A stretch of 64,000 bases of DNA, from the NCBI RefSeq assembly GCF_001953875.1, contig NZ_MQUR01000001.1:173581-237580 (forward strand), given 5' to 3'. Below the pieces are notes generated by a model. It saw only the letters and a program-made list of their open reading frames with translations. It did no database searches and was not told where the DNA came from. A program made the position numbers and the translations under genes. Below are positions 1-64,000 of the stretch, one piece after another. This stretch comes from Streptomyces amritsarensis (GTDB lineage Bacteria; Actinomycetota; Actinomycetes; Streptomycetales; Streptomycetaceae). Position 1 is the stretch's first letter. Each line of letters opens with the position of its first letter.

Positions 1-370
1 GCGCGGCGGCGGGCTTCTCGACGGGGGCCGCGGGGGCCTGCGCCGGTGCGGTGTCGGCGGCGGCCGTACGGGCCTTACTGGTGGCGCGGCGCTTCGGCTT
101 GGCCTCGGCGGTGTCCGCGGCGGCGGAGGCGGCGGCCTTGGGGGCACCGCTGCCCGCCTGCGCCTCCTTGATGACCTCGATCAGCTGGCTCTTGCGCATC
201 CGCGCGGTGCCCCTGATGCCGAGGCCCGACGCGACCTGCTGCAGCTCGGCGAGGACCATGCCGTCAAGGCCGGTGCCGGTGCGGCGGCGCTTGGGTGCGG
301 CGCCCGCGGCGGGGGCACTGGTGTCGACAGAGGTGTCGGCAGCGCCCATCAGATCGGTGGTGTCGCTCAC
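1..370 (-). CDS. rho: Transcription termination factor Rho, N-terminal part (runs off the left edge)
   Basis: Only the first ~123 codons are present. The start is GTG at 370-368, preceded on the minus strand by GGAAGGA, a plausible ribosome binding site. The product begins MSDTTDLMGAADTSVD. It then shows the Rho N-terminal helix-loop-helix (GLDGMVLAELQQVASGLGI, then KSQLIEVIKEAQ, about residues 30-60), followed by an Ala/Lys/Pro-rich insertion reading PKRRATSKARTAAADTAPAQ. Actinobacterial Rho proteins carry a long basic low-complexity insertion here, before the RNA-binding domain. Rho is the RNA-dependent hexameric helicase that terminates transcription; the RNA-binding and ATPase domains lie outside the window. 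Position directly downstream of hom-thrC-thrB is the usual streptomycete order. The identification rests on the N-terminal domain and synteny. Confidence 0.85.
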   Translation of the reverse strand, partial: MSDTTDLMGAADTSVDTSAPAAGAAPKRRRTGTGLDGMVLAELQQVASGLGIRGTARMRKSQLIEVIKEAQAGSGAPKAAASAAADTAEAKPKRRATSKARTAAADTAPAQAPAAPVEKPAAA

Positions 371-742
371 GAAGGGTCCTTCCCTGGAGCGGACGTCGGC
401 CTGTCTGGCTCGGCGACCGGTTGTGCTGTCCGACGACGGCCCTAGGTGTGGACCGTGCCGGGGCGGTGGTCCGCCGATACAGAGATACGGCGGAAAGAAA
501 CGTGCGTGGGTTCGGCGAGAAGCCCCCGAGCTGAAAGCGTGGGAAAATCACGCCGATTCCGGAGCGTGCTCGAAACTGCTGGAAGCGATCAAAGCAGTCG
601 GGGAGGCTCCCGGAAGAAATGTGGTCCCGGATGGGGACACTGAGCACCGAGCCATGGCGGCTTCCGATGCGCACTTGAGACTAACACTACCGGATCCAAT
701 AGATATTCCCCCTCTCAATCACCGGCAATCGCGCCCTTCCGC
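371..742 (-). other. rho leader and promoter region, no gene seen
   Basis: About 370 bp separate the rho start from the hairpins that follow thrB. No reading frame here has streptomycete third-position G/C bias. Much of it is less GC-rich than its surroundings (for example 690-720), which fits an untranslated leader and promoter for rho on the minus strand. Long rho leaders used for feedback regulation are known in several bacteria. I see no clear -35/-10 pair, so the promoter position is left open. Confidence 0.4.
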
Positions 743-802
743 GCGGGCGGCCTGCCCTGGCCGCCCGCCCCTGGCCGACTGGGCCTGCTCGAAGAGCAGG
801 CC
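743..802 (-). terminator. Two consecutive terminator hairpins after thrB
   Basis: Two perfect stem-loops follow thrB. The one nearer the gene has 9-bp arms (GGCCTGCTC at 782-790 and its complement at 794-802) with a 3-nt loop, and it touches the thrB stop codon. The second has 10-bp arms (743-752 and 759-768) with a 6-nt loop. Neither has a strong T-tract, as is usual in Streptomyces. They probably end the thr transcript before the rho leader. Confidence 0.7.
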
Positions 803-1728
803 TAGCCGCCCTGGGTGCCCAGCGGGAGGACGCTCGCGCCCGCGGCGTCGAGGGCGAGCCGGTTCGCGGCCCACCCTTCGCCCGCGAGCTGCGCGACCTT
901 GTCGGCCGCGTCGTTGTCGACCAGCGCCAGGACCGTGGGGCCCGCGCCGGAGATGACCGCGGGGATGCCGTCGGCCCGCAGTCGGTTGACGAGTGCCACG
1001 CTCTCGGGCATCGCCGGGGACCGGTACTCCTGGTGGAGCCGGTCTTCGGTGGCCGGCAGGAGCAGCTCGGGACGCCTGGTCAGGGCTTCCACGAGCAGGC
1101 CCGCGCGGCCCGCGTTGACGGCCGCGTCCACGTGCGGGACGGTACGCGGCAGCAGGCCGCGGGCCGTCTCCGTGAGGACCGGCCGGGAGGGTACGAAGAC
1201 CACCGGAACGATGGATTCGGCGGGCTCCATCCGGATCGCCCGGGCGCTGCCCCCGTCCATCCATGCCAGGGTGAACCCGCCGAGGAGGCAGGCGGCGACG
1301 TTGTCGGGGTGGCCCTCGATCTCGGTGGCGAGCTCCAGGAGCGCCGCATCGTCGAGCTTCGCCTCGCCGCCTATGGTGACGGCGCGGGCGGCGACGATGC
1401 CGGCGCAGATGGCGGCGGAGGAGGAGCCGAGGCCGCGGCCGTGCGGGATGCGGTTGGCGCAGACGACCTCAAGGCCGCGCGGCTGTCCGCCCAGCAGGTC
1501 GAAGGCGGTGCGCATGGAGCGTACGAGCAGGTGGCTCTCGTCCCGCGGGAGGGTGTCGGCGCCCTCGCCCGCGATGTCGATGTTCAGGCCGGAGTCGGCC
1601 ACCCGGACGACGACGTCGTCGTAGAGCCCCAGGGCCAGGCCCAGAGCGTCGAACCCGGGGCCGAGGTTGGCACTGCTGGCGGGGACGCGCACCCGTACGG
1701 CGGCGGCGCGGAACGCTGGACCGGCCAT
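802..1728 (-). CDS. thrB: Homoserine kinase
   Basis: The product (308 aa, the usual length) phosphorylates L-homoserine with ATP to O-phosphohomoserine, the substrate of threonine synthase. It is a GHMP-family kinase. The N-terminal segment VRVPASSANLGPGFDALG is the family's first motif, PHGRGLGSSSAA (about residues 90-101) is the glycine/serine-rich ATP-binding loop, and ISGAGPTVLAL near the C terminus is the third GHMP motif. The ATG at 1728 lies 12 nt after AAGGAG on the minus strand. It is downstream of hom and thrC, but a 338-bp gap with a large stem-loop separates it from thrC, so it may be transcribed partly on its own. Confidence 0.97.
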   Translation of the reverse strand: MAGPAFRAAAVRVRVPASSANLGPGFDALGLALGLYDDVVVRVADSGLNIDIAGEGADTLPRDESHLLVRSMRTAFDLLGGQPRGLEVVCANRIPHGRGLGSSSAAICAGIVAARAVTIGGEAKLDDAALLELATEIEGHPDNVAACLLGGFTLAWMDGGSARAIRMEPAESIVPVVFVPSRPVLTETARGLLPRTVPHVDAAVNAGRAGLLVEALTRRPELLLPATEDRLHQEYRSPAMPESVALVNRLRADGIPAVISGAGPTVLALVDNDAADKVAQLAGEGWAANRLALDAAGASVLPLGTQGG

Positions 1729-1987
1729 CGTCCGATGACACTCCTTGTGACTGTGCGAGAACTTCGCTCTTCGCTGGCTCGCTGTGAATGTACTGGAGAA
1801 CCCACGACACCCGAAGGCCCTCGGGGCAGCACCGCAGTCATATGCGCGGTGGCGGATGTAAGTACAGCGTATCGAAGGAAGGTTCTCCCGCGACATAGGG
1901 CGCACAGGAGGCGCACGATGCGTGTCGCGGGGTTCGACCGGGTTGGACCCGCTTCGGCCGCACTTTTGTCGTCGTACGAGGCGAGTT

Positions 1988-2050
1988 GCCGGGTTCCGGA
2001 GGGCCCCGGGAGTGCCGTCAGGGCACTCGGGGAACCTCCGGAAACCCGGC
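1988..2050 (-). terminator. Large stem-loop between thrC and thrB
   Basis: Arms at 1988-2002 and 2035-2050 are complementary except for one bulged base. An inner stem (AGTGCC at 2011-2016 with GGCACT at 2022-2027) extends the structure. It lies about 16 bp after the thrC stop inside a 338-bp gap that holds no gene. It probably terminates or attenuates the hom-thrC message before thrB. The rest of the gap (1729-1987) is fairly AT-rich and may contain a thrB promoter, which I cannot pin down. Confidence 0.6.
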
Positions 2051-2066
2051 TCGCACGATCGCTCGG

Positions 2067-3137
2067 TCAGACCAGGCCGAGGCGCACCGCGGCGGCTTCG
2101 GCGTCCACCGGAACGGTGACCGGCTGCGGAGCGCCGGCGACCGCCCAGTCGGGGTCCTTGAGGCCGTTGCCCGTGACGGTGCACACGATCTTCTGCCCCG
2201 GATCCACCAGGCCCAGCTCGGCGGCCTTGAGCAGACCGGCCACGGACGCGGCCGAGGCGGGCTCGACGAAGACGCCCTCCTGAGCGGCCAACAGCCGGTA
2301 GGCGGCGAGGATCTGGCGGTCCGTCACCTCGTCGATGAAGCCGCCCGACTCGTCCCGCGCGGCCAGCGCCTGTTCCCAGGAGGCCGGGTTGCCGATGCGG
2401 ATCGCGGTGGCGACGGTGTGCGGCTCCTTGACGACCTCGCCGCGCACGATGGGCGCGGAACCGGAGGCCTGGAAACCCCACACGCGGGGCGTACGGGAGG
2501 CCAGGCCGTCGGCCTTGTACTCCTTGAACCCCTTCCAGTACGCGGTGATGTTGCCCGCGTTGCCCACCGGCAGCACGTGCACGTCCGGGGCGTCGCCGAG
2601 CGCGTCGACGATCTCGAACGCGGCCGTCTTCTGGCCCTCGATCCGCACCGGGTTGACGGAATTGACCAGCGCCACCGGGTAGTTGTCGGACAGTGCGCGG
2701 GCGAGGTCCAGGCAGTCGTCGAAGTTGCCGTCCACCTGGAGGATCTTGGCGCCGTGCACGAGGGCCTGGCCCATCTTGCCCAGCGCGATCTTGCCGCGGG
2801 GCACCAGCACCGCGGAGACCATTCCGGCGCGCACCGCGTAGGCGGCGGCGGACGCCGAAGTGTTGCCGGTGGAGGCGCAGATGACGGCCTTCGCGCCCTC
2901 CTCCTTGGCCTTGGTGATCGCCATGGTCATGCCGCGGTCCTTGAAGGACCCGGTGGGGTTCGCCCCTTCGACCTTCAGGTGCACCTCGCAGCCGGTGCGC
3001 TCGGACAGCACCTGTGCGGGGACGAGGGGAGTGCCACCCTCGCGGAGCGTGACCACCGGAGTCGTGTCCGTCACCGGCAGGCGGTCCCGGTACTCCTCGA
3101 TGATCCCGCGCCACTGGTGGGTGCGATTGCTGCTCAT
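2067..3137 (-). CDS. thrC: Threonine synthase
   Basis: The product (356 aa) is a PLP enzyme that converts O-phosphohomoserine to threonine and phosphate, the last step of the pathway. The PLP lysine is K66 in [10 protein letters not shown], preceded by the EGGTPL substrate-binding motif. The glycine-rich phosphate-binding loop reads [12 protein letters not shown]. At about 350 aa it is the short (class II, Bacillus/actinobacterial) form rather than the ~430-aa enterobacterial form. ATG at 3137 begins 6 bp after the hom stop codon, so the two are almost certainly co-transcribed and translationally linked. Confidence 0.97.
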
Positions 3138-3143
3138 GGGTCC

Positions 3144-4448
3144 TTACTCCCCTTCAACACGCATGATGCTGGCGACACCGCGGACGGTGTCCAGCTTCCG
3201 CAGCGCCTCGACGGTCCCGGAGAGGGCGGCGTCGGCGGCGCGGTGGGTGACGACGACGAGGGAGGCCTCCTTGCCGACCCCGTCTGGACGACCCTGCTGC
3301 CGGACGGTGTCGATGGACACACCGTGCTCCGCGAACGTCGTCGCCACCTGGGCGAGGACGCCCGGCTTGTCGGCCACATCGAGGCTGATGTGGTAGCGGG
3401 TGACGACATCGCCCATGGGGCTGACCGGCAGCTGGGTGTACGCCGACTCGCCGGGCCCCGTTGCCTCGGCGAGCTTGTTGCGGGCGACGGCGACGAGGTC
3501 GCCGAGGACCGCGGACGCGGTCGGGGCGCCGCCCGCACCGGGCCCGTAGAACATCAGCCGCCCGGCGGCGTCCGCCTCGACGAAGACGGCGTTGTACGCC
3601 TCGCGCACGGAGGCGAGCGGGTGGCTGAGCGGGATCATCGCCGGGTGGACGCGGGCGGTGACGGACTCGCCGTCCGCGGCGCGCTCGAGGATGGCGAGGA
3701 GCTTGATGGTGCAGCCCATCCGCTTGGCGGAGGCGAAGTCGGCGGCGCTGACCTCGGTCATGCCCTCGCGGTAGACGTCGTCCAGGCGGACGCGGGTGTG
3801 GAAGGCGATGCCGGCCAGGATCGCGGCCTTGGCGGCGGCGTCGTAGCCCTCGACGTCGGCGGTCGGGTCGGCTTCGGCGTACCCGAGGGCGGTGGCCTCG
3901 TCGAGCGCCTCCTGGTAGCCGGCGCCGGTCGAGTCCATCTTGTCGAGGATGAAGTTCGTCGTGCCGTTGACGATGCCCATCACGCGGTTGATCTTGTCGC
4001 CGGCGAGGGACTCGCGCAGCGGGCGGATCAGCGGGATGGCGCCGGCGACGGCGGCCTCGTAGTAGAGGTCGAGCCCGGCCTGCTCGGCGGCGGCGTGCAG
4101 CGCGGCGCCGTCCTGGGCGAGGAGCGCCTTGTTCGCGGAGACCACCGAGATGCCGTGCTCGAAGGCGGTGGTGATCAGGGTGCGGGCCGGCTCGATGCCG
4201 CCGATGACCTCGATGGCGATGTCGATGTCACCGCGTTTGAGGAGGGCGGTCGCGTCGGTGGTGATCAGCGCAGGATCGATGCCCTCACGCACCTTGGAGG
4301 GGCGGCGCACGGCCACGCCGGCGAGCTCGACGGGCGCGCCGATCCTCTGCGTGAGGTCGTCGGCGTGCGTCGTCATGATGCGAGCCACCTCTGAGCCGAC
4401 CACTCCACAGCCCAGCAGCGCCACCTTCAGCGGACGCGTACGCATCAT
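3144..4448 (-). CDS. hom: Homoserine dehydrogenase with C-terminal ACT domain
   Basis: The product (434 aa) reduces aspartate semialdehyde to homoserine with NAD(P)H, the branch point leading away from lysine. The N terminus carries the Rossmann dinucleotide motif ALLGCGVVGSEVA. The central part has the conserved GIVNGTTNFIL and GYAEADPTADVEG segments. The last ~85 residues form an ACT domain (YHISLDVADKPGVLAQVATT), the usual site of threonine feedback inhibition in Gram-positive enzymes. Two adjacent ATG codons (4448 and 4445) are possible starts; a longer in-frame extension upstream lacks conservation-like sequence. First gene of hom-thrC(-thrB), with lysA just upstream on the same strand. 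Confidence 0.96.
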   Translation of the reverse strand: MMRTRPLKVALLGCGVVGSEVARIMTTHADDLTQRIGAPVELAGVAVRRPSKVREGIDPALITTDATALLKRGDIDIAIEVIGGIEPARTLITTAFEHGISVVSANKALLAQDGAALHAAAEQAGLDLYYEAAVAGAIPLIRPLRESLAGDKINRVMGIVNGTTNFILDKMDSTGAGYQEALDEATALGYAEADPTADVEGYDAAAKAAILAGIAFHTRVRLDDVYREGMTEVSAADFASAKRMGCTIKLLAILERAADGESVTARVHPAMIPLSHPLASVREAYNAVFVEADAAGRLMFYGPGAGGAPTASAVLGDLVAVARNKLAEATGPGESAYTQLPVSPMGDVVTRYHISLDVADKPGVLAQVATTFAEHGVSIDTVRQQGRPDGVGKEASLVVVTHRAADAALSGTVEALRKLDTVRGVASIMRVEGE

Positions 4449-4479
4449 TCGACCTACGCCTTTCGATCTTCCCTCATTA

Positions 4480-4504
4480 CCCCGCGCGCGGTTTGCGCGC
4501 GGGG
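4480..4504 (-). terminator. Hairpin between lysA and hom
   Basis: Perfect 10-bp stem CCCCGCGCGC (4480-4489) / GCGCGCGGGG (4495-4504) with a 5-nt loop. It sits between the lysA stop and the hom start on the minus strand, so it can terminate lysA transcription. It is close enough to hom (about 30 bp) that it could also act as an attenuator-like structure in a hom leader. Confidence 0.55.
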
Positions 4505-4520
4505 TCTGAACCAGTCTCAC

Positions 4521-4555
4521 CCAATGGACAGCACTTTCCATCCTCGGTCCATTGG
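4521..4555 (-). promoter_or_regulatory. Perfect inverted repeat upstream of hom (candidate operator)
   Basis: CCAATGGAC (4521-4529) and its exact complement GTCCATTGG (4547-4555) are separated by 17 bp. The element lies 18 bp after the lysA stop and about 70 bp before the hom start. Nine-base arms containing ATTGG are unlike the surrounding GC-rich sequence, and centre-to-centre spacing of about 26 bp could suit a regulator binding two turns apart. The cognate protein is unknown. It could alternatively form an RNA stem-loop at the end of lysA. Confidence 0.45.
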
Positions 4556-4572
4556 CTGAGACACCTATTTCA

Positions 4573-5964
4573 TTATCCGACGTCGAGCCGCAGGAGATCT
4601 TCCTCCGTCTCGCGGCGAACGATCACTCGCGCCTGTCCGTCACGCACGGCGACGACGGGCGGGCGGAGCGCGTGGTTGTAGTTGCTGGCCATGGAGCGGC
4701 AGTACGCGCCGGTCGCGGGCACGGCGAGGAGGTCGCCGGGCGCCAGGTCGGCGGGCAGGAACGCGTCCTTCACGACGATGTCCCCGCTCTCGCAGTGCTT
4801 GCCGACGACGCGCACGAGCATCGGCTCGGCGTCGGAGGTACGGGAGACGAGCGCGATGGAGTATTCGGCGTCGTAGAGGGCCGTACGGATGTTGTCGGAC
4901 ATCCCGCCGTCGACGCTGACGTACGTACGGAGCCCTTCGAGCGGCTTGATCGTCCCCACCTCGTACAGCGTGAAGGCGGTCGGGCCGACGATGGCGCGGC
5001 CGGGCTCGACGGAGATCCGGGGGGCGCGCAGACCGGCGCTCTCGCATTCGCGGGCCACGATCTCGGTGAGCGCCTTGGCGATCTCGTGCGGCTCGCGGGG
5101 GTCGTCGTTCGAGGTGTAGGCGATGCCGAGGCCGCCGCCGAGGTCGATCTCGGGCAGTTCGACGCCGTGCTCGTCGCGGACGGCGGCGAGCAGCCGCACG
5201 ACGCGCTTGGCGGAGACCTCGAAGCCGGCCATGTCGAAGATCTGCGAGCCGATGTGGGAGTGGACGCCCAGCAGCTCCAGCGAGTCGTGCCCGAGGGCGC
5301 GGCGCACGGCCTCGGCGGCGGACCCGTCGGCCACGGCGATGCCGAACTTCTGGTCCTCGTGGGCGGTGGCGATGAACTCGTGCGTGTGCGCCTCGACGCC
5401 GACGGTCACGCGGATCTGCACGGGCTGGCGGACGCCGAGCTCGCGGGCGACGTGCGCGACGCGGGCGATCTCCTGGAAGGAGTCGAGGACGATCCGTCCG
5501 ACACCGGCACCGACGGCCCGGCGGATCTCGTCCTCGGACTTGTTGTTGCCGTGGAAGGCGATCCGGTCGGCGGGCATCCCGGCGGCGAGGGCGGTCGACA
5601 GCTCTCCGCCGGAGCACACGTCGACGTTGAGGCCCTCCTCCTTCAGCCACTTCACGACGGCCTTGGACAGGAACGCCTTCCCGGCGTAGAAGACATCGGC
5701 GTCCTTGCCGAACGCGGTCGCCCAGGCCCGGCAGCGGGCCCGGAAGTCGTCCTCGTCGAGGAAGTACGCGGGCGTCCCGAACTCCTCGGCGAGCCTGGTG
5801 ACTTCGATGCCGCCGACGGAGACGACGCCGTCGCCCTCGCGCCGTACGGTGCGGGCCCAGACCTTCTCGTCGAGCGCGTTCAGGTCGGCGGGCGGCGGGG
5901 AGTAGTGCCCTTCGGGCAGGACGTCGGCGTGGCGGGGCCCGGCGGGGTGCGCGGAACGGCTCAT
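4573..5964 (-). CDS. lysA: Diaminopimelate decarboxylase
   Basis: The product (463 aa) decarboxylates meso-diaminopimelate to L-lysine, the last step of lysine synthesis. It is an alanine-racemase-fold (fold III) PLP enzyme. The PLP lysine is K96 in VFYAGKAFLSK, HSHIGSQI is the conserved barrel motif, EPGRAIVGP is the phosphate-binding region, and GKHCESGD supplies the cysteine and acidic residue contributed to the neighbouring active site. The ATG at 5964 follows GAAGAGAG. It starts 19 bp after the ArgS-like gene, so the two probably form one operon. Confidence 0.97.
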   Translation of the reverse strand: MSRSAHPAGPRHADVLPEGHYSPPPADLNALDEKVWARTVRREGDGVVSVGGIEVTRLAEEFGTPAYFLDEDDFRARCRAWATAFGKDADVFYAGKAFLSKAVVKWLKEEGLNVDVCSGGELSTALAAGMPADRIAFHGNNKSEDEIRRAVGAGVGRIVLDSFQEIARVAHVARELGVRQPVQIRVTVGVEAHTHEFIATAHEDQKFGIAVADGSAAEAVRRALGHDSLELLGVHSHIGSQIFDMAGFEVSAKRVVRLLAAVRDEHGVELPEIDLGGGLGIAYTSNDDPREPHEIAKALTEIVARECESAGLRAPRISVEPGRAIVGPTAFTLYEVGTIKPLEGLRTYVSVDGGMSDNIRTALYDAEYSIALVSRTSDAEPMLVRVVGKHCESGDIVVKDAFLPADLAPGDLLAVPATGAYCRSMASNYNHALRPPVVAVRDGQARVIVRRETEEDLLRLDVG

Positions 5965-5983
5965 CGGTTTCTCTCTTCGCGGG

Positions 5984-7015
5984 TCATAGGCGTTCGGGTG
6001 CGTCCATGCCGAGCAGGGCCAGGCCGCCGGCCAGCACCGTCCCGGCGGCTTCGGCGAGTGCCAGCCGGGCGCGGTGGGCGGCCGAGGGTTTCTCGTCCCC
6101 CTGGGGCAGTACGCGGTACTGGAAGTCGAGCAGCGCGTCGGCCAGCTCGACGAGGTGCCGGGTGAGCCGCTCGGGCGCGCGGTGGTGGGCGGCGGCCTCG
6201 AGGACGAGGGGGTGGTCGGCGAGGAGGCGCAGCAGGGCGGCGGCGTCGTCGACCTCGCCCGCCTCCGGGCGGAAGCCCAGCTGCTCGGCGTTGCGTACGA
6301 GGGCCCGGCTGCGCGCGTGGGCGTAGCGCACCCGGAAGAACTCGCCGGCCTCGCTCTGCACGAGCAGTTGCTCGTCGGAGAAGGAAGGGGTCTCCCGGGC
6401 GGGCGTGGCGAGCATCGCCCAGGAGGCGGCGTCGGCCCCGTAGCGGGCGACGACGTCGCCGTCGCGCCGGGCGACGGGGGCGACGGGGGCGACGGGGAGG
6501 TCGGGCAGGTGCTCGGGCGCGGTGGTGGCGCCCTGGACGTACAGGAGCCGCTGAACGCTCCGGCGGACGACGCGCTCGCGCAGCCCGAGCCCGCTCGCGT
6601 CGGCGGGGGCGGCGGGGCCGGCGTGGGCGTCGGCGGGGACGGCGTGGGCGGCGGCGGGGACGGCGTGGGCGGCTCGGCCGCGGACATCCCGGCTGATCGC
6701 GTCGGCCACGAGGGCGCGCGCGGAGGGGGCGGGCAGCACGAAGTTGAGGAACCCTGCTCCGGTGACCTCGACCTGCTCGATGCCCGGCTCGGCGCCGAGC
6801 CGGCGGGCCAGTACGTCGGCCACGTCACGGGGCGGGCGTCCGGCGGCCTTGGCGACCTGGAAGGCGACGGGGGTGGCGTAGTCCCCCACCCCGCCGGGCC
6901 GGGTCCGCTCGACGACGACCCGCTCGGGCACGGCCGCACCGGCGGCCAGCTCCCCGTCCGCGACGGCGCAGCGCACGGCGCGTACGACGCAACGGGAGAG
7001 GTCTGCGGGGGTCAC
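5984..7015 (-). CDS. nrtL: ArgS-related anticodon-binding protein without a catalytic core (NrtL type)
   Basis: The product (343 aa) has the two outer parts of arginyl-tRNA synthetase and lacks the middle. Residues ~1-110 resemble the ArgS N-terminal additional domain (GGVGDYATPVAFQVAKAAG, then a VEVTGAGFLNFVL-like end). The C-terminal ~170 residues resemble the DALR anticodon-binding domain (VRYAHARSRALVRNAEQLG, ending VLAGGLALLGMDAPERL). The Rossmann ATP-binding core with HIGH and KMSKS signatures is absent, replaced by a short Ala/Pro/Val-rich stretch (~residues 115-160). It cannot charge tRNA by itself. It sits just upstream of lysA, where other actinobacteria such as Corynebacterium have a real argS gene, so it looks like a derived or decayed argS. 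Function unknown. Confidence 0.8.
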   Translation of the reverse strand: MTPADLSRCVVRAVRCAVADGELAAGAAVPERVVVERTRPGGVGDYATPVAFQVAKAAGRPPRDVADVLARRLGAEPGIEQVEVTGAGFLNFVLPAPSARALVADAISRDVRGRAAHAVPAAAHAVPADAHAGPAAPADASGLGLRERVVRRSVQRLLYVQGATTAPEHLPDLPVAPVAPVARRDGDVVARYGADAASWAMLATPARETPSFSDEQLLVQSEAGEFFRVRYAHARSRALVRNAEQLGFRPEAGEVDDAAALLRLLADHPLVLEAAAHHRAPERLTRHLVELADALLDFQYRVLPQGDEKPSAAHRARLALAEAAGTVLAGGLALLGMDAPERL

Positions 7016-7092
7016 GGGACCAGCCTAGGGGAGACGCCCGGTCATCCCGCGAAGGGTTTCGCCATGTGAACAGCGGACCCGTCCCGGCCCGC

Positions 7093-7518
7093 TCAGCCCC
7101 GGCCCCGCCCGGCGGGAGCGCCCTTCCTCCCGTCGCGCCGGTCCTTGCGCTCGACGAGCCGGCGCACGACGCGTACGAGCTCGGTGGGCTCGAAGGGCTT
7201 GGCGAGGAAGGCGTCGACCCCGGCCGCGATCCCGGCCTCGACCTCCTGCTGCGAACAGGCGCTGACGATGGCGACGGGCACGTCGCGGGTCCGCGGATCG
7301 GCCCGCAGCTGCGCGGCGGTCCCGACCCCGTCCAGCCGCGGCATGACCACATCAAGGGTGATCACGTCGGGGCGCACCCGGTGCACCATGTCCAGAGCCT
7401 CGGCACCATCGTTCGCGGTCACGACCTCGAAGCCCTCCAGCTCGAGATTGACCTTGATCAGCTGCCGGATGACCTTGTTGTCGTCGACAACGAGGACGCG
7501 GCCCGAGACGCCTGACAC
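7093..7518 (-). CDS. Single-domain response regulator (CheY-like)
   Basis: The product (141 aa) is a receiver domain only. The acidic pair is D12-D13, the phospho-acceptor is D56 in VITLDVVMPRLDG, the conserved serine follows in VAIVSACS, and the lysine is in FLAKPFEPTEL. A short basic tail (RKDRRDGRKGAPAGRGRG) replaces any DNA-binding output domain, so it must act by protein contact. GTG at 7518 is chosen because the conserved VLVVDDN strand follows within seven residues; the longer upstream frame has no conserved sequence. No kinase gene lies next to it, so it is an orphan. It precedes the argS-like/lysA genes on the same strand. Confidence 0.85.
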   Translation of the reverse strand: MSGVSGRVLVVDDNKVIRQLIKVNLELEGFEVVTANDGAEALDMVHRVRPDVITLDVVMPRLDGVGTAAQLRADPRTRDVPVAIVSACSQQEVEAGIAAGVDAFLAKPFEPTELVRVVRRLVERKDRRDGRKGAPAGRGRG

Positions 7519-7672
7519 AACTCGAGAGTAGGTCCGCCCGGGCCCCCGCGTCCGGGTTTTTGCCACTTCCACCCCGTGCGGGCGACCCACTCCCCCGTCC
7601 CCCGCAAAACGGTTCCTGATCACCCCGCGGAAGCTGGTAGTGTTCAACCCGTCGCCGCACCACAAGCGACAC

Positions 7673-7744
7673 GCCCCCGTAGCTCAGGGGATAGAGCAAC
7701 GGCCTCCGGAGCCGTGTGCGCAGGTTCGAATCCTGCCGGGGGCA
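7673..7744 (+). tRNA. tRNA-Arg (anticodon CCG)
   Basis: A complete cloverleaf can be folded: acceptor GCCCCCG/CGGGGGC, D-arm with GCTC/GAGC, anticodon stem ACGGC/GCCGT around the loop CTCCGGA (anticodon CCG), T-arm GCAGG-TTCGAAT-CCTGC, and discriminator A. CCA is not encoded. Its 3' half (from the anticodon stem onward) is duplicated 5.45 kb downstream, so it is the attachment site of an integrated element. The copy here keeps the intact gene. Confidence 0.97.
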
Positions 7745-7745
7745 C
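7703..7745 (+). repeat. attL: 43-bp direct repeat inside tRNA-Arg
   Basis: This is identical base for base to 13156-13198. It begins in the anticodon stem and ends one base past the discriminator; identity stops abruptly on both sides. This is the normal attachment-site core of tyrosine integrases that use tRNA genes. Confidence 0.9.
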
Positions 7746-7799
7746 AGAAGCCAGGCCAGCGTGATCAAACCGCTGACCAGCACATGTGCCAGCAGAAGA

Positions 7800-7833
7800 G
7801 GGCGGGAGTCAGTCTCACTGACTCCCGCCCTTT
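7800..7833 (+). terminator. Terminator after tRNA-Arg
   Basis: Perfect 14-bp stem (7800-7813 and 7817-7830) with a CTC loop, followed by TTT. It lies 56 bp after the tRNA and inside the element. It replaces the original tRNA terminator, which was displaced to 13216-13255. Confidence 0.85.
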
Positions 7834-7948
7834 CTCGTTGTCTCTCACTGTTCACGACACACCTCCGACACACGAAGCCCAGGGGACCGACAACCCGACT
7901 AAGCCGCCTTGACCTGCCAGCCGGAGCCAGCGAGACTGGCGTATGACA

Positions 7949-7961
7949 CCTGTACTACAGG
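7949..7961 (+). promoter_or_regulatory. Palindrome upstream of the antitoxin gene (candidate autoregulatory operator)
   Basis: CCTGTA-C-TACAGG is a perfect 6-bp inverted repeat, 18 bp before the antitoxin ATG and just upstream of its strong GGAGGAACG ribosome binding site. Ribbon-helix-helix type antitoxins usually repress their own operon through short palindromes at this place. Function here is inferred. Confidence 0.45.
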
Positions 7962-7979
7962 CTGGAGAGAGGAGGAACG

Positions 7980-8417
7980 ATGACGCCTGAAACCCGAGCG
8001 AAGAAGGCCAAGCCACTCCCTACGCCGAAGCAACGCGGCATCGCTGGGGTAACGCACAGCAGGGCTGCGAAATCCGCTGTAGAGGGCAAGAGCACTAAGC
8101 TCAAGCCTGCAGAGGTTGACCAGCGCAGCTCGCCGCGTTCCCGTGCGGGCGGCTACTCCAGCTCTACCGAAGTAGCCCAGGTTCGACTGCGCCCAGACGA
8201 GATGGCAGACCTGCGCCTCGTGATGCAGACCCTCAACCTCACGTCGCTGTCTGACGCTCTCCGAGAGGGATTGCGCCTACTTTCACGCGAAGCTGCGGAG
8301 GTGGCAGCCTCTGAGGAGATTCGCTCCTTCTATAAGGGGGCGCAGGCTCCGACTCCGGCAGGCGTTGCGCCAGCCACGGCGGATGAGCTGGAAGCAGCAG
8401 ACGAGATCGAATGGTGA
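7980..8417 (+). CDS. Probable antitoxin of a MazEF/PemIK-like toxin-antitoxin pair
   Basis: The product (145 aa) has a Lys/Pro/Ser-rich N-terminal half. Its middle (about residues 63-100, VAQVRLRPDEMADLRLVMQTLNLTSLSDALREGLRLL) reads like a ribbon-helix-helix DNA-binding fold: a short strand, then two helices. The acidic, Pro/Ala-rich C terminus (APATADELEAADEIEW) is the kind of tail that wraps a MazF-type toxin. GGAGGAACG directly precedes the ATG. The stop overlaps the toxin start by 7 bp, so the two are translationally coupled in the usual antitoxin-first order. The pair is the first cargo after the tRNA in the element and may stabilise it. Confidence 0.7.
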   Translation: MTPETRAKKAKPLPTPKQRGIAGVTHSRAAKSAVEGKSTKLKPAEVDQRSSPRSRAGGYSSSTEVAQVRLRPDEMADLRLVMQTLNLTSLSDALREGLRLLSREAAEVAASEEIRSFYKGAQAPTPAGVAPATADELEAADEIEW

Positions 8418-8749
8418 GTCCCGGTTCCGCGATGCGCGGAGAGGTATGGGGATGCGTCCTGCCCAGCCCAATCGGCTCACACCCCGTGGTCGTCCTCACC
8501 GTCAATCGCATTGCCGAACCACTGTCAGCGGTGACCGTTGCCGTGGTTACCGGAACGTCTGGCCCAACATCCACTCATGTCCCCATTGGCCCCGAGTGCG
8601 GCGTAACCAAGTACGACGAGTCATACGTCAACTGCACGGACCTGCACACCGTGGACAAGTCCAGGCTTCGTAGGCGTCTCGGTCTCCTGGATCTGAGCGA
8701 ATTGCAGCGAGTCGAGGACTGCGTTCGCGTCATCTTGGGCCTTTCATGA
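8411..8749 (+). CDS. MazF/PemK-family endoribonuclease toxin
   Basis: The product is 112 aa from ATG 8411, or 105 aa from ATG 8432. MRGEVWGCVLPSPIGSHPVVVLTVNRI is the family's first strand-loop region (RGEVW, then hPVVVL). ATVAVVTGTS-like and GLLDLSELQRVEDCVRVIL segments match the following strands and the C-terminal helix. MazF/PemK proteins cleave mRNA at short sequences and are neutralised by the co-transcribed antitoxin. Coding overlaps the antitoxin by 7 bp. The 8432 start would leave RGEVW two residues from the N terminus, as in typical family members, so the exact start is open. Confidence 0.82.
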   Translation: MVSPGSAMRGEVWGCVLPSPIGSHPVVVLTVNRIAEPLSAVTVAVVTGTSGPTSTHVPIGPECGVTKYDESYVNCTDLHTVDKSRLRRRLGLLDLSELQRVEDCVRVILGLS

Positions 8750-8773
8750 TGCCCACCGCCACCAAGATGTGAA

Positions 8774-8807
8774 GAGCGGTGGCCCGGATTGCTCCGGGCC
8801 ACCGCTC
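8774..8807. terminator. Bidirectional terminator between toxin and integrase remnant
   Basis: A perfect 15-bp stem (8774-8788 / 8793-8807) with a 4-nt loop. It lies between the plus-strand toxin stop (8749) and the minus-strand integrase stop (8816), so it can serve both converging transcripts. Confidence 0.85.
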
Positions 8808-8815
8808 CTAATCAA

Positions 8816-9496
8816 CTACATCCCCGGTGTGTCGCCTTCGTCATCGAGAGCCTTTGCAATCTTCGCGTTGGCCGCCTCCTCGTGACCGTCGATGCAGCCG
8901 TGGTATCGGCGATGAATCACCTCAGGCGAGTTGCCGACGCGCCGCGCCACCTCAGCAATGGGCGCCCCAGCATTCAGCCACCGCGTGATGCACGCGTGCC
9001 GCAGGTCGTACGGGCGGCCGGCCAACGGCGAGTCCATACGTTCCGGGGGCAGCGCGTACGCCCGCGCTTCCTCCCATACCCGCCAATAAGTGGAGGATCC
9101 GACCACTCCACCGCGTTCGTTCCCGAAGACACGCCCCTCCTTGGCGGTCCCGAACTCCTCTCGGTGCGACTGAAGGATGGCGACCAGAACGGCCGGTATA
9201 GGGACCGGCCGGTCCGTGGACGCCTCGCGCGCCTTCAGGCCACGCCGGTCGTGGCGCTCGCCAGAGTCGGTCCACTGCTTCCCGGAGACGGGGCGCGTCT
9301 CCCGCAGCGTCAGCGTGCCCCACCCGTTCTCGGGCAGGTGGCAGTCCGTCCACCGGAGCCCGACCGCCTCGGCGGGTCGAAGCCCCGCGTAGTACAGGAC
9401 CCGGCAAGCCAGTGCGGCGAGTCCGAGACGGCCTGTGTAGCCCCAAACGGCCGGTCTGTCGCCCCAGCGCCGATCGTCCGGCGACAGGGACTGCAC
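8816..9496 (-). pseudogene. Tyrosine recombinase/integrase, catalytic domain only (5'-truncated)
   Basis: The frame encodes the C-terminal catalytic part of a phage-type integrase. Arg I is in YYAGLRPAEAVGLRW, the His-x-x-Arg pair is in YDLRHACITRWLNAG, and the nucleophilic Tyr is in EVIHRRYHGCIDG. Streptomyces tRNA integrases are normally about 370-460 aa and begin with an arm-binding and a SAM-like core-binding domain. Here at most ~226 codons exist, and upstream of 9496 the sequence changes to an AT-richer stretch with unrelated coding. The catalytic residues are intact, but the core-binding domain is missing, so activity is unlikely. Its position is unusual: the integrase C-terminal end faces the tRNA side rather than lying at the far end of the element. 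Confidence 0.85.
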
Positions 9497-9573
9497 ACGA
9501 TGTCGGTGTTACTTCGACTTAGCTTCGTGCCGCATTTTACACAAAGCGACGATAAAAGCTGCGCAATAACCAT
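9483..9573 (-). pseudogene. Truncated zinc-ribbon N-terminus next to the integrase remnant
   Basis: From ATG at 9573 the minus strand reads MVIAQLLSSLCVKCGTKLSR then SNTDIVCSPCRR. The CxxC...CxxC pattern is typical of the first ~30 residues of many Streptomyces element-borne regulators with a zinc ribbon in front of a helix-turn-helix. After the second CxxC the frame runs into integrase sequence read out of phase. The likely explanation is a deletion that joined the start of a regulator gene to the end of the integrase gene. Short, so confidence is limited. Confidence 0.45.
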
Positions 9574-9634
9574 GGGTATTGTTCGTTCCCCTCGACAGGA
9601 GTGCATTGACCGCAACGACGCGAGTGCGGCCAGT

Positions 9635-11677
9635 TCATCGGATTCTCGCGGACGCTTGGCCCGCAACGCTCGCCGCAAGAAGATTCAGACGCCGAGCTGT
9701 CGTACCCGGATCTTCGAGAATCGAGTACTGGGAGCCCACTTTTCGGATCGCGTGGATAATTTCCGAAGAAAGGAACTTCAACACAGATTCAATTTCGTGC
9801 GGAGTCGGCGGATTTTCTACTTCGGACCGGAAAATCAGGTATAGATCGTGAGCCGAGAGCGCGCCAGTCGTTACCGCGTCCGCAGAGGCTGCTTCGGTGG
9901 CCAACTGTCGCAAAACCCGATCACACAACCTATACATCCTTTTCTCCGCGCTCCACCGCTTTTCGAGCACCCCACTCTCCACCACGCCGACACGACTACA
10001 TACGTCCCTAAGCTCTTGAAGCGTGAGCGGGGCTTGCGCATGATGCTCGACAATGGAGATCAGAGTTTCTACATCCAGTAGCCCCACGCCATGCGCTTCG
10101 GCTCGTGCGGCCAGACGGCTACCGGGGAATCCTGGACCAACGACGAGTATATACTCTGCCGAATTCGCGGCGCGATGTTCCTTAAGCGTGTCGAAGTTGA
10201 CCTGCGTCTCCCCAATCTTCCCGGATGCCGACGACTTGGCATCGACAATTACGCTGTACTTAGAGTCGCCAGAGAGGTGCGCCGTGACCAGGACGTCGGT
10301 TTGCCCGGGGCCGCCGAAAAGTTGACTGTCGTACCCGAGATGTGCAAATGCCTCCGCGACTTCTCGCTCGAACCGCTCAGGGCTACCCGAGTCCCGCGAG
10401 GCTGCCCGCAAAGTCTCGGCCGTCGGGCTGAGCGAGGCCTCAACCCCAGGAGTCGGGCCCTCCCCCTGCGTCGCTTCAAGGGCTGCGGGCGCGTCCGTCG
10501 GCAAGTCAGCCAGCATGGCCCGACCTAGCGGGAGCACTCGATAGTGCCCCCAAGTAACCTCCTCTACGAGCCCACACTCTCGCAGCATTTGAAGTCGCGT
10601 CCGCACTTCCGGAATGTCCTCGCGAGGAACCCTGTAGCGAGTCAGCGCCAAGGCAGCCAAGTCGCGAGGGGTGTCAACTTCCTCAAGGGCTTCTAGGATT
10701 TCACCGACGAACTTAAACTTCGAATGAACGACACGCAGGTAATCGAGGTCATGCGGTGCGGCGAGGCAGGCTTTCGCAATATCTGTAGACCGGTAGGTAC
10801 CGAACCCCACTTGTTCAACCATCCCCGCAGCCTTGAGCGTTCCAAGAGCGGAGGCGACCGACGATGGCCTGAGGCCAAATTCAGCCGAGGCGAACTCGTC
10901 AATCTCCTCACGCGACATATCATCAGTCAGCGCTTTAGAAAATTTCCGCATCGTCAAAAAAGAGTCGCCATCATTGCGCGGAATATACCCAATGTTGGCC
11001 TTACGATCCCGCCCAGGGCCATCAAGCTGAGCCCGGACGAGTGGATGTGCTGCGGGCAGCTCCGTGACTGGGTCGACTTTTCCCGCACGTCGCTTACCAA
11101 TTTTCGGTTCGGCCAGCTCCAAGCGCCGCACAAGCTCTAGGCCCGACTCTGTGGGGGTAATGTCATGCCGAAAGTCAAGCTCGACAAATCCGCCTGCTCG
11201 AAGCCAAGCTGTCCGCCTTCGGATCTGGTCAAGGCTCTCCCACGCACAGCCATATTTCTCAGCCGCGCGGGTCAAGAGATCCGACTGCGTACAGCCTTCG
11301 CGGGCCTCGTGAACCAGCTCACCCACAAAACGGATGTTGGCATGGAGAATCGCGATTAGATAAGCGTCGTCGCCGCTGTTCAGCCACTCCTCAGAATGCA
11401 TGGTGAGCGCCCAGGAACTGCGACCCATCCTTGTAACAAGTCCCGCTGGCTGAAGTCGCTGACCAACCAGGGCAAGCGTTGTGTGGCCACCTGCGTCGCC
11501 CGGCAGGGCGATTGGCTCCTCCACCGGGAGACCGTCACGAAGGGCTGCCAGCAGGACACGCAGAACCTCAATCTGCGCGTCCGTCCCACCCGGCAACGCC
11601 GGCATGGAAAACGCTCGGTTACTCCACGGCCGCACCGGTAGCAGTACCTCCGCGCCATGGACTCGTTCGACGCTCAC
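9635..11677 (-). CDS. wHTH-repeat protein with PD-(D/E)XK (Mrr-like) nuclease core, candidate defence protein
   Basis: The product is 680 aa. GTG at 11677 is chosen because GGGGAGGG lies 5 nt upstream; a GTG at 11725 is in frame but lacks a site. Residues ~97-195 and ~303-390 look like diverged copies of one helical module (compare ANIRFVGELVHEA with SKFKFVGEILEAL, each followed by an RTAWLRAGGFVEL- or RLQMLRECGLVEE-type wing), probably winged-helix units. Residues ~433-530 form a restriction-endonuclease-like core: E in FEREVAEAFAHLGYDSQLF, D461 in GGPGQTDVLV, and D479-A-K481 in YSVIVDAKSS, matching the E...D...(D/E)xK order of Mrr-type domains. A further ~150 helical residues end the protein. 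No methylase is nearby, so a modification-dependent or nucleic-acid-sensing nuclease is possible. Substrate and role are unknown. Confidence 0.75.
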   Translation of the reverse strand: MSVERVHGAEVLLPVRPWSNRAFSMPALPGGTDAQIEVLRVLLAALRDGLPVEEPIALPGDAGGHTTLALVGQRLQPAGLVTRMGRSSWALTMHSEEWLNSGDDAYLIAILHANIRFVGELVHEAREGCTQSDLLTRAAEKYGCAWESLDQIRRRTAWLRAGGFVELDFRHDITPTESGLELVRRLELAEPKIGKRRAGKVDPVTELPAAHPLVRAQLDGPGRDRKANIGYIPRNDGDSFLTMRKFSKALTDDMSREEIDEFASAEFGLRPSSVASALGTLKAAGMVEQVGFGTYRSTDIAKACLAAPHDLDYLRVVHSKFKFVGEILEALEEVDTPRDLAALALTRYRVPREDIPEVRTRLQMLRECGLVEEVTWGHYRVLPLGRAMLADLPTDAPAALEATQGEGPTPGVEASLSPTAETLRAASRDSGSPERFEREVAEAFAHLGYDSQLFGGPGQTDVLVTAHLSGDSKYSVIVDAKSSASGKIGETQVNFDTLKEHRAANSAEYILVVGPGFPGSRLAARAEAHGVGLLDVETLISIVEHHAQAPLTLQELRDVCSRVGVVESGVLEKRWSAEKRMYRLCDRVLRQLATEAASADAVTTGALSAHDLYLIFRSEVENPPTPHEIESVLKFLSSEIIHAIRKVGSQYSILEDPGTTARRLNLLAASVAGQASARIR

Positions 11678-11955
11678 AGTGCCCTCCCCGTTTCGTACCA
11701 GATGACCGTCATGATCTGCCTTCACAGGCTGGGACGGCAGCGTTTCGTCAGATCTGATGCGCGACAGGTTGATGGCTGCCGGCGGGCTGGCTCATTCAAC
11801 CCGTGGGATGACGAGGCGGTCTGCAGAGCACGGGGCCAGGGTGTCGGTGCCTCAAAGGAGGTCTTTTCCAGATTGGTTGGGCACGAAGCTCGTAGGATGA
11901 ACGCCCTGTGAGACGCCACGGTCGACCGTCTCTCGCTCCAGACCAAGAGGTCTCT

Positions 11956-13023
11956 ATGGACATGCTCTCCGACGTAACACTCACGCAGGACCAGCACTCC
12001 CTCCTCGGCGCTATCGCCCACCCGTGGCTTGACACTGGTGAGTGGCCGCTGTGGGCCAATGTTCAGCACCGGTACGACCTGCGAGGCCAGGACGCCGACA
12101 TCATCCTCAATTCGATGCCCCGTGTCGGCATTGAGGGACCCTTCGGCGCCAGCTACGGTTTCGTCTCCCACCCCCGGCCCCGTGTAGGCCCGGGTGACCG
12201 GGTGCGGCTGACGGTAGCTGCCTCCCTGGTCCTCCCCCAGGTGAAGATGATGGCTGGGGATCCCTTCGTGCAGGCCCTGCGCCACATGATCGACCTCTAC
12301 ACCGATAGGCCGATCACCAACGAACTCCCCACCGTCCACCTCCGCTCCACCGAACTCGCTTCCACACATCCCTCCTTCAAGCCCTGGTTCGTCCAGGTCC
12401 TACCCGACCTGCTCTCGCACGAGCCGGCCATCAGCACCAGTGGCGTCAATTTCCCCGATGGGCGCTGGGAGCGCGATGTCACCCGCAGCGTGATGAAGTA
12501 CATCGGCGTAGACACCGTCGAGAGGTACATCGAAAAGACGATCGAGATTGTGACCGCGAACGCCGCTGAGATCACTCCGGCCCCCGTGGAGATGATCGAG
12601 CCACAAGTCTCCCTGCCCGGGCGCGGGCCGTACGTGGGCCTCGCCCTTCTCTCTGATCTGGAGAAAGCCGCACAGACGAGCACTTGGGGGCTGCACAAGC
12701 TGATCGCCCTGTGCCGGGAGCTGAACGAGAACTACGCGACCGGCAACCCGTATGCGAGCGCGGCTTTGATCCGGGCCATCCTGGACCACATCCCACCGGT
12801 CTTTGGGCACCGAGACTTCAAGCAGGTCGCGGCCCAACACCCGTTCCCCATACAGCGGACCGACAAAGCACACGCCCAGAGGCTCGCTGCCTTCAAGGAC
12901 ATCGCCCATGACGGTCTGCACCGGCCCATCAGCGATGCCGCGGGCCCCACCATCGGCATGGACGACCTGGAACCGCCCGCCCGCCTCAACGCCATCCTTC
13001 ACGAGCTGGCGCGGCTCCTCTAG
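11956..13023 (+). CDS. Unknown protein divergent from the nuclease gene
   Basis: The product (355 aa) matches no family I recognise. ATG at 11956 follows AAGAGG with 5-nt spacing; the frame is open further upstream but without a better site. No signal peptide or membrane segment is visible. The N-terminal ~210 residues mix strands and loops. Residues ~235-355 are more helical, with KAAQTSTWGLHKLIALCREL, then NPYASAALIRAILDHIPPVF, a basic AFKDIAHDGLHRPI stretch and a leucine-rich end. The 278-bp space to the divergent nuclease gene probably holds both promoters. Codon use is streptomycete-like, unlike the AT-richer nuclease gene. It is the last gene before attR. It may be a partner, sensor or immunity protein of the nuclease, but nothing in the sequence proves it. 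Confidence 0.7.
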   Translation: MDMLSDVTLTQDQHSLLGAIAHPWLDTGEWPLWANVQHRYDLRGQDADIILNSMPRVGIEGPFGASYGFVSHPRPRVGPGDRVRLTVAASLVLPQVKMMAGDPFVQALRHMIDLYTDRPITNELPTVHLRSTELASTHPSFKPWFVQVLPDLLSHEPAISTSGVNFPDGRWERDVTRSVMKYIGVDTVERYIEKTIEIVTANAAEITPAPVEMIEPQVSLPGRGPYVGLALLSDLEKAAQTSTWGLHKLIALCRELNENYATGNPYASAALIRAILDHIPPVFGHRDFKQVAAQHPFPIQRTDKAHAQRLAAFKDIAHDGLHRPISDAAGPTIGMDDLEPPARLNAILHELARLL

Positions 13024-13155
13024 GGCCATCGCAGGCCATGCCCGGGCGGCCGAGATCGGGCCTGTGCACGATACGCGATAGACAACGGTGGCGCTTTGAC
13101 GCTGCTACGGCGAAGTCCCAGGTCAAGACCTCAACATACGCCGTCTTAGGCGCCC

Positions 13156-13198
13156 CCTCCGGAGCCGTGTGCGCAGGTTCGAATCCTGCCGGGGGCAC
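13156..13198 (+). repeat. attR: 43-bp direct repeat (tRNA-Arg 3' half)
   Basis: Exact copy of 7703-7745. The tRNA 5' half is absent here, so this is the chromosomal 3' end of the original tRNA-Arg, displaced by the insertion. Confidence 0.9.
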
Positions 13199-13215
13199 TT
13201 CGCAGGAAGTGCCCA

Positions 13216-13255
13216 AAGACCCCGCCATCAGCGGCAGCGCTGAGGACGGGGTCTT
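13216..13255 (+). terminator. Original tRNA-Arg terminator
   Basis: AAGACCCCG (13216-13224) pairs with CGGGGTCTT (13247-13255) across a 22-nt loop, 18 bp after attR. It most likely terminated the tRNA before the element arrived. The minus-strand ABC pseudogene also ends here. Confidence 0.65.
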
Positions 13256-13800
13256 CGCGTATGCGCCGGCGCCTGCTCGGCCGCGAGTTCAGCGGGCGAA
13301 CCGTCGAAGACGACGCGCCCCGCGCAGTGAGACGACCCGGTCGGCCGGCAACTCGATGTCCGACGCAGCGGGTACGGCCCAGGTGAGCCAGGTACCGGCG
13401 GAGCTCGATGCGGTGTTCCCCATCGATGCCGGTCGTGGGCTGGTGGACGACGGTCCGGGCGCATGCAGGCACGCTGGCGGTTGCCTCCGGAGAGACGTGC
13501 CAGGCGGGCGTCGGCCACATCGGTGAGGTTCAGGTCGTCGACCACGCGCCGGACGGTCCCGGCGCGTCGGCCGCGAGGAAGCTGCGCAGCCACGCGGAAC
13601 AGGTGATCGCCTCGTGGACGGTGAAATGGCCCGGAAAGCCTGGGGCTTGGGGAGGCATCCGATCGCCGCGCGGTAGCGCCGTGGCTCGATCGTCCCCGAC
13701 GCAGACCGATCCCGCCGCGGGACGGAGGAGGAGCCCGAACCGTTGGAACTGGTGAGAGCTGTGATGCCGGGTCGGAAGGAGAGGCTGGGATGTCGAGGGC
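13240..13800 (-). pseudogene. Degenerate ABC-transporter ATP-binding protein
   Basis: Pieces of one ABC ATPase appear in order on the minus strand but in changing frames. FRPGITALTSSNGSGSSS (near 13730-13780) sits where a Walker A GPNGAGKTT should be. Next come AAIGCLP then PQAPGFPGHFTVHEAITCSA (Q-loop region), RRVVDDLNLTDVADARLARL followed by the signature LSGGNRQR, VHQPTTGIDGEHRIELRRYL (D-loop region), and GRVVFDGSPAELAA at the end. At least three frame changes, the loss of the Walker A lysine and the lack of a recognisable Walker B show that the gene is dead. It resembles the ATPases of simple actinobacterial efflux pairs. No permease gene remains next to it. Confidence 0.7.
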
Positions 13801-14299
13801 GGTCCTGGGCCTGTAGCGGACCACGAGGTCTCGGACACCCGAGTCCCCAGGCGCCGTCGCCGGCGTCGGGGGTCCGCGGCGAGATCCTTCGACATCGCCT
13901 TGTTCTTCGCGTTGTCATAGGTCGCTGTGACGCTTCCCCAGCCCACAACTGACGCCGACCCCGCCGTTCCAGGGGAGGTGCGAGGCATGAACACGCCTTT
14001 CGGAGCGGGGACTTCGAGACGCCCGGGCATGGCATGCGGTGTGTGCCCGCATAGGCCGGAGGGGGTGCTCCGGCCTCGATCCGCTCTGATCGGGTGACCG
14101 GAGCCTCATCGCGGGTTTCGCGGTGGCACGGCGTGGCTGCGGATGGCTTCCGGTGGTCCGTACGAGCGGTGGCCCGGGGATGCTGTGGGTTCGGGGGCTG
14201 GGGGCGGGGCATGGGGGTGTCTAGGGTGGATGGTGAGCCCGCAGGGTGCCGCTGACCTGGTGCTTTGCGGGGAGAGCTCGGAGTGGATGGGGCGGCGCG
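13801..14299. other. No gene seen
   Basis: This stretch has no frame with convincing codon bias or recognisable product. It includes a small hairpin with 8-bp arms AGGCCGGA/TCCGGCCT (14053-14060 / 14069-14076) and the upstream region of the XdhC-like gene. It may hold decayed remains of the ABC locus. Confidence 0.4.
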
Positions 14300-15283
14300 A
14301 TGCGTGAGCTGGTGGAGACGGCGAAGCGGTGGGTGGCCGAGGGGCGGGCGGGGTATCTGGCCCGGCCCGTCACCGAGCAGGGCTTCGGGCCGCGGGATCC
14401 CGCGGGGGCCGTGCTCGTCGACCCGCGGGGGGAGTGCGTCGGCAGCCTGTACCGCGGAGTGTTCGACGCCGAGCTCGTCGCCGAGGCCGCGGCCTTGGCG
14501 CCCGGGGCCACCGCGCGGGTGTGCGAGGTGTCCGTGACCGGGGACGAGGCCGTGGCGGCGAAGCTGACCTGCGGCGGGCGGGCCGAGGTGCTGCTCCAGC
14601 CGCTCGCGGCGATTCCCGCCGAGTGGTGGGAGCTGCTCGGCGAGGGTGTCGGGGTGGCGTTGGTTACCCGGCTGAACGAGGCCGCCGACCGGGCATCCAG
14701 TGAGGTCGTACGGGCGACCGCGGTGCCGGGCGACGCTGCCGGGCGGCGGGCCGGGGAGTTGCTGGCCACGCGGCGGGCCGGGCGGGACGCCCTGTACGGG
14801 GATGGCGGGCTGGTGCTGGTCGAGGCGCACCCGTCGGCCCCGTACGTGGTCATCGGCGGCGGCGGTGAGCTGGCCGCCGTCATCGAGCGGCAGGCGCTGC
14901 TGCTGGGCTGGGAGGCGGTACGGGTCGAGGCGGCCGGGCCGGCGGTGGAGGTCGTCGAAGCGCGCCGGGACGCCGCGTGCGTGGTCATGCTGAGCCACGA
15001 CGAGCAGTTCGACGTGCCGACGCTGCGGGCGGCGCTGGCCGCCGGGGTGCCGTACGTCGGGGCGCTCGGGTCGCGGCGTACGACCGCGCGCCGGCGGGAG
15101 GGGCTGCTCGCGGCCGGGGTCACCGAGGCGGAGCTGGCCCGGGTGCACGGGCCGATCGGGCTCGACCTCGGCGCCCGCACGCCGGCGGAGACCGCGCTGG
15201 CGATCTGCGCGGAGATCCTCGGGGTGCTGGGGGCGCGCAACGCGGGGGCGCTGCGGGACGCCGCCGGGCCGGTCAACGCCTGA
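14300..15283 (+). CDS. XdhC/CoxI-family protein
   Basis: The product (327 aa) belongs to the family of chaperones that insert or sulfurate the molybdenum cofactor of xanthine dehydrogenase-type enzymes. The N-terminal XdhC/CoxI domain (MRELVETAKRWVAEGRAGYLA, then GAVLVDPRGECVGSLYRGVFDAELVAEA) is followed by the C-terminal Rossmann domain, with YVVIGGGGELAAVIERQALLLGW and LSHDEQFDVPTLRAAL, PYVGALGSRRT and LDLGARTPAETALAICAEIL. ATG at 14300 begins a conserved-looking segment; the upstream extension does not. No xanthine dehydrogenase subunit gene lies in the window, so the target enzyme must be encoded elsewhere. Confidence 0.88.
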   Translation: MRELVETAKRWVAEGRAGYLARPVTEQGFGPRDPAGAVLVDPRGECVGSLYRGVFDAELVAEAAALAPGATARVCEVSVTGDEAVAAKLTCGGRAEVLLQPLAAIPAEWWELLGEGVGVALVTRLNEAADRASSEVVRATAVPGDAAGRRAGELLATRRAGRDALYGDGGLVLVEAHPSAPYVVIGGGGELAAVIERQALLLGWEAVRVEAAGPAVEVVEARRDAACVVMLSHDEQFDVPTLRAALAAGVPYVGALGSRRTTARRREGLLAAGVTEAELARVHGPIGLDLGARTPAETALAICAEILGVLGARNAGALRDAAGPVNA

Positions 15284-15361
15284 GTCTCTTGCATCCCCGC
15301 CCGTCCCGATGCACCCCGCCGTCGCGTCCGAAATGCGCGCAACCAGGCGATGTGAGGGAAA

Positions 15362-15766
15362 ATGCTCCGTATGGACATGATCCTGAGCGTGGACCCGGTC
15401 GCCTTGGACATCGTGTGGTTCCTCGTCGTCGGCATCGTCGTCGCCGGCATGCTGCTCGGCGGCTTCAAGCTGGGGCAGCGGGTCCGGGCCAAGGAGCCGC
15501 CGCCGCCCGCCCCCGAGGAGCAGCCGCACCTGCCGAACGGCGGGGCCGTCTACGAGGTCCGCGAGGAGCGGGACCAGGTGGAGATCCCCGAGGGCGGCCT
15601 GAGGCCGCACGAGATGCAGGGCTACGGGAACTTCGGCTCCACCACCTCCAGCCACCCGGACGAGGTCCGCAAGGAGCGCGAGTCCGGATACAGACTGCCC
15701 GAGGGCCCGGGGCCGCACCCGCAGCCCGGGGCTCCCCCGGACGCGGGGCGCGGAGCGCATTCCTGA
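15362..15766 (+). CDS. DUF6479-family small membrane protein
   Basis: The product (134 aa) has one N-terminal membrane segment (about residues 16-38, DIVWFLVVGIVVAGMLLGGF). A hydrophilic Pro/Glu-rich cytoplasmic region follows, with YEVREERDQVEIPEGGLRPHE, then GNFGSTTSSHPDE and a GYRLPEGPGPHPQPG-like tail. This is the layout of a Streptomyces family known only as DUF6479. ATG at 15362 is close to GAGGG (3-4 nt); ATG 15371 is an alternative. It is monocistronic and ends before a strong shared terminator. Function unknown. Confidence 0.8.
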   Translation: MLRMDMILSVDPVALDIVWFLVVGIVVAGMLLGGFKLGQRVRAKEPPPPAPEEQPHLPNGGAVYEVREERDQVEIPEGGLRPHEMQGYGNFGSTTSSHPDEVRKERESGYRLPEGPGPHPQPGAPPDAGRGAHS

Positions 15767-15803
15767 GAAGACCCCTGCGTCCCGGAGACGAAGAGGAGAC
15801 GAC

Positions 15804-15852
15804 GACCCGACCCTCTGACCCGCGCCTCCCGCGCGGGTCAGAGGGTCGGGTC
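15804..15852. terminator. Bidirectional terminator, 21-bp perfect stem
   Basis: Arms 15804-15824 and 15832-15852 are exactly complementary over 21 bp with a 7-nt loop. It separates the plus-strand DUF6479 gene from the minus-strand ligase gene, whose stop codon overlaps the stem. One of the strongest stem-loops in the window. Confidence 0.9.
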
Positions 15853-16735
15853 AGAGGTCTGTCCGCAGCCGCAGCACCTCCGGCGGCGGGTGTCGGGCCG
15901 AGGTGTGGCGGACCTCCGCCGTGAGCGGCGGGTCCAGGGTGCGGTAGGGGACCTCCCCGAGCCCGATGGCGGTGACGGTGGCGCCCGGCTCGGCGGCCCC
16001 GCGCGCGGCGGCGGCCTCGGCCACCTCCCGGCGCAGCGCCGCCGTCAGCGGGCTCGACACCAGCGGGGTCTCGTCCCCGACCGGCAGGACGAGCACCAGG
16101 GCGAGCGGCCTGCGCGGGGTGCCGGTGTAGCCGACGACGGCCGCGTCCCGTACGTCGGTGTGCCGCAGCTTCTGCCAGCCGCGCCGCCCGGCCGGGTAGG
16201 CCTGGTCCAGCCGTTTGACGACGAGGCCCTCGATGCCGCTGGCGGGGAGCGTCTCGTACCAGGTGGCGGCCAGTTCCGGGTCGGTCGTCATCGGGACCGG
16301 CTGGAGCGGTGGCCCGAGGGGCAGGAGCAGGTCGACGAGGAGGGCCCGGCGGCGTTCGTACGGGCGGCCGCGCACGTCCAGCCCGGCCAGTTCCAGCACG
16401 TCGAAGGCGGCGTACGAGGCCGGGAGGCTCTGGGCGAGCACGGCGGCCCGCGCGGCGGTGGCCGCCGCGCGCCGCTGCACCAGTGCGAAGTCCGTGCGGC
16501 CCGCGTGCCAGACCACCACCTCGCCGTCGAGGACCGTCCCGGCGGGCAACTGCAGGGCGGCCGCGGCCAGATCGGGGAACGCGCTGGTGACGATCCGCCC
16601 GGAGCGGGCCTGGAGGGCCACGTCGGCCGCCGAGCGTGCGATGACCAGCCGGTGCCCGTCGAACTTCGGCTCGTACGCCAGCCCCGCCCCGCGCGGCAGG
16701 GTGCGTACGGCGGCGGCCAGCGCTACGCGGATCAC
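15851..16735 (-). CDS. ATP-dependent DNA ligase (LigD ligase-domain type)
   Basis: The product is 294 aa. Nucleotidyltransferase motif I is YEPKFDGHR with nucleophile K24. VLDGEVVVW is motif III, GIEGLVVKRLDQAY is motif IV, and GWQKLRH is motif V. An OB-fold-like C-terminal half follows (VVGYTGTPRRPLALVLVLPV). It joins DNA ends in bacterial non-homologous end joining with Ku and the LigD polymerase. GTG at 16735 overlaps the polymerase stop in a GTGA, so the two are co-translated. In Mycobacterium and Pseudomonas the ligase, polymerase and nuclease are domains of one LigD protein; here ligase and polymerase are separate and no phosphoesterase domain is seen. Confidence 0.92.
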   Translation of the reverse strand: MIRVALAAAVRTLPRGAGLAYEPKFDGHRLVIARSAADVALQARSGRIVTSAFPDLAAAALQLPAGTVLDGEVVVWHAGRTDFALVQRRAAATAARAAVLAQSLPASYAAFDVLELAGLDVRGRPYERRRALLVDLLLPLGPPLQPVPMTTDPELAATWYETLPASGIEGLVVKRLDQAYPAGRRGWQKLRHTDVRDAAVVGYTGTPRRPLALVLVLPVGDETPLVSSPLTAALRREVAEAAAARGAAEPGATVTAIGLGEVPYRTLDPPLTAEVRHTSARHPPPEVLRLRTDL

Positions 16736-17628
16736 GGCCGGGCCCTGGGGAGCGGGCGGCCCTGCGCGGGGTCGGCCAGCGGGGCGAAGAGGTCGCCGTC
16801 GCGGTCGAGCCGCGGTCCGATGTCGTCGGCGAGGAAGACAAGGTCGGCGGGGGTGCGGCAGGCTTCGACCTCTGCCCAGGACACGGGGGCGGAGACGGTG
16901 GGCCGGGCCCGGGCGCGCAGGGTGTAGGCGGCGGCGGTGGTCTTGGCGGCGGCGTTCTGGCTGTGGTCGACGAAGACCTTGCCGGGGCGCAGGGCCTTGG
17001 CCATGCGGTGGACCACGAGGTCGGGGAGTTCGCGCTCGGCCTCCTGGGCGAGCTGCTTGGCGTACGCGGACACCTGCGCGGACGGGGTCGGCTCCAGGGG
17101 CACGGCCAGGTGCAGGCCCTTGGATCCGGAGGTCTTGGGGTAGGCGTCGAGGCCGTCGGCGGCGAGGCGGTCGCGCAGCCACAGGGCGGCGGCGCTGCAC
17201 TCGACGACGGACGCGGGCGCGCCGGGGTCGAGGTCGAGGACCATGCGGTCGGCGACGGCGGGGCTGCCGGCCGGCCACTGGTGGATGTGGAACTCGACGA
17301 CGAGGTTGGCGGACCACATGAGGGTGGCCAGGTCGGCGACGACCACCTGTTCGGCGGAGGGGTCCTCGGAGCGGGGCACGGGGGTGGTCCTCACCCAGTC
17401 GGGTGCGCCGGGCGGCGGGTTCTTGGTGAAGAACAGCTGGCCGTCCGGTCCGTCCGGGTAGCGCAGGAAGGACACCGCCCGGTCGTGGACATGGGCGAGC
17501 AGGGGCTCCGCGACGGTGGCGTAGTAGTGGAGAACCTCGCCCTTCGTGAAGCCGGTCTGGGGGTAGAGGACCTTCTCGAGGTTGCTGAGCGCGATGCGAC
17601 GGCCCTCCACCAATGTGATCGGCGTCAT
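16732..17628 (-). CDS. NHEJ DNA polymerase/primase (LigD polymerase domain)
   Basis: The product (298 aa) is an archaeo-eukaryotic-primase-fold polymerase that fills gaps during end joining. Characteristic segments are LSNLEKVLYPQTGFTKGEVLHYY near the N terminus, HIHQWP, the metal-binding pair in MVLDLDPG, KTSGSKGLHLAVPL (nucleotide contact), and VFVDHSQNAAAKTTAAAYTLRARPT-like sequence. ATG at 17628 is chosen because the conserved region begins about ten residues later; a longer upstream frame runs into the opposite ku gene. It is divergent from ku with only 31 bp between start codons, and overlaps the downstream ligase by 4 bp. Confidence 0.93.
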   Translation of the reverse strand: MTPITLVEGRRIALSNLEKVLYPQTGFTKGEVLHYYATVAEPLLAHVHDRAVSFLRYPDGPDGQLFFTKNPPPGAPDWVRTTPVPRSEDPSAEQVVVADLATLMWSANLVVEFHIHQWPAGSPAVADRMVLDLDPGAPASVVECSAAALWLRDRLAADGLDAYPKTSGSKGLHLAVPLEPTPSAQVSAYAKQLAQEAERELPDLVVHRMAKALRPGKVFVDHSQNAAAKTTAAAYTLRARARPTVSAPVSWAEVEACRTPADLVFLADDIGPRLDRDGDLFAPLADPAQGRPLPRARP

Positions 17629-17659
17629 ACGATGAGATTGCCACGAAACAGGAGGAACC

Positions 17660-18907
17660 GTGCGATCCATCTGGAATGGAGCGATCTCCTTCGGCCTCGT
17701 CAGCATTCCGATCAAGCTCGTGAACGCCACCGAGAGCCACTCGATCTCCTTCCGTCAGATCCATCTCGCCGACGGCGGCCGGATCCGCTACCGCAAGGTG
17801 TGTGAGCTGGACGGCGAGGAGGTGCCGGGCGCCGAGATCGGCAAGGGGTACGAGGAGGCGGACGGGTCCGTCATCCCGATCACGGAAGAGGACCTGGCGC
17901 AGCTGCCGCTGGCCACGGCGAAGACGATCGAGATCATGTCGTTCGTGCCCGCCGAGGAGATCGATCCGCTGCAGATGGACGCGGCGTACTACCTGGCGGC
18001 GAACGGGGCGACGGCGGCGAAGCCGTACACGCTGCTGCGGGAGGCGCTGAAGCGGAGCCGGAAGGTGGCGATCGCCAAGTACGCGCTGCGGGGGCGGGAG
18101 CGGCTGGGCATGCTGCGGGTCGTCGACGACGTGATCGCGATGCACGGGTTGCTGTGGCCGGACGAGATCCGGGTGCCGGAGGGGGTCGCCCCGGAGGCGG
18201 AGGTGACGGTGCGGGACGCCGAACTCGACCTGGCGGACGCGCTGATGGCGACGCTGGGCGAGGTGGAGCTGGCGTCGCTGCACGACGACTACCGGGATGC
18301 CGTGGAAGCGATGATCGCGGCGAAGGCGGGCGGGGCGTTCGAGCCCGCGGAGGCGACGTCGGAGCCCGCCGGCGGGCAGGTGATCGACCTGATGGCGGCG
18401 CTGGAGAAGAGCGTGCGGGCCGCGAAGGCGTCGCGGGGCGAGGGCGGGGCGCAGGCGGGGGCGGGAGAGGGGGCGGAGGCAGCGGCGGACGCGGACGCCG
18501 ATTCGGGTGGCGGGGCAGGGGCCGAGGTCACTCCGATGCGGCGGCGCGCGGCGGCGGGCCGCAAGACGTCGGCCGCGCCGAAGGCGGTCGGCGGGAAGAA
18601 GTCGACGGCGGCTTCGGCGAAGAAGACCGCGGCGGCCGCGAAGACCACGTCGAAGAAGCGGTCCACCACGGCCAAGTCGGCACCGGCCAAGGCGACCGCC
18701 ACCAAGTCCACGGCCACCAAGTCGGCTTCGGGCAGGACCGCTTCGGGCAGGTCCGGTTCGGCCTCGGTCAAGTCGACCGCGAGCAGGTCGACTTCGGGCA
18801 AGTCGGCGACAGCCAGGTCGACTTCGGCGGCGAGCGCGAAGAAGGCGGGCACGGCCGCCGGGGCGAGGAAGGCGGCAGCGACACCGCGGAAGCGGACCTC
18901 TGCCTGA
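17660..18907 (+). CDS. ku: Ku DNA end-binding protein with long basic tail
   Basis: The product is 415 aa. Residues 1 to ~255 form the bacterial Ku core (MRSIWNGAISFGLVSIPIKL, then YLAANGATAAKPYTLLREAL, KYALRGRERLGMLRV, and ELDLADALMATLG), which encircles broken ends and recruits LigD. Residues ~270-415 form an Ala/Lys/Ser/Thr-rich histone H1-like tail with many KS/KT/SG repeats (for example KSTATKSASGRTASGRSGS). Typical short Ku proteins have ~270-300 aa. Lys-rich tails on Ku2-type proteins of actinobacteria help threading onto DNA and binding without ends. GTG at 17660 follows AGGAGGAACC. It faces the LigD genes divergently, forming one NHEJ locus. Confidence 0.95.
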   Translation: MRSIWNGAISFGLVSIPIKLVNATESHSISFRQIHLADGGRIRYRKVCELDGEEVPGAEIGKGYEEADGSVIPITEEDLAQLPLATAKTIEIMSFVPAEEIDPLQMDAAYYLAANGATAAKPYTLLREALKRSRKVAIAKYALRGRERLGMLRVVDDVIAMHGLLWPDEIRVPEGVAPEAEVTVRDAELDLADALMATLGEVELASLHDDYRDAVEAMIAAKAGGAFEPAEATSEPAGGQVIDLMAALEKSVRAAKASRGEGGAQAGAGEGAEAAADADADSGGGAGAEVTPMRRRAAAGRKTSAAPKAVGGKKSTAASAKKTAAAAKTTSKKRSTTAKSAPAKATATKSTATKSASGRTASGRSGSASVKSTASRSTSGKSATARSTSAASAKKAGTAAGARKAAATPRKRTSA

Positions 18908-19016
18908 GGTCCTCGCCTGATGGGCGCCCTCGTCGCAGCTGCGCGGCCGAGCCTGATGGGCGCCCTCGGGGCGGGGCCTGGGCCCCTGCGGGGATACCTT
19001 CCTCCGACCCGGCCTT

Positions 19017-19898
19017 TCAGCGTTTCCCCGGCCTCCGCCCCGGACCTCGTGCCTCGAACCCCGGGGGGCCCGGTGTGGGCCGGGAGGGCGGCGGCGGGGC
19101 CGGCGGCAGCCAGGTCCGGGCGTCGCGGGCCTGGGCGAACAGGGCTTCGACATCGGGGGGTTTGAGGGCGGTCGGGGCGGCGAGGAGGTCCGGGGTCGCG
19201 GTCGGCGGCTGGAGGATGCGGATGTCGCGGACCGTCGGGGCGGTCTCCAGGCGGGAGGCGTCCACCACCGCGAGGGCCGGGGTGACCTTCGCGGCCAGGA
19301 CCGCGGTCGCGCGGGCCGCGGCGCCGCGGATCCAGCGGGGGTCCGGACGGGGTTCCGCGCGGCCGACCGTGAGCAGCAGGTCGCCGATCACCGCGCGCTG
19401 CCGGCGCCCCGGGACCGTACGCACGCAGAAGATCCCGGCCGGGCCGATGACCAGGTGGTCGATGCGGCCGAATCCCGGGAGCGGGACGCAGTGCAGGGTC
19501 CGCCAGCCGTCCGGTTCCAGGGCGTCGAAGGCGTCGCCCATCCGCTGCTGCGCGGTCAGGTCCTGGCGCAGCCGGTGCCGGGACCGGGTGCCCGCGGTGC
19601 CGTGTTCCAACTCGGCCAGCAGGGTCTCGCCGGGGCGGTTCGGCGCCAGGTCCGCGTCCGGCGGCATGGCGAGGCGGCGCAGGTCGGCCGGGGTGGGGAC
19701 CGGGGGCGGCCCGATGGACACCGTGCCGCTCAGGTAGGGCCGCAGCACGGCCAGGACGGCTTCGCGGTGGTCGTCCGCGAGGACGCTGATCCGGTTGGCC
19801 TGGCGGTCGTACCAGGCGACCGCCTGCCCGTCGGGCAGGTTGACGTACAGTCGGCCGCGTCCGGGCCGGCCGCTGGGCAGTACCTTGAGTCCGCGCAT
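19017..19898 (-). CDS. NERD-domain protein (nuclease-related domain)
   Basis: The product is 293 aa. The N-terminal ~90 residues contain a short module (RGRLYVNLPDGQAVAWYDRQ) common in Streptomyces NERD proteins. The NERD-like region follows (RMGDAFDALEPDGWRTLHCV, then FGRIDHLVIGPAGIFCVRTV), which in active family members carries acidic residues and a lysine of a PD-(D/E)XK-type fold. The D of RIDH is present, but the following lysine is replaced (CVRTV), so catalytic activity is doubtful. The C terminus is Pro-rich and disordered. It lies convergent to ku, 109 bp away. Role unknown; NERD proteins are suspected in DNA processing. Confidence 0.75.
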   Translation of the reverse strand: MRGLKVLPSGRPGRGRLYVNLPDGQAVAWYDRQANRISVLADDHREAVLAVLRPYLSGTVSIGPPPVPTPADLRRLAMPPDADLAPNRPGETLLAELEHGTAGTRSRHRLRQDLTAQQRMGDAFDALEPDGWRTLHCVPLPGFGRIDHLVIGPAGIFCVRTVPGRRQRAVIGDLLLTVGRAEPRPDPRWIRGAAARATAVLAAKVTPALAVVDASRLETAPTVRDIRILQPPTATPDLLAAPTALKPPDVEALFAQARDARTWLPPAPPPPSRPTPGPPGFEARGPGRRPGKR

Positions 19899-20099
19899 CC
19901 ACCCTCACCCCCGCCGTCCATGTGAGCAGCCGGGGCGCCGCACGGCAATCCCTCGGTTGTGTAACGACTCCGACGGAACCTTGCGGCTTCGCTGTTACAC
20001 GAACGGGGTGTCGCCGCAACGGCCGCGGCCTAGGTTGGTCGCACCTGGAGACACCGGACCCGGACCAGGACACCGACGCACCAGCCAGAAGGACTTCCC

Positions 20100-20732
20100 G
20101 TGAGCCCCGTCCGCCGCCGCACTCTCGTTCGCGCCGCCGCCGTGACCGCCTGTGCCGGAAGCCTGCTGGCGCTGCCCACCGCCGCCGCTCTGGCAGAGGG
20201 GGTGCCGGCGGTCTCGTCCGCGCACTCCTCGGCCCCGCAGCGGACCCTGGTCAAGAGCCTCTCGCTGGCCGACGGGGTGTCCACGGCGAGGATCTACCGG
20301 ACGGCCGAGGGCGCCTACCAGGCGGACATCCTGGCCGCCGACGGCGCCAGGGCCACCACCTTGACCAGCCGTGACGGGGTCACCGATGTCGGCAGCTCCG
20401 GCGACCTGCACGCAGCCCTGGACCCCGAGGGACGGCTGACCTCCTGGGTGGGCGACGCCCCCGCGAAGGGCGGCGGCCACGCCGTCGCGGGCGACGGGCA
20501 CAAGACCGGCACCCGCGACGGGCAGATCATCCCGGTGTCGGCCGAGCAGCGGGCCGCCGCCGGCGACACCCGCGCCCTGGAGGCCGCGTCCGCAGAGAGC
20601 CGGCGGCTGAGTACGCTGGCCGACGGGCCGGGCGACGGCATCCTGCTGCTCGCCGCGGGCGGCGGTATCGCCGCCGTGGGTGCGGCCGGGCTCGGTTTCG
20701 CCATGCTGCGCCGGGGACGCACGGACGGCTGA
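20100..20732 (+). CDS. Exported/anchored protein of unknown function
   Basis: The product is 210 aa. A signal peptide is clear (RRRTLVRAAAVTACAGSLLA then LPTAAALAEG, likely cleaved near residue 33). The mature part is soluble and hydrophilic (KSLSLADGVSTARIYRTAEG, QADILAADGARATTL). One membrane helix lies near the C terminus (GILLLAAGGGIAAVGAAGLG) followed by MLRRGRTDG, so the protein is probably held outside the membrane by its tail. There is no sortase LPxTG-type signal before the helix. GTG at 20100 follows GAAGGA. No family recognised. Confidence 0.75.
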   Translation: MSPVRRRTLVRAAAVTACAGSLLALPTAAALAEGVPAVSSAHSSAPQRTLVKSLSLADGVSTARIYRTAEGAYQADILAADGARATTLTSRDGVTDVGSSGDLHAALDPEGRLTSWVGDAPAKGGGHAVAGDGHKTGTRDGQIIPVSAEQRAAAGDTRALEAASAESRRLSTLADGPGDGILLLAAGGGIAAVGAAGLGFAMLRRGRTDG

Positions 20733-20889
20733 GGGGCGTCCGTACCCCCGTACGCACGGAGGGGCTCGGAGTGCCTGCCCGCCCGTCCCCACGGCCACCG
20801 GAGGCCGGCCCGGGCAAAAGGGGCGCACCTCCGCATAGGGTGGATGCGATCGACCGTCGTCGTAAGGCGCGCAGAAGGGCACGGGGGCT

Positions 20890-21789
20890 GTGAACAGGGG
20901 GGCCGTGAAGAGGTTCGTTCTCGGCGGCTGCGCGCGCCGCCGTTCCACCGCTCCAGCCGCGGCCGCGGCCCCGTTGCTGCTCCTCGCCGTGCTCCCGCTG
21001 CTGGCGGGCTGCGGGGACACCGGCGGGCTCGTCGGCGCCGGGGCGACCGCGACCGCGAGCGGCCCCGTGCACCTGTGGCCCGACCGCCTGGGGGCGACGG
21101 TACCGCCGGCCGATCCGGCCGGCGCCCCGCCCGAGTACGTGAAGGGGATTCCGCCCGTCCGCGACCAGGACGTGCACGGGGTCGATCCGGTGGCCCTCGT
21201 GCAGGCGGAGCTGAAGGCCCATCCGAAGAGCGGGGTCGGGGCCGACGGGATGCCGGCCGAGACGGCGGCGGCGATCAAGGCCTGCACGCCGGGGGCCGCG
21301 GAGCCGGCGCCGTGCCCGGTGCTGGCGCCGTACTACCGGGACCTCACGGGCAACGGCACGGACGAGTTGATCGTGGGTATCGAGTTCCCGGACAAGATGA
21401 TGTCCGTACGGGTGTACACCGCGGACGGCGACGGCCGCCTCAAGCGGATCATGGCGACCACGCAGACCGTCGTCTCGGTGGAGCTGGCCGGCCGGGACGT
21501 GGTGCTGCGGGTGCCCAGCGGCAACCGCGGCTACGAGCTGATCACCGCCTGGTCCTGGGAGGAGAAGCAGCGCACCATGCTGCCGACCCGGGAGCAGATC
21601 GTACGGGTGCCCGCGAACCCGCCGGGTCCGCAGGACCGCGGTCCCGGGACCGGTCCCGGGACGGGGACGGGTGGCGGTGGCGGTGGCGGGGGCGGAAACG
21701 GTGGTGGTCTCGGCCCCGGGACGGGCCCCGGCCCGGGTCGCGGTGGCGGAGGCGGTCTCGGGCCCGGGCCCGCACCGGACCGGCCGTGA
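20890..21789 (+). CDS. Putative lipoprotein paired with a sensor kinase
   Basis: The product is 299 aa. The N terminus has a basic region and a hydrophobic stretch ending in the lipobox LLAGC (Cys at about residue 39). The middle contains a folded region (HGVDPVALVQAELKAHPKSG, then APYYRDLTGNGTDELIVGIE, with a DxTGNGxDE segment like those in VCBS/FG-GAP or calcium-binding loops). The last ~55 residues are a Gly/Pro low-complexity tail. GTG 20890 is used; GTG 20905 is also possible. Its stop overlaps the kinase start by 4 bp (GTGA), so it is likely an extracytoplasmic partner of that kinase, in the way CseA relates to CseC, though sequence similarity to CseA is not claimed. Confidence 0.75.
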   Translation: MNRGAVKRFVLGGCARRRSTAPAAAAAPLLLLAVLPLLAGCGDTGGLVGAGATATASGPVHLWPDRLGATVPPADPAGAPPEYVKGIPPVRDQDVHGVDPVALVQAELKAHPKSGVGADGMPAETAAAIKACTPGAAEPAPCPVLAPYYRDLTGNGTDELIVGIEFPDKMMSVRVYTADGDGRLKRIMATTQTVVSVELAGRDVVLRVPSGNRGYELITAWSWEEKQRTMLPTREQIVRVPANPPGPQDRGPGTGPGTGTGGGGGGGGGNGGGLGPGTGPGPGRGGGGGLGPGPAPDRP

Positions 21790-23078
21790 CCGTGCGCGAG
21801 AGCGAGGACCGGGCGCGGGCCGGGGGGCGGATGCGGGCCGGGCGGCTGCGGCTGCGGCTGCCCGCCTGGACGGCCACGCTGACCTGGAAGTCCGCGTGCT
21901 TCATCGCGGTGATGTGCTGCTCGCTGGCAGCCGTGCTCGGCGCGCTCGTGCACGTGGAGGTCACCCGCCAGACGGTGGCCGCGGCACGGGAGAAGGCGCT
22001 GGGCAAGCTGGGCGAGGTGACGGACCGGTACGAGGCGGGCGAGCCCCTGCCGCCCGGTTCCGGACTGGACCCGGTGGGGCTGCCGCCGGAACTGCGGGCG
22101 CTCGCGGCCGGCGGGCACCGGGGCACGGTCGTGGCGGAGCACCGCGGCCGCCCCATGATGTGGGCGGCCGGCCCGGCGGACGGCCGGGCCCTGGCGACGG
22201 CGATCGACTACGGGCAGAGCGCCCGCACCATCAGCGGACTGGACAACGCGATCATCGGGTCGTCGGTGCTGGCGATCGGCGGGACGCTGCTCGTGGGCGC
22301 GTTCGCGGTGACGCGGGTGACGCGGCGGCTGCACCAGACGGCGACGGTGGCGCGGCGGATCACGCAGGGCGACCTCGACGCGCGGGTGGACGACCCGCGG
22401 ACGAAGGACCCGTCGCGGCGCCAGGACGAAGTGGCGACGGTGGCCGGGGCGCTGGACACGATGGCGGGCAGCCTGCAGTCGAAGCTGGAGAGCGAGCGGC
22501 GGTTCACGGCGGACGTGGCCCATGAGCTGCGCACACCGCTGACCGGCTTGCAGGCGGCGTCGGAGCTGCTGCCGGCGGGCCGGCCGACGGAGCTGGTGCG
22601 CGAGCGGGTCCGGACGATGCGGCAGCTGACGGAGGACCTGCTGGAGATCTCCCGGCTGGACTCGGGCAGCGAGGCGGTGGAGACGGACCTCCACCAGCTG
22701 GGGCGGCTGGCCGGGCGCGTGGTGCGGGCCTCGGGGACGGACACGGAGGTGGTCGTCCTGCGGGACGCCCACGTGGAGACGGACCGGCGCCGGCTGGAGC
22801 GGGTCCTGGGGAACCTGGTGGCCAACGCCCATCAGCACGGGCGGCAGCCGGTGGTGCTGACGGTGGACGGGCAGGTGGTCACCGTACGGGACCACGGGGA
22901 CGGCTTCCCGGACTACCTGCTGGCCCACGGCCCGCAGCGTTTCCGCAGCGGGGGTAAGGGGCACGGTCTGGGCCTGACCATCGCCGTGGGCCAGGCGGCG
23001 GCGATCGGCGCGACACTGCGCTTCCGCGCCGCGGAGGACGGCGGGGGCCTGGCGGTCCTCACCCTCCCGGGTTCCTGA
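21786..23078 (+). CDS. Membrane sensor histidine kinase
   Basis: The product is 430 aa. Membrane segments are at ~37-56 and ~154-176 with a ~95-residue extracytoplasmic loop. A HAMP linker follows (VTRRLHQTATVARRITQGDL). The phospho-acceptor H246 is in FTADVAHELRTPLTG. The HATPase region has NLVANAHQHG (N box), VRDHGDGFP (G1) and GKGHGLGLTIAVG (G2). All catalytic motifs are intact. GTG 21786 overlaps the lipoprotein stop. No response regulator gene is adjacent: upstream is the lipoprotein gene, downstream is repeat DNA. The partner regulator must be elsewhere or has been lost. Confidence 0.9.
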   Translation: MTVRESEDRARAGGRMRAGRLRLRLPAWTATLTWKSACFIAVMCCSLAAVLGALVHVEVTRQTVAAAREKALGKLGEVTDRYEAGEPLPPGSGLDPVGLPPELRALAAGGHRGTVVAEHRGRPMMWAAGPADGRALATAIDYGQSARTISGLDNAIIGSSVLAIGGTLLVGAFAVTRVTRRLHQTATVARRITQGDLDARVDDPRTKDPSRRQDEVATVAGALDTMAGSLQSKLESERRFTADVAHELRTPLTGLQAASELLPAGRPTELVRERVRTMRQLTEDLLEISRLDSGSEAVETDLHQLGRLAGRVVRASGTDTEVVVLRDAHVETDRRRLERVLGNLVANAHQHGRQPVVLTVDGQVVTVRDHGDGFPDYLLAHGPQRFRSGGKGHGLGLTIAVGQAAAIGATLRFRAAEDGGGLAVLTLPGS

Positions 23079-23149
23079 CGGACCGTCCCCCACCCGCCGC
23101 ACCCCGCCGAACGCTCCCCGCCCCTCCCCGCCCGGCCCGGGCCACACCG

Positions 23150-23490
23150 CGGGTCGCGCCCCACCCCCAGCCCACCGGGCCTACAGGCCAGGGCCGCAGG
23201 CCGGGGCCGCAGGCCGGGGCCGGGGCCGGGGACCGACAGACGTGGCCGCACGCGCCGGGCAGCGGACCGGGCCCGGTGTCGGCGCGGGCCGGGCCGCAGG
23301 CCAGAGCCGGGGGCGGGCCAGGACCGGAACCCGAACCCAAACCGGAGACCACGAGCCGGGGACGAATCGGAGACCGCGCAACAGACCGGCTCCGGTTACG
23401 GCCACAGTCCACTCAGGCCCCCGCCCCGACTGCAGGCCGGGGCCACACCCCGGGGCCGCGTCCCGCCCCCAGCCCACTGGGGCCGCACGT
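23150..23490. repeat. GC-rich degenerate repeats, left part
   Basis: Short runs such as AGGCCGGGGCCGCAGGCC recur in different registers. A ~60-bp unit beginning near 23233 (GACCGACAGACGTGGCCGCA...) recurs, diverged, near 24140, 24421 and 24711 on the far side of the transposase remnant. No frame in it looks like a real gene; apparent long frames reflect the lack of stop codons in GC-rich repeats. Confidence 0.7.
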
Positions 23491-23493
23491 CTA

Positions 23494-23991
23494 GACGGCT
23501 ACTGCCCTTCACACTCACGGTTCTTCTGGGGCCTGCGCCTGCACCTGCTCTGCACACCCGGCGGCCTGCCGATCGCCTGGGCCCTGGCCAACCCCAAACT
23601 CGACGAGCGCGAAGTCCTGGCCGACATGCTCTCCGGCGACCAGGACCTGCTGGCCACCCATCCCGGGCAGACGATCGTCGGCGACAAGGGCTACGTCTCC
23701 AAGCACCTGGACGCCTTTATGGCCGAGCATGGCCTGACCCTGCTACGGCCCAGCTACCGCAACCGCAAGCCACGGCCCGGCGAGCACCTGCTCAAGCCCA
23801 TCCGGCAGCTGATCGAGTCGGTCAACGACACCCTCAAAGGCCAGCTCGACCTCGAACGCCACGGAGCCAGAACCCCAGCAGGAGTCCTGGCCCGCGTCGG
23901 ACAACGCATCCTCACCCTGACCGCGGCCATCTGGCACAACCGGCAGACGGGAACACCAACCACCCGCTCACTGATCGCCTACGACCACTGA
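23494..23991 (+). pseudogene. IS982-type transposase, 3' fragment
   Basis: About 165 codons of a DDE transposase remain, from DGYCPSHSRFFWGLRLHLLC to the C terminus. The fragment includes ADMLSGDQDLLATHPGQTIV, the GDKGYVSKHL aspartate motif, QLIESVNDTLKGQLDLERHG with the catalytic glutamate, and ILTLTAAIWHNRQTG. This is the conserved C-terminal half of IS982-family transposases common in Streptomyces. The first half, with the first catalytic aspartate, is missing, and the upstream sequence is repeat DNA, so it is a remnant. I find no clear terminal inverted repeats around it. Confidence 0.85.
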
Positions 23992-24014
23992 CCCGAGCAC
24001 TTCGGACTTACTCA

Positions 24015-25005
24015 TCTAGGCCAGGCCAAAAGGCTAGAGCCGGGGCCGGGCCAAGGCCAAAGCCGGGCTGGCGCCGAATCCGAGCCGGAATGAACCTGGG
24101 CCGCAGGCCGACACCGGGGCGCCGGACCGAGCCGGAGGCCGGCAGACGCGGCCGCACATGCCGGGCAGCGGTTCGGGCCCGGCGTGGGCTCGGGCCAGGG
24201 CCGGAAGGGGGTTCGGGCCGGGCCGGAAGGTGACTCAGGCCTCCGGCCCGCGGTGCCTGTCCCCCCGGGGCGTCGGCTCGGTGCCGGGGTCGCAGGCCGG
24301 GGCCGCGTTCCACGCCCAGCCCACCAGGGCCAGCCAGGGCCGGGGGCCGGGCTGGCGCCGAATCCGAGCCGAAATGAACCTGGGCCGCAGGCCGACACCG
24401 GGGCGCCGGACCGAGCCGGGGACCGACAGACGCGGCCGCACGCGCCGGGCAGCGGACCGTGCCCGGCGTGGGCGCAGGCCAGGGCCGGGCCGGGCCGGAA
24501 GGAGGCTTAGTCCTGCGGCCCGCGGTGCCCGCCCCCGGGGGCGTCGGCGTCGGCTCGGTGCCGGGGCCGCAGGCCAGGGCCACACCCCAGGGCCACCCGG
24601 GCCGCGTCCCACCCCCAGCCCACCGGGGCCGCAGGCCCAGGCCAGGGCCGGGGCCCGAGGCCGGGGCCGGGCCAAGGCCGGGGCCGGGGCGCCGGACCCG
24701 AGCCGGAGCTGGCAGGCGCGGCCCCACGCGCCGGGCAGCGGACCAGGCGCAGTGTCGGCGCGGGCCAGGGCCGAGCCGGAAGCGGGAACCGGCCGGGGGG
24801 AGGGGAGCTCTGGCCAGGCCCGGCGTGGGACCCGGCCGGAAGCGGGACCGGCCGGGCCCGACGCGGGACCCGGCCAGGACGGAAAGGGCTCGGGCCAGGC
24901 CCGATGCGGGACCGGGTCGGGCTGGGGCGGGAAGCGGGACCGGCCGGGTCGGGCCGGGAAGGGGGTTGGGCCTACGGCCCGCGGTGCCCGTGGCCCCCGG
25001 GGGTG
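24015..25005. repeat. GC-rich degenerate repeat array, right part
   Basis: About 1 kb of dispersed and near-tandem repeats. The clearest is a 74-bp direct repeat, 24062-24135 and 24346-24419, with a single mismatch and 284-bp period. A second unit of ~30 bp (GGCAGACGCGGCCGCAC...GCCGGGCAGCGG) occurs near 24141, 24421 and 24711, and also at 23237. A third (GGCCCGCGGTGCC followed by a C-run and GGGG) occurs near 24246, 24517 and 24978. The array fills the gap between converging genes (sensor kinase and the small minus-strand gene at 25006). It may be a recombination-generated minisatellite-like field. Confidence 0.75.
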
Positions 25006-25278
25006 TCAGGCCTGGGGGCGGGGGGTCTTGGTCCAGGGCCAGCGGGGTCGCGGCTTGGTGCCCGAGGGGCGGAACGCGTACTTCCAGCCCTTCTGCAGGC
25101 CCAGCCGCTTCGAGTAGCCCGACGGGACCCGTTCGTACAGCAGCACCGTCGGCGGGCCGTCCGGCGTCGGGACGGGGATCTCGTACCACTTCGGCGGGTG
25201 TCCGGTCGGGCCGGTCAGGATCGGGAGGACCCGGCCGTCCATCGGGCCGCCCTCGAACGGGGTCGGTTCGCTTCTCAC
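25006..25278 (-). CDS. Small conserved-type protein of unknown function
   Basis: The product (90 aa) is Pro/Gly-rich in short stretches but has an ordered-looking core (GHPPKWYEIPVPTPDGPPTV, then LLYERVPSGYSKRLGLQKGW, ending KTPRPQA). No signal peptide or membrane helix. GTG at 25278 starts 10 bp after the TetR stop; an internal ATG (PMDGRVLPIL) is an alternative. Good codon bias and close spacing support a real gene co-transcribed with the TetR regulator. Its 3' end meets the repeat field. Confidence 0.7.
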   Translation of the reverse strand: MRSEPTPFEGGPMDGRVLPILTGPTGHPPKWYEIPVPTPDGPPTVLLYERVPSGYSKRLGLQKGWKYAFRPSGTKPRPRWPWTKTPRPQA

Positions 25279-25288
25279 CCCACCAGTG

Positions 25289-26002
25289 TCACAGCAGGTG
25301 GGCGGCCTCGGAGACCACCGGCATCACGCGCCGGGCCAGGTCCCCCACCGGGCCGTCGGCCGACTCCATGGCCAGGGCGGCCCGGGCGGCGGCCGCGGTC
25401 TCCGGATCCGTGGCGGCGGTGGCCGTCAGCAGGGCGATGAACTGGTCGAGCAGCCAGTCGCGGAGGGTGTCGACCTCGGGCTGCTTGCCCTCGTCGATCC
25501 ATATGAGGGAGGCGGCCTCGACCGCCGTGATCCAGGTGCGGACCATCATGCGCAGCCGGGGTCCGGGCGCCGGGACACCCAGGTGGAGGAGGATCTGCTC
25601 GGCCGCGGCCCGGCGGATCCCGTCGACGGTTGCTGTGGTGCGGGAGGTCTCCACGACGCTGCCGCCCTGGAGGAGGGCCGCGAAGCCGGTGTCGTGTTCG
25701 TCGACGAACGCGAGGTAGCGGTCGAGGGCCCGGGACAGCCGCCGGGTCAGGGGGCCCTGCTGGGGTTCGGCGAAGCAGAGTTCGAGGAGGTCGGCCGCCG
25801 AGCGCAGGGCCGCCTCGTAGAGCTGCTGCTTGCCGCCGGGGAAGTAGCGGTAGACGAGCGGGCGCGAGACCCCGGCGGCCTCCGCGACGTCGTCGAGCGA
25901 GACCTCCTCCGGGGCCCGGTGCGCGAACAGCGAGAGGGCGGCGTCGAGGAGTTGGGCCCGCCGCTCCTCGACACTCAGCCTGCGGTACGCGCGTACGGTC
26001 AT
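25289..26002 (-). CDS. TetR-family transcriptional regulator
   Basis: The product is 237 aa. The N-terminal helix-turn-helix is evident: RRAQLLDAALSLFAHRAPEE, then VSLDDVAEAAGVSRPLVYRYFPGGKQQLYEAA (residues ~12-62). The remaining ~170 residues are the helical ligand-binding and dimer domain. ATG at 26002 is chosen because MTVRAYRRLSVEERR leads directly into the DNA-binding domain; the longer upstream frame is Gly/Arg-rich filler. It lies between the AurF-like diiron gene and a small gene on the same strand, and may control the divergent diiron genes at 27.1-27.3 kb. Ligand unknown. Confidence 0.92.
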   Translation of the reverse strand: MTVRAYRRLSVEERRAQLLDAALSLFAHRAPEEVSLDDVAEAAGVSRPLVYRYFPGGKQQLYEAALRSAADLLELCFAEPQQGPLTRRLSRALDRYLAFVDEHDTGFAALLQGGSVVETSRTTATVDGIRRAAAEQILLHLGVPAPGPRLRMMVRTWITAVEAASLIWIDEGKQPEVDTLRDWLLDQFIALLTATAATDPETAAAARAALAMESADGPVGDLARRVMPVVSEAAHLL

Positions 26003-26202
26003 GACCGCAGGGTAGCCCGCGAGCGGCCGGCCGCGGCCTGCGTCCGAGAAGTCCCGGCCCATCCCTCCGACCGATCCCTCCGGCCCATCCCTTCAACGAA
26101 CAGACCGCCCGCCCGTCCGCCGGTTCGTCCGATCGCCCGTCCGGACCCCTCCGCCGGGGCCCGGCCCCGGTTTGCGGCGCGGCTTTCTCCTCCCTCGTTC
26201 CT

Positions 26203-27132
26203 CTACGCCAGGAGCCCCGAGCTCTGCCACAGCCTGCGGCCGACGCCGCGCAGTACGCCGATGTCGTCGAGGAAGTCGGTGAGCCGCTTGGCACCGGTCT
26301 GCATGACCTCGCGGCGGTGGCCGCTGGCGCGGACCTGGGCGACCGCTTCGCGGCGGTCCAGCCCGACGTTGTCGTACACGGCCGGGTTCACGAACGCGAG
26401 GGAGAAGACGCGTGCGGCCTCGCCGCAGCTGATCCGGGTGAGCTCCTGCTCCCAGCGCGGGGCCGTCAGCATCTGGCGGCGCAGTTCCTCCCGGGCGTAC
26501 CGGACGTGCCGGGCCTCCTCGATGACGTGGATCCGGGTGACGCCGCGGACCAGCGGCTGGATCCGCTCGTCCGGGAAGGTCAGGCGCTGCATCCAGTCGA
26601 GGATCTCCTCGCCGAGGAGGGTGCAGGCGAAGGAACCGGGGGTGGTGGAGACGGTCTTCAGGATCCGGGCGAGATTGTGGTTGAGGCGGGAGACCGGGTA
26701 GGCGGGGCTGCCGCTCTTCTGGATCATGCGGGCGAACATCATCGAGTGCCGGCACTCGTCGGCGATCTCGGTGAGCGCGTACCGCACGTGCTTGCTGGTC
26801 AGCGACTTGTCGTAGATGTGGCGGACCATCAGCTGCATGAGGATGATCTCGAACCAGATGCCGAGCGAGCCGAGCGCGGCCGCCTCGTGGCGGGAGAGGT
26901 CGATGCGCTGCTCCTCGCCCATCTTCTTCCAGAGCGGGGTGTCGTAGAGGGAGAGCAGCTCGGGCGGCCAGTAGTACTTGCCCTCGACCATGGGGGCGTC
27001 CCAGTCGAGTTCCTTGTCGGGGTCGAAGGAGTGCTTGGCGGAGGATTCCAGCAGGCGCTCGGCTATCTGCTCCCGGTCCTTGAGGAGGCCGAGGGCGTCC
27101 CTGAGCGCGGCTCGTTCGGTCACGGTCGTCAT
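26203..27132 (-). CDS. AurF-like diiron oxygenase family protein
   Basis: The product is 309 aa from ATG 27132; GTG 27144 would add MSEA. It is a helical diiron protein of the AurF N-oxygenase family (AurF oxidises p-aminobenzoate to p-nitrobenzoate). Iron-ligand motifs visible are E in HEAAALGSLGIWFE, the ExxxxH pair in EIADECRHSMMFAR, E in GEEILDWMQR, and E-x-x-H in VIEEARHVRYARE. LWKKMGEEQRIDLSRHEAAA is typical of the family's N-terminal half. The gene is divergent from a second, different diiron protein (27301) and upstream of a TetR gene. The substrate is unknown; no biosynthetic cluster genes are adjacent. Confidence 0.85.
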   Translation of the reverse strand: MTTVTERAALRDALGLLKDREQIAERLLESSAKHSFDPDKELDWDAPMVEGKYYWPPELLSLYDTPLWKKMGEEQRIDLSRHEAAALGSLGIWFEIILMQLMVRHIYDKSLTSKHVRYALTEIADECRHSMMFARMIQKSGSPAYPVSRLNHNLARILKTVSTTPGSFACTLLGEEILDWMQRLTFPDERIQPLVRGVTRIHVIEEARHVRYAREELRRQMLTAPRWEQELTRISCGEAARVFSLAFVNPAVYDNVGLDRREAVAQVRASGHRREVMQTGAKRLTDFLDDIGVLRGVGRRLWQSSGLLA

Positions 27133-27300
27133 GGCTTCGGACACCTCGTCGTCGAGTTACCGGCGGACACAGCTTATGAGACTGCCTGTCAGCAAGGTCG
27201 TCAATCCCCCGCGCACGACTTGTTGACCCCGCGTCTACCAACGTGTGACGCTGCCAACCGTCCGGTCCTGCACGGCAGTACGCGAGACGAGGGGGCGTCA

Positions 27301-28416
27301 GTGTCGACGCACGAGCTCTACACGGGAGACCCGGGCGAGGCCGTCTGGCAGGTCCCTGCCAGCGGCTCCGCGCGCTTCAGCTGGGAGTACGACGACGGCC
27401 GCGAGCGGCTCCTCGCCCTGTACCAGAAGGGCAAGGACAAGCAGTGGGACGGCGCCAAGCGCATCGACTGGGACATCGAGGTGGACCCGTACGATCCGCT
27501 GGGGACCCCCGACGAGGCCCTGCCGCTGTACGGGACGCGGCACTGGGCCAAGCTCACCGAGAAGGACAGGGGCGACCTGCGCCGGCACTACACCGCTTGG
27601 AACTTCAGCCAGTTCCTCCACGGCGAGCAGGGCGCGATGGTGTGCGCGGCACGCATCGTCGAGTCCGTTCCTGACCTCGACGCGAAGTTCTACTCGGCCA
27701 CGCAGACCATGGACGAGGCCCGGCACGCCGAGATCTTCGGGCGCTTCCTGCACGAGAAGGTCGGGATGCTGTACCCGGTCAACGACAGCCTCCAGGGGCT
27801 GCTCGGCGACACCCTGCGCGACTCCCGCTGGGACATGCCGTACCTGGGCATGCAGGTGCTCATCGAGGGGCTGGCGCTGGCCTCCTTCGGCCTGATCCGG
27901 GACACGACCGCCAAGCCGCTGCCCAAGCAGCTCCTGGCGTACGTGATGCAGGACGAGGCCCGGCACGTGGCGTTCGGGCGGATGGCGCTGCGCGACTACT
28001 ACCGGCAGCTGACGGACGCCGAGCTGCGCGAGCGCGAGGAGTTCGTGATCGAGGGCTGCTACCTGATGCGGGACCGGCTGCTCGGGGTGGAGGTGCTGCA
28101 GAACTTCGGCGTCCCGGCGCAGGAGGCGGTGCGGCTCAGCGAGCAGTCCGAGTTCCTGCACCTGTTCCGCAAGCTGCTGTTCAGCCGGATCGTGCCGTGC
28201 GTGAAGGACATCGGGCTGTGGGGCGAGCGGCTCCAGAGGGCGTACGTGGACCTGGGCGTCTTCCACATGGGCGACTCCAACCTGGACCTGCTGATGAGCC
28301 AGGACGAGGAGATCGCCGAGGCGCTCGACCGCGAGCGGTTCGCGGCCGAGGAGGCGGCGCGGGTGGCGGAGGTGGAGGAGGCCATCGCCGAGGGCGCGGG
28401 CCGGCTGCGACCGTGA
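27301..28416 (+). CDS. Ferritin-like diiron protein (R2-like)
   Basis: The product (371 aa) has the four-helix ligand set twice: FLHGEQGAMVCAAR and TMDEARHAEIFGRF (first E and E-x-x-H), then LIEGLALASFG and VMQDEARHVAFGRM (second E and E-x-x-H). This is the pattern of ferritin-like oxidases and class I ribonucleotide reductase R2-like proteins, but there is no reductase large subunit nearby and no clear R2 radical tyrosine context, so an oxidase or oxygenase role is more likely. GTG at 27301 follows GAGGGGG by 5 nt. It shares a 168-bp divergent promoter region with the AurF-like gene. The tail (ERFAAEEAARVAEVEEAIAE) is acidic and helical. Confidence 0.85.
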   Translation: MSTHELYTGDPGEAVWQVPASGSARFSWEYDDGRERLLALYQKGKDKQWDGAKRIDWDIEVDPYDPLGTPDEALPLYGTRHWAKLTEKDRGDLRRHYTAWNFSQFLHGEQGAMVCAARIVESVPDLDAKFYSATQTMDEARHAEIFGRFLHEKVGMLYPVNDSLQGLLGDTLRDSRWDMPYLGMQVLIEGLALASFGLIRDTTAKPLPKQLLAYVMQDEARHVAFGRMALRDYYRQLTDAELREREEFVIEGCYLMRDRLLGVEVLQNFGVPAQEAVRLSEQSEFLHLFRKLLFSRIVPCVKDIGLWGERLQRAYVDLGVFHMGDSNLDLLMSQDEEIAEALDRERFAAEEAARVAEVEEAIAEGAGRLRP

Positions 28417-28637
28417 CCGGATCCCAGCCGCGACCGTGACGGCAGGCCCCCCGCCGCGACCGTGACCGCGGGAGCCGGGCCGGGCAAGGCCGGGCCGGGC
28501 CGGGCAAGGCCGGATCCGACCGGCAGGTATGCGCCTCCGGAGATGTGGCGCGAAGATCCGTTCCCCCCGGCGGGGGAAGTGGATAGCTTCGGCGCCTGAT
28601 CATCTTCCCGGACCGCAAGACCTGTTGGAGGACGACT

Positions 28638-29912
28638 GTGCAGTCCGCTGTGTCCCGACCCGTGCTCGGCGCCCTGCTCGCCGGCATCATGACGCTCGGC
28701 CTGGGGTCCGTCACCGCCACCCCCGCGCGGGCCGCCACGGCCGCCACGGCCGCCTGCACGGGGTCGGTCTCGCTGTACGGCGCCCTCGCCGACGGCCGGC
28801 TGACGTACTCGCAGATCAACCCGTCGAACGGCGACCGGATCAAGACGCTGATCGGACCGGACCTGGGCTTCACCCCCAAGGCCATGGCCACCCTGAACTT
28901 CAACACGGTCCTGGTCACCGACACCGCCGGCGTGCTCTACCGCGTCGACGTCCAGACGAACAACCTCTCGCTCGGCCTGGTCGGCCCGCCGGTGCAGATC
29001 GGCACCGGCTGGACCCACGACAAACTGACCTACGACGGCCACGGCCACCTCTACGGCACCGCCGGCGGCGTGCTCATCCAGTACCTGGTCTCCCAGGACA
29101 AGCCGGCCGGCTCCCAGCACATCGGCCAGCGCAAGGAGATCGGCAACGGCTTCGTCCTGAAGACCCTGTCCTCCTCCGGCGACGACCGGCTCATCGCCAA
29201 CACCGCGGACGGCCGCCTCCTGGAGTACCGGATCGACAGCGGCGGCGGCTGGTCGGGGGCCGAACTGGTGGCTTCCGGATGGTCCGCCTTCGAACGGCTC
29301 GTCTCGCCCGGCGGCGGCCTCTACTACGGCGTCACCGGGGCCGGCGGCATGTACTGGTACCAGGATGTGAACCCGGCAGACCGCTCCGGCACCGACATCG
29401 TCTACCACAACGACGACCCCGTCGACGTCTCCGGCTGGACCCAGACCGTCCTGTCCGCGCAGCCCGGGACCGCGACCTGCTCCGGCGGGAACTACGCCTA
29501 CGTCCTGCCGCACGCGGCCGTGCCGCGCAGCGAACTCGACGACCCGCACCACGACTACGCGGCCATCGACATCCAGGTACCGACCGGTACGCCCGTCTAC
29601 GCGGTCACCAGGGGAACCGTCAGCTATGTGGACGGCGGCTTCGGCAACGGCATCCAGATCAACGGCGCCGACGGCGCGACCTACATATACGGGCACCTCA
29701 GCCAGCGGGGCGTGGCGGCCGGGGCCACCGTCACTCCCGGCCAGTACCTGGGCGAGTCCGGCAACACCGGCCAGTCCACCGGCCCGCACCTGCACTTCGA
29801 GATCCGCATCGGCGGCGTGAAGCACTGCCCGCAGGCCATGCTCCGCGACCTCTACGACGGCCTGAGCCCGCAGGCGCCGAGCACCCTGGCGACCAGCGGC
29901 TGCTCGTACTGA
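28638..29912 (+). CDS. Secreted M23 peptidase with beta-propeller-like N-terminal region
   Basis: The product is 424 aa. A Sec signal peptide is present (VLGALLAGIMTLGLGSVTAT then PARAATA, cleavage near residue 33). Residues ~38-290 contain repeated short blades (LYGALADGRLTYSQI, VLYRVDVQT, HLYGTAGGVLIQY, RLLEYRIDSGGGW, LYYGVTGAGGMYWY), resembling tachylectin-type propellers that bind sugars. The C-terminal ~130 residues form the zinc endopeptidase: HHDYAAIDI (HxxxD-type ligands) and GPHLHFEIR (HxH). Such enzymes cut peptide cross-links in cell walls. GTG 28638 follows GGAGG by 6 nt. The 221-bp gap upstream contains a duplicated GCCGGGCCGGGCAAG segment and the probable promoter. Confidence 0.9.
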   Translation: MQSAVSRPVLGALLAGIMTLGLGSVTATPARAATAATAACTGSVSLYGALADGRLTYSQINPSNGDRIKTLIGPDLGFTPKAMATLNFNTVLVTDTAGVLYRVDVQTNNLSLGLVGPPVQIGTGWTHDKLTYDGHGHLYGTAGGVLIQYLVSQDKPAGSQHIGQRKEIGNGFVLKTLSSSGDDRLIANTADGRLLEYRIDSGGGWSGAELVASGWSAFERLVSPGGGLYYGVTGAGGMYWYQDVNPADRSGTDIVYHNDDPVDVSGWTQTVLSAQPGTATCSGGNYAYVLPHAAVPRSELDDPHHDYAAIDIQVPTGTPVYAVTRGTVSYVDGGFGNGIQINGADGATYIYGHLSQRGVAAGATVTPGQYLGESGNTGQSTGPHLHFEIRIGGVKHCPQAMLRDLYDGLSPQAPSTLATSGCSY

Positions 29913-29916
29913 GCCC

Positions 29917-29946
29917 CGGGCGGGGGCCGGATCCGTCCCCCGCCCG
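29917..29946. terminator. Bidirectional terminator
   Basis: CGGGCGGGGG (29917-29926) pairs perfectly with CCCCCGCCCG (29937-29946). It lies between the converging M23 peptidase and PBP genes. Confidence 0.8.
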
Positions 29947-29951
29947 TCGGT

Positions 29952-31433
29952 CTACGGAGCCCGCGGCCTCGCCCCGGGCGCGGTCAGGGCGGCCTCCATC
30001 ACCGCCCGCGCGATCGGGGCCGCGGCGCCGTTGCCGCTGATGTCGCCCCGGTTCGCCGACGCGTCCTCCACCACCACCGCGACCGCCACCGCCGGCTGGG
30101 CCGCGTCCTGCGCGCGGGCCCACGAGATGAACCAGGCGTACGGGGTCCCCGCGTTGCCGACGCCGTGCTGGGCGGTGCCGGTCTTGCCGCCGACCACCGC
30201 GCCCGGGATCGCCGCGTTCTTTCCGGTGCCGTTCTCCACCACCTTCACCATCAGCTCCTGCATGCGCAGCGCGGTGGCCGGGTTCATCGCCCGCCCGAGG
30301 CTGCGCCGGCCGCTGCGCCGGACCGGGGACCCGTCGTCCTGGGTCGTGTGCTCCACCAGGTACGGGGAGGCGAGTTCACCGCCGTTGGCGACGGCCGCGG
30401 CCACCATCGCCATCTGCAGAGGTGTCGCGCGGGTGTTGAACTGCCCGATCGAGGAGAGGGCCAGCTGGTCCAGGCTCATGTCGGTGTCGAAGTTCGACCG
30501 GGACACCCACGAGGGCACCCGCAGCCCCTCCGTGTTGAAGCCGAACCGGCGCGCCGCGTCCACCATCCCGCGCAGCCCGACCCGCACGCCGATCTTCGCC
30601 ATCACCGTGTTGCACGACCACTGCACGGCCTCGGCCATGGAGGCGTCCTCGCAGCCCGTGGCCGCGTTCGGCAGCAGGGTGCTGGTGCCGGGCAGCGGGT
30701 AGGGGTCCGGGGTCCGGGTCGGCGCGTCCACGTCGGTGACCACGCCCGCGTCGAGGGCCGCCGCAGCCGTCACGATCTTGAAGGTGGAGCCGGGCGGGTA
30801 CGTCTCGCGCAGCGCCCGGTTGAGCATCGGTCTGGCGGGGTCCTCGTTCAGCGCCGTCCAGGCCGCCTCCACCCGCGGACCTGTCCCCGAGAGTACGTTC
30901 GGGTCGTATGAGGGGCTGCTGACCAGCGCGAGGATCTTCCCGGTGGCCGGTTCGAGGGCGGCGACCGCGCCGCGCTTGCCGCCGAGCCCGGCGTACGCGG
31001 CCCGCTGCACGGCGGCGCGGACGGTGGTGGCGGCGTTGCCGCCGGCCGGGCGGCCGCGGGCCAGGTCGTACCAGAGCGGGAACGCCGACAGCCCCGGGTC
31101 CGTGCCCGACAGGACGGCGTCCTCGGCGCGCTCCACGAAGCTGGTCCCGTACGTCTGGGAGGAGAAGCCGGTGACGGGCGCGTAGAGCGGGCCGTTCACG
31201 TAGGTCCGCTCGTGGCGCAGCAGCTGGCCGCTGTCGCGGGAGCCCGTGACGGGGCGTCCGTCGACGAGGATGTCCCCGCGCGGCTCGGCGTACCGTGCGA
31301 TGGCGGCACGCTTGTTGGCCGGGTTCGCCCCGTACGCCGCGGATTCCCAGACCTGTACGCGGGCGATGTTGACCAGCAGGGCGAGGAGCAGCAGCGCGCA
31401 GAAGTACGCGCACCAGCGGATGTAGCGGATCAC
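29952..31433 (-). CDS. Class B penicillin-binding protein (PbpA/FtsI type transpeptidase)
   Basis: The product (493 aa) has one N-terminal membrane anchor (CAYFCALLLLALLVNIARVQV), a dimerisation region (ANKRAAIARYAEPRGDILVD), and the transpeptidase domain with YPPGSTFKIV (active Ser about residue 216, SxxK), WSCNTVM (SxN) and VGGKTGTAQ (KTG). It cross-links peptidoglycan and is the beta-lactam target. GTG 31433 follows AGGAGG by 8 nt and overlaps the stop of the upstream RodA/FtsW gene by 4 bp (GTGA), so glycosyltransferase and transpeptidase are made together. In Streptomyces such pairs act in growth or sporulation-linked wall synthesis; the exact paralogue cannot be told. Confidence 0.95.
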   Translation of the reverse strand: MIRYIRWCAYFCALLLLALLVNIARVQVWESAAYGANPANKRAAIARYAEPRGDILVDGRPVTGSRDSGQLLRHERTYVNGPLYAPVTGFSSQTYGTSFVERAEDAVLSGTDPGLSAFPLWYDLARGRPAGGNAATTVRAAVQRAAYAGLGGKRGAVAALEPATGKILALVSSPSYDPNVLSGTGPRVEAAWTALNEDPARPMLNRALRETYPPGSTFKIVTAAAALDAGVVTDVDAPTRTPDPYPLPGTSTLLPNAATGCEDASMAEAVQWSCNTVMAKIGVRVGLRGMVDAARRFGFNTEGLRVPSWVSRSNFDTDMSLDQLALSSIGQFNTRATPLQMAMVAAAVANGGELASPYLVEHTTQDDGSPVRRSGRRSLGRAMNPATALRMQELMVKVVENGTGKNAAIPGAVVGGKTGTAQHGVGNAGTPYAWFISWARAQDAAQPAVAVAVVVEDASANRGDISGNGAAAPIARAVMEAALTAPGARPRAP

Positions 31434-32797
31434 TCGGCCGCCTCCTGCGCGGGGCGGGGTCTGCGCGCGCTGTCGCTGAGCCGGACCAGCAGGGCGACGA
31501 TGATCCAGTTGGTGACGACGGAGGAGCCGCCCTGGGCCAGGAAGGGCATGGCCATGCCGGTGAGGGGGATCAGCCCCGTGACGCCGCCCGCGATGACGAA
31601 CACCTGGAGCGCGACGATCGAGGCGAGGCCGGTGGCGAGCAGTCGGCCGAAGGGGTCGCGCAGGGCGAGGCCGGCGCGGAACCCGCGCGCGACGAGGAGC
31701 CCGTAGAGGAGCAGGATCGCGGTGATGCCGACGAGCCCGAGCTCCTCGCCGGCGGTGGCGAGGATGAAGTCCGATTTGGCGGCGAACCCGATGAGGAAGG
31801 ACTCGCCGCGGCCGAGGCCGGATCCGAGGAGCCCGCCGGCGCCGAAGGCGAAGAGGGACTGGGCGAGCTGGCCGGGGCCCTCGCCGCGCTCGATGGAGGC
31901 GAAAGGATTCAGCCAATCCTCGACGCGGCTGTTCACATGCGGTTCCAAGGTTGCGACGGCGTACGCGCCGAGGGCGGCGAGCAGCAGTCCGATCGCGATC
32001 CAGCCGATCCGCCCGGTTGCGGTGAACAGCATGATGACGAAGAGGCCGAAGAACAGCAGCGAGGTGCCGAGGTCCCGCTCCAGCACGAGCAGGCCGACGC
32101 TGAGCAGCCAGATCGCGAGGATCGGGCCGAGCACGCGGCCCGGCAGGAGGCGCAGCTTCCAGAAGAGCCGGCGCCCCGTCAGGGCGAGGGCCGTCCGGTT
32201 CGCGGCGAGGTAGGCGGCGAAGAACACGGCGAGCAGGATCTTGGCGAACTCCCCCGGCTGGAAGGAGAGTCCGGCGAAGCGGATCCAGATGTGCGCGCCG
32301 TTGACCGCGGGGAAGAAGACGGGCACCAGCATCAGCACCAGGGCGGTGGCGACGGACAGGTACGCGTAGCGCTGGAGCACCCGGTGGTCGCGGAGCAGCA
32401 CGACGACGAGGACGAAGAGGCCCACGCCCAGGGCGGACCACAGGAGCTGGTCCCCGGCGGTCGGATGGCCGGGGGTGCTCGCGTCGAGGCGTTGGATGAG
32501 GACCAGGCCGAGCCCGTTGAGCAGGACGGCGATGGGGAGCACGAGAGGGTCGGCGTACGGGGCCCGGATCCGGACGGCGAGGTGCGCGAGCAGCGCGGCC
32601 GCGGCCAGGCCGACGGCGTACCGGTCGGCGGGGGCGGGGATGCGGCCGGTGGTGGCCAGGCCGACGTGGAGATGACCGAGTACGGAGATCAGGACGGCGC
32701 CCGCGAGGAGCGCCAGCTCCACTCCCCTGCGTGGGGGCGCGCCGGCTTCGGGGGGCGGGGGCGAGGGCTCCGCCACCTTCGCCGTCAGAGCGGTCAT
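31430..32797 (-). CDS. RodA/FtsW/SpoVE-family peptidoglycan polymerase
   Basis: The product is 455 aa, with about 12 membrane segments starting at residue ~27 (VELALLAGAVLISVLGHLHV). SEDS-family landmarks are ALGVGLFVLVVVLL, IWIRFAGLSFQPGEFAKILL, LVLERDLGTSLLFFGLF (the ERDLGT region contains the catalytic Asp neighbourhood), AGEELGLVGITAILLLYGLL, and TGLIPLTGMAMPFLAQGGSS. It polymerises lipid II as partner of the class B PBP encoded immediately downstream. The first 25 residues are Pro-rich and cytoplasmic. ATG at 32797 has only a weak ribosome binding site. It is divergent from the DUF6325 gene. Confidence 0.93.
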   Translation of the reverse strand: MTALTAKVAEPSPPPPEAGAPPRRGVELALLAGAVLISVLGHLHVGLATTGRIPAPADRYAVGLAAAALLAHLAVRIRAPYADPLVLPIAVLLNGLGLVLIQRLDASTPGHPTAGDQLLWSALGVGLFVLVVVLLRDHRVLQRYAYLSVATALVLMLVPVFFPAVNGAHIWIRFAGLSFQPGEFAKILLAVFFAAYLAANRTALALTGRRLFWKLRLLPGRVLGPILAIWLLSVGLLVLERDLGTSLLFFGLFVIMLFTATGRIGWIAIGLLLAALGAYAVATLEPHVNSRVEDWLNPFASIERGEGPGQLAQSLFAFGAGGLLGSGLGRGESFLIGFAAKSDFILATAGEELGLVGITAILLLYGLLVARGFRAGLALRDPFGRLLATGLASIVALQVFVIAGGVTGLIPLTGMAMPFLAQGGSSVVTNWIIVALLVRLSDSARRPRPAQEAAE

Positions 32798-32903
32798 ACC
32801 CCGAAACGTAGCAAGCAGACGGATAGTATGTCCGTTTATGTCATAGTGTGCCGAAGAGTCGTCACAAACGGTCGAAAGTAGCGGAAGTGAGGAGCCGAGG
32901 CGC

Positions 32904-33311
32904 ATGGGACCTGTGGAATTCATCGTCCTCGCCTTCCCGGAGGAGCAGCTGCGGGTGCCGGCCGTCGAGGCCGTGATGGGGCTGCGCAAGACGGGGGTGG
33001 TCCGGCTGATCGACGGTCTCGTCGCCACGAAGACGGCGTCGGGTGAGGTCCTCGCGGCCGAGTTCGACGAGTTCGTGGAACTGCACGGCCTGCTGACGGG
33101 ACGGGACGCGGCTCGGCTGATCGGACCGGAGGACGTACAGGAGGCGGCGGACCTGCTGGAACGCGGGAGCTGCGCGCTGCTGCTGGTCGTCGAGCACGTG
33201 TGGGCCGAGGACGCGGCGGTCGCCGTACGGGCGGCTGGCGGCCGGATCGTGGGCTCGGTCCGCATCCCACCGGACCGGGTCCCGGTGGACCCCCGGGCAG
33301 GGGTGGTCTGA
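32904..33311 (+). CDS. DUF6325-family protein
   Basis: The product (135 aa) has an alternating alpha/beta pattern: MGPVEFIVLAFPEEQLRVPA, then VVRLIDGLVATKTASGEVLA, GSCALLLVVEHVWAEDAAVA, RAAGGRIVGSVRIPP. It belongs to an actinobacterial family of unknown role often next to a SHOCT-domain gene, as here. ATG 32904 follows GTGAGGAG. Its stop codon overlaps the next start (TGATG), so the two are coupled. The 106-bp divergent region to the RodA gene is unusually AT-rich and probably holds both promoters. Confidence 0.82.
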   Translation: MGPVEFIVLAFPEEQLRVPAVEAVMGLRKTGVVRLIDGLVATKTASGEVLAAEFDEFVELHGLLTGRDAARLIGPEDVQEAADLLERGSCALLLVVEHVWAEDAAVAVRAAGGRIVGSVRIPPDRVPVDPRAGVV

Positions 33312-33748
33312 TGTTCATCCGCCCGATGGGAGTGACGGTCCGCGCCGCGAACCGGCCGGCGGGATCCCCCCTGCTGCGGGGGCTGCTGGCACGGGCCTCG
33401 GGTGTGGCCCCGGAGGCGGCGGGCGCGGTGCGCCCGGAGGAGCCCCCGCGCGGGGGCCTGCTCGCCCGGGCGGTGCGGGCGGCGGAGTCGGATCTCATGG
33501 AGGAGCAGGGACCGGACCTGCTGGAGGAGCCGGAACCGGAGGCCGAGCCCGACTACGAGCCCGAGCCCGACCACGAGCCGGAGCCCGAACCGATCGACGC
33601 GCTGTACTGGGACACCGGACCGGAGCGGGGCCCGACGGTCCCCGCCGGCCTGGCCGCGGAACTGCGCCAACTGGCCGACCTGGCCCGCGAGGGCATGCTG
33701 ACCCCTCAGGAGTTCACGACGGCGAAGGCCCGCCTGCTGAACGGCTGA
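33311..33748 (+). CDS. SHOCT-domain protein
   Basis: The product is 145 aa. The C-terminal ~30 residues (LRQLADLAREGMLTPQEFTT then AKARLLNG) form a SHOCT domain, a short helical module that mediates oligomerisation. The middle is a low-complexity acidic stretch of Glu-Pro repeats (EPEPEAEPDYEPEPDHEPEP). The N terminus is basic with a short amphipathic part. Coupled to the DUF6325 gene by TGATG. Together they may form a small membrane- or stress-related unit; function unknown. Confidence 0.85.
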   Translation: MFIRPMGVTVRAANRPAGSPLLRGLLARASGVAPEAAGAVRPEEPPRGGLLARAVRAAESDLMEEQGPDLLEEPEPEAEPDYEPEPDHEPEPEPIDALYWDTGPERGPTVPAGLAAELRQLADLAREGMLTPQEFTTAKARLLNG

Positions 33749-33938
33749 CGGCCGCGCGACACCCCGCGGCCCCGGCCGCGCGTCCCCTCCCCCCGGCCGC
33801 GCCTCCCTCCCCCGTCCCGCGTCGGCACGCCGGGGGGCGCCGGCGCCGCCAACCGGGTGGCCCCCTTCGACAGGCCGACTCCATTGGGCGATTTGTCATA
33901 CCGGGCGTGGCAGCATCGGCGGTCTCGGAGGTGATCGC

Positions 33939-35144
33939 ATGTCATATCGGGGGCTTCGCGCTGCCTGTATCGCCGTAGCGCTCCTCGTCGCCGGCCCGGT
34001 CCACGACGCCGGCGCCGAGCCCGGTCTGCCCGAAGGGGAGAACGTGGGCGCGCTGCTCACCCGCCTGCAGGGGCTCTACCAGAAGGCGGAGGAGGCCTCC
34101 GAGGCGTACAAGGCCACGGAGGACGCCCTGGAGGCGGGCCGGCGGGAGGAGCGCTCGCGCGCCGCCGAGCTCGGCAGGGCCCGTACGGCCCTCGACTCCG
34201 AGCGGGCCCTCGCCGGGCGGCTCGCCCGCGAGCAGTACCAGGGCGGCCTGGGCCTGTCCCCCTACGCCCGGATGCTGCTGGCCGGGAACCCGCAGGCGGC
34301 CCTGGAGCAGCGTCGGCTCGCCGCCCGCGAGGGCGCCCGCCGGGCCGCGGCGCTGAACCGTCTCGCGCGCGGCGAGAAGGAGGCCGACGCGCTCGCGGTA
34401 CGGGCCCGCAAGGCCCTGGACACCCGGCAGACCCTCGCCGCGCGGCAGAAGGTGCACAAGGAACAGGTCGCCTCGCAGCTCAAGCAGGTCGAGCGGCTGC
34501 TGGCATCGCTGACTCCGGAGCAGCTCACCCGGCTGGGCGCGCGCGAGGCGGAGAAGACGGCGGCGGCGCAGCGGGACCTGGTGACGTCCGGGGCCCTCCC
34601 CACGCGCACGGGCACCCCCACGGCCGCGGGCGGCGCGGCCCTCACGTACGCGGCGGCGCAGATCGGGAAGCCGTACGTCTGGGGCGCGGAGGGGCCCGGG
34701 TCCTTCGACTGCTCCGGCCTCACCTCTCAGGCCTGGGCGCATGCCGGCCGCAGCATTCCGCGGACCAGTCAGGAGCAGTGGGCGCAGCTCCCGAAGGTGC
34801 CGCTGGACCAGCTGCGGCCGGGGGACCTGGTGGTCTACTTCCCCAAGGCCACCCACGTGGGGCTGTACGTCGGCGACGGCAAGGTGATCCAGGCGCCGCG
34901 GCCGGGGTCCGTCGTGAAGGTGTCGCCGATCGCCGCGAACCCGCTGCTCGGGGCGGTGCGGCCGGACCCGGACGGGACCCCGCTGGCGGAGTACACCCCG
35001 CCGCCGCTGCCCGAGGCGTCGGGGGCGGCGGCGGGGGACGACGCGGGCTACTCCGCCGAGGAGGCGCCCACGGCCGAGGAGTCGGACGCGGAGGAGGAGG
35101 CGGAGGACGCGGAGGAAGCGGCGGCGGCCACCTCGGCCAGGTAG
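33939..35144 (+). CDS. Secreted NlpC/P60 (C40) cell-wall peptidase
   Basis: The product is 401 aa. Signal peptide RGLRAACIAVALLVAGPVHD then AGAEP, cleaved near residue 27. Residues ~35-210 are a long coiled coil (LLTRLQGLYQKAEEASEAYK and onward), as in RipA-type hydrolases. Residues ~225-345 form the NlpC/P60 domain with the catalytic Cys in GSFDCSGLTSQAW and His in ATHVGLYVGDG. The last ~45 residues are an acidic Ala/Glu tail. GGAGG lies 7 nt before ATG 33939. The final 97 bp overlap the 3' end of the converging flavoprotein gene; both tails are low-complexity, so the overlap is tolerated. Confidence 0.93.
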   Translation: MSYRGLRAACIAVALLVAGPVHDAGAEPGLPEGENVGALLTRLQGLYQKAEEASEAYKATEDALEAGRREERSRAAELGRARTALDSERALAGRLAREQYQGGLGLSPYARMLLAGNPQAALEQRRLAAREGARRAAALNRLARGEKEADALAVRARKALDTRQTLAARQKVHKEQVASQLKQVERLLASLTPEQLTRLGAREAEKTAAAQRDLVTSGALPTRTGTPTAAGGAALTYAAAQIGKPYVWGAEGPGSFDCSGLTSQAWAHAGRSIPRTSQEQWAQLPKVPLDQLRPGDLVVYFPKATHVGLYVGDGKVIQAPRPGSVVKVSPIAANPLLGAVRPDPDGTPLAEYTPPPLPEASGAAAGDDAGYSAEEAPTAEESDAEEEAEDAEEAAAATSAR

Positions 35145-36355
35145 TCCGCCGCGTCCTCGGGGTCGTAGAAGTACGCGTCGAAGTCGGCCGGGTTGTCGAA
35201 GCCGTTGGCGAATCGATTCGCCACCGGCTGGAGCTGCCCGGCCGCGCCGATCAGGTTGAGCACGTGCTCCGGCGGAACGCCCAGCATCGCGTTCGTCCAC
35301 CGGGTCACCGGCTTGCCCGTGGTGAACCAGTACTTGTCGAAGGTCGCCTTCATCCACGCCTCGTCGAACGGGTTGTCCCCGTGCATGAGGATCGAGGAGA
35401 GGTACGAGGCCGCGCACTTGGAGGCGGAGTTCGAACCCTGGCCCGTGATCGGGTCGTTGGCGACGACGACGTCCGCCACGCCCAGGACGAGCCCGCCGCC
35501 CGGCAGGCGCCCGATCGGGTTGCGGACGACCGGCGCGTACCGGCCGGCCAGGGTGCCGCCCGCGTCCGTCAGCTCCACCTTCGTCGCCCGCGCGTACTCC
35601 CACGGCGTGTACTTCTCCATCAGCCCCAGCGTGAGCGCCAGGTGCTCCGCCGGGTCCTTGACGCCGCCGAAGACGTCCAGCGGACCTCCGGGGATGCCCT
35701 CCCAGAAGAGGATGTCCGCGCGGCCCGACGTCGTCAGGGTCGGCATCACGAACAGCTCGCCGACGCCCGGGACCAGGTTGCAGCGGACGGCGTCCGTCTC
35801 GGGGTGCTCGGGGCGCGGGCCGAGCCCGTGCACGTAGGAGACGGCCAGCGCGCGCTGCGGGGCGTCGTACGGGGAGCGCGCCGCGTCCCGCCCGAACATC
35901 GACACCAGCTCGCCCTTGCCGGCGGCGATCAGCACCAGGTCGTAGGTGCGGGAGAAGTAGTCGAGGTCGGCGACGGACGCCCCGTGGATGACGAGCTGCC
36001 CGCCGCGCTGGGTGAAGGCGTCCAGCCAGCCGGACATCTTCACGCGCTGGTCGACGGACTGCGCGTAGCCCTTGAGCCGGCCGAGCCAGTCGATGGGGCG
36101 GCTGCCGTCGGGTGCGGCGACCGAGACGCCGAGGCCCTCGATCTTCGGGGCCTGCTGTTCCCAGAAGTTGATTGCGAGGTCGCGCTCGTGCTGGAGCGCG
36201 GTGTCGAACATGCACTGGGTGGACATGACCCGCCCGGTGCGGATCTCGTCCGCGGTCCGGTTGGACATGAGGGTGACCTCGTAGCCCTTGGACTGGAGTC
36301 CGAGGGCGAGCTGGAGACCGGACTGGCCGGCTCCGACGACAAGTATCCTGCGCAT
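35048..36355 (-). CDS. Styrene/indole monooxygenase-like flavoprotein of the conservon
   Basis: The product is 435 aa. The Rossmann FAD motif is at the very N terminus (RRILVVGAGQSGLQLALGLQ). GYEVTLMSNRTADEIRTGRV, YDLVLIAAGKGELVSMFGRD and DPITGQGSNSASKCAASYL match the StyA/SMO group of single-component-like flavin monooxygenases (FADH2 supplied by a separate reductase). The C-terminal ~25 residues are Ser/Ala-rich and overlap the C40 gene. ATG 36355 lies 3 bp after cvnD, so it is part of the conservon operon. No flavin reductase gene is nearby. Conservons often end with a redox enzyme, usually a P450; a flavin monooxygenase in this place suggests an oxidised small molecule or redox signal. 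Confidence 0.88.
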   Translation of the reverse strand: MRRILVVGAGQSGLQLALGLQSKGYEVTLMSNRTADEIRTGRVMSTQCMFDTALQHERDLAINFWEQQAPKIEGLGVSVAAPDGSRPIDWLGRLKGYAQSVDQRVKMSGWLDAFTQRGGQLVIHGASVADLDYFSRTYDLVLIAAGKGELVSMFGRDAARSPYDAPQRALAVSYVHGLGPRPEHPETDAVRCNLVPGVGELFVMPTLTTSGRADILFWEGIPGGPLDVFGGVKDPAEHLALTLGLMEKYTPWEYARATKVELTDAGGTLAGRYAPVVRNPIGRLPGGGLVLGVADVVVANDPITGQGSNSASKCAASYLSSILMHGDNPFDEAWMKATFDKYWFTTGKPVTRWTNAMLGVPPEHVLNLIGAAGQLQPVANRFANGFDNPADFDAYFYDPEDAADYLAEVAAAASSASSASSSASDSSAVGASSAE

Positions 36356-36358
36356 CTC

Positions 36359-36988
36359 TCAAGTCCTCTGTTCGGGAGTGCTGTCGAGGGCGTGGCCCAC
36401 CAGCGCCAGCAGGGATTCGATCACCGTCCGGCGCTCTCGCGCATCCATGATCACCACAGGTATGTGCGGTGGGACGCTGAGGGCCTCGCGCACGTCCTCG
36501 GGCTCGTAGGACTGCGAGCCCTCGAAGTGGTTGACGGCGACGGCGTACGGCAGCCCGGAGCTCTCGAAGTAGTCGAGGGCGGGGAAGCAGTCGCGCAGGC
36601 GGCGGGTGTCGGCCATGACGAGCCCGCCGATGGCCCCGCGGACCAGGTCGTCCCACATGAACCAGAACCGTTCCTGGCCCGGGGTGCCGTACACGTAGAG
36701 GACGAGGTCGTCGTCGAGGGTGACGCGGCCGAAGTCCATGGCGACGGTGGTGGTGTGCTTGTCCGGGGTGCCGGACAGGTCGTCGGTGGGGACGCTGGCC
36801 TGGGTCATCACCGCTTCGGTGCGCAGCGGGGTGATCTCGGAGACGGAGGAGACGAAGGTGGTCTTGCCGACCCCGAAGCCACCCGCGACCAGCACCTTGA
36901 CGGCGACGGGCGCGCGGGAGCGGTCGTACTGCCAGGGCTGGACCGGTTCGTCGTCCAGCTCCGGTCTGTCAGAGACGGCGAAGACCAC
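36359..36988 (-). CDS. cvnD: Conservon GTPase CvnD (Ras-like)
   Basis: The product is 209 aa. The P-loop is KVLVAGGFGVGKTTFVSSVS (residues ~29-48), DFGRVTL and LYVYGTPGQERFWF are the switch region and G3 motif, and VAVNHFEGS takes the place of NKxD, as usual in this MglA-like family. GTG at 36988 follows AAAGGG by 7 nt and overlaps cvnC by 20 bp. CvnD is the GTPase of a four-protein membrane complex (CvnA kinase-like sensor, CvnB roadblock, CvnC DUF742) in actinomycetes, compared with eukaryotic G-protein signalling. Confidence 0.94.
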   Translation of the reverse strand: MVFAVSDRPELDDEPVQPWQYDRSRAPVAVKVLVAGGFGVGKTTFVSSVSEITPLRTEAVMTQASVPTDDLSGTPDKHTTTVAMDFGRVTLDDDLVLYVYGTPGQERFWFMWDDLVRGAIGGLVMADTRRLRDCFPALDYFESSGLPYAVAVNHFEGSQSYEPEDVREALSVPPHIPVVIMDARERRTVIESLLALVGHALDSTPEQRT

Positions 36989-37358
36989 CGAGCACCCTTT
37001 CCAGCAGCGCGCGTTCGGGACGGCCGGAGCCGTGGCCCGTTCCGTACACACGGATCCTGCCCTGGTCGGCGAGGTCGCTGACGAGGACGCGGACCACACC
37101 GAGCGGCAGCTTCAGCAGCGCGGCGATCTCGGCGATCGTGCGCATGCGCCGGCAGACCTCGACGATGGCGGGCATCTCGGGCATGCGGTCGGGCTTCTGC
37201 GGCTCGGACGCCTTGGTGTCCAGGGCGGCGACGAAGGTCTCGACGTGCAGGACCTGGGTGAAGCGTGTCCGGCCGCCCGTGAGGGAGTACGGGCGGACGC
37301 GGGCGGGACGGCGGTCGGCTCCGCGTATCGGGAGTCGGTCGGCGGCCGGTCTCCTCAC
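36969..37358 (-). CDS. cvnC: Conservon protein CvnC (DUF742)
   Basis: The product is 129 aa. RVRPYSLTGGRTRFTQVLHV then ETFV is the DUF742 N-terminal signature. The C-terminal part (RRMRTIAEIAALLKLPLGVV, then RVLVSDLADQGRIRVY) is a winged-helix-like motif. GTG 37358 overlaps the cvnB stop in GTGA. In the described conservon (CvnABCD) complexes, CvnC associates with CvnD and CvnA; a DNA-binding role is not established. Confidence 0.93.
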   Translation of the reverse strand: MRRPAADRLPIRGADRRPARVRPYSLTGGRTRFTQVLHVETFVAALDTKASEPQKPDRMPEMPAIVEVCRRMRTIAEIAALLKLPLGVVRVLVSDLADQGRIRVYGTGHGSGRPERALLERVLGGLRRL

Positions 37359-37846
37359 GGGGTGTTCTCCATCGACTGGCGCAGCTCGCTGCGGACTTCG
37401 GGGGTCAGGACGTGTCCGGCGCGGCCGACGAACAGGGCCATGTGGTAGGCGACGACGCTCATGTCGCAGTCGGGTGTGGCGTGCACGCCCAGCAGTGAGC
37501 CGTCGCTGATGGCCATGACGAAGACCGAGCCGTTGTCCATCGCCACCATGGTCTGCTTGACGGCGCCGAACTCCATGAGGGCGGCCGCCCCGGTGGTGAG
37601 GCTGCCGAGTCCGGAGACGATGGTGGCGAGGTCGGCGGACGCCCCCCGTGGCCCCTTGGGCCTCGGCGTCGCCTGTGGTTCACCCGCGCCGCCGGCCGCT
37701 GCGGGGTCGGAGGACAGGAGCAGCAGCCCGTCCGAGGAGACGACGGCGACGGAGTTGACGCCGGGTACCTCCTCGACCAGGTCGGTCAGCAGCCATTGCA
37801 GGTTGCGGGCCTGGGTGCTCAGTCCGTACGTACTGGGCGCGGTCAT
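37355..37846 (-). CDS. cvnB: Conservon roadblock/LC7 protein CvnB
   Basis: The product (163 aa) is a roadblock/LC7 domain: NLQWLLTDLVEEVPGVNSVA, VVSSDGLLLLSSD, then ADLATIVSGLGSLTTGAAAL and MDNGSVFVMAISDGSLLGVH. Compared with many CvnB proteins of ~135 aa, it has a short insertion (PAAAGGAGEPQATPRPKGPR) after the second strand. Roadblock proteins regulate Ras-like GTPases such as the adjacent CvnD. ATG 37846 follows AGGAGG by 7 nt and overlaps the cvnA stop in ATGA. Confidence 0.95.
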   Translation of the reverse strand: MTAPSTYGLSTQARNLQWLLTDLVEEVPGVNSVAVVSSDGLLLLSSDPAAAGGAGEPQATPRPKGPRGASADLATIVSGLGSLTTGAAALMEFGAVKQTMVAMDNGSVFVMAISDGSLLGVHATPDCDMSVVAYHMALFVGRAGHVLTPEVRSELRQSMENTP

Positions 37847-40800
37847 GTGCGTGCCTCCTGTGCGCTGTCCCCCTGGTCGGTACTGCTCTGTCCCTGCCCC
37901 TGGTCCTGCCGCCGGTCCTGCCCCCGGTCCTGTTCGAGGCTCTGCTGCAGGTCCTGCGCGAGCTCGGCGGCGGCGACGCGCCGGCCGTCCTGGGCTCCCT
38001 GGTAGAAGCCCCCGAGCCGGCGCCGCAGTTCTTCGGCGTCGACCCGGCGGGGCGGTTGGGGCCGTACGTCCTCCCTGCGCGGGGCGGCGACGGTGCGCGG
38101 GGTGCGCTTCGGCAGGCCCTTGTCGGTGACGGGGCCGCCGCCGTCGGCGGGGTCGGCGGGGTGGCTGCCCTGGCGGGGGAGCCAGTCGGCCTCGGCGGGT
38201 GCGTGTGCGTGGTCCCCTGCGGGGGGCTCGGCGGGGGTGGCCTCGGCGGGATCCGGCAGTGTGAAGTCGGCCGGGTCCGCGCCGGGATCCCCTGCGGGAG
38301 GCTCGGCGGTGAAGACCTGGTCCGCCGGAGGCACGTCCTCCGCCGGGGCCGCCGTGAAGACCTGGTCCGCCGGAGGGGCGTCCGTGGCCGGGCCGGCCGT
38401 GTAGAGCTGGTCCGCCGGAGACGCGTCCTCCGCCGGTGCGGCTGTGAAGACCTGGTCCGCCGGAGGCGCGTCCGCGGCCCGGGCCGCCGTGAAGACCTGG
38501 TCCGCCGGGGGCGCGTCCTCCGCCTGGGCGGCCGTGAAGAGCTGGTCCGCCGGGGGGGTGGTCGTGGGCGTGATGGCCTGGTCGGGCTGGGTCTCGGTGG
38601 GTGCCTCGTCGGGAGACGGGAGGCCGGCGTCGGCCGGGGGCGCCAGGGCCTCGGCCAGGGTGACCGGGGTGACCGGCTCGGCCGGGGCGGGGGCCTCGGC
38701 GGCGTCGGCGGCGCCCGTGGGTTCCGCGTCCGCCCGGTCGGGCGCGGCGTGCGCACCGCGGCGACGGGCCTGGAGGGTGTTCTCGTTCGCCTCCGCTATC
38801 ACGCCCGGCAGGTGCAGCGCGGGTGCGCCCGGGGTGGCCAGGGTGTGGACGGGCGAGGCCGGCGGGGTCGCGGGCAGCAGCGCCGCGGGGACGACCACCA
38901 GGGCCTCGGTCCCGCCGTGGCGTGCGCCGCGCAGCTCCGCGGTGACGCCGTGCCGTGCCGCGAGGCGCCCGGCCACGTACAGGCCGAGGCCGAGGCCGTG
39001 CTCCTCCTCGGGTTCCTCGTCGTAGGCCTCGGGGGTGGACAGCCGGGCGTTCAGCGCCTCCAGGCGGTCCCCGGTGACGCCGATGCCCTCGTCGACGACG
39101 GAGAGCACCACGTCGCCGTTGTCGAGGGTCCAGCCCGACACCTTCACCTTGACGTCCGGCGGGGAGAACGTCGTGGCGTTCTCCAGCAGTTCGGCCAGCA
39201 CGTGCGAGATGTCGTCGGCGGCGTGTCCGGCGACCTGCGTGTAGGAGGGCAGCGCCGCGAGGTCGACGCGCTCGTAGCGCTCGATCTCGCTGACGGCGGC
39301 CCGCATCACGTCGACCAGCGCCACCGGCAGGCCCTGCCCGTGGCCGTGTTCCTGCCCGGCGAGGACGAGGAGGTTCTCGTTGTGGCGGCGCATCACGGTC
39401 GCCAGGTGGTCCAGCTTGAAGAGGGTCGCGAGGCGGTCCGGGTCCTGTTCCTTGGACTCCAGCTCCTCGATGACGGCGAGCTGGCGTTCCACCAGGCCCA
39501 GCGTGCGCAGCGACAGCGAGACGGAGGTCGTCGACATGATGCGGCGGTGCTCCTCCAGCCCGGCGCGCAGCTTCGTCAGCTCCTCCTCGACCGCCTCGCG
39601 GCCGGAGGCGAGCGCCTCGTTGCGGCCGATGATGCGGCGCCGGTCGGCGTCGAGCCCGGCGATCCGGGTGTGCAGGGAGACCGTCTGGTCGCGTACGGCG
39701 TTCAGGTGCCGGACGACCTCGGCGAACTCGTCGTTTCGGCCGGTGAACCGCACCGGTTCCACCGAGCCCTCGGGCGTCGCCAGCCGCTCGGCGCCGCGGC
39801 GCAGGACCGACAGCGGGCGGGTCAGCGAGCGGGCGACGGCGGTGGCGAAGCCGACGGCGACGAGGAACAGCAGGCCGAGCAGGGCGACGAGGATCTCCAG
39901 CCGGGTCACGTCGTCGTCGCGCAGGGAGGCGAGGGCGGAGGCCCGTTCGCCGGCGAGGGTGGCCTCGACGGTGCGCATGCGGTCGATGCGCGAGGTGAGC
40001 GCGGCGCCGACGGCGGCTCCGTCGGTCTTGCGGTCGGGCGCGGCCAGGGTGGGCCGGTCCAGGAGCCGCTTGAGGTGGTCGTCGGCAGCCTTGACCTCGG
40101 GGCCGGTGACGGTGGCGGTGAGGGTCTGGCGTACGTCGGGCCGGGCGACCCGGGTGAAGTCGTCGAGGGCGGCCTGTTCCCGTACGCGCGAGCGCTGGGC
40201 GGCGGTGGTGAGTTCGTCGACCGTGGCCGAGCCCGGGGCTTGTTCGCCGCGGGGTACGGCCAGGGCGCCGAGCAGCAGGCCGCGGGTGGCCGAGGCCTGG
40301 TCCACGGCCTGGCCCAGGGGTGCGAGGGGGCGGGTGGTGGCGAGGGCGGCCTCGGCGCGGGGCGGGGTCAGCTCGGCGAGCCGGGTGCCGGGGGCGAGGA
40401 GTTCGGTGATGACGCCGGTGTAGGCCTGGTGGGCGGCGAGGGCGGTGCCCTTGCCGTCGACGGCTTCGGTGCGGACGGACGCGACGCGGGCGAGGGCCAG
40501 GGCGAGGGGTTCGTCGACCACCCCCGCGGCCTCGGCGATCTGCCGGTCGGTGCGCTGGGTGCGTTCCTGGAGGCCGCCCTTGGCGGCGGCGGGGCGGCCC
40601 TTGGCGGCGTACTCGACGACGGCGTCGCGCTCGTCGGCGAGGACGTGCGTGAGGGTGAGGATCTGGCCGGTCTGCTCCGCGAGGGTGACCAGCCGCTGGG
40701 AGTCGTTCAGCTCCCTCGCGGCGGTGACGACGGCGGGGGTGCCGGCCGCGAGGACGGTGAGTCCCGCGACGGCGACTCCGACGACCAGCCGGCTGCGCAC

Positions 40801-40899
40801 GCGGACGCGGCGTCCTGCGGGGGCCGGGCCTTCGGCGGCGGTGCCTCCCCCAGCTACCGCTGGGAGGTGCCCCTTGTTCCGAGACCGCTTCTTCTGCAC
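37843..40899 (-). CDS. cvnA: Conservon sensor kinase-like protein CvnA
   Basis: The product is about 1018 aa. Membrane segments are at ~38-60 and ~345-370, enclosing a ~280-residue extracytoplasmic nitrate/nitrite-sensing-type helical domain. HAMP-like and coiled-coil regions follow. The ATPase region has VLAELLENATTFSPP (N box), VVDEGIGVT (G1) and HGLGLGLYVAGRLA (G2). A conventional phospho-acceptor His box is not evident, as in other CvnA proteins. The last ~350 residues are disordered Pro/Ala/Glu-rich and include six 15-residue repeats (PPADQVFTAAPAEDA type). The start is uncertain: GTG 40899 gives MQKKRSRNKG; a TTG at 40911 is also in frame. First gene of the cvnABCD-flavoprotein operon. 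Confidence 0.92.
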   Translation of the reverse strand: MQKKRSRNKGHLPAVAGGGTAAEGPAPAGRRVRVRSRLVVGVAVAGLTVLAAGTPAVVTAARELNDSQRLVTLAEQTGQILTLTHVLADERDAVVEYAAKGRPAAAKGGLQERTQRTDRQIAEAAGVVDEPLALALARVASVRTEAVDGKGTALAAHQAYTGVITELLAPGTRLAELTPPRAEAALATTRPLAPLGQAVDQASATRGLLLGALAVPRGEQAPGSATVDELTTAAQRSRVREQAALDDFTRVARPDVRQTLTATVTGPEVKAADDHLKRLLDRPTLAAPDRKTDGAAVGAALTSRIDRMRTVEATLAGERASALASLRDDDVTRLEILVALLGLLFLVAVGFATAVARSLTRPLSVLRRGAERLATPEGSVEPVRFTGRNDEFAEVVRHLNAVRDQTVSLHTRIAGLDADRRRIIGRNEALASGREAVEEELTKLRAGLEEHRRIMSTTSVSLSLRTLGLVERQLAVIEELESKEQDPDRLATLFKLDHLATVMRRHNENLLVLAGQEHGHGQGLPVALVDVMRAAVSEIERYERVDLAALPSYTQVAGHAADDISHVLAELLENATTFSPPDVKVKVSGWTLDNGDVVLSVVDEGIGVTGDRLEALNARLSTPEAYDEEPEEEHGLGLGLYVAGRLAARHGVTAELRGARHGGTEALVVVPAALLPATPPASPVHTLATPGAPALHLPGVIAEANENTLQARRRGAHAAPDRADAEPTGAADAAEAPAPAEPVTPVTLAEALAPPADAGLPSPDEAPTETQPDQAITPTTTPPADQLFTAAQAEDAPPADQVFTAARAADAPPADQVFTAAPAEDASPADQLYTAGPATDAPPADQVFTAAPAEDVPPADQVFTAEPPAGDPGADPADFTLPDPAEATPAEPPAGDHAHAPAEADWLPRQGSHPADPADGGGPVTDKGLPKRTPRTVAAPRREDVRPQPPRRVDAEELRRRLGGFYQGAQDGRRVAAAELAQDLQQSLEQDRGQDRRQDQGQGQSSTDQGDSAQEART
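38309..38565 (-). repeat. 45-bp tandem repeat inside cvnA (six 15-aa copies)
   Basis: Units begin at 38309, 38354, 38399, 38444, 38489 and 38534. On the minus strand each encodes a variant of PPADQ(V/L)(F/Y)TAxPAxDx. The period of exactly 45 bp keeps the frame. It lies in the disordered tail of CvnA and is likely variable in copy number between strains. Confidence 0.9.
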
Positions 40900-41049
40900 C
40901 GGTGCTCGCAATCCTGTACGTGTGCTTTTGCTCGTCTACTCGTGTGGCCGAGGTAACGGCCGGTCAACAAGTAAACGCCCCCTGCCCCCTCGTACCGCCT
41001 CAGACCTTTGCAGCGTGTTGGGGAGAGAGCCGCACATCGCCCACCCGGC

Positions 41050-41092
41050 CACTCGAACGAGTGAACATCACGGATGAGTTGGCGACCAACTC
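41050..41092. promoter_or_regulatory. Two adjacent palindromes between cvnA and the PP2C-like gene
   Basis: CACTCG-AA-CGAGTG (41050-41063) and GAGTTGG-CGA-CCAACTC (41076-41092) are both perfect inverted repeats, 12 bp apart, in the 397-bp divergent region. Both contain GAGT/ACTC half-sites. They are good candidates for a regulator's operator controlling one or both divergent transcripts. The rest of 40900-41296 holds no gene. Confidence 0.4.
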
Positions 41093-41129
41093 GGACACCG
41101 GGCCCCAGAGCTGCTCCGTGGACAGGCGG

Positions 41130-41159
41130 TTGAAAGATCGATGCGGCCTTTGGCAGTAT
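41130..41159 (+). promoter_or_regulatory. Possible promoter for the PP2C-like gene
   Basis: TTGAAA (41130-41135) and CAGTAT (41154-41159) are spaced by 18 bp and resemble a vegetative (HrdB-type) promoter. It would give a leader of about 130 nt before the ATG at 41297. Confidence 0.35.
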
Positions 41160-41296
41160 GCCCGCCCACACCGGCCGTCCCGTGCCGGGGTCTTGCCGGG
41201 CGGGGCCCGGGCGCGGCGCACGCAGGGGCCATCCATCTCCCCCTCCTGGTACGGACCAAGCCCGCCTTTCCGCCGCTCCCCGGGCAGGATGTCCGC

Positions 41297-42070
41297 ATGC
41301 GCATCGACCTCGCCACGACCCCCGGCAGTCCGGAACGCCCCAATGAGGACTGGGTGTCGGCCTCGGCACCCGCTTCGGGAGGCGGGGTCCTGGTGGCCCT
41401 CGACGGGGTCACCCCGCCGGCGGGCGACGACGGGTGCGTGCACGGAGTGCCGTGGTTCACGACCCGCCTCGGCGGCCGATTGACCGAACTGTCCGGATCG
41501 CGACGGGACATGCCGCTGGACCGGATCCTGGCCGAGGCCGTCCGGGCCACGGCCGCGGCCCACCGTGACACGTGTGACCTTTCTCACGTCCGCACCCCGC
41601 AGGCGACGGTGGTCGTCGTCCGCTGGGACGAGGCGTTCGTGGAGCACCTGGTGCTCTCGGACTCCGTACTCCTCCTCCAGGGGTCCGGGGGCGAGGTGAC
41701 CGCGGTGCTCGACGACCGGCTGGACCGGCTGCCGCGGGAGGTGCTGCGCTCGGTGGCCGCGACGGACGCCCTGCGCAACGCCGAGGGCGGCTTCTTCACG
41801 GCGGCGGCGGACCCGGCGGTGGCCGCCCGGGCGGTCACGGGGCGCACCCCGCGGAGCCTGGTGCGGGCGGTGGCCGCGCTCACGGACGGGGCGAGCCGGT
41901 GGACGGACACGTTCGGGGAGGGCGACTGGGCCGAGTGCCTGGCGGTGCTGCGGAAGGAGGGCGCGCAGGGCCTGATCGGCCGGGTCCGCGCCATCGAGTC
42001 CGACCCGGCCCGCCCGCCGGCCCGGTACAAGCGGCACGACGACGCGTCGGCGGCCTACGCGGAGCTCTGA
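41297..42070 (+). CDS. PP2C-like protein phosphatase domain protein
   Basis: The product is 257 aa. The N terminus MRIDLATTPGSPERPNEDWV then GGGVLVALDGVTPP follows the PP2C pattern, with an NEDW acidic residue and a DG motif that bind Mn/Mg. TPQATVVVVRWDEAFVEHLV and LVLSDSVLLLQGSGG match the next strands, and RAVAALTDGASRWTDTFGEG contains the TDG metal site. PP2C enzymes remove phosphate from Ser/Thr; several metal-binding positions are kept, so it may be active. ATG 41297 lies after CAGGAT. It is divergent from the conservon operon and convergent with a MarR gene 31 bp away. Confidence 0.72.
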   Translation: MRIDLATTPGSPERPNEDWVSASAPASGGGVLVALDGVTPPAGDDGCVHGVPWFTTRLGGRLTELSGSRRDMPLDRILAEAVRATAAAHRDTCDLSHVRTPQATVVVVRWDEAFVEHLVLSDSVLLLQGSGGEVTAVLDDRLDRLPREVLRSVAATDALRNAEGGFFTAAADPAVAARAVTGRTPRSLVRAVAALTDGASRWTDTFGEGDWAECLAVLRKEGAQGLIGRVRAIESDPARPPARYKRHDDASAAYAEL

Positions 42071-42101
42071 GTACGCCGTGGGCGCGGCCCTGAGGCGCCG
42101 G

Positions 42102-42542
42102 CTACTCCGCGCCGGCGTTCAACTGGTGCAGCAGTCGGGCCAGTTCCGCCACCTCGCCGCGGTCCCAGCCGGCGAGCTTGCGCATGTACTGCTCGCGCCG
42201 GGCGCCGCGTACCCGCAGGAAGCGTTCGCGGCCCTCCTCGGTGAGCCCGACGAGGAAGGCCCTTCCGTCGGCGGGGTCCTGCTCGCGGGCGACCAGGCCC
42301 AGGACCTCCAGGGCCCGCAGCTGCCGGCTCATGGTGGCCTTGCCGACGCCGAAGTAGGCGGCGAGGTCGGTGGCCCGCTGCCGGCCGGCCGCCTCCAGGC
42401 GTACGAGGAGCCCGTACGCGGCGGGCTCCAGCTCGGGGTGGAGCTCGCGGGCCATCTCGCCGGAGGAGGCGCGGGCCCGCCGGAGGAAGACGGACAGCTC
42501 CCGCTCCAGGGCAAGGAACTCCTGGTCTTCACTCCCGTGCAC
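42102..42542 (-). CDS. MarR-family transcriptional regulator
   Basis: The product is 146 aa, the usual length. The winged helix-turn-helix is EPAAYGLLVRLEAAGRQRAT then DLAAYFGVGKATMSRQLRAL, with the wing in LGLVAREQDPADGRAFLVGL. Helices for dimerisation flank it. GTG 42542 follows AAGGAG by 7 nt. The gene stands alone between the converging PP2C-like gene and lon; no obvious efflux or catabolic target is adjacent. Confidence 0.92.
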   Translation of the reverse strand: MHGSEDQEFLALERELSVFLRRARASSGEMARELHPELEPAAYGLLVRLEAAGRQRATDLAAYFGVGKATMSRQLRALEVLGLVAREQDPADGRAFLVGLTEEGRERFLRVRGARREQYMRKLAGWDRGEVAELARLLHQLNAGAE

Positions 42543-42681
42543 GTCCCGCTCCTTCGTCGATGTCCGGCACCCCGCCGGGTGGGGGGCCAGTATTTCGCAG
42601 CGGGTGCGCGGAGGGCCCGGGGCCCCGCCGCAGCGGGGCCCCGGGCCGTCCGGAAGCAGTCCGGGGGGCGGCGGCCCGCCG

Positions 42682-45084
42682 TCAGGCGACGGCGGTGACC
42701 GGCGCCTGCGCGCTGTCCAGGGCGAGCTCCAGCACTTGGCGGACATCGGTCACCGGGTGCACCTCCAGCCCGTCCAGCACCTCCGCCGGGACGTCGTCGA
42801 GGTCGGCCTCGTTGCGCTTCGGGATGATCACGGTGGTCAGGCCCGCCCGGTGGGCGGCGAGCAGTTTCTGCTTGACCCCGCCGATCGGCAGGACCCGCCC
42901 GGTCAGCGAGACCTCGCCGGTCATGGCGACGTCCGTGCGCACCTGCCGTCCTGAGAGCAGGGAGGCGAGGGCGGTGGTCATGGTGATGCCCGCGCTCGGG
43001 CCGTCCTTGGGCACCGCTCCGGCCGGGAAGTGGATGTGGACGCCCCGGTCCTTCAGGTCGGCGACGGGGAGCTCCAGTTCGGCGCCGTGCGAGCGCAGGA
43101 AGCTCAGCGCGATCTGCGCCGACTCCTTCATGACGTCTCCGAGCTGGCCGGTGAGGGTCAGTCCGGCGGCGCCCGTCTCCGGGTCGGCCAGCGAGGCCTC
43201 CACGAACAGCACGTCGCCTCCCGCGCCGGTGACCGCGAGGCCGGTGGCCACGCCGGGGACCGCGGTGCGGCGTTCGGCCGGGTCCTGGGCGGACTCGGGC
43301 ACGTGGTGCGGGCGCCCGATCAGGCCCCGCAGCTCGCCCGCCCCGATGCGGAAGGGGAGCTCGCGCTCGCCCAGCTCGTGCTGGGCGGCGACCTTGCGCA
43401 GCAGGCGGGCGATCGCCCGCTCCAGGGTGCGCACGCCCGCCTCGCGGGTGTACTCCCCGGCCAGCTTGCGCAGGGCGTCCTCCTCCAGGACCACCTCGTC
43501 GGCGGCGAGCCCGGCGCGCTCCAGCTGGCGGGGCAGCAGGTGGTCGCGGGCGATGACGACCTTCTCGTCCTCGGTGTAGCCGTCGAGGCGGACGATCTCC
43601 ATGCGGTCGGCGAGGGCCTCCGGGATGGCCTCCAGGACGTTGGCGGTGGCCAGGAAGACGACGTCGCTCAGGTCCAGCTCGACCTCCAGGTAGTGGTCCC
43701 GGAAGGTGTGGTTCTGGGCCGGGTCGAGGACTTCCAGGAGGGCGGCCGCGGGGTCGCCGCGGAAGTCGGAGCCGACCTTGTCGATCTCGTCGAGCAGGAC
43801 CACGGGGTTCATGGACCCGGCTTCCTTGATGGCCCGCACGATGCGGCCGGGCAGGGCGCCGACGTAGGTCCTGCGGTGGCCGCGCACCTCCGCCTCGTCC
43901 CGTACGCCGCCGAGTGCGACGCGGACGAACGTGCGGCCCATCGCGTGGGCCACGCTCTCGCCGAGCGAGGTCTTGCCGACTCCGGGCGGGCCCACGAGCG
44001 CCAGCACGGCGCCGCCCCGCCGGCCCCCGATGACGCCCATGCCGCGCTCGCTGCGGCGCTTGCGCACGGCCAGGTATTCGGTGATGCGGTCCTTCACGTC
44101 GCTCAGGCCGGCGTGTTCGGCGTCGAGCACGGCCCGGGCGCCCTGGATGTCGTACCGGTCCTCGGTGCGCTCGTTCCAGGGCAGTTCGAGCACGGTGTCC
44201 AGCCAGGTGCGGATCCAGGAGCCCTCGGGGCTCTGGTCGCTGGACCGCTCCAGCTTGTCGACTTCCTTGAGCGCGGCCTCGCGGACCTTCTCGGGGAGGT
44301 CGGCCGCCTCGACGCGGGCCCGGTAGTCATCGGACTCCTCGCCGTCCTTCTCGCCGTTCAGCTCGCGCAGTTCCTTGCGCACGGCCTCCAGCTGGCGGCG
44401 CAGCAGGAACTCGCGCTGCTGCTTGTCGACGCCGTCCTGGACGTCCTTGGCGATGGACTCGGCCACGTCCTGTTCTGCGAGGTGGTCGCTGAGTGCCTTG
44501 ACGGCGAGCCTGAGGCGGGCGACGGGGTCGGCCGTCTCCAGCAGTTCGACCTTCTGTCCGACCGTCAGGAACGGCGAGTATCCGGAGTTGTCCGCGAGCG
44601 CGGAGACCCCTTCGATCTGCTGGACGCGGTCCACGACCTGCCAGGCGCCGCGCTTCTTGAGCCAGCTGGTGGCGAGGGCCTTGTACTCCTTGACCAGTTC
44701 GGCGACGGCGCCGGGCAGCGGATCGGGGACCGACTCGTCCACGGTCTCGCCCTCGACCCAGAGCGCCGCTCCGGGCCCGGTGGTGCCGGCGCCGATCCGG
44801 ACCCGGCCGAGGCCGCGGATGAGCGCGCCGGGGTCGCCGCCGGAGAGCCGGCCGACCTGCTCGACGGTTCCGAGCACCCCGGTCGCCGCGTACGTGCCGT
44901 CGATCCGCGGCACGAGCAGCACCCGGGGCTTCCCGCTGCCCTTTCCGGCGGCGGCCTGCGCGGCCTCCACGGCGGCGCGCACCTCGGCGTCGGACAGGTC
45001 CAGCGGGACGACCATTCCGGGCAGCACGACCTCGTCGTCGAGCGGCAGCACGGGCAGGGTGAGCGTTACGGACGTCGAAGCCAT
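42682..45084 (-). CDS. lon: ATP-dependent protease Lon
   Basis: The product is 800 aa. An N-terminal substrate domain (VTLTLPVLPLDDEVVLPGMV) is followed by a coiled-coil segment and the AAA+ module with Walker A GPPGVGKTS, Walker B VVLLDEIDKVG and sensor residues in FLATANVLEAIPEALADRME. The protease domain has the catalytic dyad S697 (PKDGPSAGIT) and K740 (GGVKQKLLAA). It degrades misfolded proteins after heat stress. ATG 45084 follows GGAGG. A HAIR operator 22 bp upstream indicates repression by HspR, as described for Streptomyces lon. Confidence 0.98.
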   Translation of the reverse strand: MASTSVTLTLPVLPLDDEVVLPGMVVPLDLSDAEVRAAVEAAQAAAGKGSGKPRVLLVPRIDGTYAATGVLGTVEQVGRLSGGDPGALIRGLGRVRIGAGTTGPGAALWVEGETVDESVPDPLPGAVAELVKEYKALATSWLKKRGAWQVVDRVQQIEGVSALADNSGYSPFLTVGQKVELLETADPVARLRLAVKALSDHLAEQDVAESIAKDVQDGVDKQQREFLLRRQLEAVRKELRELNGEKDGEESDDYRARVEAADLPEKVREAALKEVDKLERSSDQSPEGSWIRTWLDTVLELPWNERTEDRYDIQGARAVLDAEHAGLSDVKDRITEYLAVRKRRSERGMGVIGGRRGGAVLALVGPPGVGKTSLGESVAHAMGRTFVRVALGGVRDEAEVRGHRRTYVGALPGRIVRAIKEAGSMNPVVLLDEIDKVGSDFRGDPAAALLEVLDPAQNHTFRDHYLEVELDLSDVVFLATANVLEAIPEALADRMEIVRLDGYTEDEKVVIARDHLLPRQLERAGLAADEVVLEEDALRKLAGEYTREAGVRTLERAIARLLRKVAAQHELGERELPFRIGAGELRGLIGRPHHVPESAQDPAERRTAVPGVATGLAVTGAGGDVLFVEASLADPETGAAGLTLTGQLGDVMKESAQIALSFLRSHGAELELPVADLKDRGVHIHFPAGAVPKDGPSAGITMTTALASLLSGRQVRTDVAMTGEVSLTGRVLPIGGVKQKLLAAHRAGLTTVIIPKRNEADLDDVPAEVLDGLEVHPVTDVRQVLELALDSAQAPVTAVA

Positions 45085-45105
45085 GATCTTCCCTCCGGCA
45101 GTGAA

Positions 45106-45126
45106 GTTGAGCTATGCGGACTCAAT
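45106..45126 (-). promoter_or_regulatory. HAIR-type HspR operator upstream of lon
   Basis: GTTGAGC (45106-45112), 7 bp, then ACTCAAT (45120-45126). The consensus bound by HspR is CTTGAGT-N7-ACTCAAG, so each half-site keeps the core TTGAG/CTCAA. Position immediately before the lon ribosome binding site fits repression of lon by HspR, which is established in Streptomyces. Confidence 0.85.
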
Positions 45127-45478
45127 GCATCTGCGCCTTGCGATGTTCCCCAACCTCCGTTCGCCGGGGGCGAACAGGGCTCTGCGGTGCCGGCCGGGGT
45201 GTCGTCCGCGGTGGCTTTCGTCGTGGGGCGGACGGGCGGAGGCGTCGGCGGGGAGGGCGGTGTCGCGGGCGGATGCCGAAGGTGGTGGAGACCGCCGGGC
45301 GGTGGGGGCCGGAGCGGATTCGGGCCGGCGGCGCCGGAGGTCCTCCCGGGTGTCGGCCGGGAGGTCCCCGAGCCCGGTCACTCGCCGAGGAACCGCACCG
45401 GCGTGTGGGCCACGGGCTTCGACGACACCGACTGCGAGGGGCCCCTCCTGCCGGCTGCGGCCCCCCGCCGGCGGGGCG
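45127..45478. other. No gene seen between lon and the sulfurtransferase gene
   Basis: Both neighbours are transcribed on the minus strand: the sulfurtransferase gene ends at 45479 and lon begins at 45084. The region should hold the end of the first and the promoter of the second. No coherent reading frame or strong hairpin was found. Confidence 0.4.
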
Positions 45479-46417
45479 TCAGAGCGCTCGGAGGTGCGCT
45501 CCGCCGTCTTCGGGCGAGACCGGGGCATGCCTTTGCGCGCCCGGGCCGGTGACGACCGGGCGCAGGGGCGAGGGCAGGCCCCATTCGCTCCAGGAGCCGT
45601 CGTACACGGCCAGGTCCCGGTAGCCGGCGAGGTCGGCGCCGAGGGCCAGTACACAGGCGGTCACGCCGGAGCCGCAGCTGAAGCGGAGGCGTTCGCGGCC
45701 GCCCGCGGCCGCCGCGAGGGCCGCCCGGAGTTCCCCGGCCGGCCGCATCAGGCCGTCGGGGCCCTGGAGTTCGCCGAAGGGGAGGCTGGCGGCGCCCGGC
45801 ATGTGGCCGCCGCGCAGGCCCGGACGGGGTTCGGGGGCGGTGCCCTCGAAGCGTTCGCGGGTACGGGCGTCCAGGACGGCCGCGGCCGGGTCGGCCAGGG
45901 CCGCGGCGACGGCCTGGGCGTCGATCAGCAGCCCCGGGCGGGGCCGGGCGGTGAAGGAGCCGGGCGGTCCGCCGTACTCCGGGGCGGCGGCCTCGACGGG
46001 CAGGCCGGCGGCCGTCCATGCGGGCAGTCCCCCGTCGAGGACGGCGGCTCGGTCGAAGCCCATGGCGCGCAGCATCCACCAGGCGCGGGCGCTGGAGTAG
46101 ACGCCGGCGCCGTCGTAGACGACGACGGTGTCGCTGTCGTGGAGGCCGAGTGCCCGCAGCGCGTCGGTGAGGGCGGCGGGGCCGGGCATGGTGTGCGGGG
46201 CGGGGGCCGTGTGGTCGGAGAGGGCTCCGTCGAGGTCGAAGGGGCGGGCGCCCGGGATGCGCCGGGCGGCGGCGCGGTGGGCGCCGACGGAGGCGTCGAA
46301 GACGACCAGTCCGGGGGCGCCCAGCCGGGCGGCGAGCCAGTCGGCCCCGACCAGCGGGCCGGGGTTCGCGGGCCCGGGTTCGCGGGATGCGGGGTGGTCG
46401 GACGCGGGCGTGGACAT
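45479..46417 (-). CDS. Rhodanese-type sulfurtransferase (thiosulfate/3-mercaptopyruvate)
   Basis: The product (312 aa) has two rhodanese domains. The first (GADWLAARLGAPGLVVFDAS, then VVVYDGAGVYSSARAWWMLR) is structural. The second carries the active Cys in RFSCGSGVTACVLALG. The loop CGSGVTA matches the mercaptopyruvate-type enzymes, which move sulfur to cyanide or thiols. ATG 46417 follows AGGAGG by 6 nt. The N-terminal ~20 residues are Pro-rich. The repeat field lies upstream of its promoter. Confidence 0.93.
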   Translation of the reverse strand: MSTPASDHPASREPGPANPGPLVGADWLAARLGAPGLVVFDASVGAHRAAARRIPGARPFDLDGALSDHTAPAPHTMPGPAALTDALRALGLHDSDTVVVYDGAGVYSSARAWWMLRAMGFDRAAVLDGGLPAWTAAGLPVEAAAPEYGGPPGSFTARPRPGLLIDAQAVAAALADPAAAVLDARTRERFEGTAPEPRPGLRGGHMPGAASLPFGELQGPDGLMRPAGELRAALAAAAGGRERLRFSCGSGVTACVLALGADLAGYRDLAVYDGSWSEWGLPSPLRPVVTGPGAQRHAPVSPEDGGAHLRAL

Positions 46418-46709
46418 ACGGCACCTCCTGGGGTCGGCGTGCCGCGCCTGCCCGTGGGGGCGGCACGGATCGCCGGCTGTACGACGCGGTCTCCTCATCC
46501 TCCGGCCCCGACCCGGCCGGCCGGGCACCGCCCCCGCGCGGTGGACGCCGGCCGCGCCGTCCACCCGCGCGGGGCCCGGCGGAGTGCGGTGCGCACCGGC
46601 ACGGCGGACGCCACGGGATCGCCCGGGGCGAAACCACCGCAGGACCGGGGCCCGCGCGCGTCCCCCGAACACCCCAGCCCGTGCCCGGCGGGGGGCCGGT
46701 CCGCCGACC

Positions 46710-47140
46710 CGGGAGCGACGCCGGACAACCGACCCGGGGCGACGCGGGACCGCCGAACCGGGACGATGCCGGACCGCAAACCCGGGGCGGCCCGGGACCG
46801 CCGCCCCCGCGGCGGCGCCGGACTGCGAACCCGGGGCCGACGCCGGACAACCGACCCGGGACGACGCCGGGCCCGCCGAACCGGGACGATGCCGGACCGC
46901 AAACCCGGGCCCGGGACCGCCGCCCCCGGGGCGAGGCCGGACCACCCACCCGGGGGCGACGCCGGACCCGCCGAACCGGGGCGACGCCCGACAACCGAGC
47001 CGCGGGCGACGCCAGAACACCGACCCGGAGAGGCGCCGGACTGAAGAACCGGGGAGGACACCGGACAACCGACCCCGGGGCGACGCCGGACCCGCCGACC
47101 CGGGACGACGCCGAACAGCCGACACCGGGGCGGCCCGGGA
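46710..47140. repeat. Degenerate ~24-bp GC-rich tandem repeat array
   Basis: Units resembling CGACGCCGGACAACCGACCC plus a short G-run recur many times with variation, for example near 46718, 46841 and 47065. A 37-bp block is duplicated exactly at 46750-46786 and 46873-46909 (period 123 bp). The whole 790-bp interval 46418-47205 between two minus-strand genes has no convincing gene. Runs without stop codons in several frames are a by-product of the repeat. Confidence 0.75.
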
Positions 47141-47205
47141 TCCCTGCTGGCGGGGGCCGGGCGAGGGGTGGCGGTGCGGGCCCGGCCCGATCGGCGCGGC
47201 ACGCC

Positions 47206-48597
47206 CTACGGGGCGTCGGCGCAGCCGCCCGGGCGGGCGTAGACGGCGATCCGGGCACCCCGTACGCCGGTGACCGAGCAGAGGTCGAAGCGCCCGGACA
47301 GCACCTCCCGTTTGACCGCCTCGCGCGGGAACGGGTCCAGCGGCTGCCCCGCCGGGTCCTGCAGGGCGATCACCCGCGGCGAGGCGAGCAGGGCCGCGCG
47401 GATCCGCTCCGGGGGCAGCTCGGTGCCCTGGAGGCTGTGCGAGGCGGCCGGGTCGGAGGCGAGGGCGGCGTCGCGCAGGCCCGTGCGGACGTCCGGCGAG
47501 GACAGCAGCCACTCGCGCCTGCGGGACGGCATGAACACCACCGTGTCCCCCGGACGGGCCCGCTCGCGGACCGCGGCGGCCACCGCGAGGACGTCGTCCT
47601 TGCGGCTCTCCGGGGTGCGCAGCCACGCCGACCAGATACCGAACGGCACGAGGAGGGCTCCCGCCAGCACCCACGGCCACCACGCGCGGGCCGCGGCCAG
47701 CCGTGCGCCGGCCAGCAGGGCGGGCCCGGCCAGCGCGTAGAGCACGTACCGGTCGACGTACCAGGGGTTGATCAGCGATATCGCCATGAGCAGTCCGGGC
47801 GGCAGCAGGACGAGGGGCAGCGCCACCCGTACGAGGTCCTTCGGGGCGCCCCGGGCGAGGAGCAGGGAGGCGGCGGCCACCACGGCGTACGCGGCCCAGT
47901 CCTGCCAGCTCGGCCGGCCCAGCCAGCCGAGCTGCTGGTGGGCCTGGCGCACGCTGACCGCGGCGAGCGGCAGCAGCAGGGCGACGACGGCCGCGGCGCT
48001 CCACCGCCAGCCGCGGGCGCGGTGGGCGGTGAAGGCGTGGGCGAGCAGCGCCAGCGCGGCGAACTCGTGCAGCCAGCAGCCGATCAGCAGCACGACGGTG
48101 TAGGCGATCCACCGCTCGCGGAGCATCAGGTAGGTCGCCCACACGACGGCGGCAGCGACGAGCGCGTACGAGCGGCCTTCCTGGGCGTACATCTGGACGG
48201 GCGGCAGGAGGGCGTACAGGCAGCCGGAGACGAGTGCGGCCCGCTCCCCCACGAGGCGGTGTGCGACGGCGGCCACGCCCGCGGCGGCGAGGGCGGTGGC
48301 GGCGACGGAGGGCAGCCGCAGCGCCCACAGGCCGCCGTCCCAGGCCTGGAACACGCCGTGCATGAGGACGTAGTACAGGCCGTGCACGGCGTCGACGCGG
48401 GCGAGGAGGTCCAGGATCGCGCCGGGCGTGCGGTGCGCCACCTGCCAGGTGACGGACTCGTCGCGCCACATGCTGCCGCCCCGCTCAAGGCCCCACAGGC
48501 CGAGTGCCGCGGCGAGCAGCGGCGGCAGCAGGCGCCATGGCGCGATGCGTCTGATGGCGGCCTCCTGAAGCTGTCGGATCGGGGGTGCGGACTCCAT
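47206..48597 (-). CDS. Polytopic membrane glycosyltransferase-like protein (GT39/ArnT type)
   Basis: The product is 463 aa. After a cytoplasmic N terminus and a first membrane segment, the acidic motif SMWRDESVTWQVAHR lies in the first outer loop. WRDE-type motifs carry the catalytic Asp in the protein-mannosyltransferase/ArnT family. Eight to ten further membrane segments follow up to residue ~350 (for example WVLAGALLVPFGIWSAWL). The C-terminal ~110 residues are soluble and extracytoplasmic (RPGDTVVFMPSRRREWLLSS). It probably uses a lipid-linked sugar to modify a wall or surface molecule. ATG 48597 gives a start just outside the divergent lipoprotein gene. Confidence 0.8.
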   Translation of the reverse strand: MESAPPIRQLQEAAIRRIAPWRLLPPLLAAALGLWGLERGGSMWRDESVTWQVAHRTPGAILDLLARVDAVHGLYYVLMHGVFQAWDGGLWALRLPSVAATALAAAGVAAVAHRLVGERAALVSGCLYALLPPVQMYAQEGRSYALVAAAVVWATYLMLRERWIAYTVVLLIGCWLHEFAALALLAHAFTAHRARGWRWSAAAVVALLLPLAAVSVRQAHQQLGWLGRPSWQDWAAYAVVAAASLLLARGAPKDLVRVALPLVLLPPGLLMAISLINPWYVDRYVLYALAGPALLAGARLAAARAWWPWVLAGALLVPFGIWSAWLRTPESRKDDVLAVAAAVRERARPGDTVVFMPSRRREWLLSSPDVRTGLRDAALASDPAASHSLQGTELPPERIRAALLASPRVIALQDPAGQPLDPFPREAVKREVLSGRFDLCSVTGVRGARIAVYARPGGCADAP

Positions 48598-48632
48598 ACT
48601 CGGGGGTGGACCCGAGTGCTGCGGAGGTGGGT

Positions 48633-49196
48633 GTGCGCGCGTTCCGGGCGGTGGCGGCGGCACTTCTGGGTGCGGTGGTCCTGGCGGGGTGCGGACCGTC
48701 CGGTTCCGGTGGCGGGGACGACGCGCCGCCCCAGGGCTCCGCCGGTCCGAGTACGGGTGCGAGTACGGGCGCGGGTGCGGACGCCGGCCCTGCCGCGAGC
48801 CCGAGCCCCGCTCGCAGCTCCGGGCCGGGCGCGCGTACGAGTGCGGTGCCCGCCCCCGGGGAGACGCTGGTCCGCGTCACCCGCAGCGGGGGCTTCGCCG
48901 GGGAGACCCACACCCTCGTCGTGCAGGGCGACGGCTCCTGGTCCCGGCTGGACGCGAAGGCGGGGCCGGAGGGTGCCGGGAAGCTGTCGGAGCAGGGCTT
49001 GGCGGCGCTGCGCACCGCGCTCCGGGAGGCGGACTTCGCCCGTCTGCCCGGGATCGCGACGGGCGGCCCCACGATCTACGACGGGTTCTTCTACATCTTC
49101 GTGCACGACGGGTACGAGGTCGCGGGCGAGCAGGAGTCCCTGCCCCCGGCCCTGGTGAGGGTGGTGGACGCCCTGCCGCCCTTCACGCAGTACTGA
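48633..49196 (+). CDS. Small lipoprotein of unknown function
   Basis: The product is 187 aa. MRAFRAVAAALLGAVVLAGC is a short signal with lipobox LAGC (lipidated Cys about residue 20). A ~50-residue Ser/Gly/Ala-rich linker follows, then a folded domain (VRVTRSGGFAGETHTLVVQG then DGSW; GLAALRTALREADFARLPGI; GPTIYDGFFYIFVHDGYEVA). GTG 48633 follows GGAGG by 5 nt. The domain resembles small actinobacterial protealysin-inhibitor-like proteins in pattern only; I cannot name it. It is divergent from the glycosyltransferase gene, with 35 bp between starts. Confidence 0.78.
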   Translation: MRAFRAVAAALLGAVVLAGCGPSGSGGGDDAPPQGSAGPSTGASTGAGADAGPAASPSPARSSGPGARTSAVPAPGETLVRVTRSGGFAGETHTLVVQGDGSWSRLDAKAGPEGAGKLSEQGLAALRTALREADFARLPGIATGGPTIYDGFFYIFVHDGYEVAGEQESLPPALVRVVDALPPFTQY

Positions 49197-49218
49197 GCCC
49201 CCGCAGCAGCCGGTCCGC

Positions 49219-49332
49219 GAAGCCACGCAGCCGGGCCGGCAGGCCGCACAACCGGGCTGGCAGGCCGCACAGCCAGGCCGGCAGGCCGCACAGCCGGGCC
49301 GGGAGGCCACGCAGCCGAGCCGGCAGGCCGCG
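49219..49332. repeat. 21-bp tandem repeat
   Basis: Five units start at 49219, 49240, 49261, 49282 and 49303, with a partial sixth. The consensus is (C/G)AGGCCGCACAGCCGGGCCGG with one extra base per unit. It lies just after the lipoprotein stop. The remaining 49333-49739 has no gene apart from the expected promoter region of the following two-component operon. Confidence 0.85.
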
Positions 49333-49739
49333 CTGCGGGGCTTCGGCACCCACCCCCACACCGGATCCGGCGGCCGTCCATGACGGCGAGGGGCGGCCGG
49401 GCCGCCGCCGAGGGACGCCTGCCCTTCGCTTCCGCGTTCGACGGCAGCGGTCGCGGCCATCCCGTCCCGATGTGCCGAACGACACTCACGACCCGGTCCT
49501 CCCACGGTCGCGGCCGGGCCTTGTAGGCCCCCGCCAAGAGGGATCCGAGGAGGTCGGAGCCGGTGGGGCAGCTGACCGCCGCACCCGCCGGATGCCGGTC
49601 CCGCGGGGGGCCCGGCACCCGGTACAACCCATTCCATTTACTCCGGTCCAGCGCATATGCCGTGTCCGAACCCCACGTAGCCGCAGGCCGGAGCCTCCTC
49701 TACGCTGCACCCCATTCAGCGGGATCTTCAGGGGCGGAC

Positions 49740-50480
49740 ATGGAACAGACACACACCACCCACACCGGCGCCGCGGCAACCCCCGGCGCCCAGCGGCGTG
49801 TGCTCGTCGTCGAGGACGACCGCACCATCGCGGAGGCCATCGCGGCCCGACTGCGCGCCGAGGGCTTCCAGGTACAGACGGCCACCGACGGTCCCGCGGC
49901 CGTCGCCGCGGCGGAGAGCTGGCTGCCCGAGCTGCTGGTCCTCGACGTCATGCTGCCCGGCTTCGACGGGCTGGAGGTCTGCCGCCGGGTCCAGGCGCAG
50001 CGCCCGGTCCCCGTGCTGATGCTCACGGCCCGGGACGACGAGACCGACATGCTCGTCGGGCTGGGCGTCGGCGCCGACGACTACATGACCAAGCCGTTCT
50101 CCATGCGGGAGCTGGCCGCACGCGTCCACGTCCTGCTGCGGCGGGTGGAGCGGGCCACGATCGCCGCCCACACCCCGCGCGGCGCCACCCTGCGCCTGGG
50201 CGACCTGGAGATCGACCACGCTCAGCGCCGGGTCCGGGTGCAGACCGAGGACGTCCACCTGACCCCGACCGAGTTCGACCTGCTGGTGTGCCTGGCCGGG
50301 ACCCCGCGGGCCGTGCTCTCCCGGGAGCAGCTGCTGGCGGAGGTCTGGGACTGGGCCGACGCCTCCGGGACCCGTACCGTCGACAGCCACATCAAGGCCC
50401 TGCGGCGCAAGATCGGCGCCGAGCGGATCCGTACGGTCCACGGCGTCGGGTACGCCCTGGAGACCCCGGCCCAGCCGTGA
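49740..50480 (+). CDS. OmpR/PhoB-family response regulator
   Basis: The product is 246 aa. Receiver domain: acidic triad E25-D26-D27, phospho-acceptor D69 in LLVLDVMLPGFDG, TA in VLMLTARDDET, and K in MTKPFSM. The C-terminal winged helix includes LRLGDLEIDHAQRRVRVQTE, HLTPTEFDLLVCLAGTP, and RTVDSHIKALRRKIGAERIR then TVHGVGYAL. ATG 49740 follows AGGGGCGG. Its stop overlaps the kinase start by 4 bp, so the two form an operon. It lies next to kgd, but nothing in the sequence ties it to central metabolism. Confidence 0.95.
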   Translation: MEQTHTTHTGAAATPGAQRRVLVVEDDRTIAEAIAARLRAEGFQVQTATDGPAAVAAAESWLPELLVLDVMLPGFDGLEVCRRVQAQRPVPVLMLTARDDETDMLVGLGVGADDYMTKPFSMRELAARVHVLLRRVERATIAAHTPRGATLRLGDLEIDHAQRRVRVQTEDVHLTPTEFDLLVCLAGTPRAVLSREQLLAEVWDWADASGTRTVDSHIKALRRKIGAERIRTVHGVGYALETPAQP

Positions 50481-51568
50481 ACGGCCGGGCCGAGGGGCCG
50501 CGCCGGCGCCAGCGGCCCCCCGGGGGGCTGCGGCCCTTCTCGCCGTTCTCGATCAAGACCAAGCTCGGCACGCTCGTGGTGGTCTCGGTCTTCATCACGA
50601 CCGGCCTGCTGCTGGTGGCCCTGCGCACGGACACCGAGCTGCGGTTCATCACCGTCTTCTCGGTGATCGCCTCGATGCTGATCACGCAGTTCGTGGCGCA
50701 CAGCCTGACGGCGCCGCTCGACGACATGACGACGGTCGCCCGGGCGATATCCCACGGCGACTTCACGCGGCGGGTGCGGGGCGCCGGACGCCGCGACGAG
50801 CTGGGCGACCTGGCCTCCACGATCAACCTGATGGCGGACGACCTGGAGGCCGTGGACCGGCACCGCAAGGAACTGGTCGCCAACGTCTCGCACGAGCTGC
50901 GCACCCCGATCGCCGCGCTGCGCGCGGTGCTGGAGAACGTGGTCGACGGCGTCTCGGCCGCCGACCCGGAGACCATGCGCACCATGCTCAAGCAGACCGA
51001 GCGCCTCGGCCGGCTCGTGGAGACCCTGCTGGACCTGTCCCGCGTCGACAACGGCGTGGTGCCGCTGAGGGCCCGCCGCTTCGAGGTGTGGCCGTACCTG
51101 TCGGGGGTGCTGAAGGAGTCGGGGCTGGCGGCCTCGGGCCGGCCGGGGCTGCTCTCCGGCTCCGGCGGGCACACCCGCAACGACGTCCACCTGCACCTGG
51201 ACGTCTTCCCGCCCGACCTGTGCGCGTACGCCGACGCGGAGCGGCTGCACCAGGTGGTGGCCAACCTGATCGACAACGCGGTCAAGCACAGCCCGCCGCA
51301 CGGCCGGGTCACGGTCCGCGCCCGGGCCGGCGACATCCCCGGCAGCCTGGCGCTGGAGGTCCGCGACGAGGGCCCCGGCATCCCGGAGGCCGAGCGCCAC
51401 CGGGTCTTCGAGCGGTTCAACCGGGGCAGCGCACGAGGCGGCGACGGAGGCACCGGGCTGGGCCTGGCGATCGCCCGCTGGGCCGTGGAGCTGCACGGCG
51501 GCCGGATCGGAGTGGCTGAATCGTCACGTGGCTGCCGCATCCTCGTCACGCTTCCGGGCAGCTCGTAG
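50477..51568 (+). CDS. Sensor histidine kinase, partner of the adjacent regulator
   Basis: The product is 363 aa. Two closely spaced membrane segments (~residues 28-50 and 54-76) leave almost no extracytoplasmic loop, so the signal is probably sensed in the membrane or cytoplasm. HAMP (LTAPLDDMTTVARAISHGDF) is followed by the acceptor H139 in VANVSHELRTPIAALR. ATPase boxes are NLIDNAVKHSPP, VRDEGPGIPE and GGTGLGLAIARWAVELHGG. GTG 50477 overlaps the regulator stop (GTGA). Confidence 0.95.
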   Translation: MNGRAEGPRRRQRPPGGLRPFSPFSIKTKLGTLVVVSVFITTGLLLVALRTDTELRFITVFSVIASMLITQFVAHSLTAPLDDMTTVARAISHGDFTRRVRGAGRRDELGDLASTINLMADDLEAVDRHRKELVANVSHELRTPIAALRAVLENVVDGVSAADPETMRTMLKQTERLGRLVETLLDLSRVDNGVVPLRARRFEVWPYLSGVLKESGLAASGRPGLLSGSGGHTRNDVHLHLDVFPPDLCAYADAERLHQVVANLIDNAVKHSPPHGRVTVRARAGDIPGSLALEVRDEGPGIPEAERHRVFERFNRGSARGGDGGTGLGLAIARWAVELHGGRIGVAESSRGCRILVTLPGSS

Positions 51569-51839
51569 GTCCCGTGTTGACGTAGGGTTCGACTGGGAAG
51601 GACATGATCTCGGCCACACGTACCCGGGGTCCGTCAGGGGTGCGAAGCCAAGGGGGCCGCAACCTCGGTGCCCCCTACCCGAACCAGGCTGGTTTCCCGC
51701 CATTCCACGTCATGAAACCCGCCGTTCGATGTGACCTGCATGACGTAAGTCCCGCCCGGCCTGCATGCAGCGGCCGAGGAGGCGTAGCCTTTATTCCCGC
51801 TGTCCATACCTTGTGAAGCGGAAGAGGGCGGTTGCCGCC

Positions 51840-54800
51840 GTGTCGCCACAGTCCCCCAGTAACTCGAGCACCACGACCGAAGCAGCAGAGGGCGGGAAGA
51901 ACCCTGCCTCAGGCTTCGGCGCGAATGAGTGGCTCGTCGACGAGATCTATCAGCAGTACCTCCAGGACCCGCAGTCGGTCGACCGGGCCTGGTGGGACTT
52001 CTTCGCCGACTACAAGCCGGGGGGCGCTGCCGCTCCGGTGACGTCGGCCGGTCCCGACAAGTCCACGCCGACGGACGGCGCCTCCGCACAGGCCGCCACC
52101 GCCGTCGCCGGGACGCCGCAGGCCGCCGACGCCGCCACGGGGGCGGCGGACGCCGCGCCCGCGCCCACCGCGACGCCGACTCCTCCGCCTGTGTCAGCTC
52201 CTGCCCCTGCTCCTGCCATCCCCTCTGGTGCCCCTGCTGTGACTGTCACCTCCCAGGCCCCGGCCGCCGCACCGGCCGCGCCCGCCCCCGCCTCCGTAGC
52301 CCCGCAGAAGGCCGCGCCCGCCACCGGGGCCCCCGCGGGCCCCGAGCTGGTGACGCTCCGCGGCCCGGCGGCAGCCGTGGCCAAGAACATGAACGCCTCC
52401 CTCGACGTGCCGACGGCCACCTCCGTCCGCGCCGTCCCGGTGAAGCTGCTGTTCGACAACCGCATCGTCATCAACAACCACCTGAAGCGGGCCCGGGGCG
52501 GGAAGATCTCCTTCACGCACCTCATCGGCTACGCGATGGTCCAGGCCATCAAGGCCATGCCGTCGATGAACTACTCCTTCGCGGAGAAGGACGGCAAGCC
52601 CACCCTGGTCAAGCCCGACCACGTGAACTTCGGCCTCGCCATCGACCTGGTCAAGGCCAACGGCGACCGCCAGCTCGTCGTCGCCGGCATCAAGAAGGCC
52701 GAGACCCTCAGCTTCTTCGAGTTCTGGCAGGCCTACGAGGACATCGTCCGCCGCGCCCGCGTCGGCAAGCTGACGATGGACGACTTCACCGGCGTGACCG
52801 TCTCCCTGACGAACCCCGGCGGCCTGGGCACCGTCCACTCCGTGCCCCGCCTGATGCCCGGACAGTCGGTCATCATGGGCGTCGGCTCCATGGACTACCC
52901 CGCCGAGTTCCAGGGCACCTCGCAGGACACCCTGAACAAGCTGGGCATCTCCAAGGTCATGACCCTGACCTCGACCTACGACCACCGGGTCATCCAGGGC
53001 GCGGCCTCCGGCGAGTTCCTGCGCATCGTCGCGAACCTGCTCCTCGGCGAGAACGACTTCTACGACTCCGTCTTCGAGTCGCTGCGCATCCCGTACGAGC
53101 CGGTCCGCTGGAACCGCGACATCGACGCCAGCCACGACGACGACGTCACGAAGGCCGCCCGCGTCTTCGAGCTGATCCACTCCTACCGGGTCCGCGGCCA
53201 CGTCATGGCCGACACCGACCCGCTGGAGTACAAGCAGCGCAAGCACCCCGACCTCGACATCACCGAGCACGGCCTCACCCTGTGGGACCTGGAGCGCGAG
53301 TTCGCCGTCGGCGGCTTCTCCGGCAAGTCGATGATGAAGCTGCGCGACATCCTCGGCGTGCTGCGCGACTCGTACTGCCGCACCACCGGCGTCGAGTTCA
53401 TGCACATCCAGGACCCCAAGCAGCGCCGCTGGATCCAGGACCGCATCGAGCGCCCGCACACCAAGCCGGAGCGCGAGGAGCAGCTGCGCATCCTGCGCCG
53501 CCTGAACGCCGCCGAGGCCTTCGAGACCTTCCTGCAGACGAAGTACGTCGGCCAGAAGCGCTTCTCCCTGGAGGGCGGCGAGTCCGTCATCCCGCTGCTC
53601 GACGCCGTCATCGACTCGGCCGCCGAGGCCCGCCTCGAAGAGGTCGTCATCGGCATGGCCCACCGCGGCCGCCTGAACGTCCTGGCGAACATCGTCGGCA
53701 AGTCCTACGCGCAGATCTTCCGCGAGTTCGAGGGCAACCTCGACCCGAAGTCCATGCACGGCTCCGGCGACGTCAAGTACCACCTGGGCGCCGAGGGCAC
53801 CTTCACCGGCCTCGACGGCGAGCAGATCAAGGTCTCGCTCGTCGCGAACCCCTCCCACCTGGAGGCGGTCGACCCGGTCCTGGAGGGTGTCGCCCGCGCC
53901 AAGCAGGACGTCATCAACAAGGGCGGCACGGACTTCACCGTCCTCCCGCTCGCCCTCCACGGCGACGCGGCCTTCGCCGGCCAGGGCGTCGTCGCCGAGA
54001 CGCTGAACATGTCGCAGCTGCGCGGCTACCGCACCGGCGGCACCGTGCACGTGGTCATCAACAACCAGGTCGGCTTCACCGCCGCCCCGGAGTCCTCGCG
54101 TTCCTCGATGTACGCGACCGACGTGGCCCGCATGATCGAGGCGCCGATCTTCCACGTGAACGGCGACGACCCGGAGGCCGTCGTCCGCGTCGCGCGGCTC
54201 GCCTTCGAGTTCCGCCAGGCGTTCAACAAGGACGTGGTCATCGACCTCATCTGCTACCGCCGCCGCGGCCACAACGAGTCCGACAACCCGGCCTTCACCC
54301 AGCCGCTGATGTACGACCTGATCGACAAGAAGCGCTCGGTGCGCAAGCTCTACACCGAGTCCCTCATCGGTCGCGGCGACATCACCCTCGAAGAGGCCGA
54401 GCAGGCGCTCCAGGACTTCCAGGGCCAGCTGGAGAAGGTCTTCGCGGAGGTCCGCGAGGCCGCGACGCAGCCCGCGGTCTCCGCGGCGCCGGCGCCCGAC
54501 CAGGCCGACTTCCCCGTCGCGGTCAACACCGCGATCTCCCAGGACGTCGTCAAGCGGATCGCCGAGTCCCAGGTCAACATCCCCGAGGGCGTCACCGTCC
54601 ACCCGCGTCTGCTGCCGCAGCTGCAGCGCCGCGCGGCGATGATCGACGAGGGCACCATCGACTGGGGCATGGGCGAGACCCTCGCCTTCGGCTCGCTGCT
54701 GATGGAGGGCACCCCGGTCCGGCTGTCCGGCCAGGACTCCCGCCGCGGCACCTTCGGCCAGCGCCACGCCGTCCTCATCGACCGGGAGACCGGCGAGGAC

Positions 54801-55706
54801 TACACCCCGCTGCTGTACCTGTCCGAGGACCAGGCCCGCTACAACGTCTACGACTCGCTGCTCTCCGAGTACGCGGCCATGGGCTTCGAGTACGGCTATT
54901 CGCTGGCCCGTCCGGACGCGCTGGTCCTCTGGGAGGCGCAGTTCGGTGACTTCGTCAACGGCGCCCAGACCGTCGTCGACGAGTTCATCTCCTCGGCCGA
55001 GCAGAAGTGGGGCCAGACCTCCGGCGTCACCCTCCTGCTCCCCCACGGCTACGAGGGCCAGGGCCCGGACCACTCGTCCGCCCGCCCGGAGCGCTTCCTT
55101 CAGCTGTGCGCGCAGAACAACATGACGGTCGCGATGCCGACCCTCCCGTCGAACTACTTCCACCTGCTGCGCTGGCAGGTCCACAACCCGGCCCACAAGC
55201 CGCTGGTCGTCTTCACCCCGAAGTCGATGCTGCGTCTGAAGGCCGCGGCGTCGAAGGCGGAGGAGTTCACGAGCGGTTCGTTCCGTCCGGTCATCGGTGA
55301 CACCACGGTGGACGCGAACGCGGTCCGCAAGGTCGTCTTCTGCGCCGGCAAGGTCTACTACGACCTGGAGGCCGAGCGCGAGAAGCGCGGCATCACGGAC
55401 ACCGCGATCATCCGCATCGAGCGCCTGTACCCGCTCCCGGGTGCCGAGCTCCAGGCCGAGATCGCCAAGTTCCCGAACGCGGCCAAGTACATCTGGGCGC
55501 AGGAGGAGCCGGCGAACCAGGGCGCGTGGCCGTTCATCGCGCTCAACCTGATCGACCACCTCGACCTTGCGGTCGGCGCGGACGTCCCGGCGGGCGAGCG
55601 CCTGCGGCGCATCTCGCGCCCGCACGGCTCGTCCCCGGCGGTCGGCTCCGCGAAGCGCCACCAGGCGGAGCAGCAGCTCCTCCTGGACGAGGTCTTCGAG
55701 GCGTAA
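51840..55706 (+). CDS. kgd: Multifunctional 2-oxoglutarate dehydrogenase E1 / succinyltransferase (Kgd)
   Basis: The product is 1288 aa. The N-terminal helix [20 protein letters not shown] then DRAWWDFF is followed by a Pro/Ala linker (~60-165). Residues ~166-400 form an E2-like acyltransferase domain ([20 protein letters not shown], ending [20 protein letters not shown] with the catalytic His). The rest is a thiamine-diphosphate E1 ([32 protein letters not shown], [30 protein letters not shown]). This fusion is the actinobacterial Kgd/OdhA form. It has no lipoyl domain and works with a separate lipoylated E2. GTG 51840 is used; an in-frame GTG at 51813 is possible. Confidence 0.97.
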
Positions 55707-55723
55707 CGGCCCCGAGCGCCAAC

Positions 55724-55763
55724 CCGGAAGGCCCGGCCCCCACATGGGGTCCGGGCCTTCCGG
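55724..55763 (+). terminator. Terminator after kgd
   Basis: Perfect 13-bp stem CCGGAAGGCCCGG (55724-55736) / CCGGGCCTTCCGG (55751-55763), with a smaller CCCCA/TGGGG helix inside the 14-nt loop. It begins 17 bp after the kgd stop. Confidence 0.88.
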
Positions 55764-55836
55764 CCGTGCGGCGACGCGCGGGCCACCGACCGAGCCGAAC
55801 CCGTCCGTACGCCGACGTGTGGCAGTGTTGCCCGCC

Positions 55837-56241
55837 GTGGACTGCATCTTCTGCCAACTCATAGGTGAGGGCACCGCCCATTGGGTGGCCCGTGAGGCCG
55901 AGGCATGCGCCTTCACCCCACTGAACCCACTCGCTCCGGGGCACACTCTGGTGGTTCCGACCTCGCACTATGCGGGCGTCTTCGACACACCGCCCGAGGT
56001 CCTGGCCAAGTCCATGGCCCTGGTCCAACGCGTCGCAGCAGCCATGCGGACCACCCTGGGCGCCACGGGCGTCAACATCCTGAGCGCCAGCGGCCCGGGA
56101 TCCGAACAGTCCGTTCCCCACCTGCACTTCCACGTCGTTCCACGGTGGGAGGACGACGGCATCTCCACCTGGCCCACAGGCGTCTCCAGCCACCACCCCA
56201 CCGCCGACCCCCGCACGCAACTTGCCGACGCCCTCCGGTAG
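55837..56241 (+). CDS. HIT-family hydrolase
   Basis: The product is 134 aa. CIFCQLIGEG at the N terminus has the paired Cys typical of zinc-binding HIT proteins, and VPHLHFHVVPRW is the His-x-His-x-His triad. Between them PGHTLVVPTSHYAGVFDTPP is the family's conserved core. HIT enzymes hydrolyse nucleoside phosphoramidates or dinucleoside polyphosphates. GTG 55837 gives a start immediately before the CxxC. Codon use is a little less GC-biased than kgd, so it may belong to the accessory block that follows. Confidence 0.9.
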   Translation: MDCIFCQLIGEGTAHWVAREAEACAFTPLNPLAPGHTLVVPTSHYAGVFDTPPEVLAKSMALVQRVAAAMRTTLGATGVNILSASGPGSEQSVPHLHFHVVPRWEDDGISTWPTGVSSHHPTADPRTQLADALR

Positions 56242-56384
56242 GCCAGCAGGGGCCCGCCCTGGACGGCCGCCAAGGGACGGGGCGGTGCCATGCCCGGGCG
56301 AGCCTGTGCAGCGGAAAAGGATTCGTCCGCATCCGGTGGGTTCGGCGACTGACGGGGACGGAGCGGACCTGCTCCCACCTGCCC

Positions 56385-56410
56385 GCGGGTTCGAATCCCG
56401 TCGGCACCGC
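56385..56410 (+). repeat. 3' end of a tRNA gene (T-arm and acceptor strand), possible old att site
   Basis: GCGGG-TTCGAAT-CCCGT is a perfect T-arm, followed by CGGCACC and G, which look like an acceptor 3' strand and discriminator. I find no matching D-arm and anticodon arm at the right distance upstream, so it is not a complete tRNA. Such fragments are left at attR when elements integrate into tRNA genes. The rest of 56242-56564 shows no gene. The intact tRNA would have to lie outside the window. Confidence 0.5.
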
Positions 56411-56564
56411 AACCGACCTGAGCCAGGCGGACATCGTCTCGGTATTACACAAGAGTTCGACCTCGCTGCCGTGCTCGCTGACGGAGTGGCTCTGTTCACG
56501 AGGTCTTGAACAAAGCCATCACTGGGTGGCTGACGGAGAAGCGCGTAGCGATTCGGGTTCGGCC

Positions 56565-57704
56565 CTAGCCGCCGTACGGGTTGATGATGCGGTGCGGTCG
56601 GCGGGCCGTCGCGAGGACGTTCTGCGGGAACTGCGGGCCGGCGACGTAGTGGCGGCCTTTGGTCTGCCCTACCGCGGTCAGCACGCCCGCCTTCGTCAGC
56701 GACTGCAGGTCCCGGGTCGCCTGCTGGGTGTTGATCGCCTCCTGCCGCTCGTACCGTGAGCGCCGTACCCGGTTCACCATGGCCACCTCGTGCAGAGCAG
56801 TGACCTGCCGCTCGCTGATTCCATGTGTCTCGGCATGCTCCATCAGCTCGATCCAGACCTGGTTCGAACGGTCGACCCGATGCTGTACCCGCTGCGCCTG
56901 CTCGTGGTAGGCGCGCAGGTTGAACTTGATCCAAGGCAGGGTGTCGCGCTCGGGCGAGTACACGGGCCCGCCGACCTCTCGTAGCACCTTGTAGTACTCC
57001 CAGGTGTTGCCGGGCATCCCGAGCCACTCCTCGATCGAGGAGAATTCGGGTGCCAGGACGCCGCCGCGGGCGATCAGCAGAGTCTGCAGAGACCGGGACA
57101 TGCGACCGTTCCCGTCGGACCAAGGGTGGATCTTCACGAGGTTCAGATGAGCCATCGCCGCCCGAACCAGGACATGCGCTCCGGTGTCACCCTCGTTGAG
57201 CCAGTCCACCAGCTCGGCCATCAGCCCCGGCACGAGTTCGTGGTCAGGGCCGTCGTAGTCGGTGGCGAGCTCGTCCCCTGGTGCGGTGATCCGGATGGAG
57301 GTCTTGCGCCACTGCCCGGCCGTGCGCAGCGGGTGGTGCTGGCCTTGGAGCATCCAGTGCAGGGCGTTCAGCAGTTCCTTGTTGTACCGGAAGTCCTCGA
57401 CGTCGTGGAGCGACTGGATGTACGTCATCGCCTGCTGGTAGGCGAGGGTCTCCGCCTTGTTCTCCTCACTCGCGTCCACCTCGCGCTCGCCGTCCATCAG
57501 GTCCGCGACGTCCTTCGCGTCGACCCGATAGCCCTCGATGGTGTTCGATGCCGCGATCGCGCTCGCGGTGAGTGCCTTGCGGAGGTCCTGGGTCCACTTC
57601 ATCGGCGCGTGCTGCACCGCGTCACGCAGGCGCTCACGCCGGCCGTCCACCTCTTCCAGGATCCGGAGGTCGAGGGAATCAAGGGCCGGAGTCTCGTACA
57701 GCAT
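56565..57704 (-). CDS. Fic-domain protein (probable AMP-transferase)
   Basis: The product is 379 aa. The catalytic motif is IHPWSDGNGRMSRSL with H193 (consensus HPFxxGNGR). The N-terminal SAIAASNTIEGYRV contains the (S/T)xxxEG inhibitory helix with E57, which occludes the ATP site in class II Fic proteins. A C-terminal helix-turn-helix-like region (~residues 310-360, ISERQVTALHEVAMVNRVRR, then TQQATRDLQSLTKAGVLTAV) suggests DNA binding or autoregulation. ATG 57704 is used, although a frame opens further upstream. Fic proteins transfer AMP to hydroxyl groups of target proteins. It stands alone between a tRNA fragment and the FxSxx-type operon. Confidence 0.9.
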   Translation of the reverse strand: MLYETPALDSLDLRILEEVDGRRERLRDAVQHAPMKWTQDLRKALTASAIAASNTIEGYRVDAKDVADLMDGEREVDASEENKAETLAYQQAMTYIQSLHDVEDFRYNKELLNALHWMLQGQHHPLRTAGQWRKTSIRITAPGDELATDYDGPDHELVPGLMAELVDWLNEGDTGAHVLVRAAMAHLNLVKIHPWSDGNGRMSRSLQTLLIARGGVLAPEFSSIEEWLGMPGNTWEYYKVLREVGGPVYSPERDTLPWIKFNLRAYHEQAQRVQHRVDRSNQVWIELMEHAETHGISERQVTALHEVAMVNRVRRSRYERQEAINTQQATRDLQSLTKAGVLTAVGQTKGRHYVAGPQFPQNVLATARRPHRIINPYGG

Positions 57705-57709
57705 GCTCC

Positions 57710-57732
57710 AATGATACCCGCTTCCTATCATT
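57710..57732 (-). promoter_or_regulatory. Inverted repeat directly upstream of the fic gene
   Basis: AATGATA (57710-57716) and TATCATT (57726-57732) are exact complements 9 bp apart. The inner half lies 6 bp before the fic ATG on the minus strand and itself reads TATCAT, close to a -10 hexamer, which would give a leaderless or nearly leaderless message. AT-rich arms stand out from the surroundings. It could be an operator for the Fic protein's own helix-turn-helix. Confidence 0.45.
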
Positions 57733-57837
57733 TCAGCGGCGTTCCTTCGGGGGAGGCACCGCGACCACGGGAGGCGCCCTTGCGGGACCGGCACGGCCAG
57801 GAGCGCGGCGCCCGCGCCCGCCCGTACACACTCCGCC

Positions 57838-60800
57838 CTACGGCTGGGGTTCGAAGTCCCAGTACGGCCTTGCCCGTTGTTTGGCCGAGACCGTGTGGAC
57901 GTGTTGGGCGCCCAGGGTGCGGGTGAGGCCCTTGATGCCCGCGTCCTCGTGTTTGCCCGCCTCCGTGTCCTCCCGTACCGACCGCAGGTCCGCGGCCAGG
58001 GCGATCTGGGCGCTCAGCGTCATCGGGTGGTCCGGGCCCAGGACGCGTTCGGCGGTGCGCAGGGTTTCGCGGCTGAGGTCCAGGGCGTCCTCCAGGCGGC
58101 CGGTGATGTTGCGGTGTCCGGTGGCGTTGAGGGCGCAGCCCAGTGTCCAGGGGTGCCGGCTGCCGAGCGCGCCGCGCATGCCGACCAGTGCCTGCTCGGC
58201 GAGGGAGAGGCCCTCGGCGCGTTCGCCCTGGGCGCGCAGGACCAGGCCGAGGTTGCCGACGGTGCCGATGCTGTACGGGTGGGCGAGGCCGAGCTGTGAC
58301 TGGTAGCCGCGGACGACGTCCTCGGAGATCCGGCGGGCTTCGCCGATGTCGCCGTACTCCCGGAGGTAGGTGGCGTAGTCGGAGGCGACCATCAGCGTCC
58401 AGGGGTAGTCCACGCCGAAAACCCTCGTCGCCCGCTCCCACACGGTCCGCAGCCGCAGGCCCGCGCCGGGGATGTCGCCGGAGCGGCGCAGGCACAGGCC
58501 GAGGTTGTGCTCGGCGCGCAGGGTCTGGGGGTGGCCGAGCCCGAGCACCTGCGTGTTGAGTTTGACGCCCTGTTCCTGCCGGGTCTGGGCCTCCCGGTAG
58601 CGGCCCATGAGCCGCAGTCCCATGGCGCAGGCGATGCCGGAGGCGAGGGTGGAGATGTGCAGGGGCATCAGGACGCGTTCGCGGCGGCGCAGGGTGTCCA
58701 GGTCGAGGTCGTAGGCGTCCTGGTAGCGGCCGAGGAGCCGGTAGGTGGCGGCGAGGTTGTTCTGGGCGTCGAGGGTGATGGAGTCGTCCTCGCCGAGGAG
58801 CTCGCGGTAGGTGGCCAGGCAGTGCTCGAAGATCTCGCGGGCGGGTTCGAACTTGGCGATGCACAGCAGGACGCCGCCGTAGGCGCTGGTGGCGCGCAGG
58901 CTCTCCAGGTCCTGGTCGCCGCGTTCCCCGGTGAGGCGGTCGGCGACGGACCTGGTGAGGATTTCGGCGCGGCGGAACAGGCCGAGGTTGCGCAGGGAGT
59001 TGCCGTACTGGTAGCTGAGCTCGCGGACCTTGGGGTGGTCCTCGCCGAGCCGGGCGCGCCAGACCTGGTCGGTCTCCTCGCACAGGCGCAGGCAGGTGCG
59101 GTATTCGCCGGCGAGGATCAGGTAGCGCAGGCAGTGCAGCAGGAAGTTCTGGATCCGCGGGTTGCTGCTGTTGATGACCCCGGACGGGGTGAGGTGGGGG
59201 ACGAGTTCGGCGTAGCGGGGCCAGAGCCGGGAGTCGGAGGGCCGGCCGGGGTCGGCTGCGGCGAGGACCTGGCGGACGGCCCGGGCGAGGGGTTCGGCTT
59301 CCTCCTCGGAGAGGTTCTCGCGGACGATGCCGTGGACCATGCGGTGGAGCTGTACGGTCTCCAGGCCTCCGCCGCCTTCCTCCACGGGGAGGTCGGAGTA
59401 CTCCAGCCGTACGACGGAGAACTGGACGAGTTTGTTGAGGGCGCCGTTCCACCGGATCTGGTCGTTGATGAGGCCGGCGAGCTGCTCGGGTACGTCGTCC
59501 GCGGGGAATTCGCGCAGCAGGCGCAGCGGGACGGGGCCGGGGGCGAAGAACACGAACAGCCGCAGCAGGGCGAGGGCGTCGGGGAAGTTCTCCCGGACGT
59601 TGTTGAGGAGTATGGCGAGGGCCGTGGGGAAGGGCAGCGGGTAGTCCTCGGAGACGGCGACGGCCTCGCGGGAGTCCATGCGGCGCTGGAGCAGGGCGAG
59701 GTAGTCGCCGACGGGCAGGGGTGAGTCGGCGAGCCAGCCGGCGGTCTGGTCGAGGGCGAGCGGGTAGTCCTCCAGGGCCTCGGCGAGCTGGTCGGCCTCG
59801 GCGGCGGTGAGGCGCAGGGCGCGGCGGCGGATGAAGGTGATGGACTCGGGGCGGGCGTAGAGGGGTACCTCGACGAGGCTGGTGTGGCGGGCGGCCCATT
59901 CGCGGTTGCGGGAGGTGATGATGACGTCGCCGGCGCCGCCGGAGGGCAGCAGATCGATGAGGTCGTCGGGGTTGTCGCAGCCGTCGAAGACCATCAGCCA
60001 GCGGCTGTACGGGGTGCCGCGGCGCAGCGCTTCGAGGACGGCCCGGATCTGCTCGCCGTAGCTGCCGGCGCCGCGCGGGAGGCCGAGGGCGGGGGCGAGG
60101 TCGGCGAGGCGTTCGCGGAGGGTGGGGCGGTCCTCGGCGGGGACCCACCAGACGACGTCGTACTCGGAGGCGAAGCGGTAGGCGTACTCGGTGGCGACCT
60201 GGGTCTTGCCGACGCCGGAGAGGCCGAGGAGGGTGACGGTGGACGCTCCGGGCGGGGCTTCGGCGAGGGCTTGGCGCAGGGTGCCGATGACGTCGTTGCG
60301 GCCGGTGAAGCGGGGGTTGCGGCGGGGGACGCGGCCCCAGATCTCGGGCGGGTCGTTGGGGAAGCGGGGGCCGCGGCGGCCGGTTTCGGTGCCGATGCGG
60401 TCGGTGGGCAGTTCGAGGCGGCGCAGGACGCGGTATTCGGCTTCGTACGCGTCGAGGCCCCACAGGTCGGTCTTCTCCAGGACGGCGACGGCGCTGGGCA
60501 GGGGTGCGTCGGTGAGGCAGACGGCGGCGAACCGGTCCGGGTGGTCGTCGGTGACGGCGCGCAGGGCGGTGTTCCACTCGTCGTCGGTGTGGGTGCCGGC
60601 GGAGAAGTAGCGTTCGCTGAGGACGAGGAGGACGCGGCTGCCGGAGCGGGCGAGGTCGCCGAGGGCCTGGGTGAGCCCGGGGCTGCTCTGCGGGTCCCAG
60701 CGCTGGAGGGCGACGCGGTGGCCGTGTTCCTCCAGGCGGTGGGCGATCCACACGGCCCAGGGGCGGTTGAAGCCCGCGAAGCTGATGACGAAGCGCTGCG

Positions 60801-60852
60801 GCTGCTGGGGCTGTTGCGCCGATTCGCGGTCCTGCCGGCTACCGGTGGTCAT
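57838..60852 (-). CDS. fxsT: TIR-like/NB-ARC/TPR protein of the FxSxx-COOH system
   Basis: The product is 1004 aa. Residues ~18-145 form a TIR-like domain (RFVISFAGFNRPWAVWIAHR, then RVLLVLSERYFSAGTHTDDE). The NB-ARC NTPase follows with Walker A LLGLSGVGKTQVATEYAYRF (K216), Walker B WLMVFDGCDN, VIITSRN, and EDYPLALDQTAGWLADSPLP (GxP-like). The C-terminal half has ~8 TPR-like repeats (ITLDAQNNLAATYRLLGRYQ, then PQTLRAEHNLGLCLRRSGDI and similar). Order and flanking sequence fit FxsT, the STAND protein of the FxSxx-COOH system. It follows the HExxH gene by 64 bp on the same strand. Role in the system is not established; the architecture resembles immune signalling ATPases. Confidence 0.85.
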   Translation of the reverse strand: MTTGSRQDRESAQQPQQPQRFVISFAGFNRPWAVWIAHRLEEHGHRVALQRWDPQSSPGLTQALGDLARSGSRVLLVLSERYFSAGTHTDDEWNTALRAVTDDHPDRFAAVCLTDAPLPSAVAVLEKTDLWGLDAYEAEYRVLRRLELPTDRIGTETGRRGPRFPNDPPEIWGRVPRRNPRFTGRNDVIGTLRQALAEAPPGASTVTLLGLSGVGKTQVATEYAYRFASEYDVVWWVPAEDRPTLRERLADLAPALGLPRGAGSYGEQIRAVLEALRRGTPYSRWLMVFDGCDNPDDLIDLLPSGGAGDVIITSRNREWAARHTSLVEVPLYARPESITFIRRRALRLTAAEADQLAEALEDYPLALDQTAGWLADSPLPVGDYLALLQRRMDSREAVAVSEDYPLPFPTALAILLNNVRENFPDALALLRLFVFFAPGPVPLRLLREFPADDVPEQLAGLINDQIRWNGALNKLVQFSVVRLEYSDLPVEEGGGGLETVQLHRMVHGIVRENLSEEEAEPLARAVRQVLAAADPGRPSDSRLWPRYAELVPHLTPSGVINSSNPRIQNFLLHCLRYLILAGEYRTCLRLCEETDQVWRARLGEDHPKVRELSYQYGNSLRNLGLFRRAEILTRSVADRLTGERGDQDLESLRATSAYGGVLLCIAKFEPAREIFEHCLATYRELLGEDDSITLDAQNNLAATYRLLGRYQDAYDLDLDTLRRRERVLMPLHISTLASGIACAMGLRLMGRYREAQTRQEQGVKLNTQVLGLGHPQTLRAEHNLGLCLRRSGDIPGAGLRLRTVWERATRVFGVDYPWTLMVASDYATYLREYGDIGEARRISEDVVRGYQSQLGLAHPYSIGTVGNLGLVLRAQGERAEGLSLAEQALVGMRGALGSRHPWTLGCALNATGHRNITGRLEDALDLSRETLRTAERVLGPDHPMTLSAQIALAADLRSVREDTEAGKHEDAGIKGLTRTLGAQHVHTVSAKQRARPYWDFEPQP

Positions 60853-60916
60853 GCGGCCGTCTCCCTGGGCTGCGGGCAGTGGACGGGACTGAAAAGGTAC
60901 CGCAGCGGACGGTCCG

Positions 60917-62173
60917 TCAGACCTGTGCGAACGGGGCGAGTTCGGGGTGCGCCTCGCACCAGGCGCGGCGTTCGCGGTCGACGGCGCGGCGGGCCGCGGC
61001 GTGCTGGTCGCCGGGGGGCGGCAGCTCGTCCATCGCCCGCTCGGCGGCGGCCATGGCGTCGGTGAACTCCCGGCCCGCGGTGGTCAGTCGCTCATGGGCG
61101 CGCAAGGTGGGCAGGACGGCGGCGACCTGGGCGCGGATCCGGGCGTGCTGGGCCCAGGCGCCGCGGGCTCCGTAGAGGGCGGCGCGCTGCCAGTACCCGG
61201 CCAGGGCCAGGTGGGCGTAGGTGCCGTGCAGGAGGCCCTCCAGGGGGCGGGGGTCGCTGCGCCAGGGGGCCCAGTGGCGGGGTGCGGCGTCGGCGGTGTG
61301 CAGGGTCAGGACGTCGGCGAGGGCGGTCAGTTTGCCGTGCTGGACCTCGTGGACGAGGGTCGCGGCGAGGGCCGGCGGGGCCTGTGCGCGGGCGAGTACG
61401 GAGCCGGCCGCCGCGGGGAGGGTGGCGCCGCTGGAGCGGGATCCGCCGGCCAGCGGTACGAGGGAGCGGAGCAGCTGTACGGTCTCCTCCGCGCGGGCGG
61501 TGTCGTAGCGCTGGAGCAGGGTGAGCGCGCCGGACCACTGGGTGTCCCACCGTTTGTGGCCCTTGGGGGTGAGGCGGCGGGCGGGGCGCAGGGGTGCGGG
61601 CTGTGCGGGTCCGGGTGCCCGGTAGGGGTCGAGGTCGTCGAGGGCGGTACGGCCCCCGGGCAGTGCGTGCAGGGGCAGTGCGGCGGGGTTGCCGGGATCC
61701 CAGGAGCGTTCGGTGAGGACGAGGGGGCCGGGGCGGTCCGGGCGCAGCAGGCCGAGGGTGGGCAGGACGAGCCGGCCGTGCACGGGCCGCAGGGTGTGGG
61801 TGAAGGGGATCCCGGCGCGCAGGGCGGCGGCCGCGGCGAGGGCGCCGAGGTGGGCGAGGTCGGGCGGCGGGCCGAAGGGGGCGTGCAGCCGGCGCAGGGT
61901 CTCCTCGGCCCAGACGCCGGTGGCGGGGTAGTGCAGTACGTCGCGCACGGCGGCCGGGTCGTGGCGTTCGGCCTCCTCCAGCAGCGCCCAGTGCTCGGCG
62001 GTGCGGCCGGAGCTGCCGCCGGGGGCGGCGTCGAGGACGGCGCGGAGCAGGACCAGGCGCTTGGAGCGGCGTACGTCGCGGACCAGGCGGGTGCCTTCCG
62101 GGGAGGGCTCGGTGGAGGCGAGGGCGCGCAGGGTCCGGGAGGGCACGGTGAAGGCGGCGAGGGCGGCGGTCAT
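60917..62173 (-). CDS. HExxH-motif putative peptide-modification protein (beta-hydroxylase type)
   Basis: The product is 418 aa. The motif HEVQH (H275-H279) lies in ATLVHEVQHGKLTALADVLT, followed by a WRSDPRPLEGLLHGTYAHLA helix. This is the pattern of a family found beside radical SAM enzymes in FxSxx-COOH and related RiPP loci, now described as 2-oxoglutarate/iron HExxH peptide hydroxylases. In the well-known FxsB form this region is fused to the radical SAM protein and inactivated. Here it is a separate protein with an intact HExxH. ATG 62173 overlaps the radical SAM stop in ATGA, so the two are co-translated. The exact reaction is inferred. Confidence 0.8.
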   Translation of the reverse strand: MTAALAAFTVPSRTLRALASTEPSPEGTRLVRDVRRSKRLVLLRAVLDAAPGGSSGRTAEHWALLEEAERHDPAAVRDVLHYPATGVWAEETLRRLHAPFGPPPDLAHLGALAAAAALRAGIPFTHTLRPVHGRLVLPTLGLLRPDRPGPLVLTERSWDPGNPAALPLHALPGGRTALDDLDPYRAPGPAQPAPLRPARRLTPKGHKRWDTQWSGALTLLQRYDTARAEETVQLLRSLVPLAGGSRSSGATLPAAAGSVLARAQAPPALAATLVHEVQHGKLTALADVLTLHTADAAPRHWAPWRSDPRPLEGLLHGTYAHLALAGYWQRAALYGARGAWAQHARIRAQVAAVLPTLRAHERLTTAGREFTDAMAAAERAMDELPPPGDQHAAARRAVDRERRAWCEAHPELAPFAQV

Positions 62174-63792
62174 GAGGCGGCTGCCGGGGGGTGTGCGGGG
62201 GTGGTGCGGCGCCTGCCGCCGGCGGCGGCGTGCTGTACGGCGGTGGCGATGTGCCGGATCAGGACCTGGAGGTCGGCGCAGTAGACGGACGGCCGGCGGA
62301 AGCCTTCGCCGGCGCGGTAGCGGTGCGGGTAGTGGCCGCCGCCGCACACCTCGACGAGTTCGCAGGCGCGGCATCCGTCGGCGAGGGCGTCCCGTCCGAG
62401 CTGGCGTGCGGCGAAGCCGGGGTGGTCGAGGAGCTGGTCGAAGCTGTGGGTGTCGAGGGCCATGCCGGTGGCCGCGGCCCCCTCGTACGCGGATTTCAGC
62501 GAATCGGCCTGTTCGATGGAGCCGTCGGTCTCGATGACGGCGGTGGCGGCGGGCGCGAGCCCGAGGGTCTCGGTGGTGGCGGGCAGGCCGAGCAGCAGGG
62601 CGATGATCTCCTCGAAGAGGCGGATGCGGGTGCGTCGTGCTCCGTCGTGCCACCAGCGTTCGAAGACGGCGAGGAGCCAGTCGGCGTACGGGGTCCGGCC
62701 GGGGCGGCGGCCGGGGCCGGGGGGCGGCGGGGAGCTCCAGTTGGCGAGCGGGAGCAGCAGGCCGATGGTCGGCGGGGCGAAGGCGAGCAGGGACTCGTAG
62801 GTCTCCACCGGGTCCTGGTCGAGGTCGACGACGCAGAGCACGCCGGCGTAGCTGTCCGGGTGGCGTGCGAGCAGGCGCAGGCCGCGGGCGGCGGCGCCGA
62901 AGCCGGGGTGTCCGGCGTGGTCGACGCGGCGGGTGTTGTGCGCGGGCAGTCCTCCGTCGAGGCTGACGCCGACCCGGATCCCGGCGGCGGCCAGGGCGGT
63001 GAGGCGGCCGCGGGTGATCAGGGTGCCGTTGGTCTGGACGGTGGCGGTGACGCGGGTGCGGGGGCTGGTGGCGGCGAGGGCGGCGCGTACGGCTTCCACG
63101 GGCGCGGCCAGTGCGGCGGGGGCGGTGAGGAGGGGCTCGCCGCCGTGCAGGACCAGGTCGACGCGGGGCAGGTCGTGGGCGGCGGCGTGCTCGGCGATGC
63201 GGTGCGCTGCGCGGGCGGCGGTGGCGGGGGTCATGGCGACGGGCTGGTCGCGCCAGCCCTGGTCGGCCATCTCGTAGACGTAGCAGTAGGTGCAGGCGAG
63301 GTTGCAGCGGCTGCGGGTCTTGAGCACGAACTGGCGGATGGGATGGGGCGGGTGGCCTGCGGCCCGCGCGGCGGCGACGTCGAGGCGGGTGTAGGGCCAG
63401 GGGGCGTTGCGGGCATGCCGGGACGCCTGCGCGGCATGCCCCTCGGACCGGGCGGAGCCCGGCCCCCTCCCCTGAACCGGATCCGGGTACGCCCCGACCC
63501 CGTCCCCCACCTCAGCGGCGAGGGCGGGGCCTTGGACGGGACCCGGCCGGGAGGCGGGAGCCGGCTGCACGGCGAGGGCCGGGCCTCGGCTGGGGTCCGC
63601 AGGCGGCACGGCGGCCGGCTGCACGGCGAGGACGGGACCCAGGCGGGAGGCGGGGCCGGTGGGCCGGGTGGACCCCGCGTGGGGCACGGCCCCCGGCTGC
63701 ACGGCGAGGGCCGCGCCTCGGGCGGGATCCGGGCGGGGGGCGGGAGCGGGGGGCGCGGGCACCGGGGAGCTGCTCGTGATCGCTCGCCGCAT
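62170..63792 (-). CDS. fxsB: Radical SAM/SPASM peptide-modifying enzyme (FxsB type, without extension)
   Basis: The product is 540 aa. The [4Fe-4S] motif is C163-x3-C167-x2-C170 in SRCNLACTYCYVYEMADQGW, preceded by PPHPIRQFVLKTRS. VLHGGEPLL and TVQTNGTLI are the SAM-binding strands, VGVSLDGG the next, and the C-terminal SPASM-like CRACELVEVCGGGHYPHRYR and YCADLQVL bind auxiliary clusters. FxsB enzymes form Phe-linked cyclophane cross-links in FxSxx-COOH peptides. Residues 1-130 are an unusual Pro/Ala-rich extension with repeated ALAVQP units. GGGAGGGAG lies 7 nt before ATG 63792, supporting the long form. No precursor with an FxSxx end is seen within the window. Confidence 0.88.
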   Translation of the reverse strand: MRRAITSSSPVPAPPAPAPRPDPARGAALAVQPGAVPHAGSTRPTGPASRLGPVLAVQPAAVPPADPSRGPALAVQPAPASRPGPVQGPALAAEVGDGVGAYPDPVQGRGPGSARSEGHAAQASRHARNAPWPYTRLDVAAARAAGHPPHPIRQFVLKTRSRCNLACTYCYVYEMADQGWRDQPVAMTPATAARAAHRIAEHAAAHDLPRVDLVLHGGEPLLTAPAALAAPVEAVRAALAATSPRTRVTATVQTNGTLITRGRLTALAAAGIRVGVSLDGGLPAHNTRRVDHAGHPGFGAAARGLRLLARHPDSYAGVLCVVDLDQDPVETYESLLAFAPPTIGLLLPLANWSSPPPPGPGRRPGRTPYADWLLAVFERWWHDGARRTRIRLFEEIIALLLGLPATTETLGLAPAATAVIETDGSIEQADSLKSAYEGAAATGMALDTHSFDQLLDHPGFAARQLGRDALADGCRACELVEVCGGGHYPHRYRAGEGFRRPSVYCADLQVLIRHIATAVQHAAAGGRRRTTPAHPPAAAS

Positions 63793-63885
63793 CGCCGCGC
63801 TCCCTCCCCGCCCCGCCGCCGGGGGCGCCCCGGCGGATTGTCCATCCCTGCCCTGCCGCCGGACCCGGCTAACGGCGGAAAGTGG

Positions 63886-64000
63886 TCAACCCGGTTGCCC
63901 CGCGCGCCCCTCCGGTGGTGCCGGACCGGCTGCGCGGGCCTCGGCGCCGATCCGCGGGGCGGGATCCGTCGCGGTGGCGGGCGGTGCCGTATCCCTGGCG
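63886..64000 (-). CDS. Possible 3' end of a gene entering from the right edge
   Basis: One minus-strand frame is open from the edge to TGA at 63886-63888, with a GC-rich third position (product ending RIGAEARAAGPAPPEGRAGQ then PG). It would lie 93 bp upstream of the radical SAM gene. It does not end in an FxSxx motif, so it is not the precursor. Too short to identify. Confidence 0.3.
   Translation of the reverse strand, partial: ARDTAPPATATDPAPRIGAEARAAGPAPPEGRAGQPG

Follow-up and report, generated by a model that had tools for sequence, protein, structure and literature searches.

At the end of the window (the whole 64,000-nucleotide stretch of Streptomyces amritsarensis DNA that was analysed) lie the last three genes of a seven-gene row that runs from a trypsin-VMAP gene through MoxR, vWA, FxSxx precursor, FxsB and HExxH genes to the gene for the TIR-NB-ARC-TPR protein FxsT. 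Genes beyond the window end are given in the numbering of L009, the window's own locus.

57838-60852, reverse strand: FxsT, a TIR-NB-ARC-TPR protein of 1004 aa; a receptor of predicted STAND type whose effector would be the TIR domain
60917-62173, reverse strand: separate HExxH protein of 418 aa, predicted alpha-ketoglutarate-dependent peptide beta-hydroxylase, with an ATGA start/stop overlap with FxsB
61337-61351, reverse strand: HExxH motif (HEVQH) of the separate HExxH protein, residues 275-279 in alignment numbering
62170-63792, reverse strand: radical SAM/SPASM peptide maturase of the FxsB type, 540 aa from the called start, radical SAM domain from about residue 152
L009 9774-9971 (window 64193-64390 by extension), reverse strand: FxSxx precursor (TIGR04268) of 65 aa, predicted FxsB substrate
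L009 10074-13400, reverse strand: vWA/SAV_2336 gene (SAV_2336_NTERM), upstream of the precursor
L009 about 13407-14456, reverse strand: MoxR gene (AAA_5, Walker motifs), upstream of the vWA gene
L009 14498-16657, reverse strand: trypsin-VMAP gene (VMAP-C, Trypsin_2), upstream of the MoxR gene

The preliminary description had reported a radical SAM/SPASM gene overlapping a separate, intact HExxH gene by ATGA, followed by a 1004-aa TIR/NB-ARC/TPR protein; gene positions, curated models and the HEVQH motif all confirm the gene pair, and FxsT matches the NF040586 FxSxx_TPR model (833 bits; cut-off 300) together with TIR_2 (70 bits, residues 21-141) and TPR_12, both over their Pfam cut-offs. It had also proposed looking beyond position 64,000 for a short FxSxx gene, and the precursor was found there, 193 bases past the window end, between the vWA and FxsB genes. 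The peptide scores 49 bits with TIGR04268 (cut-off 28), the single place in the genome above that cut-off, and ends in NAFDSSAA. This is not an exact F-x-S-x-x C-terminus: since FDSSAA carries three residues after F-x-S, as do the NAFDSxxx endings of 21 of the 33 named relatives (those in which a precursor was found), the precursor is an FxSxxx variant accepted by the family model.

FxsB scores 416 bits with TIGR04269 (cut-off 370) and lies above the Pfam cut-off for Radical_SAM, and the CxxxCxxC motif, two SPASM cysteines and last cysteine are present both here and in 36/36 TIR-linked loci among the matches listed. A start at 63792 places a proline-rich, repetitive N-terminus of about 140 aa ahead of the radical SAM domain, which makes the true start uncertain. 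By phmmer the protein matches the maturase ChlB (9gm3; E 1.7e-72), for which we know of no TIR receptor context.

The VMAP protein carries VMAP-C (115 bits; cut-off 27) and Trypsin_2 in profile searches, and the MoxR protein has AAA_5 above cut-off with its Walker motifs. The vWA gene product scores 452 bits with SAV_2336_NTERM (cut-off 200); it has no Pfam match for a vWA domain, and its assignment comes from that SAV_2336 model together with a DxSxS motif of the MIDAS type, present in 26 of 33 of the proteins compared. Three conflict-system components, a VMAP-C protein, a MoxR AAA+ protein and a vWA protein, therefore share one gene row, the defining set of a VMAP ternary system, and a separate TIR-AP-ATPase-TPR gene lies downstream of the precursor, radical SAM and HExxH genes, as in the FxSxx subtype. 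The locus is thus an FxSxx-type VMAP ternary system as described by Kaur et al. 2020 (PMC7159879), a kind already known, whose immune-type receptor gene, VMAP, MoxR and vWA genes that account includes. In the sections of the paper drawn on here, the likeness extends to MoxR, a vWA protein with TPRs, VMAP with a trypsin domain, a small FxSxx protein, a radical SAM-SPASM gene, an HExxH gene and a downstream TIR-AP-ATPase-TPR gene. The core found here differs in ending with F-x-S plus three residues, and our comparisons add gene-order, motif, core-type and orphan-gene counts to the published description. The neighbouring Fic gene (56565-57794) was considered as a further member and set aside: of the named loci, 33 in all, a single one (L163) shows a Fic-like match, and apart from L009 itself none does among the other 150 loci examined at genus and class level.

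FxsT shows only sub-threshold Pfam matches to NB-ARC (19.6 bits) and AAA_16, and the Walker A motif GxxGxGK[TS] is kept in 36/36 TIR-linked loci among the matches listed. Foldseek pairs its TIR fold with TIR domains from bacteria, plants and animals (TIR-STING, BtpA, SARM1). The TIR glutamate, which we take to be the catalytic one from its place before W, is found in 31 of the 36 TIR-linked loci among the matches listed and replaced in the other 5, and is found in 105 of 119 relatives. In sequence and structural model the domain is a TIR fold with a catalytic-type glutamate, and is a predicted NADase. FxsT, the HExxH protein and the vWA protein matched no PADLOC family at E 0.001, nor did FxsT match a described defence protein; PADLOC gave weak partial matches only for FxsB, MoxR and VMAP. 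As for the suggestion that an immune-type STAND protein is part of the same transcript, what stands is that the receptor gene lies in the same gene row.

Loci for comparison were the 60 split and 20 fused best-scoring places of the genus matches listed and 40 places from other genera; these genus and class loci form the top of score-ranked lists, so that the fractions given are not population frequencies, and some of the named loci (L162-L194) come from the same genomes as other loci, the two sets not being pooled. The order trypsin/VMAP-MoxR-vWA-FxsB-(HExxH)-TIR-FxsT is kept in 29/36 TIR-linked Streptomyces-type loci among the matches listed (two of the seven exceptions, L072 and L091, are cut by a contig end), and TIR-linked FxsB proteins fall into a single clade of 38 rows (support 100/99). 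This arrangement, with precursor, FxsB and FxsT following vWA on the same strand, and the same coupling reported in the sections of Kaur et al. 2020 (PMC7159879) drawn on here, argue against VMAP-MoxR-vWA and FxsA-FxsB-HExxH-FxsT being two independent systems that merely adjoin. We consider such independence rather improbable; speaking for it, VMAP-C is absent from all 40 best-scoring loci of other genera, where the peptide-processing set occurs, and within the genus L093, on a large contig, carries the FxsB, HExxH and FxsT genes while its stretch showed no VMAP genes; the link to VMAP therefore has exceptions.

The HExxH protein scores 143.5 bits with TIGR04267 aKG-HExxH (cut-off 40), a model named beta-hydroxylase, and in sequence it matches SjiH (22nu) and ChlH (8s5f). 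Its structure model (pLDDT 78.7; below 50 in the PWRxDPRP loop, 300-308) finds as best Foldseek matches SjiH-Ni (22ob; E 4.9e-14) and ChlH (8s5f; E 2.0e-6), titled as alpha-ketoglutarate dependent oxygenases; all four matches at E ≤0.001 are SjiH or ChlH chains, with no peptidase among them. Kaur et al. 2020 (PMC7159879) label this protein a metallopeptidase and propose that, as a zincin-like enzyme, it cuts the precursor and frees a C-terminal peptide; HExxH is the zincin motif, and the related HExxH enzyme PflC is described in part of PMC12636437 as proteolytic when the leader is missing. The fold and the curated model nevertheless lead us to set peptidase aside as the best reading and to retain it as a very unlikely rival. 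Hydroxylation is the better reading of sequence and predicted fold, because both match alpha-ketoglutarate oxygenases, and the published functional guess would accordingly change from peptidase to likely hydroxylase.

The intact motif, HEVQH here, is kept in 26/26 TIR-linked relatives with the gene, and in 72/72 rows of separate HExxH genes, among the matches listed, whereas it is absent from 47/53 rows of fused HExxH parts among the matches listed (for 9 of these 47 the class comes from ORF length alone, and one FxsB without HExxH counted twice through the overlap of L043 and L049), which agrees with the earlier remark that the fused part is often inactive. The same genome holds such a fused FxsBH (NF040587) on contig C27, which shares with our locus the FxsB family, a relative of FxsT (1057 bits) and an adjoining precursor ending in FNSAL, beside which lies the second TIGR04268 match (25.9 bits, below cut-off); it differs in having lost the HExxH motif and in lacking a TIR domain and VMAP genes in the fetched stretch. 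The radical SAM and alphaKG-HExxH proteins of ChlB/ChlH and SjiH are also fused (Morishita et al. 2024, via the part of PMC12636437 drawn on here and PDB titles), whereas the two enzymes of this locus, FxsB resembling ChlB and the HExxH protein resembling SjiH and ChlH in sequence and fold, are separate genes.

Within the TIR-linked clade, 23 of 25 precursors beside an HExxH gene end in F-x-[SN] plus two to three residues, as against 0/12 without one, among the matches listed; L059 and L071 depart from the pattern and the L076 precursor was not found. Where FxsB occurs without HExxH, in one related clade, the core is of another type in 12/12 genes, A[YF][YF][ED][DN] in 11/12; this clade, which retains FxsB although it lacks HExxH, is a further difference from the system of Kaur et al. 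2020. It is single in the tree, so the association is one evolutionary switch and is statistically weak. The count is confined to the TIR-linked clade; outside it pattern searches found some of the precursors only.

Five genomes have lost the island and kept the HExxH gene; the first motif histidine is gone in four, while L187 keeps HEVQH. The frames stay open with dN/dS of 0.30-0.45 (10/10 pairs), overlapping the 0.19-0.48 of island pairs (subsample of 12), and give no clear sign of relaxed selection. Since L187 keeps HEVQH and the orphan frames stay open at these dN/dS values, a use outside the operon may hold. In a tree of orphan and island HExxH genes, which also takes in P-rows read without genomic context, the orphans are nested among island genes, making insertion of the island around an older resident HExxH gene less likely. 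L194, on a long branch, groups with L190 (99/91), whereas the remaining four orphans fall together in a separate clade of 13 rows; this placement points to two losses of the island.

The adjoining precursor, FxsB and HExxH genes, the SjiH/ChlH match, the reported cyclophane requirement of ChlH, the core-type switch and the motif decay in most orphans together make the previously proposed two successive modifications of one peptide well supported as a prediction from homology and comparison. The chemistry would most likely be a cyclophane followed by beta-hydroxylation. By homology, FxsB would link Phe to Ser in a three-residue cyclophane on F-D-S, after which the HExxH protein, using Fe(II), O2 and alpha-ketoglutarate, would beta-hydroxylate a residue within or next to the core; ChlH is reported, in the part of PMC12636437 used here, to require a pre-installed cyclophane. 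Our first guess for the hydroxylated residue is the Asp of FDS. Core position X2 was set aside as a proven site: precursors beside HExxH have Asp, Asn or Thr at this position, and Glu and Asp are also seen in cores without HExxH.

We give an even chance to the whole proposal, that the two enzymes cross-link and then hydroxylate the FDS core and that the peptide so modified determines how active the FxsT receptor is. More weakly, the VMAP/MoxR/vWA machine may sense stress, with the trypsin domain processing partners, while FxsT may read the peptide through its TPRs and oligomerise with ATP, and its TIR domain may cleave NAD+ and so stop the cell. The putative role of this class of loci is likely to be peptide-controlled self-defence. 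Alternatively, the product could be an exported natural product or hormone-like peptide, with FxsT an immunity, regulatory or export helper and not a suicide receptor. RiPP-type enzymes with a short precursor would suit such a product, as would the arrangement in other genera, where FxsB relatives have beside them FxsT-like proteins that lack a TIR domain and are encoded on the opposite strand; we judge it unlikely given that no transporter was seen among the island genes of L009 and that the TIR domain and VMAP/MoxR/vWA genes occur in order in the 29/36 listed loci noted above. If a peptide modified by a radical SAM enzyme and a hydroxylase does control this TIR-STAND receptor, bacterial immune receptors would include ones whose ribosomal, post-translationally modified ligand is encoded in their own operon.

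A bolder version, which we regard as a long shot, is that the doubly modified peptide is a guarded self-signal, made and keeping FxsT silent as long as SAM, an intact Fe-S enzyme, O2, iron and alpha-ketoglutarate are present; once an attacker drains one of these, FxsT would read the unmodified core and its TIR domain would kill the cell. If so, ligand and receptor would have co-evolved in the matched HExxH/core switch, and the orphan HExxH genes would be left over from a guard that has been taken apart. Close relatives provide natural variants of three kinds: those that have HExxH, those that lack it, and those in which HExxH persists after loss of the island.

The preliminary description of a radical SAM/SPASM peptide maturase (FxsB), a separate HExxH protein and a TIR-NB-ARC-TPR protein (FxsT) was confirmed, the genes lying in that order on the minus strand, with an ATGA overlap between the first two. 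The window belongs to contig C112 of a 7.8-Mb genome, whose HExxH protein shares 96% identity with the Streptomyces virginiae counterpart, which makes a Streptomyces the most probable host. The relevant features are as follows.

62170-63792, minus strand: FxsB, above the NCBI curated cut-off
60917-62173, minus strand: HExxH protein, above the NCBI curated cut-off
57838-60852, minus strand: FxsT, above the NCBI curated cut-off
L009:9774-9971 (extended window locus, past the window end), minus strand: FxSxx precursor ORF of 65 aa ending NAFDSSAA, FxSxx-COOH model

A search past position 64000 for a short gene ending in FxSxx, as had been proposed, yielded a precursor that the FxSxx-COOH model scores at 49 bits (cut-off 28) and the YxD-tail model at 43 bits (below its cut-off of 55). 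Its tail is strictly FxSxxx, one residue longer than the family name, as it is in the 21 of 33 named relatives whose precursor was found. No second place above the FxSxx-COOH cut-off was found in the window genome. The 400-base spacer between precursor and FxsB contains a GC-rich repeat (L009:9595-9774; window 64014-64193 by extension) that is matched 33 times genome-wide; several of these matches fall at contig ends, and two lie on contig C27, upstream of a second FxsB locus. The called FxsB N-terminus (window 63370-63792, minus strand), which precedes the radical SAM domain, is proline-rich with repeated ALAVQPA-like units, and the true start codon may lie further in.

Farther upstream on the same strand are genes for a vWA protein of the SAV_2336 type, the ATPase MoxR and a VMAP protein with a trypsin domain. 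Within the open literature searched, only Kaur et al. (2020; PMC7159879) treats this locus type. The authors describe the same arrangement, in which VMAP, MoxR and TPR-containing vWA genes accompany one for a small FxSxx protein, along with radical SAM-SPASM and HExxH genes and, downstream, a TIR-AP-ATPase gene that also has TPRs. They predict a peptide toxin or signal; a defence role is a reasonable, already published prediction. They take the HExxH protein as a peptidase, whereas a hydroxylase is favoured here. The receptor already carries an NCBI name in Streptomyces, "FxSxx-COOH system tetratricopeptide repeat protein".

FxsB exceeded its cut-off in 124 of 199 genomes drawn from the genus and 58 of 296 drawn from the class; the score-ranked genus list supplied 60 split-type and 20 fused-type places, and other genera a further 40. 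A TIR receptor was linked in 36 of 81 genus loci (the window locus included; loci from the score-ranked list), 29 of which show the order trypsin/VMAP-MoxR-vWA-FxsB-(HExxH)-TIR-FxsT. The others run off contigs (L072, L091), are tandem forms (L065, L066) or lack some upstream genes (L068, L090, L093). The HExxH protein was present in 33 of the 40 other-genus loci and VMAP-C in none of them. Among TIR-linked loci the radical SAM and SPASM cysteines and the FxsT Walker A are invariant (36/36 each), the TIR glutamate is kept in 31/36, MIDAS in 26/33, and, where the HExxH gene is present, its motif in 26/26 and PWRxDxRP in 25/26. Across 155 FxsB rows, separate HExxH genes retain the motif in 72/72; fused rows keep it in 6/53 and lack it in 47/53 (9 of the 47 classed by ORF length only), which bears out the earlier statement that the HExxH-like part of fused FxsB is often inactive. 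The second FxsB of the window genome, on C27, is fused and motif-less; an FxsT relative of its own accompanies it, as does a precursor with the C-terminus FNSAL.

TIR-linked FxsB group in a single clade (support 100/99, 38 rows), within which the 12 FxsB without HExxH form a nested clade (99/95). A precursor was found for 25 of 26 FxsB with HExxH, 23 of them ending F-x-[SN] followed by two or three further residues (exceptions L059, L071), and for all 12 without HExxH, none with such an ending; 11 of these carry A[YF][YF][ED][DN] and L079 has AVYGDS. The change of core type with HExxH is one evolutionary switch, not many.

The HExxH protein matches SjiH (22nu, E 1.4e-17) and ChlH (8s5f, E 2.9e-9) in sequence. 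The best Foldseek match of its AlphaFold2 model (pLDDT 78.7; loop 300-308 under 50) was SjiH-Ni (22ob, E 4.9e-14, TM 0.70), then ChlH (TM 0.52), and all four of 58 matches with E up to 0.001 were SjiH or ChlH. ChlH is reported to hydroxylate Asp and His and to need a pre-installed cyclophane, and its relative PflC is reported to be capable of peptide cleavage when the leader is missing (PMC12636437). On these sequence and fold matches and the reported behaviour of ChlH, we favour the prediction that the HExxH protein would hydroxylate the peptide after cross-linking; the combined chemistry of cross-link and hydroxylation is likely.

FxsB, HExxH and FxsT occur together in 28 of 33 named loci, 24 of which also have all upstream genes. 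The other five retain the HExxH gene alone at the same chromosomal site.

about 10001-11197, 7678-8868 or 7744-8833 of L187, L188, L189, L193 and L194: orphan HExxH genes between the sodN region and sucA

No other island gene was matched at these five sites (a single 41-base vWA match lies elsewhere in L194), and each genome has a fused FxsB elsewhere and no further FxsB above the cut-off. The first motif His is replaced by Phe (L188, L193), Tyr (L189) or Arg (L194), and L187 keeps HEVQH. The most economical interpretation is that HExxH depends on its operon; since all five frames are open and dN/dS is 0.30-0.45, there is room for another use outside it, which the orphan proteins may have. The HExxH tree suggests that the island was lost at least twice; the second loss depends on the grouping of L194, itself a long branch, with L190 (99/91), apart from a 13-row clade that includes the other four.

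Residues 1-175 of FxsT were modelled (pLDDT 84.9) and match the TIR domains of TIR-STING, BtpA and SARM1 with modest E-values (best 2.3e-4); no PADLOC family was found for FxsT. Its TPR part is similar to the TPRs of kinesin light chain, which bind peptides, and we infer that the modified peptide is read by FxsT.

In L133 and the other-genus loci (L122-L161), FxsB-HExxH pairs commonly face a TIR-less FxsT-like protein on the opposite strand. In seven loci (L053, L057, L064, L073, L081, L122, L128) FxsB and HExxH, as separate genes, face a convergent gene that has vWA and NB-ARC/TPR regions in one reading frame; MoxR adjoins this gene in six of the loci and was not seen in the stretch of L053. 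This is the fused vWA-AP-ATPase type, listed by Kaur et al. for other peptides and accompanied here by a radical SAM gene.

A Fic-domain gene (window 56565-57794, minus strand) lies 43 bases downstream of FxsT, with E 1.4e-45 for the PADLOC SoFic model and 46.9 bits for NCBIfam SoFic against a cut-off of 550; present in one of 33 named loci, it was ruled out as part of the system. The island adjoins window 51765-55706 (plus strand), which we take to be sucA, 2-oxoglutarate dehydrogenase E1. The substrate of its product is the cosubstrate predicted for the HExxH protein, and the adjacency is probably only a shared insertion site.
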